DNA of 64,000 nt. Origin: Chaetoceros tenuissimus (Eukaryota; Bacillariophyta; Thalassiosirophyceae; Chaetocerotales; Chaetocerotaceae). The stretch lies in the NCBI GenBank assembly GCA_021927905.1, contig BLLK01000039.1:62001-126000 (forward strand), written 5' to 3'. How positions within the stretch are numbered: position 1 is the stretch's first letter; every line of letters begins with the position of its first letter. The translations under genes and the position numbers were made by a program. The notes beneath the pieces are model-generated. The model did no database searches and had not been told where the DNA came from. It worked only from the letters and a program-made list of their open reading frames with translations. Below, piece by piece: positions 1 through 64,000 of this stretch.

Positions 1-3000
1 AGAAGTTTATTGCTTCACTTTTATCGAGGCTTATACCTTTAGCTCCTCAAATCAAAATGAGGGAAAGGATAATGACAGCAAAATTTATTGACTTCTATGC
101 TCACAGCAGAGCAATGGACGAGAGTATTTCTGCGGCATAGAGAAATTGAGTGATTGCATGTCTATTCGGGGCTGCATTGATCATTCTGATTCTCGGCCTA
201 AAGATTATCCGTTCGAAATAGAGCATTTATCCTGGTAGAGTATTGATATGGAATATTCATTCCAAAGTGTTTACTCACACATCGGATGCATCAATAATAT
301 GTCCATATTCCGAAATTGTTGCAAGTGGCAGCAGATTGTATCGAAAAGATACTTTATGATATGAATTGTTTGTGTATCATTCTCATGAACGCTGGCTAAA
401 TAATTACAGTGTATAGGAATTACCATCGCCTGCTCCATGTCATAGCATCGAATGCTGTTACAGAATATTGCGATCTTGAATAGTGGAGGGCATGGTATAC
501 CAATTGAATGAAGAATGCTATAGCGTACCATATGTGAGCTTGGCTATGTCCTGATATGCATTTAATGATGCAGAGTTCGACTGTTCAATCGTTAGAAAAA
601 TGAGTTGGTGTATCCTCATCTACGGAGACTCACTCGCATGTTGTCGTTTTGAAATTATGAGCGTGTTCCTGAAAGTGGAATTGTATTACGGATGTGCAGC
701 GTATTGACTTCTACATGAAATGGGGGAGTTGATACAGAGAGGATGATCTGTTTGGTGAAAGCCTACAATCTCCTTCACTCCTTTATTCATTTCCCTTGTT
801 GGACCACAAGACTTGTATGATTCGCACGAGTTGACATGGTTTTGAAAGATTATTTTTGTTTGTTGCACTGACTGAAACACATGCAGATGGTGATTTGTAA
901 TTGTGTTGCCAAAGCGACGACGGATACGTTTTATGGTTTATTTATTTTAAGTGTCTTGTTGTAACGCGAACGCAATTCGGATGTCCTATCATCTCATAGC
1001 TTTGTCAAAAGAGTGTCAAGAGAATGAATTACATCGTGGGATGAAGGATTTCCCTAGGTATTGATTACGAGATTACGGAAAAGTTGAGCTTGGCAGTGAA
1101 AATTACATTTGGATCGCGACATATGATTGCAGAGTTGTTTGCATTGTAATTGTCGATGAGTGTAAACTTTGACACTTCGGCGAATTTTGTCAGAGCATTG
1201 AGGCACGTATCAAGGAGGGATCATTATAACCATCAAGATATCAAGTTGGAAAAGCATTAGATATAGAGCGACCGAACGTATTGATCGTGAAAATGATCTC
1301 CATACGGTATAGTGCATATGCATTAATCAAAACATGATCTGGATTTTATTATTACATCATGATATTACTCAACAAGCAGATGCTTGAATTCATTATTGCA
1401 TAAATTCAAGATGTCCTGCTAACTCGCCAATTTCAGGCTTGAGGGAGAAGAAATTGATACTGCAGTGTGTGATCGTGTCACACCTAGTTCAAGCCTTCTT
1501 TGCCGAGTAACTATTGCATCGTTTACAGCTGTTTGCAGAGAAATTATTGTCAAGCTTAAATAAAAGTGTGGAATGCAGAACGATAATATGTCGAATGCGA
1601 GAGTGCTGTGGTTTCAAATGAGTGGACTTATTTGAACCTGTAGTGTCTAATGAGTTATTGTAGGCAGCAAAGGTGGCTCCAGTGGGTATCACAGTGAAGA
1701 TACAAGATGCCAACCATAAGAAGGTGGCTCCATTGGGTATCTTGAGTAGATACATTATGCCAACCAGGGTATCTTGAGTAGATACATTATGCCAACCAAT
1801 GCTAGATACTTGAAGAACAGGTGAAGTCCCATCTCAGAGCTACTACTTCATCGGATTGTGCATTGATTGAATAGCTGCAGTGGATGCTAGAAAGGTCATC
1901 AATCCACAAGGCGCAATAAGCATGATCCGCAAAGTGTGATAAGTATTCGTTGTCCAATTGCATTTTGTTGCTTTATTACTTTGGTGCCTAGCGTGCACTT
2001 TGACAGTTGTAGCATGGAGTTGCAACGACTGTGTCATCACCAGCAAATGTGTGTGAAGAATATAATGGATTGCATTCAAAGGGAGAAGTATACCCGAAGT
2101 TGCAATGGAAGTATTAGTGTATGCCCATTATAGGAAGTTCGAGATAAAAGTCATCTTGTTGTAGTAGAATGAATCGGAGATGATATTCGGATTTTTGTAA
2201 CAGAGTGAAGAATTGAGAAGTGAATTTTCAACGTACTCATAGAATTGTGTGAACATTTGCATTGAACTCAAGCCAACATTAGGCGCTGACCTTTTGTTAT
2301 TGTTTGTACTGACAACAAGGGTTGAGTATGCGTTCCATAGCATGTCTGATAGCGGCATGACTTAGGAGAGACAGCATGTTCATACTATATTGTTTGAAAG
2401 AGTAAGAGGACTCAATTTGAATGAGTGGACCGTCTCATGTTTCATTTTAGCAGTCATTCCAGGGACAGGTATAGGTATAGTAGAAATTATAGCTTTGCCC
2501 CATCGGAATGCAACTTGCAAAACCTTTAGGTTATTACTGCGTAGCGCGAGAAGCATGGAAGAGAAGAGAGACTCAGGCTGATTTAGTTCAAGACAGCTGA
2601 TTCAAGAAAGAACTGTTTAGGTTCACGACTTACGGGGAGTCAAATATGTGCTTTGTTAGATTGGATCGAAGCTACTACTGATAGGAACGATGTTTCTTGT
2701 TGTGTGGTAGTATAGGCGATACCACAAAGGTACATGTGACTCGAGAAATAAAGTGAAGGGTAGTATATCCCATCCTGAGTGATGAGAAGGATACTCAAGG
2801 TTTGACTTTCAATTTTGGTTTACATTTTACATTATCCATTTAATGACTGATTCATATCTAACACTTGTAATGTCATAACGAGACTTGCAACGTGATTTAA
2901 TAGTGTGATGATTTGCAATTCGAAAGAGATCAGATTGCATCGCGAATATGAATATAGTGCAAGTGAGCTTCACGGTACAAGAGCATACTTCTAACGGCAG

Positions 3001-3600
3001 CAGAGTCAAGGTGCAGCGGTGTCCATCTCAGATGGAGCAGTTGAAGTATTAGTTATCAGAAGTGTATATTGTAAATGGAACGATGAGATCTTAGTTTTCA
3101 AAAGAAGAATTAGTTTTAAAGTAGGTGTACGACATGGTCCTGTGATATGAATGCGTGAGAACTTGAGATAGTTCTGAGGCCCTACTTGCTATTGTAGAGA
3201 CTATAGGCAATCCAAGAAGGATTAGTAAGTGCCTAGCTAGGAGAGCTAGTCTATGAGGAAATAGTAGTGGGCTTAACGCATGGGGTTATCAGGATCATGG
3301 TGGATGTTACATCTTTGCTGTATCGATATAGAACATTATTGGAAGCTGTACAGGTAACAGTGACAGATTATTGATTGAAGTAAGTATATGCTCAATATGA
3401 GCAGAGTCAGCAATGACGATGATGCAATTGCAAGAATTGCAAGCGTAGGTCCTTCTCTTTGCAGTTGTACCTCCTGGCGTTGCGCAGAAACCAGGTCCCC
3501 TTTTGGGTATATTAGTCCAATACGAGAATCGCATTGCGGGGAGTAGTTTAATATTGGTGTGGTCCTGTTTTTACGCCCTGTTTTACATGCTATCGTAGCG
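1..3600. other. Noncoding or unrecognised 3.6 kb
   Basis: No open frame here longer than about 90 codons resembles a known protein on either strand. Positions 2272-2322 resemble the end of the 173-bp repeat found at 36.2 and 42.5 kb (shared core CTTTTGTTATTGT), so part of this region is probably an old LTR-like remnant. A small tandem repeat lies at 1684-1798. The Helitron helicase expected downstream of the minus-strand gene at 3939 was looked for here and not found. Confidence 0.5.
1684..1798. repeat. Short tandem repeat, three units
   Basis: A 32-bp unit beginning GGGTATC and ending GCCAACCA is perfectly duplicated at 1735-1766 and 1767-1798. A diverged third copy lies at 1684-1715. The first two are separated by an AAGGTGGCTCCA spacer that also precedes the first copy. 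Confidence 0.8.
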
Positions 3601-3938
3601 CTGTATGGGTTAGAGCAAAGGTCTGTCTCCTCACTAAATATGGCTAAGTATTAGGCATCTCAAGCTCAGTAGGAGGGTTCTCGGTATCTTTTGTTGATGT
3701 TTTGGCTCTTTCAGAGTATCTTATAGTTTAGAACTAGTCTAGAATCTATCTAATAGTAACGAGTGTTTCAGCACCTATTCATAGCGATATCTGTCTAATT
3801 TAGAGCTGCACAGCGATATTTAATCACTTTTCCCATAAGGTTCGCTTAGATTCTTCATAACATTTTCTCACCATATCAGCAAAATTATTTTTTGTCAATG
3901 GAGTAATGAATCTATCCAAACTTTGCAATCGAAATTTA

Positions 3939-6900
3939 TCAAGACTTTAATAGGTATGTATACCATTCCATAAAGGCATCCCATGTATATTCATAGTTAT
4001 TCTGCTGATTTGCATAAACCTCAGGTTCTGGACGGAACAATACAAGGTTGTATTGTGCAAATTTATCTGCTTTTGTCATCCATTCTTTGTATGCAATTGG
4101 ATCTGTAGATTCTTTTGGTTGAGGAAATTCTGGAGGTTTTGGTCCAGTACTTCTACCTGTGACTCTCATTACTACCTGTTTTGATGCTAATTGTAGTTCA
4201 TGGGAAAATTTCAATTTGTGTCCTTGAGCTAATTGGTATCGTTTGTTTGATGAGCGACCAATTGTATTTTTCTTTGTTTCTTTATAAATTGGAATTTGTT
4301 TGAATTGAGTATTTTCAGTGAGTTCCTTTCGGCTGAGGTTCCAAAGTGCAAATCCTCTAAAAGAATAAATGCTTGGATAAGGTGAGGAACAAAGGTCATA
4401 ATTAGAGTCCTTGGATGGGTTATAGACTCTATATACAGCAGAATTACATGGTTCACCAGCATATTCATCTCTCTCCTTTCTTATAGCTAGTGTGTCTTTT
4501 GTTGTTTGTCTATTAGAATCAAAATCTTTGCAGCGAGCTGTATATACAACATGATCGTTAACATTGATGCCTCTGAATTCTTGAGTACAGAGAAGTTGTG
4601 TACCACCCAATAGAAACGAAGCTACTAAGAATTCAGAAAATTCCATGTAGGATGTTATTTTGTTGTATACTTTCTCAAGTAATACACGTACTTTTTGATC
4701 TAATCCACTGTCTGTACCTTGACTCCCATGCTTTTCATACATCTCATGTGCATATGCTAAAATTGAAAGTGCATGTTTGATATCTTTACTGCCTTCAACT
4801 GGATATGGTACCACATAAAATGAAGCATTAATACTATCTGTAGTATTCCCGAGAACATAATTGGCACAATTACTTCCAAATGCAAGACTTATAGTGTTGT
4901 TATGGGCCACAACCAATCCATTACAGTCTGGCAAGGAATTTCGAAGGTAACTGTAAAATCGTTGTAAGTCTTCATTGGTTTTCATTTGTTTTAGAATAGA
5001 TTCAACAATGGTGGATATCATGGGAAATTCTTTGACAATGTTCATTATATTGTCTATCATTGCATTAGTGTCATCTGTAGCTGGTAAATTTTCCACTTGT
5101 GGTCGATAAGTATCCCACTTAACTACCTCATCCTTTTTGGTAAAAATATCTTCTAAAATTTCTATTGGAGTTTTATTGGATGGTGGTAATTGTTCTTCTG
5201 AATTCTCTTCTTCGGAGTCCAATGTATCTGGATACAATGCATGAATAGAAACTTCCAAGTCCCCGTTATCATTTTCACTTCCAGTTAATACAATTGGTCC
5301 ATAGATATCTTTGGTTGGTCTAGGATAATTTCCTGCACATCCATCCTTGCCATGCTTTCCTTCTTCACAGCGAGATTTATGTAGATGCATTTGAGCTCGA
5401 GAAGAATGAATTTCACAGAATTGTTTTCCTTCTTTTGTTTGTAGAGAAAGAGGTGTTGTCATTAAAAGAGGTGTAATTAGATGACCTGCTTGTAGATGAG
5501 GATACTTGGTATGAAATGGGTCTATTTCCCTGATAAAATTGTCCAAGAGAAAGTAAATTAGAACCAATGGATGGTAGTGTGTATTAAATTGAGAATTGAT
5601 GATTTCACTAATTTTTTGGGTCAATTTCTCATCTTTTGAAAATCTTGTCAGGACTTCTGAATTTATAGCCTTCCATAGCAATAAATGTGCATGCAATTTA
5701 CCCCCTTTAGTAACATCCGTTGCACCACACATTTCATAAATAGTGCCATAAACTCCTTTGGCACGGTTCAGAATATTGTCGGTTTTCTTTACCTTTTCAC
5801 CAGTACTTTGAGTATCATTGAACCTCAGTCCAAACAACTCCAAGCAATATGTATCCAAAATATGATTGTATTCATTGGCTACTGCAACTGGATTTGAATT
5901 GATATAATTCATTCTCGAAGGATATGATAAATCATGACCTTCATATGATGTGCCATTTTTTGCTGCTTCTACCAATTCAGATGGATTACTGCATACTGAT
6001 GGAAACTCTGTATTGTTGTGGGATTCCATTGAAGCTCGTATTATATTGAAATTGTTGTATAGATCTAAACTTATTGTATCAAAGCAAGACTGAGGTCCAT
6101 ATTTTCTCATGAGAGAATATTGATTGCTTTTATTTCTCAATTTTGTCATCAATCCACTGATAACATCACTTTTATGAATGAGCAAAACATCTAAGAGAGT
6201 TTTTGATAAATGTTTAGCTTCTGGACTTGTAGGATTTTCAATTGCTGCTGCCAAACGGTCCTCAAAATCTGGACTTCCAACAATTTTTTTGAATTCTGAC
6301 AAAGCTTCACTTGTGTTGTGATCTTTTAAAGAAGCTACTATCGCTCGCATACTATTATGACGAAGAAATTGATTGAAAAGGAACATTAGAAGTTCCTTGC
6401 ACTGACTTGCATGCATTGTATATTGAAGGAGAAGGTGATGAGTTTGCTTTGTACTTAAAGCTCCTTTGTTTTTTCCATAAGCACGTCCAAATAGAAAGAC
6501 TTTTGGAAAACAGCCTGCTATTAAGTTGTCATTTTCTATGAATTCATTGGCTAGTTTTGATCCTCTTTTCATTGGAAAAGGTTTTGGTTGTATAAGTGCT
6601 TCTTGCACTTGACGTAAATAATTTCGAATGGAAGATATGTTTGGATTTTCTCTATCTTGAAGAATTTCATTGTTGTCATTATCACTGTCACTCTCATCAT
6701 CATTACTTGAATGTGATGATGCATTGGACAAAATATCAATATCTGGCAGTACTGTTGAGTAACTCATTTGCAAAGGTGTTTCTTCATTGTTAGTTGATTC
6801 TTCATCGATGATTTCAGATACATGATTGTAATCAAAACTTTCATCTGTGAAATACATTTGTTTATTTTCATATGAAGTCTGAAGATCCTTGAGTTTTTTC

Positions 6901-9119
6901 CAATCAAAGTTACGCAGTTGAGATTCAATTTCCTCATAAGTAGGATAGTGGAACTTCTTTGATTGAGCAAGAGCATTGACATATTTTTGAACTGTAAGCT
7001 GTTGAAATAAAACATGGGATCTTATTTTCATTTCTGAAGAACCATAAAACCAATCCATCATTTTATCCGTATCACCATTTGGACTAAGAAAGAGAATGAA
7101 TATATTATCTCGTAATAAATCAAGAATATGCCATTGACTGTTGTCTCTTCTATTGTATGTTATGTCATCCTGTTGCATACAAATAGCATGTCCTGACATT
7201 TTCTTGGTAATCAGAGATTCTTTGATTCTCACTATTTTGATGAAGAGTCGATACATGGCAGTACACATTGTTTCTACATTGTTGGGACATGTCAAATTAC
7301 ACCTATTCAAATCCCCAAAGTCAATACCTTTGGCAATACTAAAAGATGGGACTATGTTCTGTTTTAAATCAGAATAGCATCCCGTACAAATTTGGATCCA
7401 TTCTTTTTTATTTTCGTCAATTTCAACAAATTCTGGATGTAAATAGTAGAGAGCATATTGTCCATTGCTATCCTCAGTTTCATATTGAGAGTACAGCTTC
7501 CATAAATCAAATTTATCTGTATCTCCTTTTTCATTGATTGGTAATCTTATTCCTGATAATTTCTGTTTTCTATTCTGAAATAATTGTACTTCTTCTTCTT
7601 TACATTGAAGTATATTACCAAACTCTGAAATTGAACATCGATGGAAACGAGTATCTTCTCGATTGATATCCTTGATTCCACAAACTGAACAAGTTAATAT
7701 CTCTGGAGCTTTTTCTGGATAGGTCATGCCCAGTTTTGATCGGACTGAGCTTATCAATTTATCGCATTCTTCCTCAGATACCATTTCCTTACTCAATTCT
7801 TCAAGAATTTTTGACTTGGATAATTCATGCTTAGGAAACTTGTGATATCCAGCATTGATGTAATTTAACATTACATTTGTTTCAATATTTTGTTCAAAGT
7901 TAGCATCAACCTCTTCTGTAAATTGAGTGAGGTCTTCTGTTATAGGTGTCTTGAAGGATACATTTAATGTTTTGTTGGTTTTCTTTCGACAGTTGCGTTT
8001 CCTCTGAGCATCCCTTGCTCTACTTTCTTCGGTTGATGGAGCTTTGCGCTTCCTTTGAGCATCCCTTGCTCTATTCTGTGGTGTACGCTTCCTCTGAGCA
8101 TCCCTTGCTCTATTCTGTGGTGTACGCTTCCTCTGAGCATCCCTTGCTCTGCTTTCTTTGGTTGATGGAGCTTTGCGCTTCCTCTGAGCATCCCTTGCTC
8201 TATTCTGTGGTGTACGCTTCCTCTGAGCATCCCTTGCTCTGCTTTGTTGTGTTGACAATTTTTTGGGCATATTGCATTTCCTCTTTCTATCTTTTGTTTT
8301 GATAATTTCACGTTGAGATTGCCCTGCAATGGAGCGGGCTACTTTCATTTGTAAATTGTTTCTAGTATAATGTATCCTTTCCAGATCACCTTCCTCATTA
8401 ATAATGACTAGCCCATTGCATTGATTTGGATCAATTTCTTCCAAATACAGATAATGAGTATTTTCTATCTTTGCCTCCAATGCACATGTAAATGCATGAT
8501 GAAGAATGTATACATTGCAATCTGTGGATGGTCTATACTGTTTCTCTATTTTTGGCATTCCCAACATTTCTGTAAGAAGATGAAAATCAGACGTATTTTT
8601 AAGAATCAAACTTGATGAAACAATACTTCTTTGTACATCTGCAACTAAACAGATGATATTGATTCTGTAGATAACCATTAAAGATATCATTTCAAACATT
8701 CCAGCTTCTTTTGTATCTGTGCCCATTTCAAGCATGCATTTCTCTAAAGTATCCCGATCATAATCAGATGGATTGGAATAGTTTCTTACACAACACCTTA
8801 AATCTTGTTCCAATTCTTTATCATTTTCTATTAAAGAAGAAAGTCTTGCAACTGCATCTCTCCGTAAAAATCCATGGATAATTCCTTGATTAGAAAAATA
8901 GGGATGTTTACAAATGGATCGATAAAAACAGTTTCCATCTCCATCGACTTCTTTTAAAAGGAATAGTTTGCCATTCCATTGAATAGCATAGCCATCATAT
9001 CTGTGTGGATTAAATGATGGATGCGGCATTTTATTTTCATAATTACTTTGTGTACAAAATATGTTCTGATAGTGTTTCATTGTCTTCCAACCTACTGTGG
9101 ATTCACTGGCACGATTCAT
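3939..9119 (-). CDS. Helitron Rep protein with N-terminal OTU domain, helicase missing
   Basis: This single uninterrupted 1726-codon frame encodes a rolling-circle transposon initiator. Residues about 50-226 form an OTU cysteine-protease-like domain with the DGDGNCFYRS motif (catalytic Cys64) and a late THYLYL motif (His222). Residues 293-375 hold six RARDAQRKR repeats separated by short linkers, basic and possibly nuclear-targeting. A Cys-rich segment (CSVCG, CTGC) follows, as in large Helitron-like proteins. The HUH nuclease motif is LHAHLLLW near residue 1142, and the paired catalytic tyrosines appear as YVVPY, the YxxxY spacing known for Helitrons. Autonomous Helitrons normally continue into a Pif1-type SF1B helicase; none is visible here. 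After the stop, about 110 bases in another frame still read as Helitron-like protein, so the C-terminal side is probably broken. OTU domains are known in some Helitron/Helentron lineages. Host targets of this one are unknown. Confidence 0.85.
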   Translation of the reverse strand: MNRASESTVGWKTMKHYQNIFCTQSNYENKMPHPSFNPHRYDGYAIQWNGKLFLLKEVDGDGNCFYRSICKHPYFSNQGIIHGFLRRDAVARLSSLIENDKELEQDLRCCVRNYSNPSDYDRDTLEKCMLEMGTDTKEAGMFEMISLMVIYRINIICLVADVQRSIVSSSLILKNTSDFHLLTEMLGMPKIEKQYRPSTDCNVYILHHAFTCALEAKIENTHYLYLEEIDPNQCNGLVIINEEGDLERIHYTRNNLQMKVARSIAGQSQREIIKTKDRKRKCNMPKKLSTQQSRARDAQRKRTPQNRARDAQRKRKAPSTKESRARDAQRKRTPQNRARDAQRKRTPQNRARDAQRKRKAPSTEESRARDAQRKRNCRKKTNKTLNVSFKTPITEDLTQFTEEVDANFEQNIETNVMLNYINAGYHKFPKHELSKSKILEELSKEMVSEEECDKLISSVRSKLGMTYPEKAPEILTCSVCGIKDINREDTRFHRCSISEFGNILQCKEEEVQLFQNRKQKLSGIRLPINEKGDTDKFDLWKLYSQYETEDSNGQYALYYLHPEFVEIDENKKEWIQICTGCYSDLKQNIVPSFSIAKGIDFGDLNRCNLTCPNNVETMCTAMYRLFIKIVRIKESLITKKMSGHAICMQQDDITYNRRDNSQWHILDLLRDNIFILFLSPNGDTDKMMDWFYGSSEMKIRSHVLFQQLTVQKYVNALAQSKKFHYPTYEEIESQLRNFDWKKLKDLQTSYENKQMYFTDESFDYNHVSEIIDEESTNNEETPLQMSYSTVLPDIDILSNASSHSSNDDESDSDNDNNEILQDRENPNISSIRNYLRQVQEALIQPKPFPMKRGSKLANEFIENDNLIAGCFPKVFLFGRAYGKNKGALSTKQTHHLLLQYTMHASQCKELLMFLFNQFLRHNSMRAIVASLKDHNTSEALSEFKKIVGSPDFEDRLAAAIENPTSPEAKHLSKTLLDVLLIHKSDVISGLMTKLRNKSNQYSLMRKYGPQSCFDTISLDLYNNFNIIRASMESHNNTEFPSVCSNPSELVEAAKNGTSYEGHDLSYPSRMNYINSNPVAVANEYNHILDTYCLELFGLRFNDTQSTGEKVKKTDNILNRAKGVYGTIYEMCGATDVTKGGKLHAHLLLWKAINSEVLTRFSKDEKLTQKISEIINSQFNTHYHPLVLIYFLLDNFIREIDPFHTKYPHLQAGHLITPLLMTTPLSLQTKEGKQFCEIHSSRAQMHLHKSRCEEGKHGKDGCAGNYPRPTKDIYGPIVLTGSENDNGDLEVSIHALYPDTLDSEEENSEEQLPPSNKTPIEILEDIFTKKDEVVKWDTYRPQVENLPATDDTNAMIDNIMNIVKEFPMISTIVESILKQMKTNEDLQRFYSYLRNSLPDCNGLVVAHNNTISLAFGSNCANYVLGNTTDSINASFYVVPYPVEGSKDIKHALSILAYAHEMYEKHGSQGTDSGLDQKVRVLLEKVYNKITSYMEFSEFLVASFLLGGTQLLCTQEFRGINVNDHVVYTARCKDFDSNRQTTKDTLAIRKERDEYAGEPCNSAVYRVYNPSKDSNYDLCSSPYPSIYSFRGFALWNLSRKELTENTQFKQIPIYKETKKNTIGRSSNKRYQLAQGHKLKFSHELQLASKQVVMRVTGRSTGPKPPEFPQPKESTDPIAYKEWMTKADKFAQYNLVLFRPEPEVYANQQNNYEYTWDAFMEWYTYLLKS
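7994..8250 (-). repeat. Six in-frame 30-39 bp repeats in the Rep gene
   Basis: The plus strand shows GAGCATCCCTTGCTCT six times, alternating between two linker types (encoding TPQN or KAPST-containing linkers). The alternation implies that a two-repeat block was duplicated. The near-identity of the copies suggests recent expansion. Confidence 0.9.
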
Positions 9120-9365
9120 GTGAGTGCAATTTTCCTTATTTCTGATCTTTATACCTCTTCAATTGTCCTTCCTCTTTCTATGTTTCTGATGGCATCTTTT
9201 TCAATATGGCACATTTCTAACTAACTGATAAAAGCCTTCATTCAAGGGACTTGAATGAACCTGCTCCTCCTCCATAAGAGATACAGGAACCAATAAAGAT
9301 ATGATTCAGAGATAGGTCTCCACAAGAGGTACAACAGGATTTTTTCTAGCTCTTCCGTAACAAGA

Positions 9366-9477
9366 AACATTGAGAAGGGGACAGACTATCCTTTGTGGCT
9401 CGCTGTCCACGGAGACAACTAGTGGTTGGAGAGTTTCTCAAGCTCTGCACCACAGCACTTCAAAGGAAACATCTGTG
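9366..9477. repeat. 110-bp direct repeat, copy 1
   Basis: It starts AACATTGA and ends CATCTGTG. It is nearly identical to 9806-9915; from GACAGACTATCC onward the two copies match through about 98 bases. No coding function is seen. Confidence 0.9.
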
Positions 9478-9805
9478 AGTGCTTCATCTAATTTCTTAAA
9501 TTGAACATTCCTCGCACATCTTTTTTATTTGCTTGTTGCTTGTCGAGTATGATGTAAGGAGAGGAATGTCAAGAAAATACTTTCGCGCTTTTTTCATACT
9601 TGTACCTAAGTACATACTTCAGGACTAAAAAAGTTTCTAAAGACGTTTCTCTGTTTCTGTACGTACTAGATACAATAGAATGAATTTATGTATGTTTTAC
9701 TATATCACGTACTTAAAAGTACGTACGAGTACTGCGGCAACTTTCTCTCTTAAGAGAACAGTATCTTTCCTTACAATACATACGTAGCATGTAGCACCAA
9801 CCACC

Positions 9806-9915
9806 AACATTGAAAGAGACAGACTATCCTTTGTGGCTCGCTGTCCACGGAGACAACTAGTGGTTGGAGAGTTTCTCAAGCTCTGCACCACAGCACTTCA
9901 AAGGAAACATCTGTG
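9806..9915. repeat. 110-bp direct repeat, copy 2
   Basis: Second copy of the sequence at 9366-9477, offset by about 440 bp. The intervening sequence is unique and carries three of the TACGTA sites. Confidence 0.9.
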
Positions 9916-10689
9916 TGTAGATTCTGTAGTTTCACTCTTCACTCGCTGTAAAAACATATGTTAGGCTTCTTTCCTTCCTCTTAGTAAGTGGGAATACAAA
10001 ATGTCTTCATTTTTTATTTTCGCGCCCTTTTCTTTTCTTGCATATGTAACCTTGTACGTACAATAATATGACATGACGCGGTAGAATTTTATGTCATGAC
10101 AAACTTGTTTCTGTTCCTCGTCATCCTTTGTTATTATGTATATTTCACAAATGGACAAAATGACATTTTTACATATACTTTTAATATTTACTCATGACAT
10201 GGATAACTCTACGTACGTGTACTTCTTTTTGTTTCTCATTTTTTCCTTTTTTCATTTTGCTAAGGTGCTAAGGTAGGTACATTCGTTCACAAGTGAAAAA
10301 ACTGACAATCCGATTTTTGCTTGCCTTGTTTAATTTCCAAACCTAGCAATATCAGAATTTAGCTTTTTAAAACTTGCAAAGGAATTTAGATTTGACGATG
10401 AAAAAGATGATGGACATTTTCAATTTTATAAATAATCAGTTGTTGTTTTTATTCCTTTTGCAAAGGACTTAAAATTAAAAATCCATAGAAATTCCCCTTG
10501 GTTCTTTTTTATTCTTTCAATGAAATTCGATTTGAGTCCCGGGAGAAAATAGAGAAAATCGATTTTCTCTCTCTCTCCTGGCATTGGTTTTTAAAAGTTG
10601 GCGTCCAATAAGATTCCTAAGATTATGGCTACCTAAAAAAGGTATCGTCTTCGAGCCAAATGGTATCTTTTATAAATCTTACTGTTGAA

Positions 10690-12900
10690 ATATGACCCTA
10701 AACGATCATGCGCAAAATGTCCGCTTTTTCAGCAACCTATGTTGCCAAACAAGATGAGTCTGAGCATGCTATCAAAGCTTATGTCAATGCGGAGGATGTC
10801 GTTATGGGAGAACCCATCGACTGGAGTGTCCATACGTGGTTCTCTAGCTGATTGAATAAGTAAGAGCCATTCCTTTTTTGCTTCGGTAGAGAGATCTTGT
10901 ATAGTGTTAGGGTCCAATGGATTCTAGGACCTTAAATTTGTCAATGGTACTAGTATTGTGGAGCAGTCTATTACATTCTGCCCACATTTGGTAAGTCATG
11001 TTCCAAAGTTTGGTAATGACATGCTTTGCCCAAGCCGTACCCATACGTCTTGAGTGAAACTGATTGTTGATTACAGATTATTTCCTTGTGGATAAATCCC
11101 AAAATGGTTGAATACCATCCAATATTGTTCTGTTTAGAAGCTATTTGAAGGAAGTCTATGGATAGATTAACTGGGATGATGCCTCTATCAGGGTTGTCCA
11201 TCCAACTTCAAATTCCAGCAACTAAGAAATTTCTTGACTGGGGTTCTGTTTCAAGGGAAGCCATGAAAATGTCTAGCTCTGTGAGCAATGTTACACAGAA
11301 GCAGTTTGTCTTGGGACAGGACATAAGATGTACAGTTGTCTCTTCAGCCATCTTGCAATGACTGTACACCCTAACCCTAAGATTGGTTCCTGTGGGTAGA
11401 TCATTTGCTATAATTTTGGTAATAAATCAATTTTGCTTGAAGGAGTGTTCCTTATGCGCACACTGTATACTTGTCCATCCTATGTCATGTTGGAGTTGTG
11501 CTGAGGAGACTCCAGACATTTCTGACCAGTAATCACAGACTGTATGTTTGTCCAAAACTGAGGTCATTGCTGGAGTCAAATTAGAAGTGGTATTGAAAGC
11601 ATTGATCTTGATTATAGAGATACTGACCTCTCTGGAAAAATCTGTTGGTGGTGGGGCTGTAAAGAAATGTGTTGTCATTTCTTTGGCATACTCATCTGCA
11701 ATACAGTTCAAATGTTCCAGAAAAGTAAGTGGCCTATGAAGTTCATCAGCATGTCCTTTCACCTTTGTAGGTTGTGGGGAGTAAGGAACCTCTTCCCGCA
11801 GTTCTAACAATGATGAAGTAAGATCCACAGATGTGGTAGAGGACTTCAGGTGGAAGTGTTTGAGATGAAGACACTCAACTGCGCTATCATTGTCACTGGC
11901 TGAAATGAAGGAGTTAGAGCTTCTATGCAGTTATAACTAAGGATCCTAGTTCACCTCTGTAAGAATTGAGATCTTTTTCTAAGCCTGGCATATAGCCACC
12001 ACCTTTAATCCACTGCATGCCATCACTGGAACAGATAATCAAGCCACTCGTACAGATATCCATATGTTCAAAGTAAAAGCCATATCAGCTATGTCTTGTA
12101 GCAGATTATCTATATCATCACTCATCTTGATAAATTTGAACACATATGGTATCAGAGGCAAGTAAATGATATAGCATCCCAACCTCATTGTTTCCCTATT
12201 ACTATCCAGGAGGGTAAATGTGGATGATGTCTAAGTGACATGTGAGAACTCTCCATCATATTCTACTGTCACTCTTTCAATTAGGTTTGGGTCTGGGCAT
12301 TGTGCTGTACTGTGATTTCTGTTGAATCTTGTTCTATTCTGAAGGTGCTGGCTATAAGAGAACCAATTGATATCTTCCTGGTATAAAAGACGGGTATACA
12401 AAACCAATTCACTAGTCGATCCAGTCAGTAGCTGTCTGAAGCTGACATTGGTAAAGAGTATGATACATGTTAATGCCTTGAGAAAATATCATATGCATTG
12501 CTGTAATCCATACTGTATAGTCATTTGATCAAATGTCATGATTCTAATCATTTCTGTCACCTTCAAAGAATGATTGATGCAGAAATAATGGATCTAACTG
12601 ACTTCTGTCTGCAGTTGTAATATCAGTGATAGTGATAAAACCATGTGACTTACGAACTTCATTGATTTTCCTCATCTCTCCTTTTGTCAGAGGAAGAGTG
12701 GATATGACATCCATTATAGCTTTATCTCCTTGCTGTTTACCTTTCAGTTCGAAGTGTTTTGGACTGATTTGGATATTGTTCTTCACTAGGAAGACTACTG
12801 TGTAATATAGCCAAGAATGAGAGGAACACCATTTCAAAGCCTTCTTCAGAGTTGACAAAGTCCAAATCAATCCAAAGAGAACTGCTTCCAAAAAAAACTG
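10690..12900 (-). mobile_element. Decayed LINE-like element: RT tail, RNase H, C-terminal region
   Basis: Minus-strand remnant of a non-LTR retrotransposon. In reading order it has an RT-distal region (12544-12891, with a TLPLTKGEMRKINEVRKSHG-type segment), an RNase H region (about 11430-12300, with SSDGMQWIKGGG and later VKGHADE plus LNCIADEYAKE), and a C-terminal region (10729-11201) with a WNMTYQMWAECN-type segment and LDPNTIQDLSTEAKKEWLLL. The last part recurs in a diverged copy at 58.6-59.0 kb, which confirms that it belongs to the element. The frame is interrupted repeatedly by stops and shifts, so it is inactive. The endonuclease and RT core are absent. It ends close to the inverted-repeat element at 13097. 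Confidence 0.75.
11369..11380 (-). repeat. Interstitial telomere-like tract
   Basis: Exactly two CCCTAA units (TTAGGG on the minus strand), lying inside the decayed LINE between its RNase H and C-terminal parts. Confidence 0.55.
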
Positions 12901-13096
12901 CTAAATATTCAATTGAAGTAAGGAAGCAGTTGGTGATTCTTTCCATGTATGCATGATGAGGCGGAAACTTTAGGAACACTCGATTGTTGGAATACATTCA
13001 TTTCTGAGAAAATCCCACTGTTAGGTTGGTAGATTTTGAGAACCCGAACACTACTTGAGTATCTTTTCAACATGACAACCGAACACTTTACATATA

Positions 13097-13968
13097 CGAG
13101 GTGCAATGCGCTCAAAAAGTGACTTCCGACAGGAAAAACCGCGAAAAGGTGGGAAATCACGTACAAACTGCCTAACTAACACATAAATTCAAAAATACTG
13201 CATACTGACACATACATATTCATATATTCAAATACTTCATATAACTTGTAACTACATGCATTGACTAATTTTGACATAATGAATAGATTGGGGGAAGTTA
13301 GGGATTCGAATGGATGTGATTTGGTGATGAAATAGTGTCGGGCATGGAAACTAGGTTTACGCGGTGAAAGCAAGTGAAAAATACCTCTGGCAGTATATGG
13401 CTCAACGGCTTCCTGAAGGAGTTTTGCTTCCAAATTTGTGCAGAGATGAACTATATAAACATCAAGGAGTACTTGGTAGCTGGTTGTTAGTGCAGAAGAG
13501 GACTTTTACAAGAACTAGTTTTGTATGGGAGCATGTATGGGAGATGTGCATGACGGTGTGGAAATAGTCCATGTTGACGGAATTTGAAGCTTCTAGGGGT
13601 CAAGAAGCATCTATGTTGCAAGTATAGTTGGATGAAAAGCGTGGACATGCTTGGTGTAATCATTTGGAGGGTACATGATGAATTTTCATTTTACGCGGTG
13701 GTTGTTAGTGAAAATGGTGCTTTTTGTCCGTTGTTAATAACTTTTGATTGGGATGACTTTGGAATATACAGCTTGGATGTTTTTGAAAGATCAGAGAATG
13801 TAGATATAGATGCATGTACTTATTATAGTTATTGGTTTATTTTTTCATGAGATAGAGCCCATTCTTTTCAATTTAATTAAATAGTGTTTTGTATGAGTTT
13901 TGTATGTAAATCCCACTTTTTCGCGGTTTTTCGAGTCGGAAGTCACTTTTTGAGCGCATCTCACCTCG
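13097..13968. mobile_element. Short inverted-repeat DNA element (MITE-like), TA target duplication
   Basis: The left end (13097-13154) and right end (13911-13968) are inverted repeats of about 58 bp. They share CGAGGTG, then ATGCGCTCAAAAAGTGACTT and, after two unmatched bases, AAAAACCGCGAAAA. TA dinucleotides flank both sides (13095-13096 and 13969-13970), as expected for a TA duplication of the Tc1/mariner type. The 756-bp interior has only short unconvincing frames, so this is a non-autonomous element of 872 bp. The TA duplication could be chance; the inverted repeat is not. Confidence 0.85.
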
Positions 13969-14139
13969 TACACGTAACAACTATATCTTTTCAGTTTATC
14001 AAGTCCCAATAGCTCTAACCAAGAAAGAAATTCAAGTAAGTGAATATTTGTTTGACTAGTGACAGTTTGGTGTGATTATGCCTTGCATGCTGCTTCGGCC
14101 TCTGCAATAAAGGTACACAAACTGATGACTCGGATAATA

Positions 14140-17100
14140 GAAAGTACTTGTGTTATACAACACAGTACACCTCGGCTCACGGATGGAAAGAACCTCTCTA
14201 TTTAAACCATATGTTTATAGAGAGCCCAACCAATATTTTAGAACTCAGTCTGATCAACTGGAGTTATGGTTGGGAGCTCAGCAGAAGCCTATGGAGCAAG
14301 TAACCGTGTGAGCATTCCTATGGAATGAAATAAAGATATTTTGCTAATAAAATTTTCCAAATTTTCCAAATATATAGAATGGATGATGTTCCAACTTTCA
14401 CTGCATTTGTGCAGAATATTCTAGGCGTAGCTGTTGCTAGAGCTTGCACAGAATTAATTGCTTATATCCCAACATTTAGACAATTGATGACAATCTCAGA
14501 AGAAGACATTGATAGATTCATTTCACAAGTCCATTCTTCTAACTCTGGACGCGCTGCTGCTCAGCGTATTGTGTATGGACCTGCTTTGGCTTCTAATCTT
14601 AAGGCATTGTCTTTCACCCTTAAAGATAGAGCAAGTTGTAATGCTCTCTATGATGCTGCAGGTCTTGCTGCCTTGGATCAAGCCCAGTTAGCTCTCATGC
14701 AGACTTATCGTGACCAAGCACTACAAGATAGAGATAATGATGATGCTGCAACTCTACCAGATATTGATGTGCCAAAATTTACTACAGACAATTATGATGA
14801 TTTTATGGCAAAATTCCTAACTGTCGTTTCACGTACAAAAGGTGTACATGGTGTGTCTATCAACTACATTATTCGTCAAGTTGATGGAAACTTCAATGAT
14901 ATCCATGCAACTCGAAAAGTTTAAGTTGAGAGCATGTTTATCAAGAAGAGGTCCGAAATTCCAAAAAGATTCCAAGACCCTCTTTGGACTATACCTCCAA
15001 TATATTGGAACGACAGGACATGGCGCAAACCTTGTGAAACAGTTCCAACCTCGTAACCAAGGCTTTCAGCTGCACTTTGCTTTTGTCAACCATTTTGCAA
15101 ATGATACATATCTTCAAAATAAGGCAGCTCAAGCAGCAATAGATTTGACTAAATTGAATTACTCTGGAGATAAACCTCACTTCAAAATGGAAGACTACTA
15201 TAATCGTATGACACAGTGTTTCAATGATCTAGCAAATGGAGGTGCCCAGTATGCTATGAATGATCACCAGAAGATCCAAGCTTTCTCTCAAGGATTGAAG
15301 AATGCTACTGCGGTTAGATACCATGTGGATGCAAAGCAGGCATGGGATGACATTCAAGGACCAAAAGATTTCGACACTTACTACAATTTGTTCTCGTCTA
15401 AACTTCAGCAATATCGTACTTTGATGGGAGATGGTACACATACTGATAGTAGACGAATCAATAATGTTGATACAGGAGGCAGAGGCAGAGGACGTGGTGG
15501 ACGATTTGGAAGAGGAGGTGGTAGAGGTTGTTGTCGTGGCCGTGGTAGAGGTAGAGGCTCTTACCACAATAACAATCTTTACCACAATCCTCCAGGTCTG
15601 CCTAACTTTACTGCTGAAGCAAGGAATTACCCACAGGACATGTTTAATAAGATGTCTAAAATGCAGAAAGCGGCGGTCCAGCAAGCGAAATTGGATAATG
15701 GATGGAAAGACGGCCGTACACCACCTGATGGCTTCACAGTGAATGGTGACGGATACGCTATCCCTTCTCGGCAAATTGTTGCTGCAATTCAGACTCAGTT
15801 GAACATTAGACAGTTCCAGCAGGTACAGACCCCTGGTGCTGGTACACCACTTCCACCACCACCACCGCCTCCGCCAGCTGCTCCTGCACCGGCTCCTCCT
15901 ATTCCTGGAACCATCACTACCAATAATGCAGGTCAAGCTTTTGGCTCGTCTGCATCAAGGGGGGGAAATGGTGATGCTTCTAGTGTTATTTCCACTGTCA
16001 ATGGCCGATCGTATCAAGGTCATGTGTATGATGCGAATGGTAATAGAATCTCCTGACTGTTATGCCAGTTGTTATTGATGGCTGGCCTATTTCTCTTGTC
16101 CCGTAGACTGTTTCGGGAACTATTGCTTTGTTCCACTTGTACTCCAACTTATGCCATTCGAGCATTCATTACAACTACTATCTCTGCAACTAGATCATCC
16201 TTCGATATTGAATCCTTTGTGCATCCTACTTTGACTGCAAATGAACATCAGCGTGGTACGAGACTTGGTATTGACTCATGGGCAGATACGAATTGTGCTG
16301 GAAAACATGCCTTTGTTGAAGAATTTGTTGTCGACAAGTTTGTTACTGCTGGTGGATTCAGTGCTTCACTTGGAACTATTCCAGATTTACCCATTGCAAA
16401 TGTACTCTATGCTTATGATACTGATGATGGCAAGACATACATCATCGAATGCAATAACTCAATATACCTTGGTGATAGGATGGATGACTCTTTGATGAAT
16501 CCGATACAGGCGGAAGAGTCTGATGTGAGGGTTGATACGAGACCTAAGCGATATTACTCGGATCCGCATGCACAAACCATAACTTTTCCCTGTGGTACTG
16601 TGATTCCTGTAGAATATGATGGGGCATTGCTGTTCATTTCTATTCGTAGACCTACTGCTGATGAAATCCATGTCTGTCCAAGACTTATCATGTCAGCTAA
16701 GTTCCCTTGGGATCCTAGTATTCCTGGTGGTAACTTTTCTCAGCCAAGATCTGTGTTCTCTACTTCATCAAGTATCCTTGATTCAGTGCAAGATGATCCA
16801 GTTGGATCCTCTCTCATGTCACTGCATTTGCTATCTGCTGTGCAATCTACTGCTGTACTTCATCCACATGAGGATACCTTTAAATCACTACAAGCTATGA
16901 ATTTGTATAAGAGTAAAGAAAGTATCAGTCCTGAGGAGTTGGCACGATTGCTCAAGATCGGGTTGAAAACCGCCCAAAGGACTTTGCAGGCAACTACTTC
17001 GAAATTCATCAGAACTACTGGTGCTCTCTCTCGGCGTTTCAAGACTGAAAAGGCTCAGCTACGATATAAACAATTGTCTAGAATCTTCGGCAAGTTTTAT

Positions 17101-19615
17101 TGCGACTATCTCAAAGTCAATGCTACTTCGATTCATGGACTCGGTTTCTATAAGTTTCTTCCATGTGAGAATGAGACTTCTGAAACTACTGGTAGGACCC
17201 TTAGGTACTTTTTGCATGTCATAGGTCTGCCGTATAGCTTGCACTCTGATAACCATGGTAACTTTAAAGATGGACTCTTCAAGAGATTGATGAGGAAATT
17301 CGGAATTTACCAGACCTTCACTGAGCCACACTCGCCATAGCAGAATAGGGCTGAGCCAGCTATTGGAGAGGTCAAGAAATATGCTAGAAAGATTATGATG
17401 AGTACTGATACACCTATCCGCCTTTGGTGCTTTTGTTATGAGTATACTGCTGACCTTTTATCACTTCTGGCAACTGGACGGTTCGATCTCCAGGGGAGAA
17501 CGCCGTACGAAATGATTATGCACTATACTCCGGATATCTCAGAATATGTTTCATTTGGTTGGTTTCAGTGGTGTTACTACTTCGATGAGGACTCTAAGAG
17601 CAAGAAGATCTGTCGTTGGTTGGGTCCTGCTCATGAAGTAGGACAGTCTTTCTGTCACTGGGTACTTCTAAGCAATGGAAGTTTTATAGCTCGATCATCT
17701 GTCATTCCTAAACCGGATTATGAGCTAGAGTCTGATGAATTGAAGCGTCGTACCAAGATCTTCATGGACTGTATACATGAGAAAATTGGAAATACCAAGG
17801 TACCAATCTATAATAATATCTACCCTCAGCGTGTTTACTATGATGCTTTTGATGACCCTGTTGAGGATGATGAGAGTCAACTACCGTATGGCGAAGAACA
17901 GCATGAAGATGTTATTGATAGGTATCTGGAGGCACTTGACAATTACATTAATTCTGAAGTAATCATGCCTGACAAGGACGGTACTGCTGTACTTACTAAG
18001 GTGAAAGGTCGTAAGCGTGATGCCGCAGGTAATCCTGTAGGAGAGGCGAATGAAAATCCTATTCTTGATACCAGAGTGTATGAATTAGAATTCCCAGATG
18101 GTAGGATTGAGGAATATGCAGTTAATATGATTGCAGAGAACTTATTCGAGCAGGCTGATGAGGATGGCTGGGATTCTGGTATCATTGAAGAATTCTTAGA
18201 TATACGCAAGGATGCTTCTATAGCTGTACCCAAAGAACAAGGCACGTATTTTAATAGTGCTCGTGGTGAGAGGAACGTTGTAACCACCAAAGGGTGGGAA
18301 GTCCAAGTTAAATGGAGAGACAAGTCTACAAGTTGGATCTCACTCAAAGCTGCAAAGGAGGGCGATCCACTAGGTCTAGCTGAGTTGGCTGTAGCATTGA
18401 AAGTACAAGATGAGCCTGCTTTTAAGTGGTGGATCAACCATGCCTTGAGACAACGAGCCCGACTGATCTCAAGATTGAAATCAAATGTCATTAGAAAAGG
18501 CAAGACTAAGTTTGGGATACAGGTTCCTGGCTCATGGGAGGAAGCTATCAAGATTGATGAAGCAAATAATTACACGCTTTGGCATGACGCCATCAAGAAG
18601 GAAATGGTCAACGCTAAATGTGCTTTTAAGTTACTGGCTCGTGGAGATAAGCCTTCACCTGGATATAACGAGATCTTATGTCATTTGGTATTTGATGTCA
18701 AGCTGGATATGACCCGAAAAGCAAGATATGTTGCTGGAGGACACTTGACTAATGTTCCCGCAAATATGACATATTCTAGTGTTGTTTCAAGAGATACCGT
18801 TCGAATCGGATTCATCTTGATATACTAGCTGGTGACATCCAGAATGCTTTTCTTTCTGCTCCTACTGAAGAGAAAATATTCTTCTATGCAGGAGATGAAT
18901 GGGGTGCTGATAAGGACCGCGTAGTTGTTGTAGTCCGTGCCCTATATGGTCTCAAATCTAGTGCTCTACAATTTCGTAACCATCTTGCTGCAAAGCTTGG
19001 TAACAAGCTTGGTCTCAAGTCCTGTCTTGCTGATCCTGATCTATGGTACAAACCATGTATCGATTCTGATGGAAGTGAGTACTACTCATACATTCTCGTA
19101 TATGTTGATGATCTGTTGATTATTAATAAGAATCCGAAGCGATTTATGGAACGGATCCAAGGTGACATTACTGTCAAGAAGGAGAGCATTGGGCCTCCTG
19201 ACAGATACCTAGGAGCTGACGTCAGAAAGGTTGAGGATGATGGTGCCAAGTCATTTTGGACTGTGAGTTCTAATTCTTATCTTGACAAGGCCATTAAGAA
19301 TCTTAAGGCTAAGCTCAAGGAGAGTGGTTTGGAATACAACAAGAAACTCTCTGATCCAGAATACAGACCAAAACAACCATTTACTACTGCATCTTATCGA
19401 CCTGAACTTGATACTTCTGAAGAATGTACTGATGACCAAGTTACTCTATTCCAGAATCTAATTGGGATATAGGATAGATATCGGATATGAGGTATCATTT
19501 TTGTCTAGATATTTAGTTACACCAAGGACTGGTCATCTCTTACAAGCAATTCTTGTATTCAAATTCCTCGATATTCACAAGGATAACGAACTGGTTTTGT
19601 GATTGTAATTTGGAA
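14140..19615 (+). mobile_element. Ty1/copia retrotransposon fossil, CoDi-like
   Basis: Plus-strand fossil resembling the copia elements of diatoms. Parts in order are a leader with a TATTTAAA box that may belong to a 5' LTR (from about 14150), a gag-like region (14379-16056) ending in a Gly/Arg-rich stretch near 15470-15560 and a proline run near 15850, a protease/integrase region (16070-17760), a linker typical of this group (17760-18500), a reverse transcriptase with YVDDLL near 19100, and the start of the RNase H connection up to about 19615. The 3' end, including most of RNase H and the 3' LTR, is absent, and LINE sequence follows directly. It is broken, with roughly five interruptions plus the truncation. 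Long frames remain readable, suggesting a moderately young age, but without two LTRs it cannot be dated. Confidence 0.85.
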
Positions 19616-19639
19616 GGTGTGTCACATTACCTCCTGAGT

Positions 19640-20758
19640 ATGGGATCCTGCTTGAACTAAGCTAGTCCAGTCATTCACTTTTTGCTGAAGAATCTCTATT
19701 TGTGTAGTTCAGTCTCTATTCATAGCAATCCACACTCCTAGCATCTCAAAGTGCATCTATTACAACCCTTATCTAGAACTGATAGCTCTGCATCTCTAAT
19801 ATCCAGGTCAAAGGCTTTCCATTTTCCTTTATCTTTACGGTAATCGATAATATAAAAATAGGATTTACTGCAGTCACAGCCATCAGTTCTCTCCATTCAT
19901 CAAGTAGAAGTTGGGTCTTCTCTAATAAACCATCTGCATCTTCACCTGATTGGATCAAGTCGGCATCATCAACAAAAGCAAAGCCTACCAGTTCAAACAG
20001 TTTTTTGGATAAAGTTATCACAGAATCCCTTTTCACGTAGAATACTAAAGATGACAGAGCTAAGTATTGCCCAAATAACAGATCCTGCAGCATTTCCTTG
20101 AAGAACACCTTGTGGAGCATTCTCCCATTGGGCATAGGAGTCTCCTCCATGGGTTGCATCTGAATCACTGTATCGTTTTCTAACTTTATGCATCATTCTC
20201 TAAATGCTGTCAAACATAGCAAAGATAATCCTCTTTTTGAGTCCTAACCGGATTAAAGCTAAGGCTGCTGCTGCATGAACGATTCTGTCATAACAACCTG
20301 CAAGATCTGACATAGCTAATGAGAAATACTTTCTTTCATATTGTCAAGCATCTACTGTGAGCCTTCCATTCAGCACATGATCTTTGCATTCTCTGCCTGG
20401 ACAACTATACTGCTCTTGAGCTACTGTATTAGTCTGCAATGCCACTTTGATAGCCTTTCACTGCAAAGATTTGTTCTGTTGGTTCATTTCAGTGTCAAGG
20501 AGGCCCAGTGTTTGTTGTTTGGACAAGTCTAAATTCATGTCAACATGTTTCTTGAGGCACGAGCAACATCCCTTTGTTCTTCTCGTTTCAAACGCATTCT
20601 GACATAGTTCCTCTGGATGCAAGAGCATCGGCAATACTCAACCTATGAAAGATGTCTAGAGCTTTGGCATTCTTTTTAACCTTTTAATTTAGCTTTCCTT
20701 TAATTTGTTGGAGAGAAAGCATTTCATAGAGTATGCACAGTCTTGTTTGTATGTTAAT
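19640..20758 (-). mobile_element. LINE-like element, RT part, second fragment of a split copy
   Basis: Minus-strand reverse transcriptase of the same broad family as the LINE at 10.7-12.9 kb. Recognisable segments are the pre-catalytic SDLAGCYDRI, then PQGVLQGNAAGSVIWAILSS and GFAFVDDADLI, where VDD is the RT active-site motif, followed by KTQLLLDEWRELMAVT. A C-terminal RT segment runs down to about 19640, where copia sequence begins. Stops and frame changes interrupt it several times. It is probably the 3' half of the element whose endonuclease lies at 25.6-26.5 kb, the two halves being separated by the inverted-repeat elements at 20.76-25.64 kb. Confidence 0.8.
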
Positions 20759-20760
20759 AA

Positions 20761-21563
20761 GGGATCTGTGAAGTTAAACATGCACGACATATTTATAAAA
20801 TTAAAACTACTATCAACGGATGTATTCTTTCCACTGCATATCTCAAACATGTGATATTCAATTGATAGCCACAACTTGGAACTTCCCTCAAGAGGTCCAT
20901 TCCGTATTAGTTGGGGGTGGGCCGAAGGTCCACCTCACTCCTCTAGCAAATCTTGGAGATTGCTAAGACGCCTAAAACAATGTGAAAGTCGTAGTAACCT
21001 TACTAAACTTCAAATCTGACTTGCTTGGTCATTGCTTTCCTCGCAAGTCAGTTCTCCATCTAATATGCGAAGCTTCAGTATACCTTCTGGATTTCACATC
21101 AGAAGACTGGTCTTCGCGCTTAGGTTCTATTTTCTCGACTAGGTTGTCAAACCTAACGCAAGAGTGCTTACTGACTTGTGCACCCTAGCGTCACAAAGTA
21201 ATAGCTCTTGCAACCAGGGAGTGGTGGGTGGGTCAATAAAAATTCTTAAACAAGAGTATCGGTATGGCCAAAATGTTCTTTCAAAGGAAAGAACCCGATT
21301 TGAACCTCGAAATAGAAAATTTATGAGATCGTAATCCTTCTCATTTCAAATCCTCTGACTCCATTCTCTTTTTACCCGTGACTGAAAATCAAATAAATTT
21401 TACAAAAGTGTTTGTCTCTCAGGCTTTACGAGCTCTCCAATAGAATGCGAGTCCTCTTCGCTTAAATACACTAGATCCTCTTGTTAATAATTCTAATCCT
21501 ACAAATACGTCGTGCATGTTTAACTGTCGTCGAGTCCCAGGTTAACTCAATGAGTAAGGTTAG
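20761..21563. mobile_element. Internally deleted inverted-repeat element (about 0.8 kb)
   Basis: The left part (20761 to about 21219) is nearly identical to 21564-22017, and the right part (21234-21563) is nearly identical to 25311-25639. It therefore carries both ends of the larger element next door and lacks its middle. Inverted sequences AGTTAAACATGCACGAC (20772) and its complement (21509-21525) mark the two ends. The larger copy follows directly, head to tail. No coding content is seen; a conserved 68-codon frame inside the left repeat also occurs in the second copy but looks incidental. Confidence 0.8.
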
Positions 21564-22020
21564 GGATCTGTGAAGTTAAACATGCACGACATATTTATAA
21601 AATTAAAACTACTATCAACGGATGTATTCTTTCCACTGCATATCTCAAACATGTGATATTCAATTGATAGCCACAACTTGGAACTTCCCTCAAGAGGTCC
21701 ATTCCGTATTAGTTGGGGGTGGGCCGAAGGTCCACCTCACTCCTCTAGCAAATCTTGGAGATTGCTAAGACGCCTAAAACAATGTGAAAGTCGTAGTAAC
21801 CTTACTAAACTTCAAATCTGACTTGCTTGGTCATTGCTTTCCTCGCAAGTCAGTTCTCCATCTAATATGCGAAGCTTCAGTATACCTTCTGGATTTCACA
21901 TCAGAAGACTGGTCTTCGCGCTTAGGTTCTATTTTCTCGACTAGGTTGTCAAACCTAACGCAAGAGTGCTTACCGACTTGTGCACCCTAGCGTCACAAAG
22001 TAATAGCTCTTGCAACCCCC

Positions 22021-23203
22021 CCATTCAAAATGAGCTAAAGGGACACTATCTTTCACTTGAATGAATCTCCTCAATATCTTGAGCTATCTAAGAGTCCCTT
22101 CCATACGTCTTTCCAGGATCCTTACAGACTACTGTAGAGAATATAATATGCGCTTCAAATACTTTCTAATGCTTTGAGCAATTTTCCCTTATCCCCATGT
22201 CTGGGATACTTTCTTTAGCGATTTTCATACTTCCACCTTTGATTGAGTAGTTTGATGGTAAAGTCGTGCTTGTATTTCTTTGATTGCTAAGCTTACAGCT
22301 CCTCTCCTAATCAACTTCCCATTCAACTCACTTCAATAGTAAAATCTTGGAGTTTGTGCAGTTGTCTAGAACGATATGAAAGTCGTAGTAACCTTACTAA
22401 ACTTCAAATCTGATTTCCTCAGTCTTTGATTTCTTTTGGAAACAGCTCTCAGTCTAATATGCGAAACTTCAGTATACCTTCTGGATTTCACATCAGAAGA
22501 CTGGTCTTCGCGCTTAGGTTCTATTTTCTCGACTAGGTTGTCAAACCTAACGCAAGAGTGCTTACCGACTTGTGCACCCTAGCGTCACAAAGTAATAGCT
22601 CTTGCAACCCCCCCATTCAAAATGAGCTAAAGGGACACTATCTTTCACTTGAATGAATCTCCTCAATATCTCGAGCTATCTAAGAGTCCCTTCCATATGT
22701 CTTTCCAGGATCCTTACAGACTACTGTAGAGAATATAATATGCGCTTCAAATACTTTCTAATGCTTTGAGCAATTTTCCCTTATCCCCATGTCTGGGATA
22801 CTTTCTTTAGCGATTTTCATACTTCCACCTTTGATTGAGTAGTTTGATGGTAAAGTCGTGCTTGTATTTCTTTGATTGCTAAGCTTACAGCTCCTCTCCT
22901 AATCAACTTCCCATTCAACTCACTTCAATAGTAAAATCTTGGAGTTTGTGCAGTTGTCTAGAACGATATGAAAGTCGTAGTAACCTTACTAAACTTCAAA
23001 TCTGATTTCCTCAGTCTTTGATTTCTTTTGGAAACAGCTCTCAGTCTAATATGCGAAACTTCAGTATACTTTCTGGATTTCACATCAGAAGACTGGTCTT
23101 CGCGCTTAGGTTCTATTTTCTCGACTAGGTTGTCAAACCAAACGCAAGAGTGCTTACCGACTTGTGCACCCTAGCGTCATAAAGTAATAGCACTTGCTAC
23201 CCC
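22021..23203. repeat. Two tandem 592-bp units
   Basis: Unit 1 is 22021-22612 and unit 2 is 22613-23203, each beginning CCATTCAAAATGAGC and ending in a run of C after AATAGCTCTTGC or its variant. The second half of each unit is related to the left end of the element (the segment from AAAGTCGTAGTAACC to CTTGCAACC), giving a ladder of four related copies from 20982 to 23200. The two units differ at only a few bases. Confidence 0.9.
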
Positions 23204-23257
23204 CCTCAAAATTATTCTTGAAATAAAGTTGGGTTGTTCCTATTCTGTATCCGATGT

Positions 23258-25033
23258 CTAGGCAAGTATGTTCCTGCCCAAGCACATCAGGTGCCTATTG
23301 AATACCAATCTCAGTGATTGGATACAATACAGAAGAAACGTGTTCATTCTATCTCCGGTGACTAGGGCACGATGATCTTGTAGCACATCAAGAACTTCTT
23401 GAATGGAATTCTCAGGGATAGTTTCCAGTACAGAAGTTTTCTCGTCAAATACCACAATTGGTGAATCTCTCAACAGAACTCCAGCAATCGCGGTGCTCTC
23501 CCTTTTGCCTTTAGATGCACCAAACGATATGTCCCATCTCCGAGGCAATGAGCAAATAATATCAATTAATTGACAAGATTCAGCAAATTTATCCAACTCC
23601 GAGTCAACTGCATCTCTCTTTCCATATGTAATATTTGTACAAATGTTGTCATTGAACAAGCTCGTAGCTAATAAACCTACTCCAATTAGTTCACGAAGAC
23701 TCGCTTGGATATATTGTAGGATATATTGTAGAACTACTCCGATCATTTCACGAAGACTCGCATGAATAGGTTGTAGAACTACTCCGAACATTTCACTGAG
23801 CTTCTCTTGGATTTCGATGCGTATATCAGTTCCATCGACTTTAAATATACTTCCAAGAACCTCATTACATTTAAACAAGAAACTGCTCTTCGTAGTTCCT
23901 ACAACTTTCATCATCTTGAATGATTCACCCTTCAACTCTTTGTGATCGCCTGGACATCGATGTTTAACGATATAACTGTCAAACTCTACTAAGAGATTCA
24001 GTTCACTGACATTATATCTTGATGATGATTCGATAGGATTACCTGTAACTACAAGGTCTGAGTCTTCGGCGAGAAGTGCCGAAATATTTCTCCAATATGC
24101 CAATGCCTTTATGAATACGTAGTGTACGCTTCCATGGTAGTAGAGCAATCCGAACAAGTCAAGAATATAAGTCAATACAGCAATGACCCATCCAATTTCA
24201 AGCCCAGAACATTCAACCCATGTGCACTCAATGAGATCTGTATTCTCGTTGTATCCATTGTCTACGTAGCAATCAAAACGATTCTTAACTTCGTGTGCGA
24301 CAAAAGACAGCGAAAGGCAGTTCAAGTAGCTTTCGATGATTGTACAAGCCAAAGTATTTTCAGCGACGGTTGACAGTATCCATAAGAAAAGATATTTCTC
24401 AAACGTGGCACCTTGAACCTTCTTTTTAACGAGTAGCCATGTACAGATTTTAATCAGAGTCCAGAGGTTTCCCCAACTTCGCGCATCCTGAACTGCAAAC
24501 TTACTAGGATAACTGTCAGTTGCAGATTCGACAGGGCTCAAGATTAGATATTCAATCCAACAAGTCTTCTCAGTGTCATTGATAGTACACCCATCGGAAG
24601 CGAGTGTTGGACTTGCTACTTGTAAAATCCAGGTCGACCGAAAGACTACGAAGTAGGCAAGGCACAATCCCTGCACTAAAGAAGGGCTCACTCTATCCTG
24701 AACTTTTATAGTACAGAGTAGCATAAAGGTTTCGATCGAGTACGTGAGGCACATTCTTGGCACTAAAGAAGGTCTCATTCTGCCTTGGATTCTAATAGGT
24801 GCCCGAAGATAACAACGAACTCCAATAGAACATGCCGCTATGAACTCAGCTTTTAGGATACTTGTTTCCAAAGGCCAGATTATAATCATGGCGAGAATGA
24901 AGACGAATCCGCATAGCTGAAGCAAGTTTTGTATTACCGAAAGCAATACCACCAATCTTCCTTTAAAGGAAACGGAGTTATTTGTAAGGCAGGATAACTC
25001 GAACCCCCTTAACTCTCCTCCTGTCGCTCCCAT
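23258..25033 (-). CDS. ABC half-transporter-derived protein with a degenerate ATPase, inside a transposon
   Basis: A 591-codon frame. Residues 20-330 contain several hydrophobic stretches likely to span membranes. Residues 375-570 align by eye with an ABC nucleotide-binding domain of the ABCB/HMT type: VVGTTKSSF where Walker A belongs, GSIFKVDGTDIRI, SLFNDNICTNITYGKRDA, a SLPRRWD segment, PIVVFDEKTS as Walker B (Asp530, Glu531 kept), and QDHRALVTGDRM at the H-loop. Key residues are lost: no Walker A GxGKS, no LSGGQ signature (SKGKREST instead), and Asp where the H-loop His should be. The Q-loop segment is repeated three times (410-453). Such a protein should not hydrolyse ATP normally. It is probably a captured, decaying host gene fragment, although a frame this long is surprising for pure decay. 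It could be expressed as a non-catalytic membrane protein; nothing in the sequence shows that. Confidence 0.6.
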   Translation of the reverse strand: MGATGGELRGFELSCLTNNSVSFKGRLVVLLSVIQNLLQLCGFVFILAMIIIWPLETSILKAEFIAACSIGVRCYLRAPIRIQGRMRPSLVPRMCLTYSIETFMLLCTIKVQDRVSPSLVQGLCLAYFVVFRSTWILQVASPTLASDGCTINDTEKTCWIEYLILSPVESATDSYPSKFAVQDARSWGNLWTLIKICTWLLVKKKVQGATFEKYLFLWILSTVAENTLACTIIESYLNCLSLSFVAHEVKNRFDCYVDNGYNENTDLIECTWVECSGLEIGWVIAVLTYILDLFGLLYYHGSVHYVFIKALAYWRNISALLAEDSDLVVTGNPIESSSRYNVSELNLLVEFDSYIVKHRCPGDHKELKGESFKMMKVVGTTKSSFLFKCNEVLGSIFKVDGTDIRIEIQEKLSEMFGVVLQPIHASLREMIGVVLQYILQYIQASLRELIGVGLLATSLFNDNICTNITYGKRDAVDSELDKFAESCQLIDIICSLPRRWDISFGASKGKRESTAIAGVLLRDSPIVVFDEKTSVLETIPENSIQEVLDVLQDHRALVTGDRMNTFLLYCIQSLRLVFNRHLMCLGRNILA

Positions 25034-25640
25034 CTCAAATTTTCTCTAAAGCTTCTGAATCGAATAAATTCTTCAAGTAGAAACTTCCTATACAACTGTT
25101 GTCCAGGAAACGCAATTGTCTCTTCAAAGAGGATAAATGAACCCCCTAATTCCTCTTGAGAGCTTTAAGTTGGCTAGGCTCAAAAGTAATGCTGAATTGA
25201 TATTCTTTGGAGTCGAGATAATCGAATGAAATGGTAAAAGGTCCAAAGCTCGAAATGTAGTAGCGAAAATCAATCGAATTAGACTCTTTAGATTAGAGTG
25301 ATACTTTTTATAAAAATTCTTAAACAAGAGTATCGGTATGGCCAAAATGTTCTTTCAAAGGAAAGAACCCGATTTGAACCTCGAAATAGAAAATTTATGA
25401 GATCGTAATCCTTCTCATTTCAAATCCTCTGACTCCATTCTCTTTTTACCCGTGACTGAAAATCAAATAAATTTTACAAAAGTGTTTGTCTCTCAGGCTT
25501 TACGAGCTCTCCAATAGAATGTGAGTCCTCTTCGCTTAAATACACTAGATCCTCTTGTTAATAATTCTAATCCTACAAATACGTCGTGCATGTTTAACTG
25601 TCGTCGAGTCCCAGGTTAACTCAATGAGTAAGGTTAGGTC

Positions 25641-26510
25641 TCTAGCCAAGATAGTCCAGTGGTTATTAAACTCCTTAGTTTTTTCCAGTAGTCAACCGTT
25701 TTATAGGCTTTCTTTAGTTCTGGACTAGACTGGTATTTGCCAGGATGCAGTTTCCTGCACCTCTTCTCTGCAATTTCTTGTGAACGTACAATATCTGCAT
25801 CAAGCATGATCAGGTGACAAGGGAAAAGTGGCTTCTCTGTAAAGGGTCATTGTTCTTTCATAGATCTTGAGCTCCTTCTCTAATACTACAATATATTTCT
25901 CCACCACCCATGGATCCTTTAGAATAAGTCTTCTAAATATTGCAGGTACTTGAGCAGGAAATTTGCATCTGAAGAGTGTCCTTTTGGGAATATCTAGCCA
26001 AAAGCCTCTGTGATCATCCCCGAGTATACCAAACTTGAGAAAGCCACACCAATAAGCTGCCATATGGGATCTAATGGCATCAATTGGGCTATGCATGTAA
26101 TAGGTAATGATTCACAGCCATGTCTTTGACCTATAATATCTACTAATCTGTATTTAGATATATAGAAAGGGTGAACATTTAATATACCTAGAATGTAATG
26201 CAGATACCTAGACATCTGATTTTTTCAACAGCTCCATACAAATGCATCAGACTCTGCATGATCAACATTGAGTACTATCATGAAATATTGACCATCAACC
26301 AAACGGCCCAAATAATCCTAGAAATCATATTTACTGGAAATCCAAACAAAACATTCTGTGAGACCCTTTCTAGGGATATAGTAGACCAAGATGTAAATAC
26401 ATTGAGATGGTATACCTGCATTGGGTTTTGATCCAAAGACACACCCAGCTATCTATAGACAAACACTCAAGGACTTGCTTGTATAGCATATAATATTGGA
26501 TTGAGTATAA
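25641..26510 (-). mobile_element. LINE-like element, endonuclease part, first fragment of a split copy
   Basis: Minus-strand remnant of an exonuclease/endonuclease/phosphatase-type domain. SPIDAI, then GFLKFGILGDDHRGFWLDIP matches the SDHRG-type C-terminal motif of LINE endonucleases, followed by the usual LILKDPWVVEKYIVVLEKEL and REATFPLSPDHA segments. Earlier parts toward 26500 read as the N-terminal half of the domain in several frames. It is inactive, with multiple stops and shifts. The orientation and domain order fit the RT fragment at 19.6-20.8 kb as its continuation. Confidence 0.7.
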
Positions 26511-27600
26511 GAATGAGTATTGTAATTTCATAATTGCATAGTAAGGAAATGGGAAACAAATTGTGACCTATGAGAAGATGAAGAACAGCCACTCTGGCTG
26601 GACTATCCTCACATCTCTACTTACAAAAGTTATGCTCAGGTAATGAGTGGTCTTTGATAACAGTTATACACACATGCATATATCTCACAAGCTAACCAAT
26701 TGATCAATAAAGGGAAGACCTAGTTTAGTCATTCCACATACTTATTATGCACCAATGGATTACAGGTGTCTGAATGATCTGTATAAGTGGAACGAATGAC
26801 AAAGAAGGCGAATGCCACAAACAAAGTGAATCAATTCTATCAAATACATACAACAGTACTGACTTTTTTGAAACCTAGTTTTGGATAGAGTGTAAAAGAA
26901 AGCATGTTTGGTGAAACGCAAATACCTTGCGCCATTGAATCTGAATCAGAAACTTTACAATGAGGCTTCTATGACTTGACCAGATCATTTTTTACTGCAT
27001 ACCAGATCGTTACTTATTGCAATGCTCTCCTATCATGGTGTATCAGATTGTTGCTGTGATGTTATCCTATATGGAAGCTTCTTGTGCAGACACACTGGAC
27101 ACTGCTTTTGAATCAAGCGAAGATAGAATTGAGGAGCTCAACTACTTGACTATGCTTGAGGGGAATGAATTTAGACCCCTGATATTGATAAGATTGGTGC
27201 TAACAATTGGATTGATTGGAAAAGAATTATTGAATCACTGATGGCTAAATCGCCTATGAGTATGGACATGACACATACTACGACAGTTACTAATTCATGC
27301 TGAGCTGGTACTAAGGTATTTATTCTGTTACATTACTTATATCTGGATTGGAATAATATTGCAGTGAGAGGAGGACAGGAGTTGGAGTGAGCAAGTTGCT
27401 GGAGTTTGAGTTTGGATCTGAACTCGGAACTAGTTTTGTGTCAGATTGATAGTCTTGATTCCCCACTTTGATGAACACTTAGCTTTCACACACCCATGCT
27501 AAGAGATGCGAGTATACTATATGGGGTCCATTCTGTGAGTGTTATTTTATTTCAAAAACACTCAGTAATCTTGAAGTCCACAGAGGGATTCATTCATGGA
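26511..27600. other. Unrecognised 1.1 kb
   Basis: Only short frames are present, the longest a 74-codon plus-strand frame at 27017-27241 that resembles nothing known to me. No repeat or RNA signature is seen. Confidence 0.4.
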
Positions 27601-27604
27601 TAAC

Positions 27605-27996
27605 AATAATTAGAATTCTTCACACATATTTACTCTTTATTAAACAGGTGCCTACCGGCCCGCAGAAGAGTGGGTAGGATGATATTTGTAATGTTCCCAT
27701 TATGTAGCTAGGGGAAAGCAAACTTCCTGTATTGTGAAAACCACCTAGCCTTGCCACGGTGACTGAAATGCCTTTTTCAAGCAACCCCCTGGGTTCTGGA
27801 GGGGGACAAGGTAGATTTAAAGAAATCTTGTTGGTGACAACATCTAAGTAAGTACAAATATGTGCTTAGGGGCTGCCAGGTGTTCAAGCATGTCCAAGCT
27901 TGAACAGAGGGGAGTGTGTGGGACCCGAACCAACAACCCTCCATCATGAAGATGACTGCTCTACCAACTGAGCTAACCTCCTCCCCCTGGGGATTC
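27605..27996 (-). mobile_element. tRNA-derived SINE with a LINE-like 3' tail
   Basis: On the minus strand it begins with a tRNA-like head. Box A is TTAGCTCAGTTGG (27964-27976) and box B is GGTTCGGGTCC (27921-27931), about 33 bp apart as in a Pol III internal promoter. An anticodon arm can be drawn but is imperfect, and the acceptor stem does not close, so this is not a functional tRNA. A body of about 230 bp follows, then a 3' tail (27605-27690) with GCCGGTAGGCACCT and AATAAA-like sequence. The tail matches the 3' end of the LINE at 63.23-63.30 kb, the classic arrangement in which a SINE borrows the tail recognised by a LINE's reverse transcriptase. Confidence 0.75.
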
Positions 27997-27999
27997 ATT

Positions 28000-28990
28000 C
28001 ATGGTTAGTGTGCTAGGAGTCATCATGAATTTCTGATCACATAACTTTTCTCTGAAAATATTTTAATTATTGGCAAATTTCTCCTGAACCTGCTGCCCCT
28101 TCTGGTTCCTTGATTCTGTTTCAAGTGGCTATATGCTGGCTGTTCAAATGTGCGAACCTTTCTAGAATCTTTGGCTATGGATGATACTTCCTTGAACCCA
28201 CTACATTCTTGTATGGTAGAAATCCCTTTGTTTTGAGGTTTGAATTCTCCTGAGCTTGATGACAGGTGGCATTTCATAATAATTAGATTAAAATAAGTAC
28301 TCCAAAAAGTCAGATGATGTATGTTTTGCGTACATTATCCTGATTGTGTAGACTTGCACTTCATGCTTGTCTTCTTGGTAATCACAACAACAACAGTTAC
28401 TAATTATGGCAAAGAATGTGAAGAAAACAAGCATCACATCAACTGTTAGGGTTAGGGTTAACCATCACCAGCAATAGAGTGGTGTTAGAGGTGTGTTTTG
28501 TGCTTTATTCTGCATTTGATTGAATAAAATGTGTGCTCCATTTGATTTTTCAATTTAAGGGGTTCTCACCTCAATTTTTTGAAAAAAATCAAATTGTGGG
28601 TTCATTTTTGAGTGGAATGCAAAATCAAGCCCATTTTTCTTCTGGTATATTTCTACGTACAGATGCGAACAAGGATTGTAAATCTATCTTCTTCTCGCTT
28701 CGCACAACTTCCCATCACCTAGGTACAGAATAATGCTTTCATTTACATAGTTCTACTAAAAGTAAAAGGTATACTCTACCTATCATTTACCTTCTACACT
28801 CCTTCTTCATAAGAGCATCAGAACTTTCTATCATGACATACTTCAATGGGATGAGAATGGCAAATGATGCAAACAGCGTCCAGGTATGTTCTCAGTGATA
28901 ACCCTTTCTGTAAAATACCTTTCATTTTTGGCACGTTTCTCACCCCTGTCTTCTTCTTTATAAATAGACTGCACATGCTATTGTAACTCT
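28000..28990. other. Mostly noncoding, possible left part of a Harbinger element
   Basis: No recognisable gene. Short frames at 28023-28277 (minus) and 28533-28733 (plus) are not convincing. A telomere-like tract lies at 28445-28461. Confidence 0.4.
28445..28461 (+). repeat. Interstitial telomere-like tract
   Basis: GTTAGGGTTAGGGTTAA, between two and three TTAGGG units, in noncoding sequence. Confidence 0.6.
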
Positions 28991-30015
28991 TCTAACAGAT
29001 ATGAGCTGTGCTGAAGCTGTTACTTCGAGTTCAGCCCATACCCAAAAATGGAAAGATGCCACAATGAATTTCTTTGCTGATACAGGTCCACTCTGTGCTT
29101 TTGATCAATGGACTGATAGACCTTACAGCAAATTACGCACTCAAGCTTCTGGCTGCCAGAGTCAACCACAAAGAAAGAAGGAATCAGTTTCCTTCTGCTG
29201 ATGAAGTACAGGCAAGAGATTCCTTGGCCTGGAACAGGAACAAACATGCTGATACTGATGTGAGATAGCAACAAAGGGAGAGAAGGGTTAACAGGAACAA
29301 CGTTGAGCTCAATGCAGGTCTACAGCCTGCAGCTCCTGTTGTGAATAGAACTGCAACTGTTACACCCCTCCAGTTGCAAATATGCCGCCAGAGAGAGAAA
29401 TCCCTCGCCAGTAGGAAACAGATTGCGAAAGAACTCGTAGGATGCTCCAAGGTGCTCCTCCTGCTAGGACTTTTACCCAGATCATTATACCTGATCAGGG
29501 CAGTCCTGCTCCAATCAGACTGGTTCCTAGACCTGCTACTGCTGCAACAAACACTGGTAGAAGAGCTAGAGATCAAAATGAAAACATTGCAAATGCTACT
29601 GAAACACAGCGTCCTTGTAGCAATACTTCTTTGGTACACCAGCAAAGACCATCAGCAGGACACTAAGATCAAATCAATCACATTGGCAAAAGGCCATACT
29701 CAGTCTTGTGATGCAATGATGAGGCTAAATACCACAGTAGCATCTCTTGGAAGTGGAAGGGAGATTGCTAATCAGGCCCAAGCCCTGAATAGTCTTGCTT
29801 CTTCTGCTCAAGTGCTCATCGGTCTCAATATCACAAATCAAGCTGCATTCTCTACTATTCTTGGTACACAAATGAACCACATTCAAAATGCAAAGGCTGA
29901 TGGACTCTATGCAAGAAACAACAATAGAAATGGAAATTCGACTGGGAATGGAAATGGAAATGAAAATGCAGCAACTGGAAACGGAAATGGAAATGGAAAT
30001 GTCACTGGAATTTGA
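28990..30015 (+). pseudogene. Broken ORF of unknown function, possible Harbinger accessory gene
   Basis: Protein-like sequence runs through overlapping plus-strand frames at 29001-29201, 29074-29268 and 29341-30015. Readable segments include KWKDATMNFF with FDQWTDRPYSKLRTQ, then QICRQREKSLASRKQIAKEL, and a C-terminal part rich in Asn and Gly (NGNGNEN type) encoded by a GGAAAT hexanucleotide repeat near 29930-30000. At least two frame changes interrupt it. It converges on the transposase remnant at 30.1-30.55 kb. PIF/Harbinger elements usually encode a second, Myb/SANT-like DNA-binding protein beside the transposase, and this could be it, but I see no clear Myb motif. Confidence 0.4.
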
Positions 30016-30109
30016 TTGTTCATATATTGTAGATTCATGTATTGTATTCTATTATTAGCTAGTATAATAATATTATAAATCAGATATTTTTAAAACTAGT
30101 ATTATTTTA

Positions 30110-30553
30110 GATTTCTGAACTGCGATGTATTCCTCCAAAGTTGGAGCAAAACAATTGAAGGTACCTGTTGAAGCCATCTGTGAACCATGAAGACAAATTG
30201 CAATGTTTGTCATCAAATAACAGATTGCAAGTTGCTCCTTGGTGTAGGGGTTCTCCACATGAAGTTTAAACTCATGATATCGTTCTGTGATTTCTTGCTG
30301 ATTTGCTTTCAAAGTATCCATTTTCAATGGTTACTCTTACTGAATTAATTCTATTGTTCTCAAGTTCTTCATCTCTTGTCAAAGGGTTTGCTGCATCACC
30401 AATATGTGCATGAGTGATGCAGTGACCTACAGGAAACAACTGGTCTCCATAAAAGGCATATATGTGCCTGTTGGGATCAAACTGCTGTTGTAGCCGCTCT
30501 AGGAATTGGTTGACATTGCTCAAATTCACCATTGTCACATCACTGAATTGCAT
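30110..30553 (-). pseudogene. PIF/Harbinger-type DDE transposase, C-terminal fragment
   Basis: Two overlapping minus-strand frames (30272-30553, then 30110-30327) together resemble the C-terminal half of a Harbinger-family transposase. Visible features are YAFYGDQLFPVG with the second catalytic Asp, THAHIGD, NPLTRDEELENNRINSVRVTIENGY with the catalytic Glu, and later NIAICLHGSQ and PTLEEYI segments typical of the end of the protein. The N-terminal part with the first Asp is absent, and one frame change separates the two pieces. It is inactive. The convergent ORF at 28990-30015 may belong to the same element. Confidence 0.6.
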
Positions 30554-30870
30554 TCATAGATGTAATGTATTCCTGGTGGCATCATAATAGGAAGACAAGA
30601 GAGCCCAAGCTGCTTTTTATAGACACTACCTGTTTAGTGGGTATTTAAAATTATTCTTGTAAAGGAAACAACACTTCTGTTGAAATACTTACAAGAATCA
30701 AATCAAAAAAAATTTTGCACACATCTCTATTATTTAGTGAAGAATACATGTACCAGTTGATGTTATTCATTATGTTCATTTGGTTGAGATATACAAGGTG
30801 AAATGATACTACCCCGGTTGAGGAATGATCTGTAAATATATATATATATATATAAATAAGCGTTATACAG

Positions 30871-31480
30871 TTAACCTATAGAACCGGTTCTAGGATCAGT
30901 AGATAGTGCTGCCACCCAGCCTGCGAAAGAGTGGAGTGGATTTTTGTAATCTGCTGCTCTGCAGCATGATTGGAAAAGTTCCGGAAGGAAAGTGTTATTG
31001 GTGACGGAGTACTGAGAAAAATGTGTTGTGATGAGCAATGGTCCTATGAATTTACAAACCAGTCTGTATGATTTTAGCCAGTTCCGAATGCCGGAGTTCG
31101 GAAGACTCGCTAAAGAGTGGTGAGTGAATAATGTTCGAAATGCTTGGATAGAGGGATGACGCTTTGTGAAGATAACTTCCAGTTTGTCAAGTAGATTTTT
31201 CCTGGCTGCACAATTGTTGGAGTCCTCTTTCAATGCATGATGGCACTCATTGCTAATCTGCAATCAGTTTAGACTAATATGGAGAACATGACATAGCAAT
31301 TTCTTGGTCCATACCTTTGCAGAAAGATGCTGTGGCAGCTTCTCATCAGAGGCTGCTGCAAGCTGTGCGTAGTGAGATTCCATTGCTGCTTTCCATTTGT
31401 TGCTCAGATTACCCGTAAGAAGTTGAGGGACGATCTAGATTGATACTTTTGATTCTATGGAGCACTCAAATTTGAGGAAC
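30871..31480 (-). mobile_element. LINE-like C-terminal fragment with an AT-rich tail
   Basis: The minus-strand frame 30871-31263, with its upstream continuation to about 31480, reads as the C-terminal region following RT in this LINE group: a WKAAMESHY segment, KVWTKKLLCHVLHIS, then SNECHHALKED and a helical basic stretch. A (TA)n run at 30837-30856 just beyond may be its 3' tail. Stops interrupt it. Recognition is weaker than for the other LINE copies. Confidence 0.45.
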
Positions 31481-31839
31481 AATTAGATTTTCTGAATCTA
31501 CACCATCTGTTTGGTTATAGAGGATGGTGAGAAGTTGCCTGAACATTGGATGAGTGCTGTGAAATCCGTGTCTCAAAGTGCACTTGGAAGGAATTTTTCA
31601 TACAACTACTCTTCACACAACAGGAACACATAAAAATAGCAATACAAGCAAGTGAAACTCAGAACAAATTCATGCAATAGTATGCTGAATGTGTTGATTA
31701 TTAAAACGTATTTATTAATGGTCAAACTTGAAAAATTCAGCAAGAAATAGGGGTAGGTGTATCACAGATACTATTTTATTACGCATATGTATGTATCTTG
31801 CATTAGGGTTCTCTTTATTGGATAGTATCTACCAATCCA

Positions 31840-34800
31840 ATGAGGATGGCATTGTATTTCATTCTTTGCTTTTCCAAAGGCTTCTTCGCTGCAGTTGAGC
31901 ATCGAATACAGGGATTCCACACTCTCACAATAATTTTTGCAGTTAGCTTGAAGCTTCCTACCAAAACTAAATCTAGAGTGATGCATCTAGTTCTTCCTTT
32001 TTCCTCTCTCATGCGTGGAAACACTGTTCCTACCTCTGACAATGCTAATGCTCTCTTTGCTCGCAATATCTTGAAACAAGTGGAAGCCAATATCATTGTT
32101 GAGAGTGCTTTCAATGAGCTTCACTCCATTGGTCTACTCGAAGCATATGCTGGAAAAATGGCCAGTGCTTATGATACTGCCGCCATTTCAGGAGATACAT
32201 GTGTTTTCAAGTTCTCTGAGCTTTGTTACACTATCACTACTGCTATCTCTGGTACCAAATTCAAAGCTATTGGCCGTAACATTTAGAACTCCATTGCTTC
32301 TGTTGTCTATGCCAAGTACAAGGACAAAGGAACTCGTTGCAATTGTATCATCATAGATGGTGAATCTATGCCAGTATTCCAATTTGCTTTGAATGCAAAT
32401 CTTGATGGTACAGCTCATGGAGAACATATCTGTTCCAATAGATCCTCTTCTGCTGCAGATATTGAGAAATTTGTTGACAATATGCAACATGCTCGACCAT
32501 CTTTTGATCATGGAAAGATTAAAGATGCTCCTACTGGTGGTGTTACTATTGCAGAACATGATGATATGACTCAGCTGGAGAAGATTTTCTTCATTCATGG
32601 TGCTGCTGGTGATGATGGAGATAATGACAGTGCTGTTTCTTCTATCAGTCTTTGTCTTTCTGTTTGTGATACAAAGAACAATCTACGTATGACTGATGTC
32701 TTAGGAGCGTACATGGCTAATAGCATTGGCTTTGCTGCTCGTCAATTATCCAGTAAGCGTGCTTCTTCCAAGCCTCCTTCTATGTTACCTTCCTTGTATG
32801 GTAGTAATGTAAAGAATTCTACTCCTGCAGTTCTTGACATTCCTCCAAGTAACCCTTTGAAACGTTACATTCCCAACGTTGATTCAGTGCTCACAAGTGA
32901 CTTCATCAATTCTGGACAGCAGGTAAAAGGGTTGGAATATCTATTTACTCAGAAAGGCGTGACTCCAGCAGATTGATGGGCCTCTATTTCTAGAAGAAAG
33001 ATCGAGGCTTCTCATAAGCGCAACACAGTGAAAGTGGAGCATCCTATTGGAAGAATCCTATGCAGCAACAATTTGTTCAAAAACAACAATTTGGATATAG
33101 AGAATTTCACACATTGGTAATGTCTCTCTACACTGGTTTATACTTGCACAAGACTCCAGACTATAAGCTGCTTCATTTTGATCTCTGAAGCACGTCACTT
33201 GCAATCTAATTCTTTCATCAGCAAAGTGTATGTGGTGTTGATATGGACCATTACCGTGAATTTTGTTTGTTCATTGGACAGCTACCTGCAAAAAATCAGT
33301 ACCACCTCAATGAAGCCATGCAGAGACTCATAAACTCTAGTCAGTTCTATGACTCTCGTAATCATGTTCCCCCAGGTTGCAGATGTGATGGTTGGCATCT
33401 CTTTTGTACTCGAGTCTTTACATCGGTCGGTATTCGATTTGATTCAGCTTCTGCTTCTTCTGGTGTTCCTAGCATTTGTCCCATTACCACAGAGCTTGCT
33501 GCTTCAGACTCTAAACTGCAGCTTCACATCAATCTGGTTCAACGTAAGCAGTTCCCTTGCTTCCTTTGTCAAGAGTCTCACAAGTTACTTTGTTGCCCAC
33601 CGATCGCAATTCAATAAAGTTTACCCTCCTTCTTCTTCTCCTCAAGTTACAGCCATTTCGAATGATAATGAAGCATTGCCATCTCCTACCCAAGAAAATG
33701 ATACACAGCAAGACTCTAACATTGCTGTTGCCTCTGATTTTGATGATGATTTTATTGATAATTCAAGAAAGTAGTGAACTCTACAATGACGACCCTTCTT
33801 GTTATAGTGATGATGGTGAAGTTCTACTTCAGTTGTACCTAGTTCAGCGCTATCCTGTCTGTACTCATTGTCAATCCTTTGAGCACCCTACACATCTATG
33901 TCCTGTTGTCAGTGTTGATGTTGCTGATGTTACTGATGGCTATGACAATGTTTCTTTTGATGGTGATGAAATCTGTATCAATGCTGTCGATCAGCTTTCA
34001 TCAGGGGAAGATGGTATTTCATTGAACGATAATGCTCTTCCAGAGAATAGCGATATGCCTTCCAATGCTTTTGTTTCAATTGGGAATGTTGTTTCTTCCC
34101 TGAATGACCTTACTTTAGCGGGGGAAGATACTGCTAATGTATCGAATTGCATTGCTTTAGCAGGGGAAGACACTGCTGCTAGGTTGACTGTTTCTGTGTC
34201 TACTGCTAATGTATTGAATGGTATTGCTTTAGCAGGGGAAGACACTGCTGCTAGGTCAACTGTTTCTGTGTCTACTGATATTGTCCCTGCAGAACAACAG
34301 AACAAGGATGAATTTCATTCCTCTGGTTCACAGTTTGATTAATGACTTGGAACGTGATCATGGTTTCAGGCTTAATTTTTTCAGTATTCCTATAGATCCT
34401 ACCTATTCTTCAGCTTCCAACTCTACTTGCTTTTGCAATGACTATGAGGCTTCTCTCTTCTGCAAGATTTTGCATGTTCTCCAAACTGTTGCTGATGGAG
34501 GTAGATTCAACATTCAGGTTGCTGTTGATCGTCATTATATGCGTCATCCTCAACAGGGACATTTTCATGCCTTGCAGAGAGTGCCAGGATATCTCAAGTT
34601 CAATGCTTTTGGTTGTAATTTGTCCAAAAATAGGTTTTTGTGATAATGTCTATTCAGCTTTAGCTGAAGCGCAAACGAATGAATTAAGGCAATTGGATAC
34701 TATGGCTATCTTTTGGGATTCTTCTCTTCAGGGAATCATTCCAGATGCAGATGATGCAGAATTCATTTATAATGCTCTTGATGAAGACGAGGATGAGATT

Positions 34801-36182
34801 TGATCTACTTCCTCCACTTCTTCATCATATGCTAGCGCATGAGATCCATGTATAGTGGCTAGCGCTGCTACGCCTATTGGTGATCCACCATATCATGAGT
34901 TGTCTCAGATAAATGCTTGTTCTGTTTCTGTCACTGCGCCCTCTTCTGGTTCTCTAGTGTTTCCGAAGTTTACTCCTGAGCTTCGTGAATTGTTGCAAGT
35001 GCTGGCTTCTCATGGACTTGACAACACTCGTTGGTACTACTCATGATCAGTCTATTATTGCTGATCTTTCAGGATGAACCAAGTTTAAAGATGCTGGTAA
35101 GCATCCTCATGTCAGTAAATATGGTGGATATTCTCTTGTTCAACTGGATCATCCTCCTGGCTCTTTCAAGCGCATACCTATGCAGTATACTCCTTCTCTG
35201 CCAATCACTGTCATCAACTTCACAAAATTTAGAGACCCTTTGAAGCACATCAAGTCAGAATTCACTTCCTATTTCCATTCATTAAGGCAGTTCATCTGTG
35301 TGTGGAAGTATACCGATGGATCCTTTGAAATTTGTTCTCTCTTCAAGCTACAAATTTTAAATCCAAGTATTGAGCAATACTACTCCTGAATTTGTCATGT
35401 TTCTTCCGAAACTTTGCAACGGTACAAATGCAGAGAGTATGCGACCAACACAGACTTCAAGCATGTTTTCTCTGTTGATTCTATTCTAGGGTATACAAAT
35501 GATTCTTCTACACAGCTGCTACAAGATCCATCTGCTATTCACGAAGTTGCATGTGATACATCTAAATCTCCTTCTGCTGTCACTATTGCTGATGTAGATT
35601 CAGCTACCGTCTCAACTACTACTGGTAATTCTTATACAGCTCGTTCTCGTTCTGTAACTTTTGCTCCAGGGACTAAATCTCCTGTTGCATCACCGTCGGA
35701 CTGTGTTAGGTCATCCATATGCATCTCAGAAGAACAAGTGGTGTTTTTTTGAAAGATTTAGATGCTATTGTACCTTCTGCTCCTCTTTTTTTAAAGCCTC
35801 CTGCTTTTCGTTACAACAATGAGGTTACCGCACAGCTTTGGCACCATCAGTTGTGCCATATGGGGAATGCACAGCTTTCGCATCTTTGGAAGTACATGGA
35901 TTGTGTTCCTTGAATTCCTCGACCCTATCCATTAATGTCTTGTTCTTCTTGCATGAGTTCTTCTTGCATGGGAAACCAGTTTCACAGTTCCATTTGATCA
36001 AGGATATCCGTAATGACCCCAATGGCCGTCTCTTCCAACATGTTTTTGCTGATCACAGGTTCATTGTGCAAAAGTCTAAAAACCTTGAGCGGTACAAGAG
36101 ACTTTGTGTGTACAACGGGGACAACAATTATGTGTGCATCGAGTGTGTATGGTCCACATATGTCTTCTTATATACCTCTGAC
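31840..36182 (+). mobile_element. Ty1/copia retrotransposon fossil, 5' two thirds
   Basis: Plus-strand fossil with CoDi-like features. It has a gag-like region (31840 to about 33000, then 33243-33620) with a CxxC...H...C zinc-knuckle-like motif near 33560, an acidic Ser/Thr-rich region carrying two near-identical repeats (LAGEDTAA type, 34110-34280), a pre-integrase domain (LWHHQLCHMGNAQLSHLWK, about 35840), and the start of an integrase (about 36030-36180). It stops abruptly where the 173-bp direct repeat begins at 36183. RT, RNase H and the 3' LTR are missing. It is heavily broken, with of the order of ten interruptions, so it is older than the copia at 14-19.6 kb. Confidence 0.7.
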
Positions 36183-36355
36183 AATAAGATGAAATAGAAT
36201 GAAGAATTGAATTGAATCTGCAGTATGAAGAGTGCGTTGTAAGTATTAATGCAGCGTGTGATAAATCAAATTTGTAATTTGGAAGCTTTGTATTGAAATC
36301 AAAACCATGACTAGGTGCTGATCTTTTGTTATTGTATGTAGTCATAACGAGAGTT
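36183..36355. repeat. 173-bp direct repeat, copy 1 (LTR-like)
   Basis: It begins CAATAAGATGAAATAG and ends CATAACGAGAGTT. It is almost identical to 42366-42539. Read on the minus strand, the start (TTATGACTACATACAATAAC) resembles copia LTR starts, so it may be an LTR remnant. It abuts the truncation point of the copia fossil on the left. The telomere-like TTTAGG run follows at once. Confidence 0.85.
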
Positions 36356-36379
36356 TAGGTTTAGGTTTAGATTTAGGTT
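36353..36379 (+). repeat. Degenerate TTTAGG repeat
   Basis: TTTAGG repeated three times, then TTTAGATTTAGG. Similar to, but not identical with, the TTAGGG tracts elsewhere in the window. It starts at the end of the 173-bp repeat. Confidence 0.45.
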
Positions 36380-36652
36380 ATCTTTCAAGTTATCCATGGA
36401 TGTACTATCACTGGTCACGCTATCATGCTGTTGTTTCAGGCAGCAATGAAGGTGTAACACAGTACGCTGCGGGACCAAGATCACACTGATCTTTCACCCA
36501 GTGTGACCATGATCACAGATGGACTTGGTATTCCTATCTGTGACCTGTTGGTTGTCCCAGTTACTTTTGCAGAAAGCTCCCGGGGAAGGGTTTTGGTACT
36601 TGTACCTCAACTCTTCTAAATGATTTGTTACCTAAGACTATTCCATCCCTGT

Positions 36653-37501
36653 TTATATGTATATTTTTTTTGTTTGAGTTTTGTCATTTTTAGATTTTTT
36701 ATATGAAAGGGACCATGGTGGTTGTATAATTTTCATGGATTCTAGGTAGTTGTTATCAAGAAGTATTGCGTAAAGGTATGCCATTTCCTGGCTAAGGTGT
36801 CGTTTGTTTTGTGGTTTCAGTATTTGAAAGTCATTTAACGTTTGTAGATTCACGCATTGTAGAGGCAGTGTTGCTATGTGATATATTGCTGCAAGTACAT
36901 AGAGTGTTGGGGACTCCCTTGGTGGTACATCAAGAAAGTGGATGGTGCTCGTGTCAGGCAGTTTATTCTGTGGAAGTTTGTCTACCTGTGGTCCAGGGTA
37001 GAAGAACATTCTTATTTGAAAGGGGTTATTTTGGAGTGAGGGGTAAATTGTCAGAAGGAAAGTTTCTGGAATCTGTCCAAGGTTTTGATTGGGATCTCTT
37101 TTCAGGTAGTCCTTGAAGCTCCATGTGATGATTATTTGGAGATCATGGAAACAAGGTAGTTGGTCCTGTGGTATTGGATATATTGTCTCAAATGGTATCT
37201 TTTTGATATGGAGATGAGGCAGTGCATCTGCTAGGTGCAGAATGTTGGATTCAAAGTGTGCCTCTGGGTAATAGCCATATGTTGATTGTGGAATATTGTC
37301 AAAGAAAGGAAAGGTTGGATGGCTGTATGATAAGAATACTGGATGTGGCTTGTGAAATTTGTCAGGATGATATATGGTTGTAATGTTTGTTATTGAGTGT
37401 TGAGAATTGATAGTTGGTGTTGCATATTCCTTCAGGAATGCTATTGGAGGTGGTCGTGGAGGGTAGATTCTGTTTCCTATAAATGACTGGTCTTCCATCA
37501 T
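36653..37501 (-). CDS. Hypothetical 282-residue protein of the minus-strand block
   Basis: An uninterrupted frame of unknown function, rich in Pro, His, Ile and Thr. I recognise no domain. It belongs to a run of minus-strand frames from 42.5 down to 36.65 kb with the same A/C-rich coding strand, so it is probably the distal part of the same element. A preceding overlapping frame (37362-37640) begins with CISCDRILHHVQYPNEPCETC, possibly a small Cys4 zinc-binding site. A one-base shift may separate that piece from this one. Confidence 0.4.
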   Translation of the reverse strand: MMEDQSFIGNRIYPPRPPPIAFLKEYATPTINSQHSITNITTIYHPDKFHKPHPVFLSYSHPTFPFFDNIPQSTYGYYPEAHFESNILHLADALPHLHIKKIPFETIYPIPQDQLPCFHDLQIIITWSFKDYLKRDPNQNLGQIPETFLLTIYPSLQNNPFQIRMFFYPGPQVDKLPQNKLPDTSTIHFLDVPPRESPTLYVLAAIYHIATLPLQCVNLQTLNDFQILKPQNKRHLSQEMAYLYAILLDNNYLESMKIIQPPWSLSYKKSKNDKTQTKKIYI

Positions 37502-38534
37502 ATCTTGGAAGTGAAAGTCTTGATCCTCTGTTTGCTGGGTTGTGTTGAATTAAGACACTCATGAGGACACATGTCTCACATGGCTCATTTGGGTATTGCA
37601 CATGGTGCAGGATTCGATCACAGGAGATGCATGTGATCATTTCAGAGGGTTTCCGCTGGGTCTTTCTTTGTTTATGAGCTATGAGATGAGAACACTTTGT
37701 GCATATGTGTGTTTGTTAATGATCTTTTGTTTTGACTTGGTACAGACGCACATTGTGACAGCTGTAGTTAGGATCTCATGAATGTGATATGGATTGCGGA
37801 GTGATGAAAATTCATGAGTAAGGGATGGTGTGGTAGAGATGAGACTAGTGTAGGCTATATGTTGAAGGGCCAGGTTTTGAAGATCCTGCTGCGGTTCATT
37901 GTATTGTACATCTTCAGGGTGCAGGAAGTCTAGCTTTGGAGAGATTTCTGCCATGGTTGTCAGTGGAATAGTGTTGTAAATGATATCCCTTATTTCATCT
38001 AAGGGTACAGGGCATGTTGCTATATTGTTTGCCATGACTCGTACATGCATTTGATGTGGGGCAATATGGGTATATTGTGATAGTATGGCCATGGCTGATG
38101 TACGGGTAAGGAGCTGGGCTATAAGTTTAGTTGCAAGCTGGACTGCTTCTTGCATAAGGTTGCATTGGGAGCATGAGGTAGAGGGTGCTGTTTTGGTATA
38201 TGGCATGGTGTTTGAGAGTACACCACACCCCTTGACATGGGTTGCGTTTTCTTTTGGCTATTGCTTTCTTAGGAGCTTCGGGTTTAGTGGCTGGAGTTGG
38301 CGATGGATCCGGATCTTGTAGACTCTTTTTATATTGGGTTATTTTCGCGGTTTTATACTGTATCTTGGTTTGTAGTGTTTCAGCTTTATGTTGTAATTGT
38401 TGGAGAAGCTGTTGGACTAAGTAGTCACAGTAATCCCGCATTGTCAATGGCTGAGGTTTGAGAGTTTTAGCATCTGTAAGCATTTGAACAATGGTGGTGT
38501 TTGAGGCAGTTGCAATGGTTGAGGACCATCTCAA
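37362..38534 (-). pseudogene. Overlapping minus-strand frames, coiled-coil and CxxC segments
   Basis: Three overlapping frames (38127-38534, 37679-38206, 37362-37640) follow one another. The first has a Gln/Lys-rich probable coiled coil, then a Pro-rich linker and a basic KKAIAKRKR patch, a layout seen in LINE ORF1 proteins but not diagnostic. The second begins MPYTKTAPSTSCSQCN with a CxxC pair. The overlaps with frame changes suggest one broken reading frame rather than three genes. Function is unknown. Confidence 0.35.
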
Positions 38535-38605
38535 TGGTCACAGGTTTGTCACCAATCTTTTCCTGGGGTGATTGATAGATACGAAACGCCTGTTGGAATT
38601 TGTAT

Positions 38606-39169
38606 TCAAGCATTGTGAGATATGATTTGATGGCAGTATGAGTGTTGGTAGGAAGTAGGCCTAGCATTGCAATGTATGCTCAACTGGATAGATAGGGTTA
38701 GTATGTGTTGGTCCCATGAGATGTGTATAATGTGCAGTGGTGGGTGCATAGTGATCTTGCACTGTGAGATTGTCTGCCCAATGTGGTTTTGATGGGTATC
38801 CTGTTTCAGCAAATGGAGGATATATTGTAGTGTCAGCAAACTTCTGCTGTTCTTGGTCAGATAGTGGTGTAACGAGAGTTGCATTTTGAATGGTTGCTCT
38901 AAGGAAGAGAGTAAATCTTGGTATTGGTGTCTAGATGGCAGGACAATGTCAATAATGTAGGTTGTGATTATGTCTAAGTTTTGAAGCATTTCATTAATTG
39001 GTTCAAGAAGTTTTTGATGTTGGTACAAGATCTGACGATGCGTGCATGCCAGATGGTAGTGGGCTGCTGACACAGGGATAGTTAAGTGATTACAGAATGG
39101 GCAGCGTGGCATTGTTGAGGTGAATTGTTTCAGGGTCATTTTGTCAGTAGGATGGCATTGCTGTTGCAT
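38606..39169 (-). pseudogene. Zinc-knuckle region following RNase H in a LINE-like element
   Basis: A 187-residue frame continuing, after a frame change, from the RNase H ORF. Near its start is a C-x2-C-x10-H-x4-C motif (CPFC...HYHLAC), matching the Cys/His motif that often follows RNase H in this LINE group. The rest is His- and Gln-rich, with no further domain recognised. Confidence 0.5.
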
Positions 39170-40646
39170 GCATGCATTGTCTATAGTCTTTGTCTATTTG
39201 GACAAGTTTTATTTGGGAGTGTGCTTTTTCCTGCACTATTTTTCGTAATGTTGTGGAGTTATGAAAAGTACCCAGCGGATCATAGAAGAAACAACTGAAT
39301 TGAAGGTACCATTGTGCTGGATCTTTAATAGCAAGTTTGTAGTTTTGGTTTACAAATTGATCATACATGTATTGTGTAATTTCCGAGTTAACAGTACGAG
39401 CATTATGGTGAAACGTGTATTGGAGCATATTGATTTGAGGATGTGGAATATCAGTGCATAGATTTTCTGGTAAGTTACCCTGGAGGGAGTGAGCCATTCT
39501 TGATGCTCCTTGATCTGCCCATGTGTTTGCCATGGCAAACACAAAATTTGGTTGAGGCAGAATCTCCACCTGTCCCGCTTCTGTGTCCTTTTTGTGGATG
39601 TTTCCATAGTTTGTGAGTTGGTGAGATTTAATATGGAGGAAGAGGTGATGGCGAATTTGTAGCCCCACTGTATTTTCAGTGATGGTTTCATCGTGGTCCA
39701 AAAGGGAGCCCGTGGGTGATGGTAAATTTTGATTGCAAAAGTTGGAGGCTCCAATATCTGTGGTTACTTGTTCAATAATTTCTAGAAATTGGTTTCGAAC
39801 ATGGTGTGGTACTGATGATGGGTATGAGATTCTAGATGCACGCCTAGAAGGATCCGGCCAGTGGCACTTGAGGGCATGACTGAGCTCTGAGAAGTGGTGC
39901 ATAGATGTTATGTGAATGTGCTTACGGAGCTGTTGCCTTATGGTCTTGGAGTGAGGGTGAAAGTATAGAAATACTTGGAGGAGAACTATTCTAGAGTCTA
40001 GGAGAAACATTGTAGGAGCTCCAAATGGGCAGGAATTTAGCGATAGTGTTAGTGCATGAGATTCTCCCATATTATTGTCTGTGAAGGATGTGCCATATGA
40101 TTGTGTGAGGATGTAGTTACGGATTAAGACAGGTTTTGGTGAGATATTGAGCATGTCTTGTTCAATGTGTGTGTCAAGATGCATGAGTATACTTTCTGCA
40201 ACGGTGGTGTTTGTCTGATGGTCATATGCAGAGTCAGAGGAGAATATGAGGGGAGAAGCATAGCGATTAAAGATGTGTTGAATGATGCAGTGGCCAGTAT
40301 TCTGGAGAGGGATCCTTTGCATCGCAGTGAATCTTTGTAGGGATGTGATAGGGGTGTCATTCCATGATGGGAATTGTGCAGTGCCAAAGAGGGAGTGCAT
40401 GGTGAACTCTGCAACTGGAAGTTCTTTTTCATTCAGGAAAATAGACTTATCATAGGTGGCAGCATGGTCATGAAGCGATAGTTCCAGGAAATGAGAGAGA
40501 TGGTTGTATGATGGCATGAGTTCTCTTGCAGCTGTTTGCAGGAGGAGGCGTCGCTGTGATGCTGGTACGGCAGTATTGGCTGCTGGCGTAAGTGAAGGAG
40601 GTAGTGACTGTTCCGTACGGTGTTTTTGTAAGGATTGTAAGGTCAT
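39144..40646 (-). CDS. RNase H domain of a LINE-like element
   Basis: A 500-codon frame. The RNase H catalytic acids appear in order: Asp138 (IFSSDSAYD), Glu195 (NNMGESHAL), Asp217 (MFLLDSRIV) and Asp378 (ANTWADQGASRMAH). Family role: degrading the RNA strand of RNA/DNA hybrids during reverse transcription. It overlaps the RT-bearing frame upstream (40468-41070) in a different frame. The part of RT with the YxDD motif is not visible between them, so the element is probably defective. The coding strand is unusually rich in A and C. Confidence 0.6.
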   Translation of the reverse strand: MTLQSLQKHRTEQSLPPSLTPAANTAVPASQRRLLLQTAARELMPSYNHLSHFLELSLHDHAATYDKSIFLNEKELPVAEFTMHSLFGTAQFPSWNDTPITSLQRFTAMQRIPLQNTGHCIIQHIFNRYASPLIFSSDSAYDHQTNTTVAESILMHLDTHIEQDMLNISPKPVLIRNYILTQSYGTSFTDNNMGESHALTLSLNSCPFGAPTMFLLDSRIVLLQVFLYFHPHSKTIRQQLRKHIHITSMHHFSELSHALKCHWPDPSRRASRISYPSSVPHHVRNQFLEIIEQVTTDIGASNFCNQNLPSPTGSLLDHDETITENTVGLQIRHHLFLHIKSHQLTNYGNIHKKDTEAGQVEILPQPNFVFAMANTWADQGASRMAHSLQGNLPENLCTDIPHPQINMLQYTFHHNARTVNSEITQYMYDQFVNQNYKLAIKDPAQWYLQFSCFFYDPLGTFHNSTTLRKIVQEKAHSQIKLVQIDKDYRQCMHATAMPSY

Positions 40647-41070
40647 GCAGAGATTCAGCTATCCAATCAATGTATCCATTTGATGGGAAGCCCATGAGAT
40701 GAAATGGTAGCATCTGGAGTTCTGGTGTGATTCCATCAAAGAATTTTTCTTTGTCTTCATCAAGCTGACAAAGGAGGATTTCTTCTCTGCCGAGGGTGTC
40801 ATGTACTGCCAAGAGATCGTTCAACATGCAGTCAGCACAAGAGTAGCCAGGTCTATACACAGCGATGGTGTCATCATATACTTGTAGTTTCTCTACTGTG
40901 TTAGAAAGCAATGTTGCCACAATGGTGTCGACGTACGAGTTGTATGCATGGAGGATGGATATAGGACATTTGTCAGTAGAGTCTGGTTTATCAATGAGGA
41001 CTCTTCCCATAATTTTTAATTGAGGTGGCAGAATGCATGTGACTAGAATGAAGTTTGTGAGCACTCTCAT
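40468..41070 (-). pseudogene. LINE-like reverse transcriptase, N-terminal half
   Basis: A 200-codon frame. DKPDSTDKCPISILHAYNS matches the NYRPISLL-type motif, YRPGYSCADCMLNDLLAVHD the GFRPGRSC motif, and LCQLDEDKEKFFDGITPE motif A, with the first catalytic Asp. HLMGFP and TPYGTVTTSFTYAS follow as in LINEs. The GxPQG and YxDD motifs are not found, so RT is incomplete. Confidence 0.65.
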
Positions 41071-41263
41071 CCAACATGGGTATAATCGTGCGAGAACATT
41101 CAGTGTAAATCCATTGAGTCTAGCGAAAGATGGGACATATCAGATTTTTGTGACCATAGAGGGAACTGGTTTTGTAAAGGTGAGCATGTCCATGTTAGTG
41201 GTGGAGCATTGCTACACTTTTGCCTGATATGGCCATTGGGTATGTGGGGAGTTAGTGTTACCC

Positions 41264-41912
41264 TCATGCTTTGTTAGGGTTAGGGTTAGGGTTAAAGATT
41301 TGATGTGCTTCTAGGATATCCTCTTGGACTCGTTTGGGGAAGTCTGTTGCATTTGGGTGATACTCTGTTAGATGTTTTCTGGTGAATTGTCGTTCAGGGT
41401 CTACTTCTATGCCACAAGGACCTACACCATCTTCTTTTATATCTACGAAGTGTAGTGCTTTGCCTGGTGGGAGATCGGCCTGTTGTTGTTGCGTTGCACG
41501 TGTGGCTTCCTTTTGTTGTTTAGGCGCAATGGCTGGGACATGTGTTGGAGCAGCAAGTGGATTTGTATATATTGAAGTTTGCTGCTGCAGGTGGATTGGT
41601 CTTGTTTTTAAGAAGCTGTGCCGGTTGTGCTGTGTCGTCAAATACGGTATGGAAGTCAATAAAGATATTGTCTAGTTGATTTATTATGTTTCTAGTTCTA
41701 TTTTTTATCACATTTTAGTAGCAAGCCTGAATGTCTTTGACAAATGCGATTGCCTTATTCCTGTTTAAGTTCTGCGAGGATGCACTAAAGTCGGATATTT
41801 CTTGGGACATGGTGACAATTTTTGCCTTTGTATGTTGAATATATTTGAGATATCTAGTTTGGTGCACTAATAATTGATCCTCGTCTGTTTGAACGGGAGC
41901 ACTGGAGTCCAA
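41264..41912 (-). pseudogene. 5' part of the LINE-like block
   Basis: Two short minus-strand frames (41715-41912 and 41264-41659) precede the RT. The second is Gln/Pro/Thr-rich and ends in an Asn-Pro repeat that is simply the translation of an interstitial TTAGGG tract. Segments such as ALHFVDIKEDGVGPCGIEVDP look protein-like, but I do not recognise a domain. Confidence 0.35.
41273..41295 (+). repeat. Interstitial telomere-like tract, longest in the window
   Basis: Between three and four uninterrupted TTAGGG units. It falls near the end of a minus-strand frame, where it encodes NPNPNPN. Confidence 0.7.
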
Positions 41913-42365
41913 TGAGCTCAGTGGTGTAAACTTCAGAGTCTGCTTCTTCTCGGAATTCTGTGAATTGTTGGATTCCTCCTGGAGCTGTTTGTGTTTCTTG
42001 GTCTCCTCTTTTCTTTGCTGACGCAGTCTGACTAGTGCAGTGTAGTCGTTGATGTTGGTAGTAGTTTTAGCTTCAATCTTATTAACAATATTTAGCAGAT
42101 GTTTTGCTTGGCTGGTAAGATAGCCAGTGTCTTTGGGAGGTTATCTGTATTTGCTTTGCTTTTGGATCCTTTGATGATGGCTATTGTTTTGTGAATATCA
42201 TCCACTTTTGATTGAAGTCTAAGATCTAGTGTTGGTAAAGGTTTTTTTTTTCACTTGGTAGGTTCTGGATAGAGGTCAAGGATGGCTCATGTTCTGTGTA
42301 TACCCTTATCAATAGTTTCATAGGCATCCGAGATTTGTTGTTGGATAGCTTATGTGCGAGGGATG

Positions 42366-42539
42366 CAATAAGATGAAATAGAATGAAGAATTGAATTGAA
42401 TCTGCAGTAAGAAGAGTGCGTTGTAAGTACTAATGCAGTGTGTGATAAATCAAATTTGTAATTTGGAAGCTTTGTATTGAAATCAAAACCATGACTAGGT
42501 GCTGATCTTTTGTTATTGTATGTAGTCATAACGAGAGTT
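42366..42539. repeat. 173-bp direct repeat, copy 2 (LTR-like)
   Basis: Almost identical to 36183-36355, in the same orientation and 6.18 kb away. The two copies bracket the minus-strand RT/RNase H block. The identity limits are sharp on both sides and no clear target-site duplication is visible. Confidence 0.85.
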
Positions 42540-42639
42540 GGATATTTGTTCCTTAGTATGCCTGGAAGCAGCTATGTGCAAATGGAATCATTGTCCACTG
42601 AATAATGAGAACATAACAAATAGATAGAGTGTCCACAGT

Positions 42640-45600
42640 TGAAGTGCAGAACTTACTATGTTGACATCTGTGGAACTACTAGAGGAAAAGGTGATACATT
42701 GCTTTACTTGAATATACAGCATGTCTATCTGACGACATCCATGAAACCATGTAGGTTAGACAGCTCTATTTCCAAAGAGAGAATTAAAGGTAGTCGCAGT
42801 CACTACAGCAGTCTTGCCAAAGGTACTGGAGTACCCTTTTAAAATATATTCAGAGTAAGGGGAGACAGACACAATGTAACCAGTGACCACATTCAATAAG
42901 ATAGTAGTAGAAATGTCAAATTTGAGTCAGGCCATTGAACACACCAAAGCTGAAAGAGAAAAGTGAAGCCAGCACTGTGAAGTTATGTAATTGCTATTGC
43001 TGACGTGCAAAGAAGAAACATCTATTCATTGGGTTTGTGAAGATATATGAATGTTATTGAAGCAGCTAACCCCATTTTACATCTAGCAGCCACACCACAG
43101 AAAGCTACAACACCTTTTGAAACCCTGGGAGAGTACTATGCAAAATTTGATAGGTATTGTACCTGTTGTTGAAGCAAGCATACAAGATGAAGATATTGCA
43201 ATGAATCGAAGACTGCTTTAGCTTACAAAGAAGATGCTAGATCCAACTACCACTTACAGGGACCCAAGTTTATCCGAAAAAAAATACCTGCAATGGATAG
43301 GAACCATGCACAATACAAAATAAAACAGACTTGATTCTTTACTATGCAGTGATACAGATGATCAGGAAGACCTTACTATGACTATTTTACACCATGTAAA
43401 CAAGAATAATTGATGGTAGATGTACATGAGAATAATTGATGGTAGTATGCACCTTCCAAGAAAATAAAATGATCCGTCACCAAGATTCAGATTACAAAAT
43501 TCACTTGAGATCCAACATGTAACAACTAGCTTTTGCATGACACAAGCATACCATAGATGAAGATTACTGACTCGATGTCAAAGAGACAGAAACTTGTAGG
43601 TTGAAAGAGTGAAACTACTGCAATCAGCATGTAGAAAGCAGTGATATCAACACATTAGTCCATAATTTGAAGACTTCAGATCTTACAGACTTGAGATACA
43701 TAATTACCTCTGTCAATCATAAGGGTTAGGGTATTGTTGCAAAATTCTTACTGAAGCTCTCTATGTTCCAACTGCTCAGCTAAGGATCTTGTCAGTTTGT
43801 AAATATCAGGAAGAACACAGGGGAGAGGGATGCTCATTCTCTTTGGACAATGATGGTTGTAGATTTACTCTACCTTCTTCCATTTGAGGAGGAACTATCA
43901 CTTTCAATTACAGAACTACAAACTACATTTACCACTTTGTATACCAAACAATTCATGAAGTCAATGAATTCCTCATCTCAGCATGTTTTCAATGTTGTAG
44001 AGTGAAATAATTTAATTTATCTGCTACTCTACTCAAGTTGCATTACTTCTGGGTCATTTCAATCTTGATTGGATACAAAATATGATCAGAAAAGATATTC
44101 TCAAGGTTTTTTCCAAATCACACCTATGTCCAAAGATGCTATTTGCTTTTGCAAAGCTTGTAATCTAAGGAAAGCTACGCAAAAGAATGAAGGTGCAAGC
44201 ATGAAATACTTTGTCCTGGTTTTTGTGTATGTACTGATCAGTTTGTTTCTTCTTTACCTGGTTGGTTACCAAATACTTATGAAAAGGAAAAGGAATCTAA
44301 AAAATATATTGGAACTGTCTTCATTATTACTTTAGTGGATACTTTAGTGTGTTCAATCAGGTTTCTCTTGGCCCTGCTGAAACTATTAGAGAGAAGTAAT
44401 CGAGTATAAAGTGTCATCCAGCAATACCTTGGTGATCAGAGTCCCTAAATTTAAAAAGGATCTACAGAGTTTCTCTCAAGTAATGGATTATTGTGGTGTA
44501 GGAGCACATCACCAAAATGGAGTAACAGAGCGTAACATTCATACAGTGTCAGAAGCAGCTTGTGCTTTGATTCATTGCCCTGTAGAGGTCAGCATGGATT
44601 TGTGGCCTTTCCCAATTAAATATACAGTCTATCTTTATAATAAGATCCTGCATGGAAAGTCAATGTCATCTCTGGAGGATATAAAATCTGATCATTCAGA
44701 ACTCTTGTCAGCCAAAGTCTTTGGATTTCCTACCTATGTTTTGGATCCTAGGATTCAGGATGGCAAAAAAATCACTTGTTAGAAACCTTGTTCAAAAATG
44801 AAGTCTTTGGACGTCCTACCTATGTTTTGGATCCTAGGATTCAAGATGGCAAATAAATCACTTGTTGGAAACCTTGTTCAAAAATGGGACAATTTTTAGG
44901 TCATTCTGATGAACATGCTTCAAATATTGGACTTATAAGTAACCAGGAAACTGGAAAAAGTCACTCATGATGATGTCCCTGTACCTCCTGCTCTCCATGA
45001 CTTATTGGGATAATGTAAAGCAACAGTGGGAGCATATGCTATTTGATATTGATAGAAGAAAGACTGGAGAGTCCAAAGCTCTTTCTACTTCTGTTCAAAA
45101 AGTGCCAATCTCCTCTTCTGAAACTCATTCTAATTCAGGCAGAGTCACTTTTGAAAATAATGAGCCCATACACTGTTCTTCACAGCCGTCACCTTCAGTC
45201 TCATCTTCTCCACAGGAGAAAAGTGCTAGAAATAATGGTGTTGGAGGAAATAATACTTCTGATAGCAACTCTGATTCTGATGATGAAGTTTCCAATTCCT
45301 CATTATAGTTTTGAACCTTCAAATTTGCCCACACCTGGTTCTGGTTGTTGTGGATATGTTCATATGTTCATACTACAAGTCACATTCATTATGTGATGAA
45401 CTTGGGTAAATGTTTGGATTCATCTGATGTCTTTCTCATTTAGAATGATCTGAATGTCAAACAGAATACTCAAACTAGAGTGTTCTTTGGCGCATCAGAC
45501 TCTGTCGGTCCTTTCAGCTGATCCAGATTGTTTATCTCTTCCATTGCATCCTTTTGCTTTTGCAGCAAGAGGAAATGCTGCTAATAGTGAATATAGAGAG

Positions 45601-46900
45601 CAGTTTATTGCAGCAATGAAGAAGGAAATGGATCAATTTACTGATATGGATGCTTTTGTTGCTTTTCCACATCAAAAAACTGTTGATATGGGTCGACGAG
45701 TTATTGACTGCACTTGGGCTTTCTAGCAAAAACAATTCCCTGATGGTTCTCTTAAGAAACATAAAACAAGACTCTGTGTAAGAGGGGACCTACAAACTGA
45801 GGGAGTTGACTACTTTGATACTTATTTGTCAGTAGTGCAATGGAGTAATATCCATTTACTACTGATAATGTCTTGTATTATAAATCTAGAAACCAAGCAA
45901 GTTGATATTCATGCGAAAGTAGAATCTGGCTCTTTTATTGGGATAGCAAAAGGTTTTGAGCTGGAAGAATATAACTTGAAGTTGAAAAGAAATCTCTATG
46001 GTTCTTGCAATGCTCCTTTGAAATTCTATGAGAATCTAAAGCATGGACTTACTCAACGTGGAGTTTGATCCTTGTCTATTCAAATCAGAAGAAGTGATGA
46101 TTATTGCATATGCCTCATAAGATGGAGTCTATTGATACCCTAATTGGAGATATGAAGCAGTCTTACCACCTTGATGATGGAAATTTTACTGAGAAATTTA
46201 TTATTGAGGTTGAAGAAGATTATACTAGCTTCTTGGGAATTGAAATTACTTGTCAAGGCAATGGAAGGATGGAACTTACTCTAACTGGTCTTATTTCAAG
46301 GACTTGACAATGAGACTGTTACTGGACCAAAAGGAAATATCATTGTCTAAGACTAAAGCAGAGTACATAGCACTCTCTACAGCTTGTAGAGAACTTTTCC
46401 CAATGCATGAAATGTTCAATGAACTTAGACAGTTTCTAAACATTCTACCACTTACTCCACATGTTTAATGTACCTTATTTGAGGATAAAGTAGGCTTGCC
46501 AAAAACTCCAAAGATGACACCTAGAACAAATCATATCTCAATAAAATATCATCATTTCCATCAAGCAGAAAGTATTAGAATCTTAAAGATTTAGAGTTGA
46601 TATGAAAGAGCAGTTAGCTGATATATTTACCATATCTACAACTAGTATTTAAGAAGAAAGATCATGGGATGGTTATCTATATTTCATCCAATCAAAGACA
46701 AGAAGAGTTATTTTGTAATCTATCTGTTTTTTGCAAGTAATGGTCAAAATTGATAATCAAATCTGAAGTAATCAGAACTTCAGAGGGAGTGTCATACAAT
46801 ATCCATGTATGGTTGGGAGAGATATGACAACTTCATCCATGACTGCCAATTTAATCTTTTACAGAGTTGCTGAAACACAAGTCTTTTCTCCTCTATCTCA
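42640..46900 (+). mobile_element. Ty1/copia retrotransposon fossil with probable 3' LTR start
   Basis: Plus-strand fossil. It has poorly preserved gag/protease sequence (42640-44340), a C-terminal integrase region with GAHHQNGVTERNIHT (44470-44780), an acidic linker (45010-45310), reverse transcriptase (45590-46300) with GVDYFDTYLSVVQW and LETKQVDIHAK, and RNase H with SKTKAEYIALSTACRELFP (about 46340-46460). A purine-rich CAGAGGGAG just before TGTCATACAATATCC (46790) looks like a polypurine tract followed by the 3' LTR. The 5' LTR was not found. It is heavily broken, with well over ten interruptions, and among the oldest copia copies here. Confidence 0.75.
43722..43732 (+). repeat. Short telomere-like tract
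   Basis: AGGGTTAGGGT, just under two units, inside the copia fossil. Alone this would be unremarkable; it is listed because of the other tracts in the window. Confidence 0.35.
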
Positions 46901-47089
46901 ACTTTAGTTATATTCTAATCTAATACTACTTTCAATCTAAAGGATTTTGAGGATTTTGGAAAAAATTGGCTTTTGAAGTATTCTGAGTTTATGGGTGCTG
47001 CTTTGTCTACTTATAGAATATGCTTTGTAGAACCCCCTTGCTGTGAATACTGGAGTGTCACCAATGACAGCTCTTTGCTTTCTTTAGCT

Positions 47090-47560
47090 TCAAAGGACCA
47101 TGAAGGGTTTTCTCATGTAAATGTACGAGATCTCCTTTTCCCGTATACACAAAGGGGATGTTGGTGCTGTGCAAATTGAACAAGAAAGAACACCTTGCTG
47201 GACTAAACAATCAAGATCTTTTTGCAAGCACCTTATAAGGATGGCTGAGCATCCAGCTTTAAGATGCAAATGCACTCTACTATTTGGATAAACTTTCATC
47301 TTCAATGCAGTAAATGCACCATGCTGTGCACCCAAGATCTTATCATTGTCCATGAGGAAGTGTTGTTCATGGCTGCCATTTGCAACCTGCTGGTTTAAAC
47401 TGCCTTTCTGATTGTTATTTTGCCCTTGTTAGTTGTAATTTTAATTCCTGTGTTGGTCACATTTGTTATCCTTCTTGCACTGCAAACTTTTGATTCTACT
47501 TACCAAGTTCATTGATGGATGTGTTTAATTATACACTGATCCTAAATTTCCATTGGTATC
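47090..47560 (-). mobile_element. Ty3/gypsy pol scrap
   Basis: The minus-strand frame 47090-47353 contains a VHLHLKAGCSAI segment followed by LQKDLDCLVQQGVLS. This is the conserved entry to the gypsy reverse transcriptase (the HLHLKPG ... ELDRLVQLGVL pattern). A Gln/Asn-rich stretch upstream (47370-47470) could be the end of gag. Everything downstream is missing. It is a fragment only, probably old. Confidence 0.5.
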
Positions 47561-47609
47561 TTTCAAAGATGATCTTCTTCTTTGGTATCTTTCAAAGATG
47601 ATCTTCTTC
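47552..47609. repeat. 29-bp tandem duplication
   Basis: TTGGTATCTTTCAAAGATGA and nine following bases, repeated twice without mismatch. Confidence 0.9.
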
Positions 47610-47719
47610 TTCAAATTGTCATCAGGTATTTATTACACTTCTCTTGGAAGTACTTTTTGCAATTGTGAAAAAAAATGGCAATCAGCTGATGGTGGTGGAG
47701 CAAAAGCCAGTTTTAGTTG

Positions 47720-47792
47720 AATGAGAAAAATGAGAAGGGGGGGGGGAGAGAAGAAGGAGAGGAAAAAGAAACAAAAAAAGGAGAAGGAAATT
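47720..47792 (+). repeat. Polypurine tract
   Basis: About 70 bases almost purely A and G with a run of G in the middle, low complexity. The noncoding stretch from here to 49280 has no recognisable gene. Confidence 0.7.
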
Positions 47793-49280
47793 GGATATAA
47801 ATTCAAATTCTAAATATGATATTCATATAACATCATTTGTAAATATATTATTGTCCATCGCAAGTCTAGAAGAGAATAAAATACAAAGAAACATACAATG
47901 TCAAAGTTTCATTCGGCTGAGCGATATCAATCATTTATAATGCATCTTTTTGAATTTTAAGATGAGTATCGCAATGCTGATATTGTTGATATTCCAATGA
48001 AAGTAAAATAAGGAGTGCTGTCTCTTTTACTTTATCAAGTAATTTTACTTGCTATTCAAATCCATGTAATCTAGCACATTTTGTAGAGCCGATGAAGCTC
48101 ATTGTCAGCTTTGATGGCTCATACAACAATACTGTCGAGGATCACTTGCTTCATTGTTCTCTCCCATACTATTAGATTCTGCATTTGTTGCAAGTACTTT
48201 GTTTTTATCTCACACTACCACCATCATAAAAGAAAAGTGTCATTCTAGGAATCCAAACAGTAATGCATACTCATCGTTGTCAAGCAATCACTTTATCACT
48301 TTCTCCCATATGCAGCTATTTACATTCTTCATCGGGTGTAAGTACTACGTTTGTGTCATCTCACACTGCCATTAAGCTTCGTCCTCTACTAGGCAACCGG
48401 AAAGTATTACTCATCCTCTACTTTCATCGTCGTCAAGAATTATATATGCCTTGCTAGTAGCTACCTATATTGCAAACACAGTATTAGAACTTCTACAAAG
48501 AAGTGAAAACGAGGATCACAGAAGGTTGACACCAAGCTTATCTAGACACTTCTTTCATTCTCACATCTGTATTCCGTTATATGCCACACGCTGCAGTTGG
48601 GTTGGAACTCATACAGAAGCTTTCTATATGTTTTTCTCCACTCAACTAGTGTATTCTATATTCCACTGTTAAGCCATAGTTCTTAGAGATATCGAAATAA
48701 TTCTTCAAAACATCCATGCTTATTTTTGGAATGCAGATATCAGTCTCTACTCGTAGGTTTATATCTATCTTCTCAAGAAGATTGCAACATTTATCATAGC
48801 ATCGTCAACTTGTTTGCTTTCTCAATATAACCCTCCCATACAGCTCTCAAAGCAGTCATTTCCTTGACAACAAATCCCTGAGACTATTCTTTGTATCTGT
48901 GCACCATGATGCATATCTAAATGTAATGAGCTTAGAATAGAGTGTTATAAATAGAACATGGAATGGAACATTTTCTTCATAAAGTTCAGATCATTGCTGA
49001 TTTGAGTTGGATCAGTGTCAATCATAGTGTTTTAACTTAAAATGATACGGCAGATCAGAGTGTTTTAACTCATTGACATTTGTTGAGTTCAAGGCTATTT
49101 CAAGGCTAATTAGCCAAATACTTAAGCCACCAGCACAAGCTGATTGCCAAAAAAATGATACTAATGTTATATTTAAATCTACATCTATATAATGACAGGT
49201 CTTTTATTCAACTTTTTGTATATAACATATATATAGGATGCAATCTTGAATTCATTTTAAGATTAGAACCAAGGTTTAAT
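47793..49280. other. Noncoding 1.5 kb
   Basis: Only short frames (48154-48375, 48263-48457, 48451-48672 plus) with no recognisable content. It contains CATCATAAA/TCATCGTCG-type low-complexity patches. It separates the element-rich left side from the host gene at 49.3 kb. Confidence 0.45.
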
Positions 49281-49289
49281 AGACAGTTT

Positions 49290-51122
49290 TCAAAATGAAC
49301 ACAAGGTCATTCCAATAAGTTTGAAAGTTGTCCCATTGGTAAGTTCAAAATTTATTGAAAAGACCTCATCAGATTTTATTGGCTTTGTGAGATACATTTT
49401 GTGTTTGTATGTTTCACTTGTCATTTTGTTGTGTTCACCAGAAATATCAAGACTTTCTTTATTATGTGAACCCTTTCTGTCCAATGAAATTTTTATTTGG
49501 GAGTGTTTCCAATCTTCACCGTAGCTTTTTAATGAGAAAAAGGTGATGACAGAGATTGGCAGAACATCATTTGATGCTTTGGGTATTTCAAATTTCAGAT
49601 AGGCACTTTTTTTTATTGCTTTAATACCAACTTTTCCTCCTTTTTCTGACACAATTTCCCATCCATCATTTAATTTTACTATTTTTTTCATCAACCTACC
49701 TAATTGTCTTTGATTGGATGCACCTGGAAGACTTCCAATAAAAGACAACCGACAATAAGCTGGCTCTTCAGACCTACATAAATGAGAAACAGAGGTTGAA
49801 TTATTCCATTTAGATGAAATTGTGTCAAGATTCAAATTCTTATCAAGCACTGGAAGAATTTTCTTTGGAACTGACATTCCTTCAGAAGGTAATTCAGGTG
49901 AATATCCAAATGATTTAGAAATTGAGTGTCCATGAAAAATGTGTTCAATGCTTTTTTTGTTGCAATATGATGAAATGAGATTCATACCGTAATACAAAAA
50001 TAACCAGGGAGTGATTATGTGGAAACCTCTGCCAGGATGAACATTTCTGTTAGGCCACATGTCTGGACTGAACCATGTTTCAGTTGTATCGGCATAAACA
50101 AAATGCCGAACGACATCAACATATGACAAATGACCGATTCCGTAGTAAGATGTCAGTTTTCTTATTACACTAGAAAAAGAATCCAGTTCAATAATGCTCT
50201 TTTGTTCATTTCCAACATAATCGTTGTAATATATCACTAAAGGTGATGATCTTAGTTTGCATGGTTTATTTTCACCCAAACAGGTTCGAATAAAATCCTG
50301 CTCCATTTGAAAAAGATTATCTTCTAGTGTTAGGTTCTTTTCTCTTGCTTCTTTTATTGTATCGACATGCACGTCATTCGTTGAATAAGCATTTATAACA
50401 ACGTCAAAAACCTTATCTGTTGTTGAAAGTAAGTTATACCTCACTGCCTCAGTACCAATTGCTGTGTTTGTTCCCCCCAAGGCAATAGACTCAATATGAA
50501 AAAGTCCTTCCCCATTTTTACTTCCAAAAATTTCATTAACCATTCTATTAAGTCTGCTGTACCAGTTACATGAATTGATTGCAAAATTTGCAGTTAAATT
50601 GTGAACAGGATAAGCTGCACAATTAACTCCTTTTGTCACTGATCCTCCTAGAATTACTATGTTTATTGTTCTTGGTTCTGTCTTGAATTCTTTGAAACCA
50701 TGAATATATTGGTATCGAGAAAAACCAATTTCAATAATTTCTTCAATTTTTTGCCACTGTAACGTCGGAACATTTTGAATGCAGTTTTCAAGATTTGGAG
50801 TAATAATGCGTAGAAGATCTACTGTGAACCTTTTCCAATTGTAATTTTTGTCATCGCTATGTTTACTTATTTGAATAATCTGTGGAAGCAAAGTGTTCCA
50901 AATCCAACGTGGAGAAGAGTTTCCAAAGTTAAATTTGTTACTATTGACTTCGATATCCATTTCGCAAATATTGTCATGATTTTTATTGATTTTTGTGTTT
51001 TCACTCAATTCAATTTCAAGCTCATTTTCAATATGTAAATCAATAAATCTGATGTTATGGTAAAAGAAAACCAAAGTGATGAACGATAATAATAAAATGA
51101 GGAAAAAAAATATTCTTTTCAT
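49290..51122 (-). CDS. Membrane-anchored SGNH/GDSL-type hydrolase
   Basis: An intact intronless 610-codon gene and the best host gene in the window. Residues 4-21 form a hydrophobic signal anchor after MKR, giving a type II or secreted topology; several N-x-S/T sites (for example Asn175, Asn263) fit a Golgi or extracellular location. The SGNH blocks are present: ILGGSVTKG with the nucleophile Ser161, ALGGTNTAIG (Gly217), YSTND with Asn249, and NVHPGRGFH with His362. Block V usually reads DxxH; here the residue one before the His is Val and the nearest acid is Asp354, so the third catalytic acid is uncertain. SGNH proteins are esterases or acyltransferases acting on lipids or polysaccharides; the likely role is trimming or adding acyl groups on carbohydrate, but the substrate cannot be read from sequence. 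Residues 430-610 form a second, probably beta-rich domain. The first ATG follows in-frame noncoding sequence and starts the anchor, so the start is well supported. Confidence 0.85.
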   Translation of the reverse strand: MKRIFFFLILLLSFITLVFFYHNIRFIDLHIENELEIELSENTKINKNHDNICEMDIEVNSNKFNFGNSSPRWIWNTLLPQIIQISKHSDDKNYNWKRFTVDLLRIITPNLENCIQNVPTLQWQKIEEIIEIGFSRYQYIHGFKEFKTEPRTINIVILGGSVTKGVNCAAYPVHNLTANFAINSCNWYSRLNRMVNEIFGSKNGEGLFHIESIALGGTNTAIGTEAVRYNLLSTTDKVFDVVINAYSTNDVHVDTIKEAREKNLTLEDNLFQMEQDFIRTCLGENKPCKLRSSPLVIYYNDYVGNEQKSIIELDSFSSVIRKLTSYYGIGHLSYVDVVRHFVYADTTETWFSPDMWPNRNVHPGRGFHIITPWLFLYYGMNLISSYCNKKSIEHIFHGHSISKSFGYSPELPSEGMSVPKKILPVLDKNLNLDTISSKWNNSTSVSHLCRSEEPAYCRLSFIGSLPGASNQRQLGRLMKKIVKLNDGWEIVSEKGGKVGIKAIKKSAYLKFEIPKASNDVLPISVITFFSLKSYGEDWKHSQIKISLDRKGSHNKESLDISGEHNKMTSETYKHKMYLTKPIKSDEVFSINFELTNGTTFKLIGMTLCSF

Positions 51123-51324
51123 TTCTTTTTACAATAGTCAAATTAATTGCTAGTACACCATCAAATTGGATTGTCAGAACAAATTTTTTTTGGTTCGAAA
51201 TGCATTTTTCAATGGGGGGATGAGAATGTCAGCTCTACCAACCGTTCGTGGCAAGAATTGGTATATGGATTTGAAAGAGTATATGGATTGATTTGGCTAC
51301 GTATTTACGTACTTACATGGTATA

Positions 51325-51342
51325 TGACGTCATATGACGTCA
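51325..51342. promoter_or_regulatory. Tandem CRE-like bZIP sites
   Basis: Two perfect TGACGTCA palindromes (51325-51332 and 51335-51342) are separated by TA, making an 18-bp array. It lies about 203 bp upstream of the hydrolase start codon and about 60 bp beyond the end of the convergent-side gene. TGACGTCA is the classic ATF/CREB bZIP site, and in the diatom Phaeodactylum the TGACGT/ACGTCA core mediates CO2/cAMP response of a carbonic anhydrase promoter. Additional ACGT cores (TACGTA types at 51290-51385) surround it. Confidence 0.65.
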
Positions 51343-51399
51343 TCGCGTATGTACTAAGCTGGTATGTCCAATACGTACTTTTTAATTTAATCTACGGTT

Positions 51400-51736
51400 T
51401 TATCTCTTCTCGAAAAATGACTTAATTGATGGACTTTTCTTGTTCCCATTCATTTGCTGCTTCTGAAGATATCTCTGAATACTATCCAATTTATGGCTAA
51501 GCTCCAAACCTGATTCTGTGGAGCCTAGAGCTAGACGCAAAGTATCAATTGTATCAATTGCTTCTGTAATCTCAACATGATGGAACTTGTAAACATTACT
51601 GCTGCCCTGGTATTCCAAAAAAAGAGAAATGTTCATGGCTTCCTGATTGATTTTCATTTTGCTTTTGCTTTCGCTGTGATGGGCTGCTTTGATGGATCTC
51701 TCGTGCTTGAATTCGGATTCTACGTCAAATTTTGGA
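51400..51736 (-). CDS. Terminal exon of an intron-containing host gene, C-terminal PIP-like motif
   Basis: The minus-strand frame is open from a 3' splice site (CTAG, 51737-51740) to a stop at 51400. It encodes about 112 residues starting PKFDVESEFKHERSIKAAHH and ending KKSPSIKSFFEKR. The intron upstream (51737-51815, 79 nt) has a consensus GTAAGT donor, a TACTAAT branch-point-like sequence and a TTCTTGATCTAG acceptor. An internal Met at 51657 could start a shorter 85-residue product. The C-terminal SIKSFF resembles a PCNA-interacting peptide lacking the usual Gln. The middle (FHHVEITEAIDTIDTLRLAL, then ELSHKLDSIQRYL) looks helical. The upstream exons were not found with confidence, so the gene's identity is unknown. 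It could also be an old transposase C-terminus. Confidence 0.5.
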
Positions 51737-51815
51737 CTAGATCAAGAATTGATACATTAGTATTGGTTGAATGCAAGACTAGAGACTTGCATAGAAACAT
51801 TGTAGTGAGACTTAC

Positions 51816-52007
51816 CTTCCAAATTGTGTTCAAGTTAATGATTGTTTTGGTGCTTGCTTTTCGCTGTGATGTGCTGCTTTGATGGATCTCTCGTGCTTGA
51901 ATTCGGACTTTCCGTCAAAGTTTGGGCTAGATCAAGATATGATACATGAGTATTGATTGAGTGGAAGATTTAATTCATACATTCAGAAACATTGTAGTGA
52001 GACTTAC
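51816..52007 (-). repeat. Duplicated intron-exon unit
   Basis: A second copy of the acceptor-exon-donor-intron unit of the neighbouring gene: exon-like 51816-51926 (111 nt), intron-like 51927-52007 (81 nt). Acceptor CTAG, donor GTAAGT and exon sequence (PNFDGKSEFKHERSIKAAHH) match the terminal exon, with differences. The duplicate exon is a multiple of three but contains an in-frame TGA after KQAPKQSLT. Confidence 0.6.
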
Positions 52008-52029
52008 CTTCTCAATTGATTTTATATTA

Positions 52030-53640
52030 TGTAGATTTTTAACTGTTGGTTACAGCACTATTTGAATAAGCACAAAGTGCAATTTGCTCCTTGGAAGGTT
52101 GTGTGTGGCTCAGCCTTTGGCTTTTAGCACAAAATGGAAGAAAAATCACCCCTTTCCTGCTATGGCGAGCGATTGAAAACCATTGAAAAGTATAGTCATT
52201 GTTATATTTATGTAGCTAGGTTTATAAAATGAACCATTTATGTAGCTACGTACAAGCAAATACCAAATACTAACCCAACACGGCCAACTGTGAAAAAAAC
52301 GCTGGTAGGGTATATGCATCTGAAAGAATATATGGAAAAAGGTATATGGATTGCAGAGCTGACTGTAATGATTTTAACTTTCTATTTTAGCTGCTGTGAC
52401 TTTTTTTAATAGCTTGATTATCAAATCAAGAGAAAATACACGAAAACAAATGCTGTGCTGCAATTCTGAGGAGAAACTACCACAGCAAGTCTAATTGCAT
52501 CTTGACAGGAGTACTAGCTATGAATTATGGCGTTCCTCCCGTCAATGAATGCATTTGTTTTATCTATGAACACCTTTCCCAAAGTGCTGTGTCAAAACTC
52601 TTTTTCCATACATTTTAAAGAGAGAATGATGTAAAAGCAACAAAAGACCACTAACAGTGCAACTTTCGCATAGGTACTTCGATAGCAGTTTATCCAAGCA
52701 TAGCTACTAAATTGCTTGAAAGCAATAGAAATATCAAAAACTTCTAGTTCAGATCTTGCAGTACTTGCAGTAGCTGTTGGAATGTTCTTGAAGGCTGTTG
52801 AGTTTGAATCTTGTAGCCAATGGTAATTGTTTTGCAATACTCCTGTGCTAGATTGATTTGATATATTTGTGGAGTGAGTTGAATCAAAATATCTTGTTGT
52901 TTGCTTGGTTCATGAAAAGCAAGTGCAGAATATATCCATGCATGTTTTTAAAGCTGGGATGCTGCTAATATAGGAAATGGGAAGGGTGATAAGATTAAGC
53001 AAGTCTGCAAGAAATAGATACCAAGAGAATCAAGTATGATGATATTCATCACATAATTAGCATGTGGCTTCTGACTGCTGCTTGCTCAAAATGATGATTA
53101 TATTTGTTGTTATTTCTGCTGCTTTCTCTTCTACTAGGTAACTCCCCTCCTCTCACTATTCATTTGTAGTGATTGAGGTGTATCTCTGGCTTACATTCAT
53201 ATGAAGGAAGTGATTGAATAGAGTTGAACCTGTTTAGTCTGTAGGGATGGTGGAGAAAATCAATATTGCCATTGCTTTCATTGGAAGGAGTTCAATTAAA
53301 TGTTGATGAGCTGGATGCAAATCGAGACCATGTGTTGATGCTGGCTATTGTGCAGGAGTTCTATGAGGTGGCTAAGATTTTGGAGAATAAGTGTGATGAA
53401 GTAGAAAAGAAGTTGGAGATTGGTTTGAATGGGAAAAGTCCATTTTACACTGCCCTAATGGCATGAAGAACAGAAAAGGTGTTTCATTGTCATCAACCCC
53501 AGAATGTGCAGCTTTCCAGCAATGAGCAGCTCCACTTCAAGGCACACAGTTAACATTGAAAGTAAAGAAATTTAATGTAAAAAACATGGAAAGAATTAAC
53601 ACACATACTTCCACCATGAGTGGGAACAATGCACCCAAAC
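52030..53640. other. Mostly noncoding
   Basis: A 66-codon plus-strand frame at 53266-53466 reads as a plausible helical peptide (ELDANRDHVLMLAIVQEFYEVAKILENK), but I recognise no family and no continuation. The rest is AT-rich with no evident repeats or RNA genes. Exons of the gene ending at 51400 may be hidden here. Confidence 0.35.
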
Positions 53641-54022
53641 AACAATATGGGTTAAATACATGCAGCTCCCAACACCACCAATATGATCATCCAATATGAT
53701 CATCCTGAGCTCTCATATAACCCTTCACATGATTTACCTCTTGTTCTTCCCTACAGGAAGCACATCAGATCCTCCTACCCCGCAAACAATATTTCCTACA
53801 TCTCCAAACTCCAGGACACCCACAAAAAACACTGGCCAATTTCAGGTATGTCTGACAAAAACACTCAAACAACTTCAACCCCATCCCTTGATGGAACTGC
53901 AACCACAGAAACAATCCATTCATCATACAGAGTCTCATCAAAGACTGTGGAGGAACCTCAAAAAGCCCTATCAGATAAGAACACAATCACCTACAAAAAT
54001 GGTATGTAGTTTGTATCCTTGA
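53641..54022 (+). CDS. Hypothetical plus-strand ORF, doubtful
   Basis: An open 108-codon frame (53683-54009) rich in Ser, Thr and Asn. Two overlapping plus-strand frames of equal length exist, and the opposite strand carries copia RNase H-like sequence from about 53900, so this is probably not a gene. It is preceded by a short tandem AATATGATCATCC duplication (53680-53705). Confidence 0.15.
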
Positions 54023-54611
54023 TGTTCAAAGAACATAGCCATTTGTCCCAATTTGTTCAGTATTGGTAGAACTTCTGGCATTCATCTTTTGCATGCTTGC
54101 CTTTTCATCCACTACACCAGGTGCCAAAGGGAATAAGTCCACATGTGTGCCTCTCATGTTTTCATGTACAGCTGAGTGGAGTCTACCATAGTCAACATAT
54201 CAATGAAGCTGTCTGCTCCTATGATTCGCATAAACTTATGCCAATTCATTCATCTCTTAATGGTTCACTTACTCCTTTCATAAGGAAAGATACTGTTGTT
54301 TCCATGTCTGGTCTACTTCTTTTAATTGCACATAGTACCATTGGTATATATCTCCTAAAGATATCTGCTTACTTTTCATCTAGCTTCCTTGACTTCCTGT
54401 CAATTTTAAACAAATTATTTCCAGCTGGGTTAGCATATTCTTTGGAGAGCTCAATACCTAGCTCCTCTTCAAGGTCGTTGATCATGTTCTTCAGATACTG
54501 TACAGTTCCAATTGACGCTTTGCTATCGTAAAAGATTCTCAATTCCATGCCTAGGAAGCTTAGTACTTTGCCACATTCAACTTGGAGGCCCGGAAAATAG
54601 CTTTCAACCAT
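53900..54611 (-). mobile_element. Ty1/copia pol scrap (RT end to RNase H)
   Basis: On the minus strand, 54369-54611 reads FLGMELRIFYDSKASIG and NPAGNNLFKIDRKSRKLDEK, the palm-to-RNase H connection of a copia pol. Further on (about 53900-54200) lie the VHENMRGTH and MNARSSTNTEQIG-type RNase H motifs. The RT active site and everything upstream are missing. It is broken several times and appears separate from the next copia because the same pol region occurs there too. Confidence 0.6.
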
Positions 54612-54730
54612 GTCTATGCATTAGAATTCACTTAAAGGGGAAATTCTTTTCACACAAACAGAGACTCTAGGCCTACAAGAATCTGCTTGTTGCTAGTATT
54701 AGAGCGGAGGGAACAGCACCAATCAAATGC

Positions 54731-55008
54731 TGTACACTGTCCGCGTATGAGTTGTATAATATAGATAAGAAGCTAACTAAGAGAACAAGTTAGATTCAGA
54801 GTGTATGTTGATTGTGAGCTTATAGTTAGTTGACTACTGTTTGAGTTCCTCATTGAGTTCCTCAGAGCTTGATTGAACTTCAGGTGTCAAGAGATCAGAC
54901 ACAGGCATCTCGAGAGGATCAGCCAATGAAATTTGAATGCTTTCTTTGAACTTTCAATTTAAACTCTGCTATTGGACGGACTCAAATTTACGTACTAGGT
55001 ATCAGAGG
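54731..55008 (+). other. Candidate solo LTR end with primer-binding site
   Basis: TGTACACTGTCCGCG at 54731 could be an LTR start with a TATAATATAG box near 54755. GGTATCAGAGG at 54999-55008 matches the initiator-Met-tRNA primer-binding site used by most copia elements. The orientation is plus, opposite to the copia pol sequences on both sides. Weak, since no partner LTR or following gag is seen. Confidence 0.3.
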
Positions 55009-55329
55009 TATGTACTTGTGTATAAGCTTTACTGAGGAGCTTATAGAACAATGTATTGTAGTTAGATGCTCTAACTAATAAGTTGTTGATATGTAAATAC
55101 AGTGAATGTAGTTTTATGAGAAATGACGTGACAACATCGCTAGGAATGCTATCAGGCCATTTCTTGATTGGTGCGACATCGAATATTGAACATTGACGTG
55201 TGTCATTGGTAGGAAATATGTAGACATGAATATTATGTAAGTACGAGGATAGTGGATGGTGAATAAAGTGCCCTGTTACAGTAAGCTTAGCGATTGTTAA
55301 GAAAGTCAAATTTGACTCTCCCTCCAATG

Positions 55330-58300
55330 CTAAACCAATTGTTATGGGCGCAATGAGTCACCAGCCTTGGACTAGCTCTCCAATGTTTGGAAGATTCTTT
55401 GTGAGGTAGTCAGCTTCTTGAGTTTCTGTTGGACAGTAGATTACAGAAATGTCGCAAGATGAAGAGCCAATTGGTTGTCTTCGTGAACCAGGCACATCCA
55501 GAGATGAGCACATTTCTTTGAGAAGGGAGCATACTGGGATAAGAGCTCGCATGGCTTGGCTTAGAGCATAATATTCTGCTTCAGCGGTGCTGAGACAGAT
55601 GCAGTCCATGAGTTGTGATTTCCAAATATGTGGATAACCACAGAACTTAATGATGTAGCCAGCTCGAGAGCAAACTGACGAAGTCATTTCTGGAGGATCG
55701 ATGTTGTACAGACCACAGAAGTTTGCATCTACAAAGCAGTCAAGCGATAACTTTTTTGGTACACGAAGTATGGTACCATTGTTGATGGTGCCTTTTAAGT
55801 ATCAGATGATTCTTTTGACTGCTGATGAATTCGATTGCTTAGGACTGTGAGTAAAATGAGCTACTTGTGAAACAGCTACGGTGATGTCTGGTCGTGTGTT
55901 GTTGCTTAAATAGAGGAGCATACCTACGACGCTTGGGTAACTCCATGGCTCTGACATAGGAACTACATAGGAACTCCCTCTTGGTTGATCCCCAAGTCTT
56001 TATTCAAGGCTGGAGTTGAGGCTACTGTGCAATTGTTCATGCCAGTGGCAAGGAGAATCTTCTTGTTGAGGCCTGATTGGTTAGCTAAAGTACTACCATC
56101 AGGATTGTCTGTGTACTTTATACCTAAGTATTCAGCAAAGGATTCTTCTTTGGTTAATTTTAAGAAAGTCAAATTCGACTCTATGACATTATAAATGACC
56201 TTTGTGTCTTCGTGGGATAGGAAATTGTGTCAACATACCAACCAATTGTACACTTTTTTTTGTTTGCCACACACCTATCAACTGGGTTAAGTTTGAACCA
56301 ATTCTCTAGCAACACTTCTGTGAATAGAGAATACCAGAGGAGAGCAGACTCAATCATTCCATATAGTGCCTTTAGTATTTGCATATAAAGTACCAGTTGT
56401 CCATCTTCATAGATTATGTCTTGTTTGTACTTGGGATTAACGTCACACATGATCTTGACGAATTCACAAAAGTTTGAATTTATCTTCTCCTAGTTCTGCA
56501 TGTAAATATGCACCATGTACATCAAAGATTGCAAAATCTCTTTTCTCTACTGCTGCAAAGAGTATAAGTTCCATGAGCGATTCTATCCTGAGTGGTGGTG
56601 AAGATGCCTCTTCTCTTGGCACAAACTTGCAGTGTGGTGCTCCATTTGCACATGCTCTACCTTTGATCTTTTTGCATCTTTTCTTCTTGATGAGATTTAC
56701 GGCTCTTAAGGCCTTTCTCTTAAGTTCTCTTGTCAATTTTAACTTGTCAAAACAACCAACCACTTTAGGGTTAGGGTTAAGGTTAGGGTGAGGAATTTGT
56801 TTATATTCTTTGAACATCACAGCAACAGCCTCTTCTCCAAATTCTTTGATACCTTGTTTTGCTGACATTTGATTAAATAGTACATGTAGTGCAGAGTCAA
56901 AGAGGAGCTCTTTATCATTTTGTTGAGGATCTTGTTGACATCGATCTCTCTATGAATTGTAGTTTGCCATGTGGATTAGGCTCATTGAAAGTGGCATCAT
57001 ATGTTTTCTCTTTTTGAGAAGAATGTGATACTGTGAGTCTTTCTGGAGCTCGAGTGTTACGTTGTGGTCTGGAGGAGGAGTTGTTGTAGTTGTCGCTTCT
57101 ATAGCTTAGACATCATTACCAGTGTTGGGGGTATCAATAGCATCATCATCATCTTCAATATCAATAACATGGTCTGTGTTGTTGGAAATGGAGCCATCAT
57201 CATCTTGGATAGATGTGTTACCACTGTCATCATCATTGTCCTGTGATTGGGCACTGATGTCATTGTGCATCATTGCTGTTGCTTTTATTGTCTGATTCAT
57301 TCTTGTCATATGCACTGTTGTCGTCACTACTGAGATCATCATTTTTGTTGGTAGAATCATCATCTATCACAGTTCTGGTACAGTTCTCTCTCCTTGATTT
57401 TGGAGGATTTTTTCTTATACAGTTAAAATAGGGACACCAAGCTCCCACTCAAAAATTTGAACACCATCATTATCTAGATAATCTGCTCCTTCATTTTCAG
57501 CAAGTAAACTCAGTCAGAAATGGGAAGTTCAGTCCAGATAAAAGAGTGGAGACGCTTACCAGTTTCCAGACTCATAAAGAAATAGCCACTTTGTTCATTT
57601 GAAGGGTGTAGAGTGATTGCAGAAACTGTGCATAACTTGAACGTTGTTGGTTGTTGGGACTTTTACTTCACAATATGCGCTCACAATTGAGTTTTCCATG
57701 TTCTAAGATCATAGTGCTGATATCACAAGATATTGCATGTTTATTAGGGAAATCATTCATGACTTTGATTAAGTCTTCCAAGAATTCATCTATCATAAGC
57801 TTTGGTACTCTCAGATGTGGAAGATCTGACCATACACATCTGGTTCTTTCCTTGATTGAATGGATTTCTCTCTCTATACCTCCAACCTGTTGGTCTGCAC
57901 CATAAATGTTTACAGCAGTACTAATCTTTCCACAGAGTTTTTCAAATCTATTGTCTCCATTTACTACTTTGACCTTGAAACCTCTCTCCCTGATCTTCTC
58001 TTTCACCTTTTTGATTCCATTGATGACTGCTGTTGGACCACGTTTGTATCATATTTTCCCATTTTTATCTCATTTGCTGATGTGTTTAAAGGATTGTATT
58101 GCTCTAAATATCATTGCAGACATAACACTACCACCAATGACATTTCTTATTCCACAATCAAGCACATAAGCAAAATATACTTGCGTCCTAGTATGTGTTT
58201 GGTGGCCATGTACAGTATTACACTGTACACATTTGGGTTAGATTTCGTCACACAATCGAGGGTCCGAAAAAGTATTTTAAGTCACTCTTTTTTGGCACAC

Positions 58301-58350
58301 TCACACACTAGCGTTGTCTTTACTCTCTTTTTAGTCTTTAAGGATAGCAG
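55330..58350 (-). mobile_element. Ty1/copia retrotransposon fossil, integrase to RNase H
   Basis: Minus-strand fossil. In order it has an integrase (57668-58170) with GADQQVGGIEREIHSIKERTR, an integrase-RT linker with an acidic Asp/Asn-rich stretch (57100-57450), RT N-terminal region (56464-56868) with VPREEASSPPLRIESLMELI and AIFDVHGAYLHAEL, RT and connection (55963-56450), RNase H (55358-55687) with CLSTAEAEYYALSQAMRALIP and EADYLTKNLP, then a purine-rich GGAGGGAGAG that may be the polypurine tract. A telomere-like tract sits inside the RT N-terminal region. It is broken roughly eight to ten times. gag and 5' LTR are not found. Confidence 0.75.
56765..56789 (+). repeat. Interstitial telomere-like tract
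   Basis: About four TTAGGG units, one with an extra A and one G missing, inside the copia fossil. On the minus strand it adds an Asn-Pro repeat at a place where related elements have ordinary sequence. Confidence 0.65.
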
Positions 58351-58549
58351 CTGACTTGGGGCTTACAACTGTGGTAAGTAGGCATAATAATCAAATATGG
58401 CAAAAAATGTAGGAGCAGTAGATTAAAAATCTAATAACAATGTACTTATGGCCTCTCTTTTTGATGTATAAATTGATTTAATATTTAACATAAAATTACC
58501 ATGATTATGATTATCTTATGAAAGGAATCCTCTGATTGCCAAATGGTAT

Positions 58550-59014
58550 CTTTTAAAATTTCAATGCAGACCAAATGGATCAAGTCAGCTGTGTCAGCAA
58601 ACCTAAAGAAGAGAGCAGAAACCTTCAGCAAACTAGGCTAGAGGGTAATGAAAATGCTGTTGGGGCTTATGTCCTTCCAACTGAATGGAGACCAATCCAT
58701 TCATGTCATGTAAAAAATTGTTATTAGTGAATGTGCCAATTGGAGCGTCCATATGTAGTTCTCTAACAGAAAGAATAAGTAAGAGAAATTTCTTTTTTGT
58801 TTCTGTTGGTAAATCTTCAATAGTATTGAGGTCTAATTGAAAGTGATGTGAATAAATGTAACATAGAAGGGAATGGTCCCCTGAATTCATCATTTGTGAT
58901 TTGTGATTGAATTGTGCAGCAGTCTGTTTCTTTCTGCCAAATTTGACATGCGTAGGCTAAGCCATACCTGTATGTCTTGAGATAAGCTGCAAATAATGTG
59001 AAAATTAATTTCAA
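58550..59014 (-). mobile_element. LINE-like C-terminal scrap
   Basis: The minus-strand frames 58817-59014 (KTYRYGLAYACQIW) and 58633-58893 (LDLNTIEDLPTETKKKFLLL, then SVRELHMDAPIG) match the C-terminal region of the LINE at 10.73-11.2 kb, though diverged. It is a second, more truncated copy of the same family, with only the tail retained. Confidence 0.7.
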
Positions 59015-59222
59015 GGTAGATGAGGAAATTCATGAAGCAGTAGAAATGGGAAATGAAGTTGATAATGAAGTTGATAATGAAGTTGATTCAGAAACTGACA
59101 GTCATTTCTTCGACTTTTGGGAACATGCTCTTGATGAATCTGATCAGATGTTTAGAAGTGATGAGATAATAAAAGATGATAAATCCAAGAAATTTATGGC
59201 TGATATCATTGGTGCAGTGTAG
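58998..59222 (+). CDS. Hypothetical acidic ORF
   Basis: A 74-codon frame with three NEVD repeats encoded by a GAAGTTGATAAT tandem repeat, then FFDFWEHALDESDQMF and a lysine-rich end. No family is recognised. It may be a fragment of a longer broken gene, since protein-like sequence continues past its stop. Confidence 0.2.
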   Translation: MKINFKVDEEIHEAVEMGNEVDNEVDNEVDSETDSHFFDFWEHALDESDQMFRSDEIIKDDKSKKFMADIIGAV

Positions 59223-60130
59223 ACACAGCTTAAATATGAGGAGACCATTGATGGTGCTGATCCAACATTTCTGCTGAAGATGATTTCAACTCTCATTTTA
59301 TCTGATCTTTTCTTCAAAGTGGCCCTAGAAACACAGTATTTCCCCTGCTAGCTAGTATGATACTTCAAAATGTGTTTTATAATATAAAGCGAAGACCTAG
59401 TCATCCTTTTTATTTCTTAGAAAGGGGTACTAGGAGAGCATTCATACTATCGATAGAAGCGAATTCAAGCTTTTGATCATGTATTTAGCACCTATTAAAA
59501 TGCATATAACTTAAGAGCTGGTTCGCGTAACAACGTACAATTTCTTGTCACAAATCCAAAAATGAAGTCTTCTTGCGAAGCTCCAAAACCAATAATCGAT
59601 ACATGTAATAAAACCTAAATTAAAATCCGCATCGATTAAGGTACTTATTAGCTTATCTCATCTGGCCGTTTTTGAGAAATGAACTGTTATAAAACAGGCT
59701 CTTCACTTTATGCCCTTCATTCGGGCGTCAAATACGTTATGAAAATAAGCCTGTCGAAATCGATGAAGCATACCTTCTTACTAAATAGAATACGCTTGTT
59801 CTAATGATGGTAATTGATTTTTGCCTAGGTATTTTGTTTTCAGGTGCATTCGACTACCCAAAAGCACTAATATTTGAGTTGTGACAAGGTCAATCCCCAT
59901 ACGTATATTTTTGTACCAAGTATGCTCATACGCTCTTGTCTGTCCACCATTCCTTTTTTGCTTCTACCGAAATCTCTCTCTCCTTTGAGATATCTTTTCT
60001 TTTTCTAGTGATAGTTCTATTTATCAATCGTCAGTGCCTATCAACCTAGTCTGCAAGTATTGTTCTGAATGTTCTAAGAGTTCCTTGCTCCTAGACCCCG
60101 CCTGGTCAGGACTGACTCCCTTTGCATTGT
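59223..60130. other. Noncoding 0.9 kb
   Basis: No frame of note, no repeat matched elsewhere in the window, no RNA gene seen. Confidence 0.5.
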
Positions 60131-60132
60131 AG

Positions 60133-60213
60133 GTTCATTGCCAACATTCATGAGCAACTAGCTAGTCTTGATGACAATGGAGCGAGGATGATAGAAGAAG
60201 CCTACAAGAAATA
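60133..60213 (+). CDS. Possible short terminal exon
   Basis: After a good 3' splice site (CCCTTTGCATTGTAG, with a CTGAC branch-like sequence just upstream), an open frame encodes RFIANIHEQLASLDDNGARMIEEAYKK and stops. It reads like real protein, but no upstream exon was identified. Convergent with the transposase gene ending at 60248. Confidence 0.25.
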
Positions 60214-60247
60214 GTGAACTCTTTTGTAAGTATTGATTTATATACAA

Positions 60248-61381
60248 TTACAAAATACTTTTCCTTGCATCTGATCTCATTTTGCTCTTGATAGTGCTAA
60301 TTTTGGTACTGATCTTACTGGCATTATCCGAATTCATAATTTCCGGATTTTGATCTTCAAACTTTTCCATCGCCCTTCTTATGAGATCCTTCGGTTTAGC
60401 ATCAATGTTTCCATATAAACTTTTTTTGATTGATTCTATGACTGCATTGGGCAGAACAAAGTCAGCCCTACATCTTCCACCTGTGCCTGTGCTGCCATTC
60501 CTGTCTTGCTGAAGCGTATAGCTGATGTAATTTTTTATGGCACTTTCAAAAGATAAGATATATTCTCTTCCAGGATAGTCCTCCTTCAGCTTTTCAATCA
60601 TTGCGGCAGCGGACATCTTGTCACGAGATCTGTCTCTACCTCTTTGGATCATCGCATCTAACTTCAATTTGATTTCTGGTGTCAGGTATTTTACCGAAGA
60701 CGCTTCATCAGCGTTGCCTCTCCTTGCGTAACCAGGAAAAGGCAATTCTTTGTCCTTCATTACATAGGATGACGCTTCTTGATATTTTGCTTCCAACTCG
60801 TCATCTCCATTGGTAGTATCAATAAGCTCAAATGCAGTGCTTTGAGAATATTCTTTGGCATATTGCATCGCAACTGCCAATATGGTACGTTTAGCTATAT
60901 TCTCATCTTCACTTTGTTTTGAAGACTTGTTCCTTTCTTTTCGAGTTTGGTTGGGGGTAGATAGATCTTGGGGATTGCTACTTATCAAGAGTACTTTAAC
61001 ACCAGATAACATATTGCTTGCGCTGAATGATGGATGTACTGGAGACTGCAAGACTACTTCTGAAGTTTGCTCATCATCGTTATCATCATCGTTATCATCG
61101 TCGTTATCATCATCCAAGTCAACGTCGTCACTTTCATAGTGAAAGTCTTCTGAATCTGATTCTACTTCATCAAAGTCGCTATCATCATCACTATCATCAT
61201 CACCATCTGAATCAGAAGGTAAGTTCATACCAAGAGCTATGTTTATCTTGTTTTTCCCATTCTCATCTGGCTCAACAGTTGCTTTCTCTCCAATCATGCA
61301 ATCAAAGTTGATAGCTAGACCTTGTCCAGAATAAGCAATAGAAGTAAATGTAAATCTGAAATCTTTGAAAGCCTCTTTCAC
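60248..61381 (-). pseudogene. C-terminal part of a DDE-like transposase, beyond an in-frame stop
   Basis: A 377-codon frame in the same frame as the upstream transposase ORF, from which it is separated by a single TAA plus eight codons (EDWSNIDE). The apparent start is a GTG, not an ATG, so this is the continuation of one gene of about 835 codons. Residues 56-106 are an acidic Asp/Ser run from GAT-rich microsatellite sequence. The C-terminal half has basic helical segments (RRGNADEASSVKYLTPEIKL, GREYILSFESAIKNYISY, ending KSKMRSDARKSIL) that may bind DNA. Function in the family is unknown to me. Confidence 0.5.
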
Positions 61382-61405
61382 TTCATCAATGTTTGACCAA
61401 TCTTC

Positions 61406-62755
61406 TTATGTAATCTTTGTTGTTGGAGGCTTGAATTGGATTTCATTCTTTCTTGTCACAAACTTCTTGATTTCTTTTGTTGTTGGTTCAATAAACTTGA
61501 GTAATTCATCCATACGTTGAAAATCCACTTCAAGTAATTGGATGACTCCATTCTTTGTTCCACCTTTATAGATAAGTGCACTTGCCAGGTTACCAGCTGT
61601 CTTGATCCTGACTATCCTGTTTTGCCTATCCGTTTTCTTTATTCCTCTACTTAGTCGATTTTTTTGTTCAGCACCGCGTACATCTGATGGTCCTTTCCCA
61701 TCCATTGTTTCAGTAAAGATGAGTTGTCTCACAAAAATGTCACCCTTCAATTTTGCATTTAGTAATGCAACTGCAGTAACAAGGGCTGTATTCTGGTAAC
61801 ACATCGCATTGTCACTCTGGAAAATGATTTCTTTGACCTTTGGTAGAACGTCCATGGTATGTACAAGCAAAGCTTCTAGAAATGAGAAGACCACAGATAC
61901 GTCTTGCTTATTACTGCCCTCCATGACCTGGTCAAAGTATATAGTTTTCTCTACTGCTTTTTGTAAGGTCTTATCCCATACATAGGTTTCCGTAGCGTCA
62001 AATTGAAGAGACATTCCACGTTTTCCAAAGTAATCTATCTGCGATTCTCGACTAGAATATTCTATTTCTCTGTCGGTCCAGTCACAAGTTTTCTTAGCGA
62101 TAGGACAGTCATCCTGTATTACTTCACAACTCAATTTCATCATTTTTTTCAATTCTTTGATTGCATTCCTTTGATTCATCTTCCTTGCCGTTGCTCTTAT
62201 AAAAGCTTCAAATTGATTCCTAGCATTACCAACAAGTGCTCCCCCATCATCAAAATCTTGTTGAGTAAGGTTTCTTTTACAGTAGTCGACAGAGCTGCAC
62301 TTTGTTTCTTCTAAAAGATTATCAATCTGACTCAGGAGATGAAAAGGAAATTTGCATCCATTACACGATACAGGATTGAACTTCATTGTTTGATCCGTAT
62401 TGGAGCATACTACACATGTATTCAACTTACGGCATTTTCCATTTGCACCATGTGTCAGAGTCAGAGAGGGTTTGTTCAGTGCATGACCGAGACTGTGGAA
62501 GCCTATACTATCTTCTCTCAGCATGTGTAAGCGCAGCCGTATCTTGAGGAAATCTCTCACAGTGGTCAATTTGTTGGATAGCTGCTTGTACTGTGGGGAT
62601 GTATTCGATACAAAAATCTTATCAAAAAACATCTGAAGCCGTTCAATCGTTTCGTCCACTAAAATGTGTGTGATGTAATTAGCACAAGTGGTCTGCTTGA
62701 AATCCCTACTCGTGATTGCTGTTACTACTTCATAAAATACAGAACGATGGATCAT
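61406..62755 (-). CDS. DDE-like transposase core
   Basis: A 449-codon frame. A Cys-rich segment (Cys108, 114, 117, 131, 134) suggests a zinc site. The catalytic core has LQFDATETYVWD (Asp253), IIFQSDNAMCYQN (Asp315) and DGKGPSDVRGAEQKNRL (Glu363), a D-D-E-like arrangement. Proteins of this pattern (QSDNA-CY, DGKG-CD) occur as repetitive genes in many eukaryotes and are thought to be transposase-derived; I cannot assign a superfamily. Upstream the reading continues in another frame (62808 to about 63190), including a helix-turn-helix-like segment with GSVEKRTIACVVKHALGM, so a one-base shift near 62800 and an in-frame stop at the end break the gene. No terminal inverted repeats were found. Confidence 0.6.
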   Translation of the reverse strand: MIHRSVFYEVVTAITSRDFKQTTCANYITHILVDETIERLQMFFDKIFVSNTSPQYKQLSNKLTTVRDFLKIRLRLHMLREDSIGFHSLGHALNKPSLTLTHGANGKCRKLNTCVVCSNTDQTMKFNPVSCNGCKFPFHLLSQIDNLLEETKCSSVDYCKRNLTQQDFDDGGALVGNARNQFEAFIRATARKMNQRNAIKELKKMMKLSCEVIQDDCPIAKKTCDWTDREIEYSSRESQIDYFGKRGMSLQFDATETYVWDKTLQKAVEKTIYFDQVMEGSNKQDVSVVFSFLEALLVHTMDVLPKVKEIIFQSDNAMCYQNTALVTAVALLNAKLKGDIFVRQLIFTETMDGKGPSDVRGAEQKNRLSRGIKKTDRQNRIVRIKTAGNLASALIYKGGTKNGVIQLLEVDFQRMDELLKFIEPTTKEIKKFVTRKNEIQFKPPTTKIT

Positions 62756-62807
62756 TTTCTTTTCTTGCTCTTCTTTTGGTAGATTGGAGAATCGTTTTTT
62801 GTATTCT

Positions 62808-63190
62808 TCATATATAAGTTGTCCTAGATATAACTTCCTCTGAAGAATCTAGTTTGATAGTCTTTGAGTTCCAAGATAAAAGTTGTACCATGTTGGTGCT
62901 TAGAATAAAGCGTATGGCATCATGAATAACCTCTTTGTCTTTACATAGCCAAGAAAATTTGTCGACAATAATATTCTTTCCATCCCAAATATATTGCAAA
63001 TCCTCCAATGCATTCCTGTTTGCTCTTCTACTGATATTCATGCCTAAAGCATGTTTGACAACACACGCAATAGTTCGCTTCTCAACAGAACCTTTCTTCG
63101 CGCTGTAATAAAGATCAAGAACAGAATCTTGAATTCTTTCTAGATTGTATTCTACCTTGTTCTTTCTACAAATATAGAAACCAAGCTCTT
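62808..63190 (-). pseudogene. N-terminal part of the DDE-like transposase gene
   Basis: Minus-strand sequence open from about 63190 through the ATG at 63041 to a stop at 62808. It includes RKNKVEYNLERIQDSVLDLY and a probable helix-turn-helix. The frame then changes before the core ORF begins (which continues upstream as QLIYEEYKKRFSNLPKEEQ). The 5' end is cut by the LINE tail at 63226. Confidence 0.5.
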
Positions 63191-63225
63191 GAATTAAGCA
63201 TAAATGATTGGCAGGATAATAATAA

Positions 63226-64000
63226 TAAGAAATCTTTACACATATTTATTCTATATTAAATAGGTGCCTACCGGCTCGAAGGTGGATAGGATGAAGAAAA
63301 AACTCCTACCCTGGATGGGGAGGAGAAAAGGGAGATGCCATGTACTGTGTAATGAGTTTTGGGGAGATTGTCCCCATCAAGGACTCATGTGCCATTCCTT
63401 TAACTGTGTTAGTGGGAGTGATGCTGCATTTTTTATGTCACCTGTGAAGAATGTCTGTAAATGTACGTCGTCTGGGAGTAGATGCCTGCAGGACATGATA
63501 CTGTTGATTTTCGCCAGTATTGAGTCACAGTCCTCTTGTATATGTCTCCAGTTTTGATATATTGTGGAGGTAGTCGTTGTGTAGTTGCCATCTGTTCAGA
63601 GTAAGGAATACTGTATTGGTGACTACTTTTCTCGACCAAAATATATCTTTGAAGTGCTTCGGGATGTCTTTCTTGTCTTTGCGAAGGCGATTATACCATT
63701 GCTGCTGTGCTGTTTCCCACCGCATGGACATACGGCCCAATAGGAAGTTGTCCCATCCTATTTCATCTTGCTCCTCCAGTGCTCTATGTATCTCTTCATT
63801 TGCTTCTTGTGGCAATGTGATTCGCTTGTGCGGAAGTCCTTTGAGAAATGTTCGTAGCCTGTTTAGTATGACGCTCCTAATATTTGGATCTGACTGGAGG
63901 GAGCGCATGGTCTGGATTAAAGGTTTCAGTTCTCTTGTGACTTGGGAATGAAGTGGTGATTTCTTGCAGGTGAGGAAGTGTCACTTGTAGTCTATGTCAT
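63226..64000 (-). mobile_element. LINE 3' end with SINE-type tail, partial
   Basis: The minus-strand ORF 63525-63908 (127 codons) carries EQDEIGWDNFLLGRMSMRWETAQQQWY, typical of the C-terminal region of this LINE group. A 3' untranslated part follows, ending in GCCGGTAGGCACCT, an AATAAA-like signal and a TTATTATTATTA run at about 63226-63300. The last 70 bp match the SINE tail at 27605-27690. The element runs off the window to the right. Confidence 0.65.

Follow-up and report, generated by a model that had tools for sequence, protein, structure and literature searches.

A young, probably DIRS-order retrotransposon of Chaetoceros tenuissimus carrying sequence of an ABCB6/HMT1-like half-transporter

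The element analysed here is best explained, taken as a whole, as a young, non-autonomous tyrosine recombinase (YR) retrotransposon of the DIRS order (Ngaro/PAT-like) that carries a captured transporter message, an explanation in which we have considerable confidence. It lies in a window of 64,000 nucleotides of Chaetoceros tenuissimus, which is the whole stretch of DNA analysed (contig C28:62001-126000), and its copies and relatives were sought in the 41,027,912 bases (68 contigs) of the genome. The explanation is carried by the anatomy of the repeats, the fusion junction in the long reading frame, the absence of a host intron, deletions shared among copies, a recent insertion and relatives with a probable reverse transcriptase (RT). 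Template switching, mobilisation in trans, integration as a circle and a cause that kept the frame open would be the steps that connect these observations.

Limits and repeat anatomy

A BLAST comparison of the region with the window places the element at ~20760-25638, with the minus strand as the coding strand, and not at 21564-25640 as the initial annotation had proposed. The same comparison revealed two repeats that each occur twice (Table 1) and that, read in the minus direction, give the order A1-[ORF]-B1A2-B2, i.e., split direct repeats. CCT is found at both outer ends and at the inner junction of the window copy, and other free B ends (in C27, C54 and C48) carry CC followed by a variable base; the CC core is absent from three diverged B ends (C19, C32:2399k and C17), and C43, whose ends are unreadable to the terminus, stands outside this comparison. 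At neither of the two free insertions that have both ends (the window, CCT; C27, CC) was a target duplication longer than 2-3 bases found. The GC content of the window is 33-43% per 2 kb.

Table 1. Features of the element, in window coordinates
Feature	Position	Strand	Basis or remark
A1 repeat, left end in coding direction	25310..25638	-	329 bp, 1 mismatch vs A2; outermost CCT at 25636-25638
5' leader	25034..25309	-	separates A1 from ORF start
RNase H stub, from the element's own pol, forming the ORF N-terminus	24968..25036	-	match to L016 RNase H
591-codon fusion ORF	23258..25033	-	
Captured host half-transporter sequence	23229..24946	-	host codons ~108-831, with large in-frame deletions; tblastn of host protein
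592-bp repeat units (part of B repeat plus putative recombinase remnant)	21733..23212	-	
Putative decayed recombinase C-terminus, copy 1	22728..22916	-	tblastn of L016 YR, E=0.005, 4.9-kb search
Putative decayed recombinase C-terminus, copy 2	22136..22324	-	tblastn of L016 YR, E=0.005
B1 repeat	21562..22017	-	456 bp, 1 mismatch vs B2
Inverted arm in B1	21574..21618	.	pairs with 21481-21525 (A2) and 25555-25599 (A1)
A2 repeat	21236..21564	-	abuts B1; CCT at 21562-21564 common to both
20-bp spacer	21216..21235	-	holds CCCACCCACC ahead of B2
B2 repeat, right end in coding direction	20760..21215	-	terminates in CCT at 20760-20762

The initial annotation had read the region as a Pack-type or similar element on the strength of inverted repeats near both ends. 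These repeats are real, the B1 and A1 arms being 45 nt long and 82% complementary with the first 17 nt perfect, and the arm occurs a third time in A2, but they do not mark the ends of the element. They are subterminal, flanking the B|A junction at ~10 and ~37 bases, and the near-identical direct repeats continue outside them to 25638 and 20760. A Pack-type or other TIR DNA transposon that had captured genomic transporter DNA would account for inverted repeats with host sequence between them; the position of the arms, the lack of a target duplication beyond 2-3 bases, the RNase H and putative recombinase remnants inside the element and the absence of a 175-bp host intron (see below) make it extremely improbable, and the split direct repeats are instead those of YR retrotransposons. 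In all five junctions compared, the pairing of a copy's own A arm with its own B arm was best-scoring or tied, although the rows for C32 and C13 are near-identical and the independent tests are therefore fewer than five. The arms seem to co-vary within copies and probably matter for folding or for recombinase binding. An arrangement of two tandem copies of one DNA transposon was also considered and was dropped in view of the RNase H and YR-like ORFs and the A1-B1A2-B2 order, while Helitron ends and an IS607-like GG target, considered for the element's ends, were dropped given the RT evidence described below.

Relatives and the recombinase assignment

A search of the genome for the same ends returned at least 34 matches of the B end and at least 23 of the A end, three of the latter being the inverted arm only. 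Precise B|A joins are present in the window, C27, C14, C32, C13 (two) and C65, and the junction in C65 is accompanied by the N-terminal ABC part. In C27, A and B units follow one another head to tail in an array that lacks the ABC part, eight of the ten units being 99-100% identical to the window and the other two 96%. The ORF itself is matched at seven further element loci, C65 (two), C54, C32, C43, C48 and C29, and is present in damaged form in other copies.

In L016 (C13), an RNase H and a 520-aa YR-like ORF adjoin B and A repeats whose identity to those of the window is 75% and 81%, respectively; this locus has no RT. The YR-like protein has 31 matches in the genome, several of them full length, at 29-34% identity. 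In L045 (C57), a 1275-aa pol frame and a 513-aa YR-like frame are followed by 478-bp identical repeats around a 446-bp segment, a B-A-B layout in which the motif CCCACCC, similar to the CCCACCCACC of the window's spacer, stands directly ahead of the second repeat (B2), as it does in the window. For L045, a search of 8 kb yielded no A1 copy, and only the B1-A2-B2 part was seen there. The RNase H domains of L016 and L045 are 66% identical over 90 residues. The pol of L045 is 51% identical (E=1e-96) to L048, a sequence upstream of another relative on C29, and L048 has an RVT_1 match at C29:439047-439394 with E=6.8e-4, which is below the Pfam curated cut-off. Among the relatives read, none was an intact autonomous partner of this exact subfamily. 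Nor did a single scan of viral contigs, for which the YR of L045 was the query, turn up a relative.

The catalytic pattern of tyrosine recombinases is R..HxxR..Y. Alignments of the YR-like proteins (A1 and A3) show the pattern R, K, RxxR, W, Y, with R at the usual H position of HxxR and with the first Arg replaced by K in one of three members. The putative recombinase gave no profile match in Pfam or PDB (phmmer/hmmsearch), a genome search with PF00589 gave no match within this YR-like family, and hhalign of the YR-like protein against XerD and lambda Int, with shallow alignments, was negative. The RT domain likewise had no direct Pfam match in L045 or L016, and the window copy retains from the RT/RNase H region only the RNase H stub. 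Because Pfam finds neither an RT nor a YR in L045 or L016, the assignment of a putative recombinase is based on the R-K-RxxR-W-Y pattern, the gene order and the repeats. A methyltransferase domain is present in DIRS and PAT elements and absent from Ngaro; the L045 pol, in which Pfam also missed the RT, gave no Pfam match to one. The RT of Symbiodinium DIRS elements is likewise described as aligning poorly with Pfam seeds (PMC5890265).

A Crypton-like DNA transposon, with a YR and without an RT, that inserts as a circle and took its transporter from an intronless paralog would be consistent with the YR-like ORF, the short CC core and the head-to-tail arrays. However, the RNase H of L016 adjoins the YR-like ORF, L045 has a probable RT, RNase H and a YR-like frame together, and the window element has long split direct repeats, whereas Cryptons lack long direct repeats (PMC3212892). 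We consider such an origin very unlikely.

The captured sequence, its age and its open frame

The 591-codon minus-strand frame described in the initial annotation is present and is a fusion. Over codons 1-22 it resembles the RNase H of L016 (65% identity over 23 residues, E=3.8e-4 in a 6-kb search), and an RNase H stub of identical type is found in L019 (E=0.020) and L018 (E=0.092). Since the stub heads the ABC part in all three copies that retain this end (the window, L019 and L018), a single fusion event probably founded the family. Similarity to the host transporter covers ORF codons ~30-565, with gaps, and the ABC ancestry previously assigned to the C-terminal 200 residues is thus genuine but more extensive. 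Host codons 108-242, 389-422 and 520-829 are matched by the window ORF in one frame, and host codons 793-831 occur twice in the element, the second time out of frame. The similarity to ABC proteins is also evident in a phmmer search of PDB sequences, which matched ABCB1 to ORF residues 421-565 (whole-sequence E=1e-22, best stretch i-E 1e-11); Pfam ABC_tran reaches only 14.6 bits on the ORF against a cut-off of 25. As had been claimed, the ORF lacks Walker A and the H-loop His; its signature is degraded rather than wholly lost, and Walker B (VVFDE) is kept. Most of the TMD sequence is deleted, and a large share of the membrane domain is deleted or altered. The ORF therefore lacks the features of a functional ABC half-transporter (Walker A, signature, H-loop), and judged by these motifs its product is nonfunctional as a transporter and its ATPase is dead.

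The proposal that a host half-transporter had been captured is supported, the source being L043, an ABCB6/HMT1-like half-transporter gene on contig C46 and thus not on the element's contig. Its predicted three-exon model has 877 codons, with GT-AG introns of 85 and 175 bp and the frame kept. The exon-2 frame matches Pfam ABC_membrane (E=4.9e-22) and ABC_tran (E=6.8e-22), and its best PDB match is ABCB6 (E=2.9e-95), the sequence compared being this frame as it occurs, unchanged, in a neighbouring duplicate of L043 that is truncated at its 5' end. The 175-bp intron is absent from all five element loci that cross its position, with no gap there in the window, C54, C65 and C43 and a 3-codon gap in C32; the 85-bp intron was covered by no match among the loci searched. 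A later gain of the 175-bp intron by the host gene, after the capture, is possible, because two distant paralogs match across its position without a break. Capture from a spliced mRNA via template switching is the simplest reading, given that the intron is missing from five of five loci and that relatives with a probable RT exist.

According to the DIRS-order explanation, the polymerase would have jumped, long ago and during reverse transcription of an ancestor, from the RNase H region to a spliced ABCB6/HMT1-like host mRNA and then returned from that mRNA to the B repeat, a template switch whose product would have taken the place of the remaining RNase H, of the domain downstream of it and of the recombinase. 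Elements of the DIRS order integrate with the help of a recombinase, and little is understood of their life cycle. Thereafter, related full elements may have mobilised the chimera in trans, providing both its copying and the recombinase that inserted it as a circle. The ATPase would have been lost early via in-frame deletions of Walker A, on account of which the product would have no transporter function.

The insertion in the window is young, as estimated from its repeats, since A1 and A2 differ at 1/329 positions and B1 and B2 at 1/456, together 2/785. The capture itself, which the initial annotation had suggested might be recent, is old, because both the fusion (three copies) and the five- and six-codon deletions around Walker A (four copies: the window, C54, C65 and C32) are common to copies with 47-80% protein identity to the ORF. 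As the Walker A deletions are shared by these four, catalysis was probably lost before they separated.

Stops are present in five of the six other loci used. Of the ~14 net in-frame indels through which the window frame has stayed open, 12 lie within matches and two are large deletions. Within a match, BLAST registers in-frame gaps only, and the informative fact is therefore that the three main host matches share one frame in the window ORF; in L020, L022 and L011 the frame changes. The frame was probably preserved while the lineage propagated. On a rival explanation, the ABC-derived product would still be used by the element, e.g., as a membrane protein kept by selection, and the intact frame agrees with such use. 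So do codons 200-396, which look constrained, with pairwise w of 0.38 and 0.40 against L020/C65 (two overlapping segments) and 0.44 and 0.54 against C43, the upper CI being below 1 in three of the four segments. Elsewhere, however, w between the ORF and C54, C32, C48 and three C65 segments is 0.77-0.86 with a CI that includes 1, and it reaches 1.2-1.3 for the C-terminal part of C43; w of the ORF against the host is 0.48 and 0.67. The 80 polarised changes on the window branch comprise 50 nonsynonymous and 30 synonymous changes and no stops, which gives an N/S of 0.51, or 0.62 when host agreement is also required. Four damaged copies pooled, a pool that omits C54 (14, 5, 0) and also C48 as a branch, have 236 nonsynonymous changes, 96 synonymous changes and 12 stops. 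The window branch does not differ significantly from them in either its synonymous share (30/80 vs 96/332, Fisher p=0.14) or its stops (0/80 vs 12/344, Fisher p=0.13). The synonymous share exceeds the codon-site expectation in the window (p=0.003) and in the damaged copies as well (p=0.007), for which reason that expectation is no fair baseline.

The evidence for protein-level selection on the ORF is accordingly mixed: the frame is conserved, as the initial annotation's suggestion of some other role would have it, and Walker A and most of the TMD sequence have been deleted. We regard a protein still in use as unlikely. The broader idea that a YR lineage keeps a host membrane ORF with a dead ATPase translatable because either the product or uninterrupted translation serves the element, as a membrane-anchored accessory protein or by shielding the genomic RNA from nonsense-mediated decay, is only slightly less doubtful. 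Most likely, the open frame persists since interrupted genomic RNA would propagate less well.

Comparison with known elements

Together, a captured message that lacks a host intron, the mapping of its junction, several copies of varied age and a source gene within this genome constitute evidence that host mRNA can serve as the template in DIRS-order reverse transcription, a pathway that becomes testable in a diatom that is probably culturable. In this mobile element, moreover, an open frame has outlasted the catalytic function that it once encoded. The transporter part of the element descends from an ABCB6/HMT1 half-transporter and differs from such proteins in that Walker A, the H-loop His and a large share of the membrane domain have been deleted or altered. 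Like Pack-type TIR elements, it is mobile and holds pieces of a host gene, but it has neither terminal TIRs nor a long target duplication.

The closest resemblance in layout is to the Ngaro and PAT-like YR retrotransposons. The layout given for Ngaro is A1-[ORFs]-B1A2B2 (PMC8547959), and Ngaro and PAT-like families are reported in the stramenopile Ectocarpus (PMC12477816); the window element has this arrangement, isolated AB units are found, and its relatives have a probable RT-RNase H followed by a YR-like frame (PMC8547959, PMC4157794). In contrast to these families, the window copy lacks both an RT and a YR and contains a host gene, and the YR-like motif of its relatives is RxxR, not HxxR.

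The acquisition of genes by retroelements is already known, from maize Bs1 and also from a DIRS element. The literature search, which largely comprised papers outside subscription, turned up no DIRS-order element described as carrying a transporter or an inactivated host message. SymbioDIRS-Dnmt3 of the dinoflagellate Symbiodinium is a DIRS element of the order A-coding-B-A-B with a non-native gene, a DNMT3 domain in Pol (PMC5890265). There the methyltransferase sits in an otherwise complete Pol, whereas in the window most of the coding region has given way to an inactivated half-transporter, the element is non-autonomous and the source gene is in the same genome. Maize Bs1, the nearest parallel for a transduced transporter, is an LTR retrotransposon with plasma-membrane ATPase sequence and pieces of three genes (PMC13317346). 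The window element resembles Bs1 in being a retroelement with transduced host transporter sequence and a hybrid ORF, and differs from it in belonging to the YR retrotransposons and in having captured one gene; as a recombinase-type retrotransposon with a host gene it is a rare case.

Possible recombination between element types and arrays of their repeats

In the 592-bp units of the window element (window 22030-23212), part of the B repeat is fused to a recombinase remnant, whereas in other element copies carrying the captured ABC sequence (e.g. loci L012 and L022) the ABC part joins B without this remnant, which suggests that recombination has occurred between element types. The array on contig C27 (Table), in which short units of ~790-800 bp are accompanied by two longer units with 592-bp repeats, possibly consists of circle concatemers or arose by repeated integration at the junction.

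Table. Repeat features on contig C27 and in the window
Feature	Location	Remarks
Array in which A and B units follow one another head to tail	C27:1763808-1770158 (L009 3808-10000 and L010 1-158)	Without the ABC part
Direct repeats, 174 bp, 98% identical	Window 36182-36355 and 42366-42539	6.2 kb apart

Transporter duplications

Within the ORF region, the transporter C-terminal segment is present in two copies (window 23281-23436) that lie 101 bp apart and in two frames, and the same doubling is seen in the element copies of C54, C65, C32 and C43. On C46, a 5′-truncated duplicate adjoins the host half-transporter at a distance of ~2.37 kb (L043 regions 1968-4012 and 4337-6381), and its exon 2 and exon 3 frames match those of the host gene.

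Other putative mobile elements

The genome profile search gave sub-threshold Phage_integrase matches at nine places on contigs C17, C21, C44, C54 and C57, mostly in frames of ~400 codons, and these places are perhaps another YR element family. The window region bounded by the 174-bp direct repeats (36182-42539) is probably another retroelement; it contains minus-strand ORFs with strong GC skew, and its segment 40617-41139 is similar to L014 5466-5997, a stretch that coincides in part with the RVT_1 match found at C32:2212619. The ORF of 1726 codons at window 3939-9119, the start of which we take to be OTU-like in appearance, has a weak, below-cut-off Helitron_like_N match in Pfam (E 0.0048). 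The broken frames at window 14379-19472, two of which gave no Pfam match, resemble a copia-type retrotransposon in appearance.
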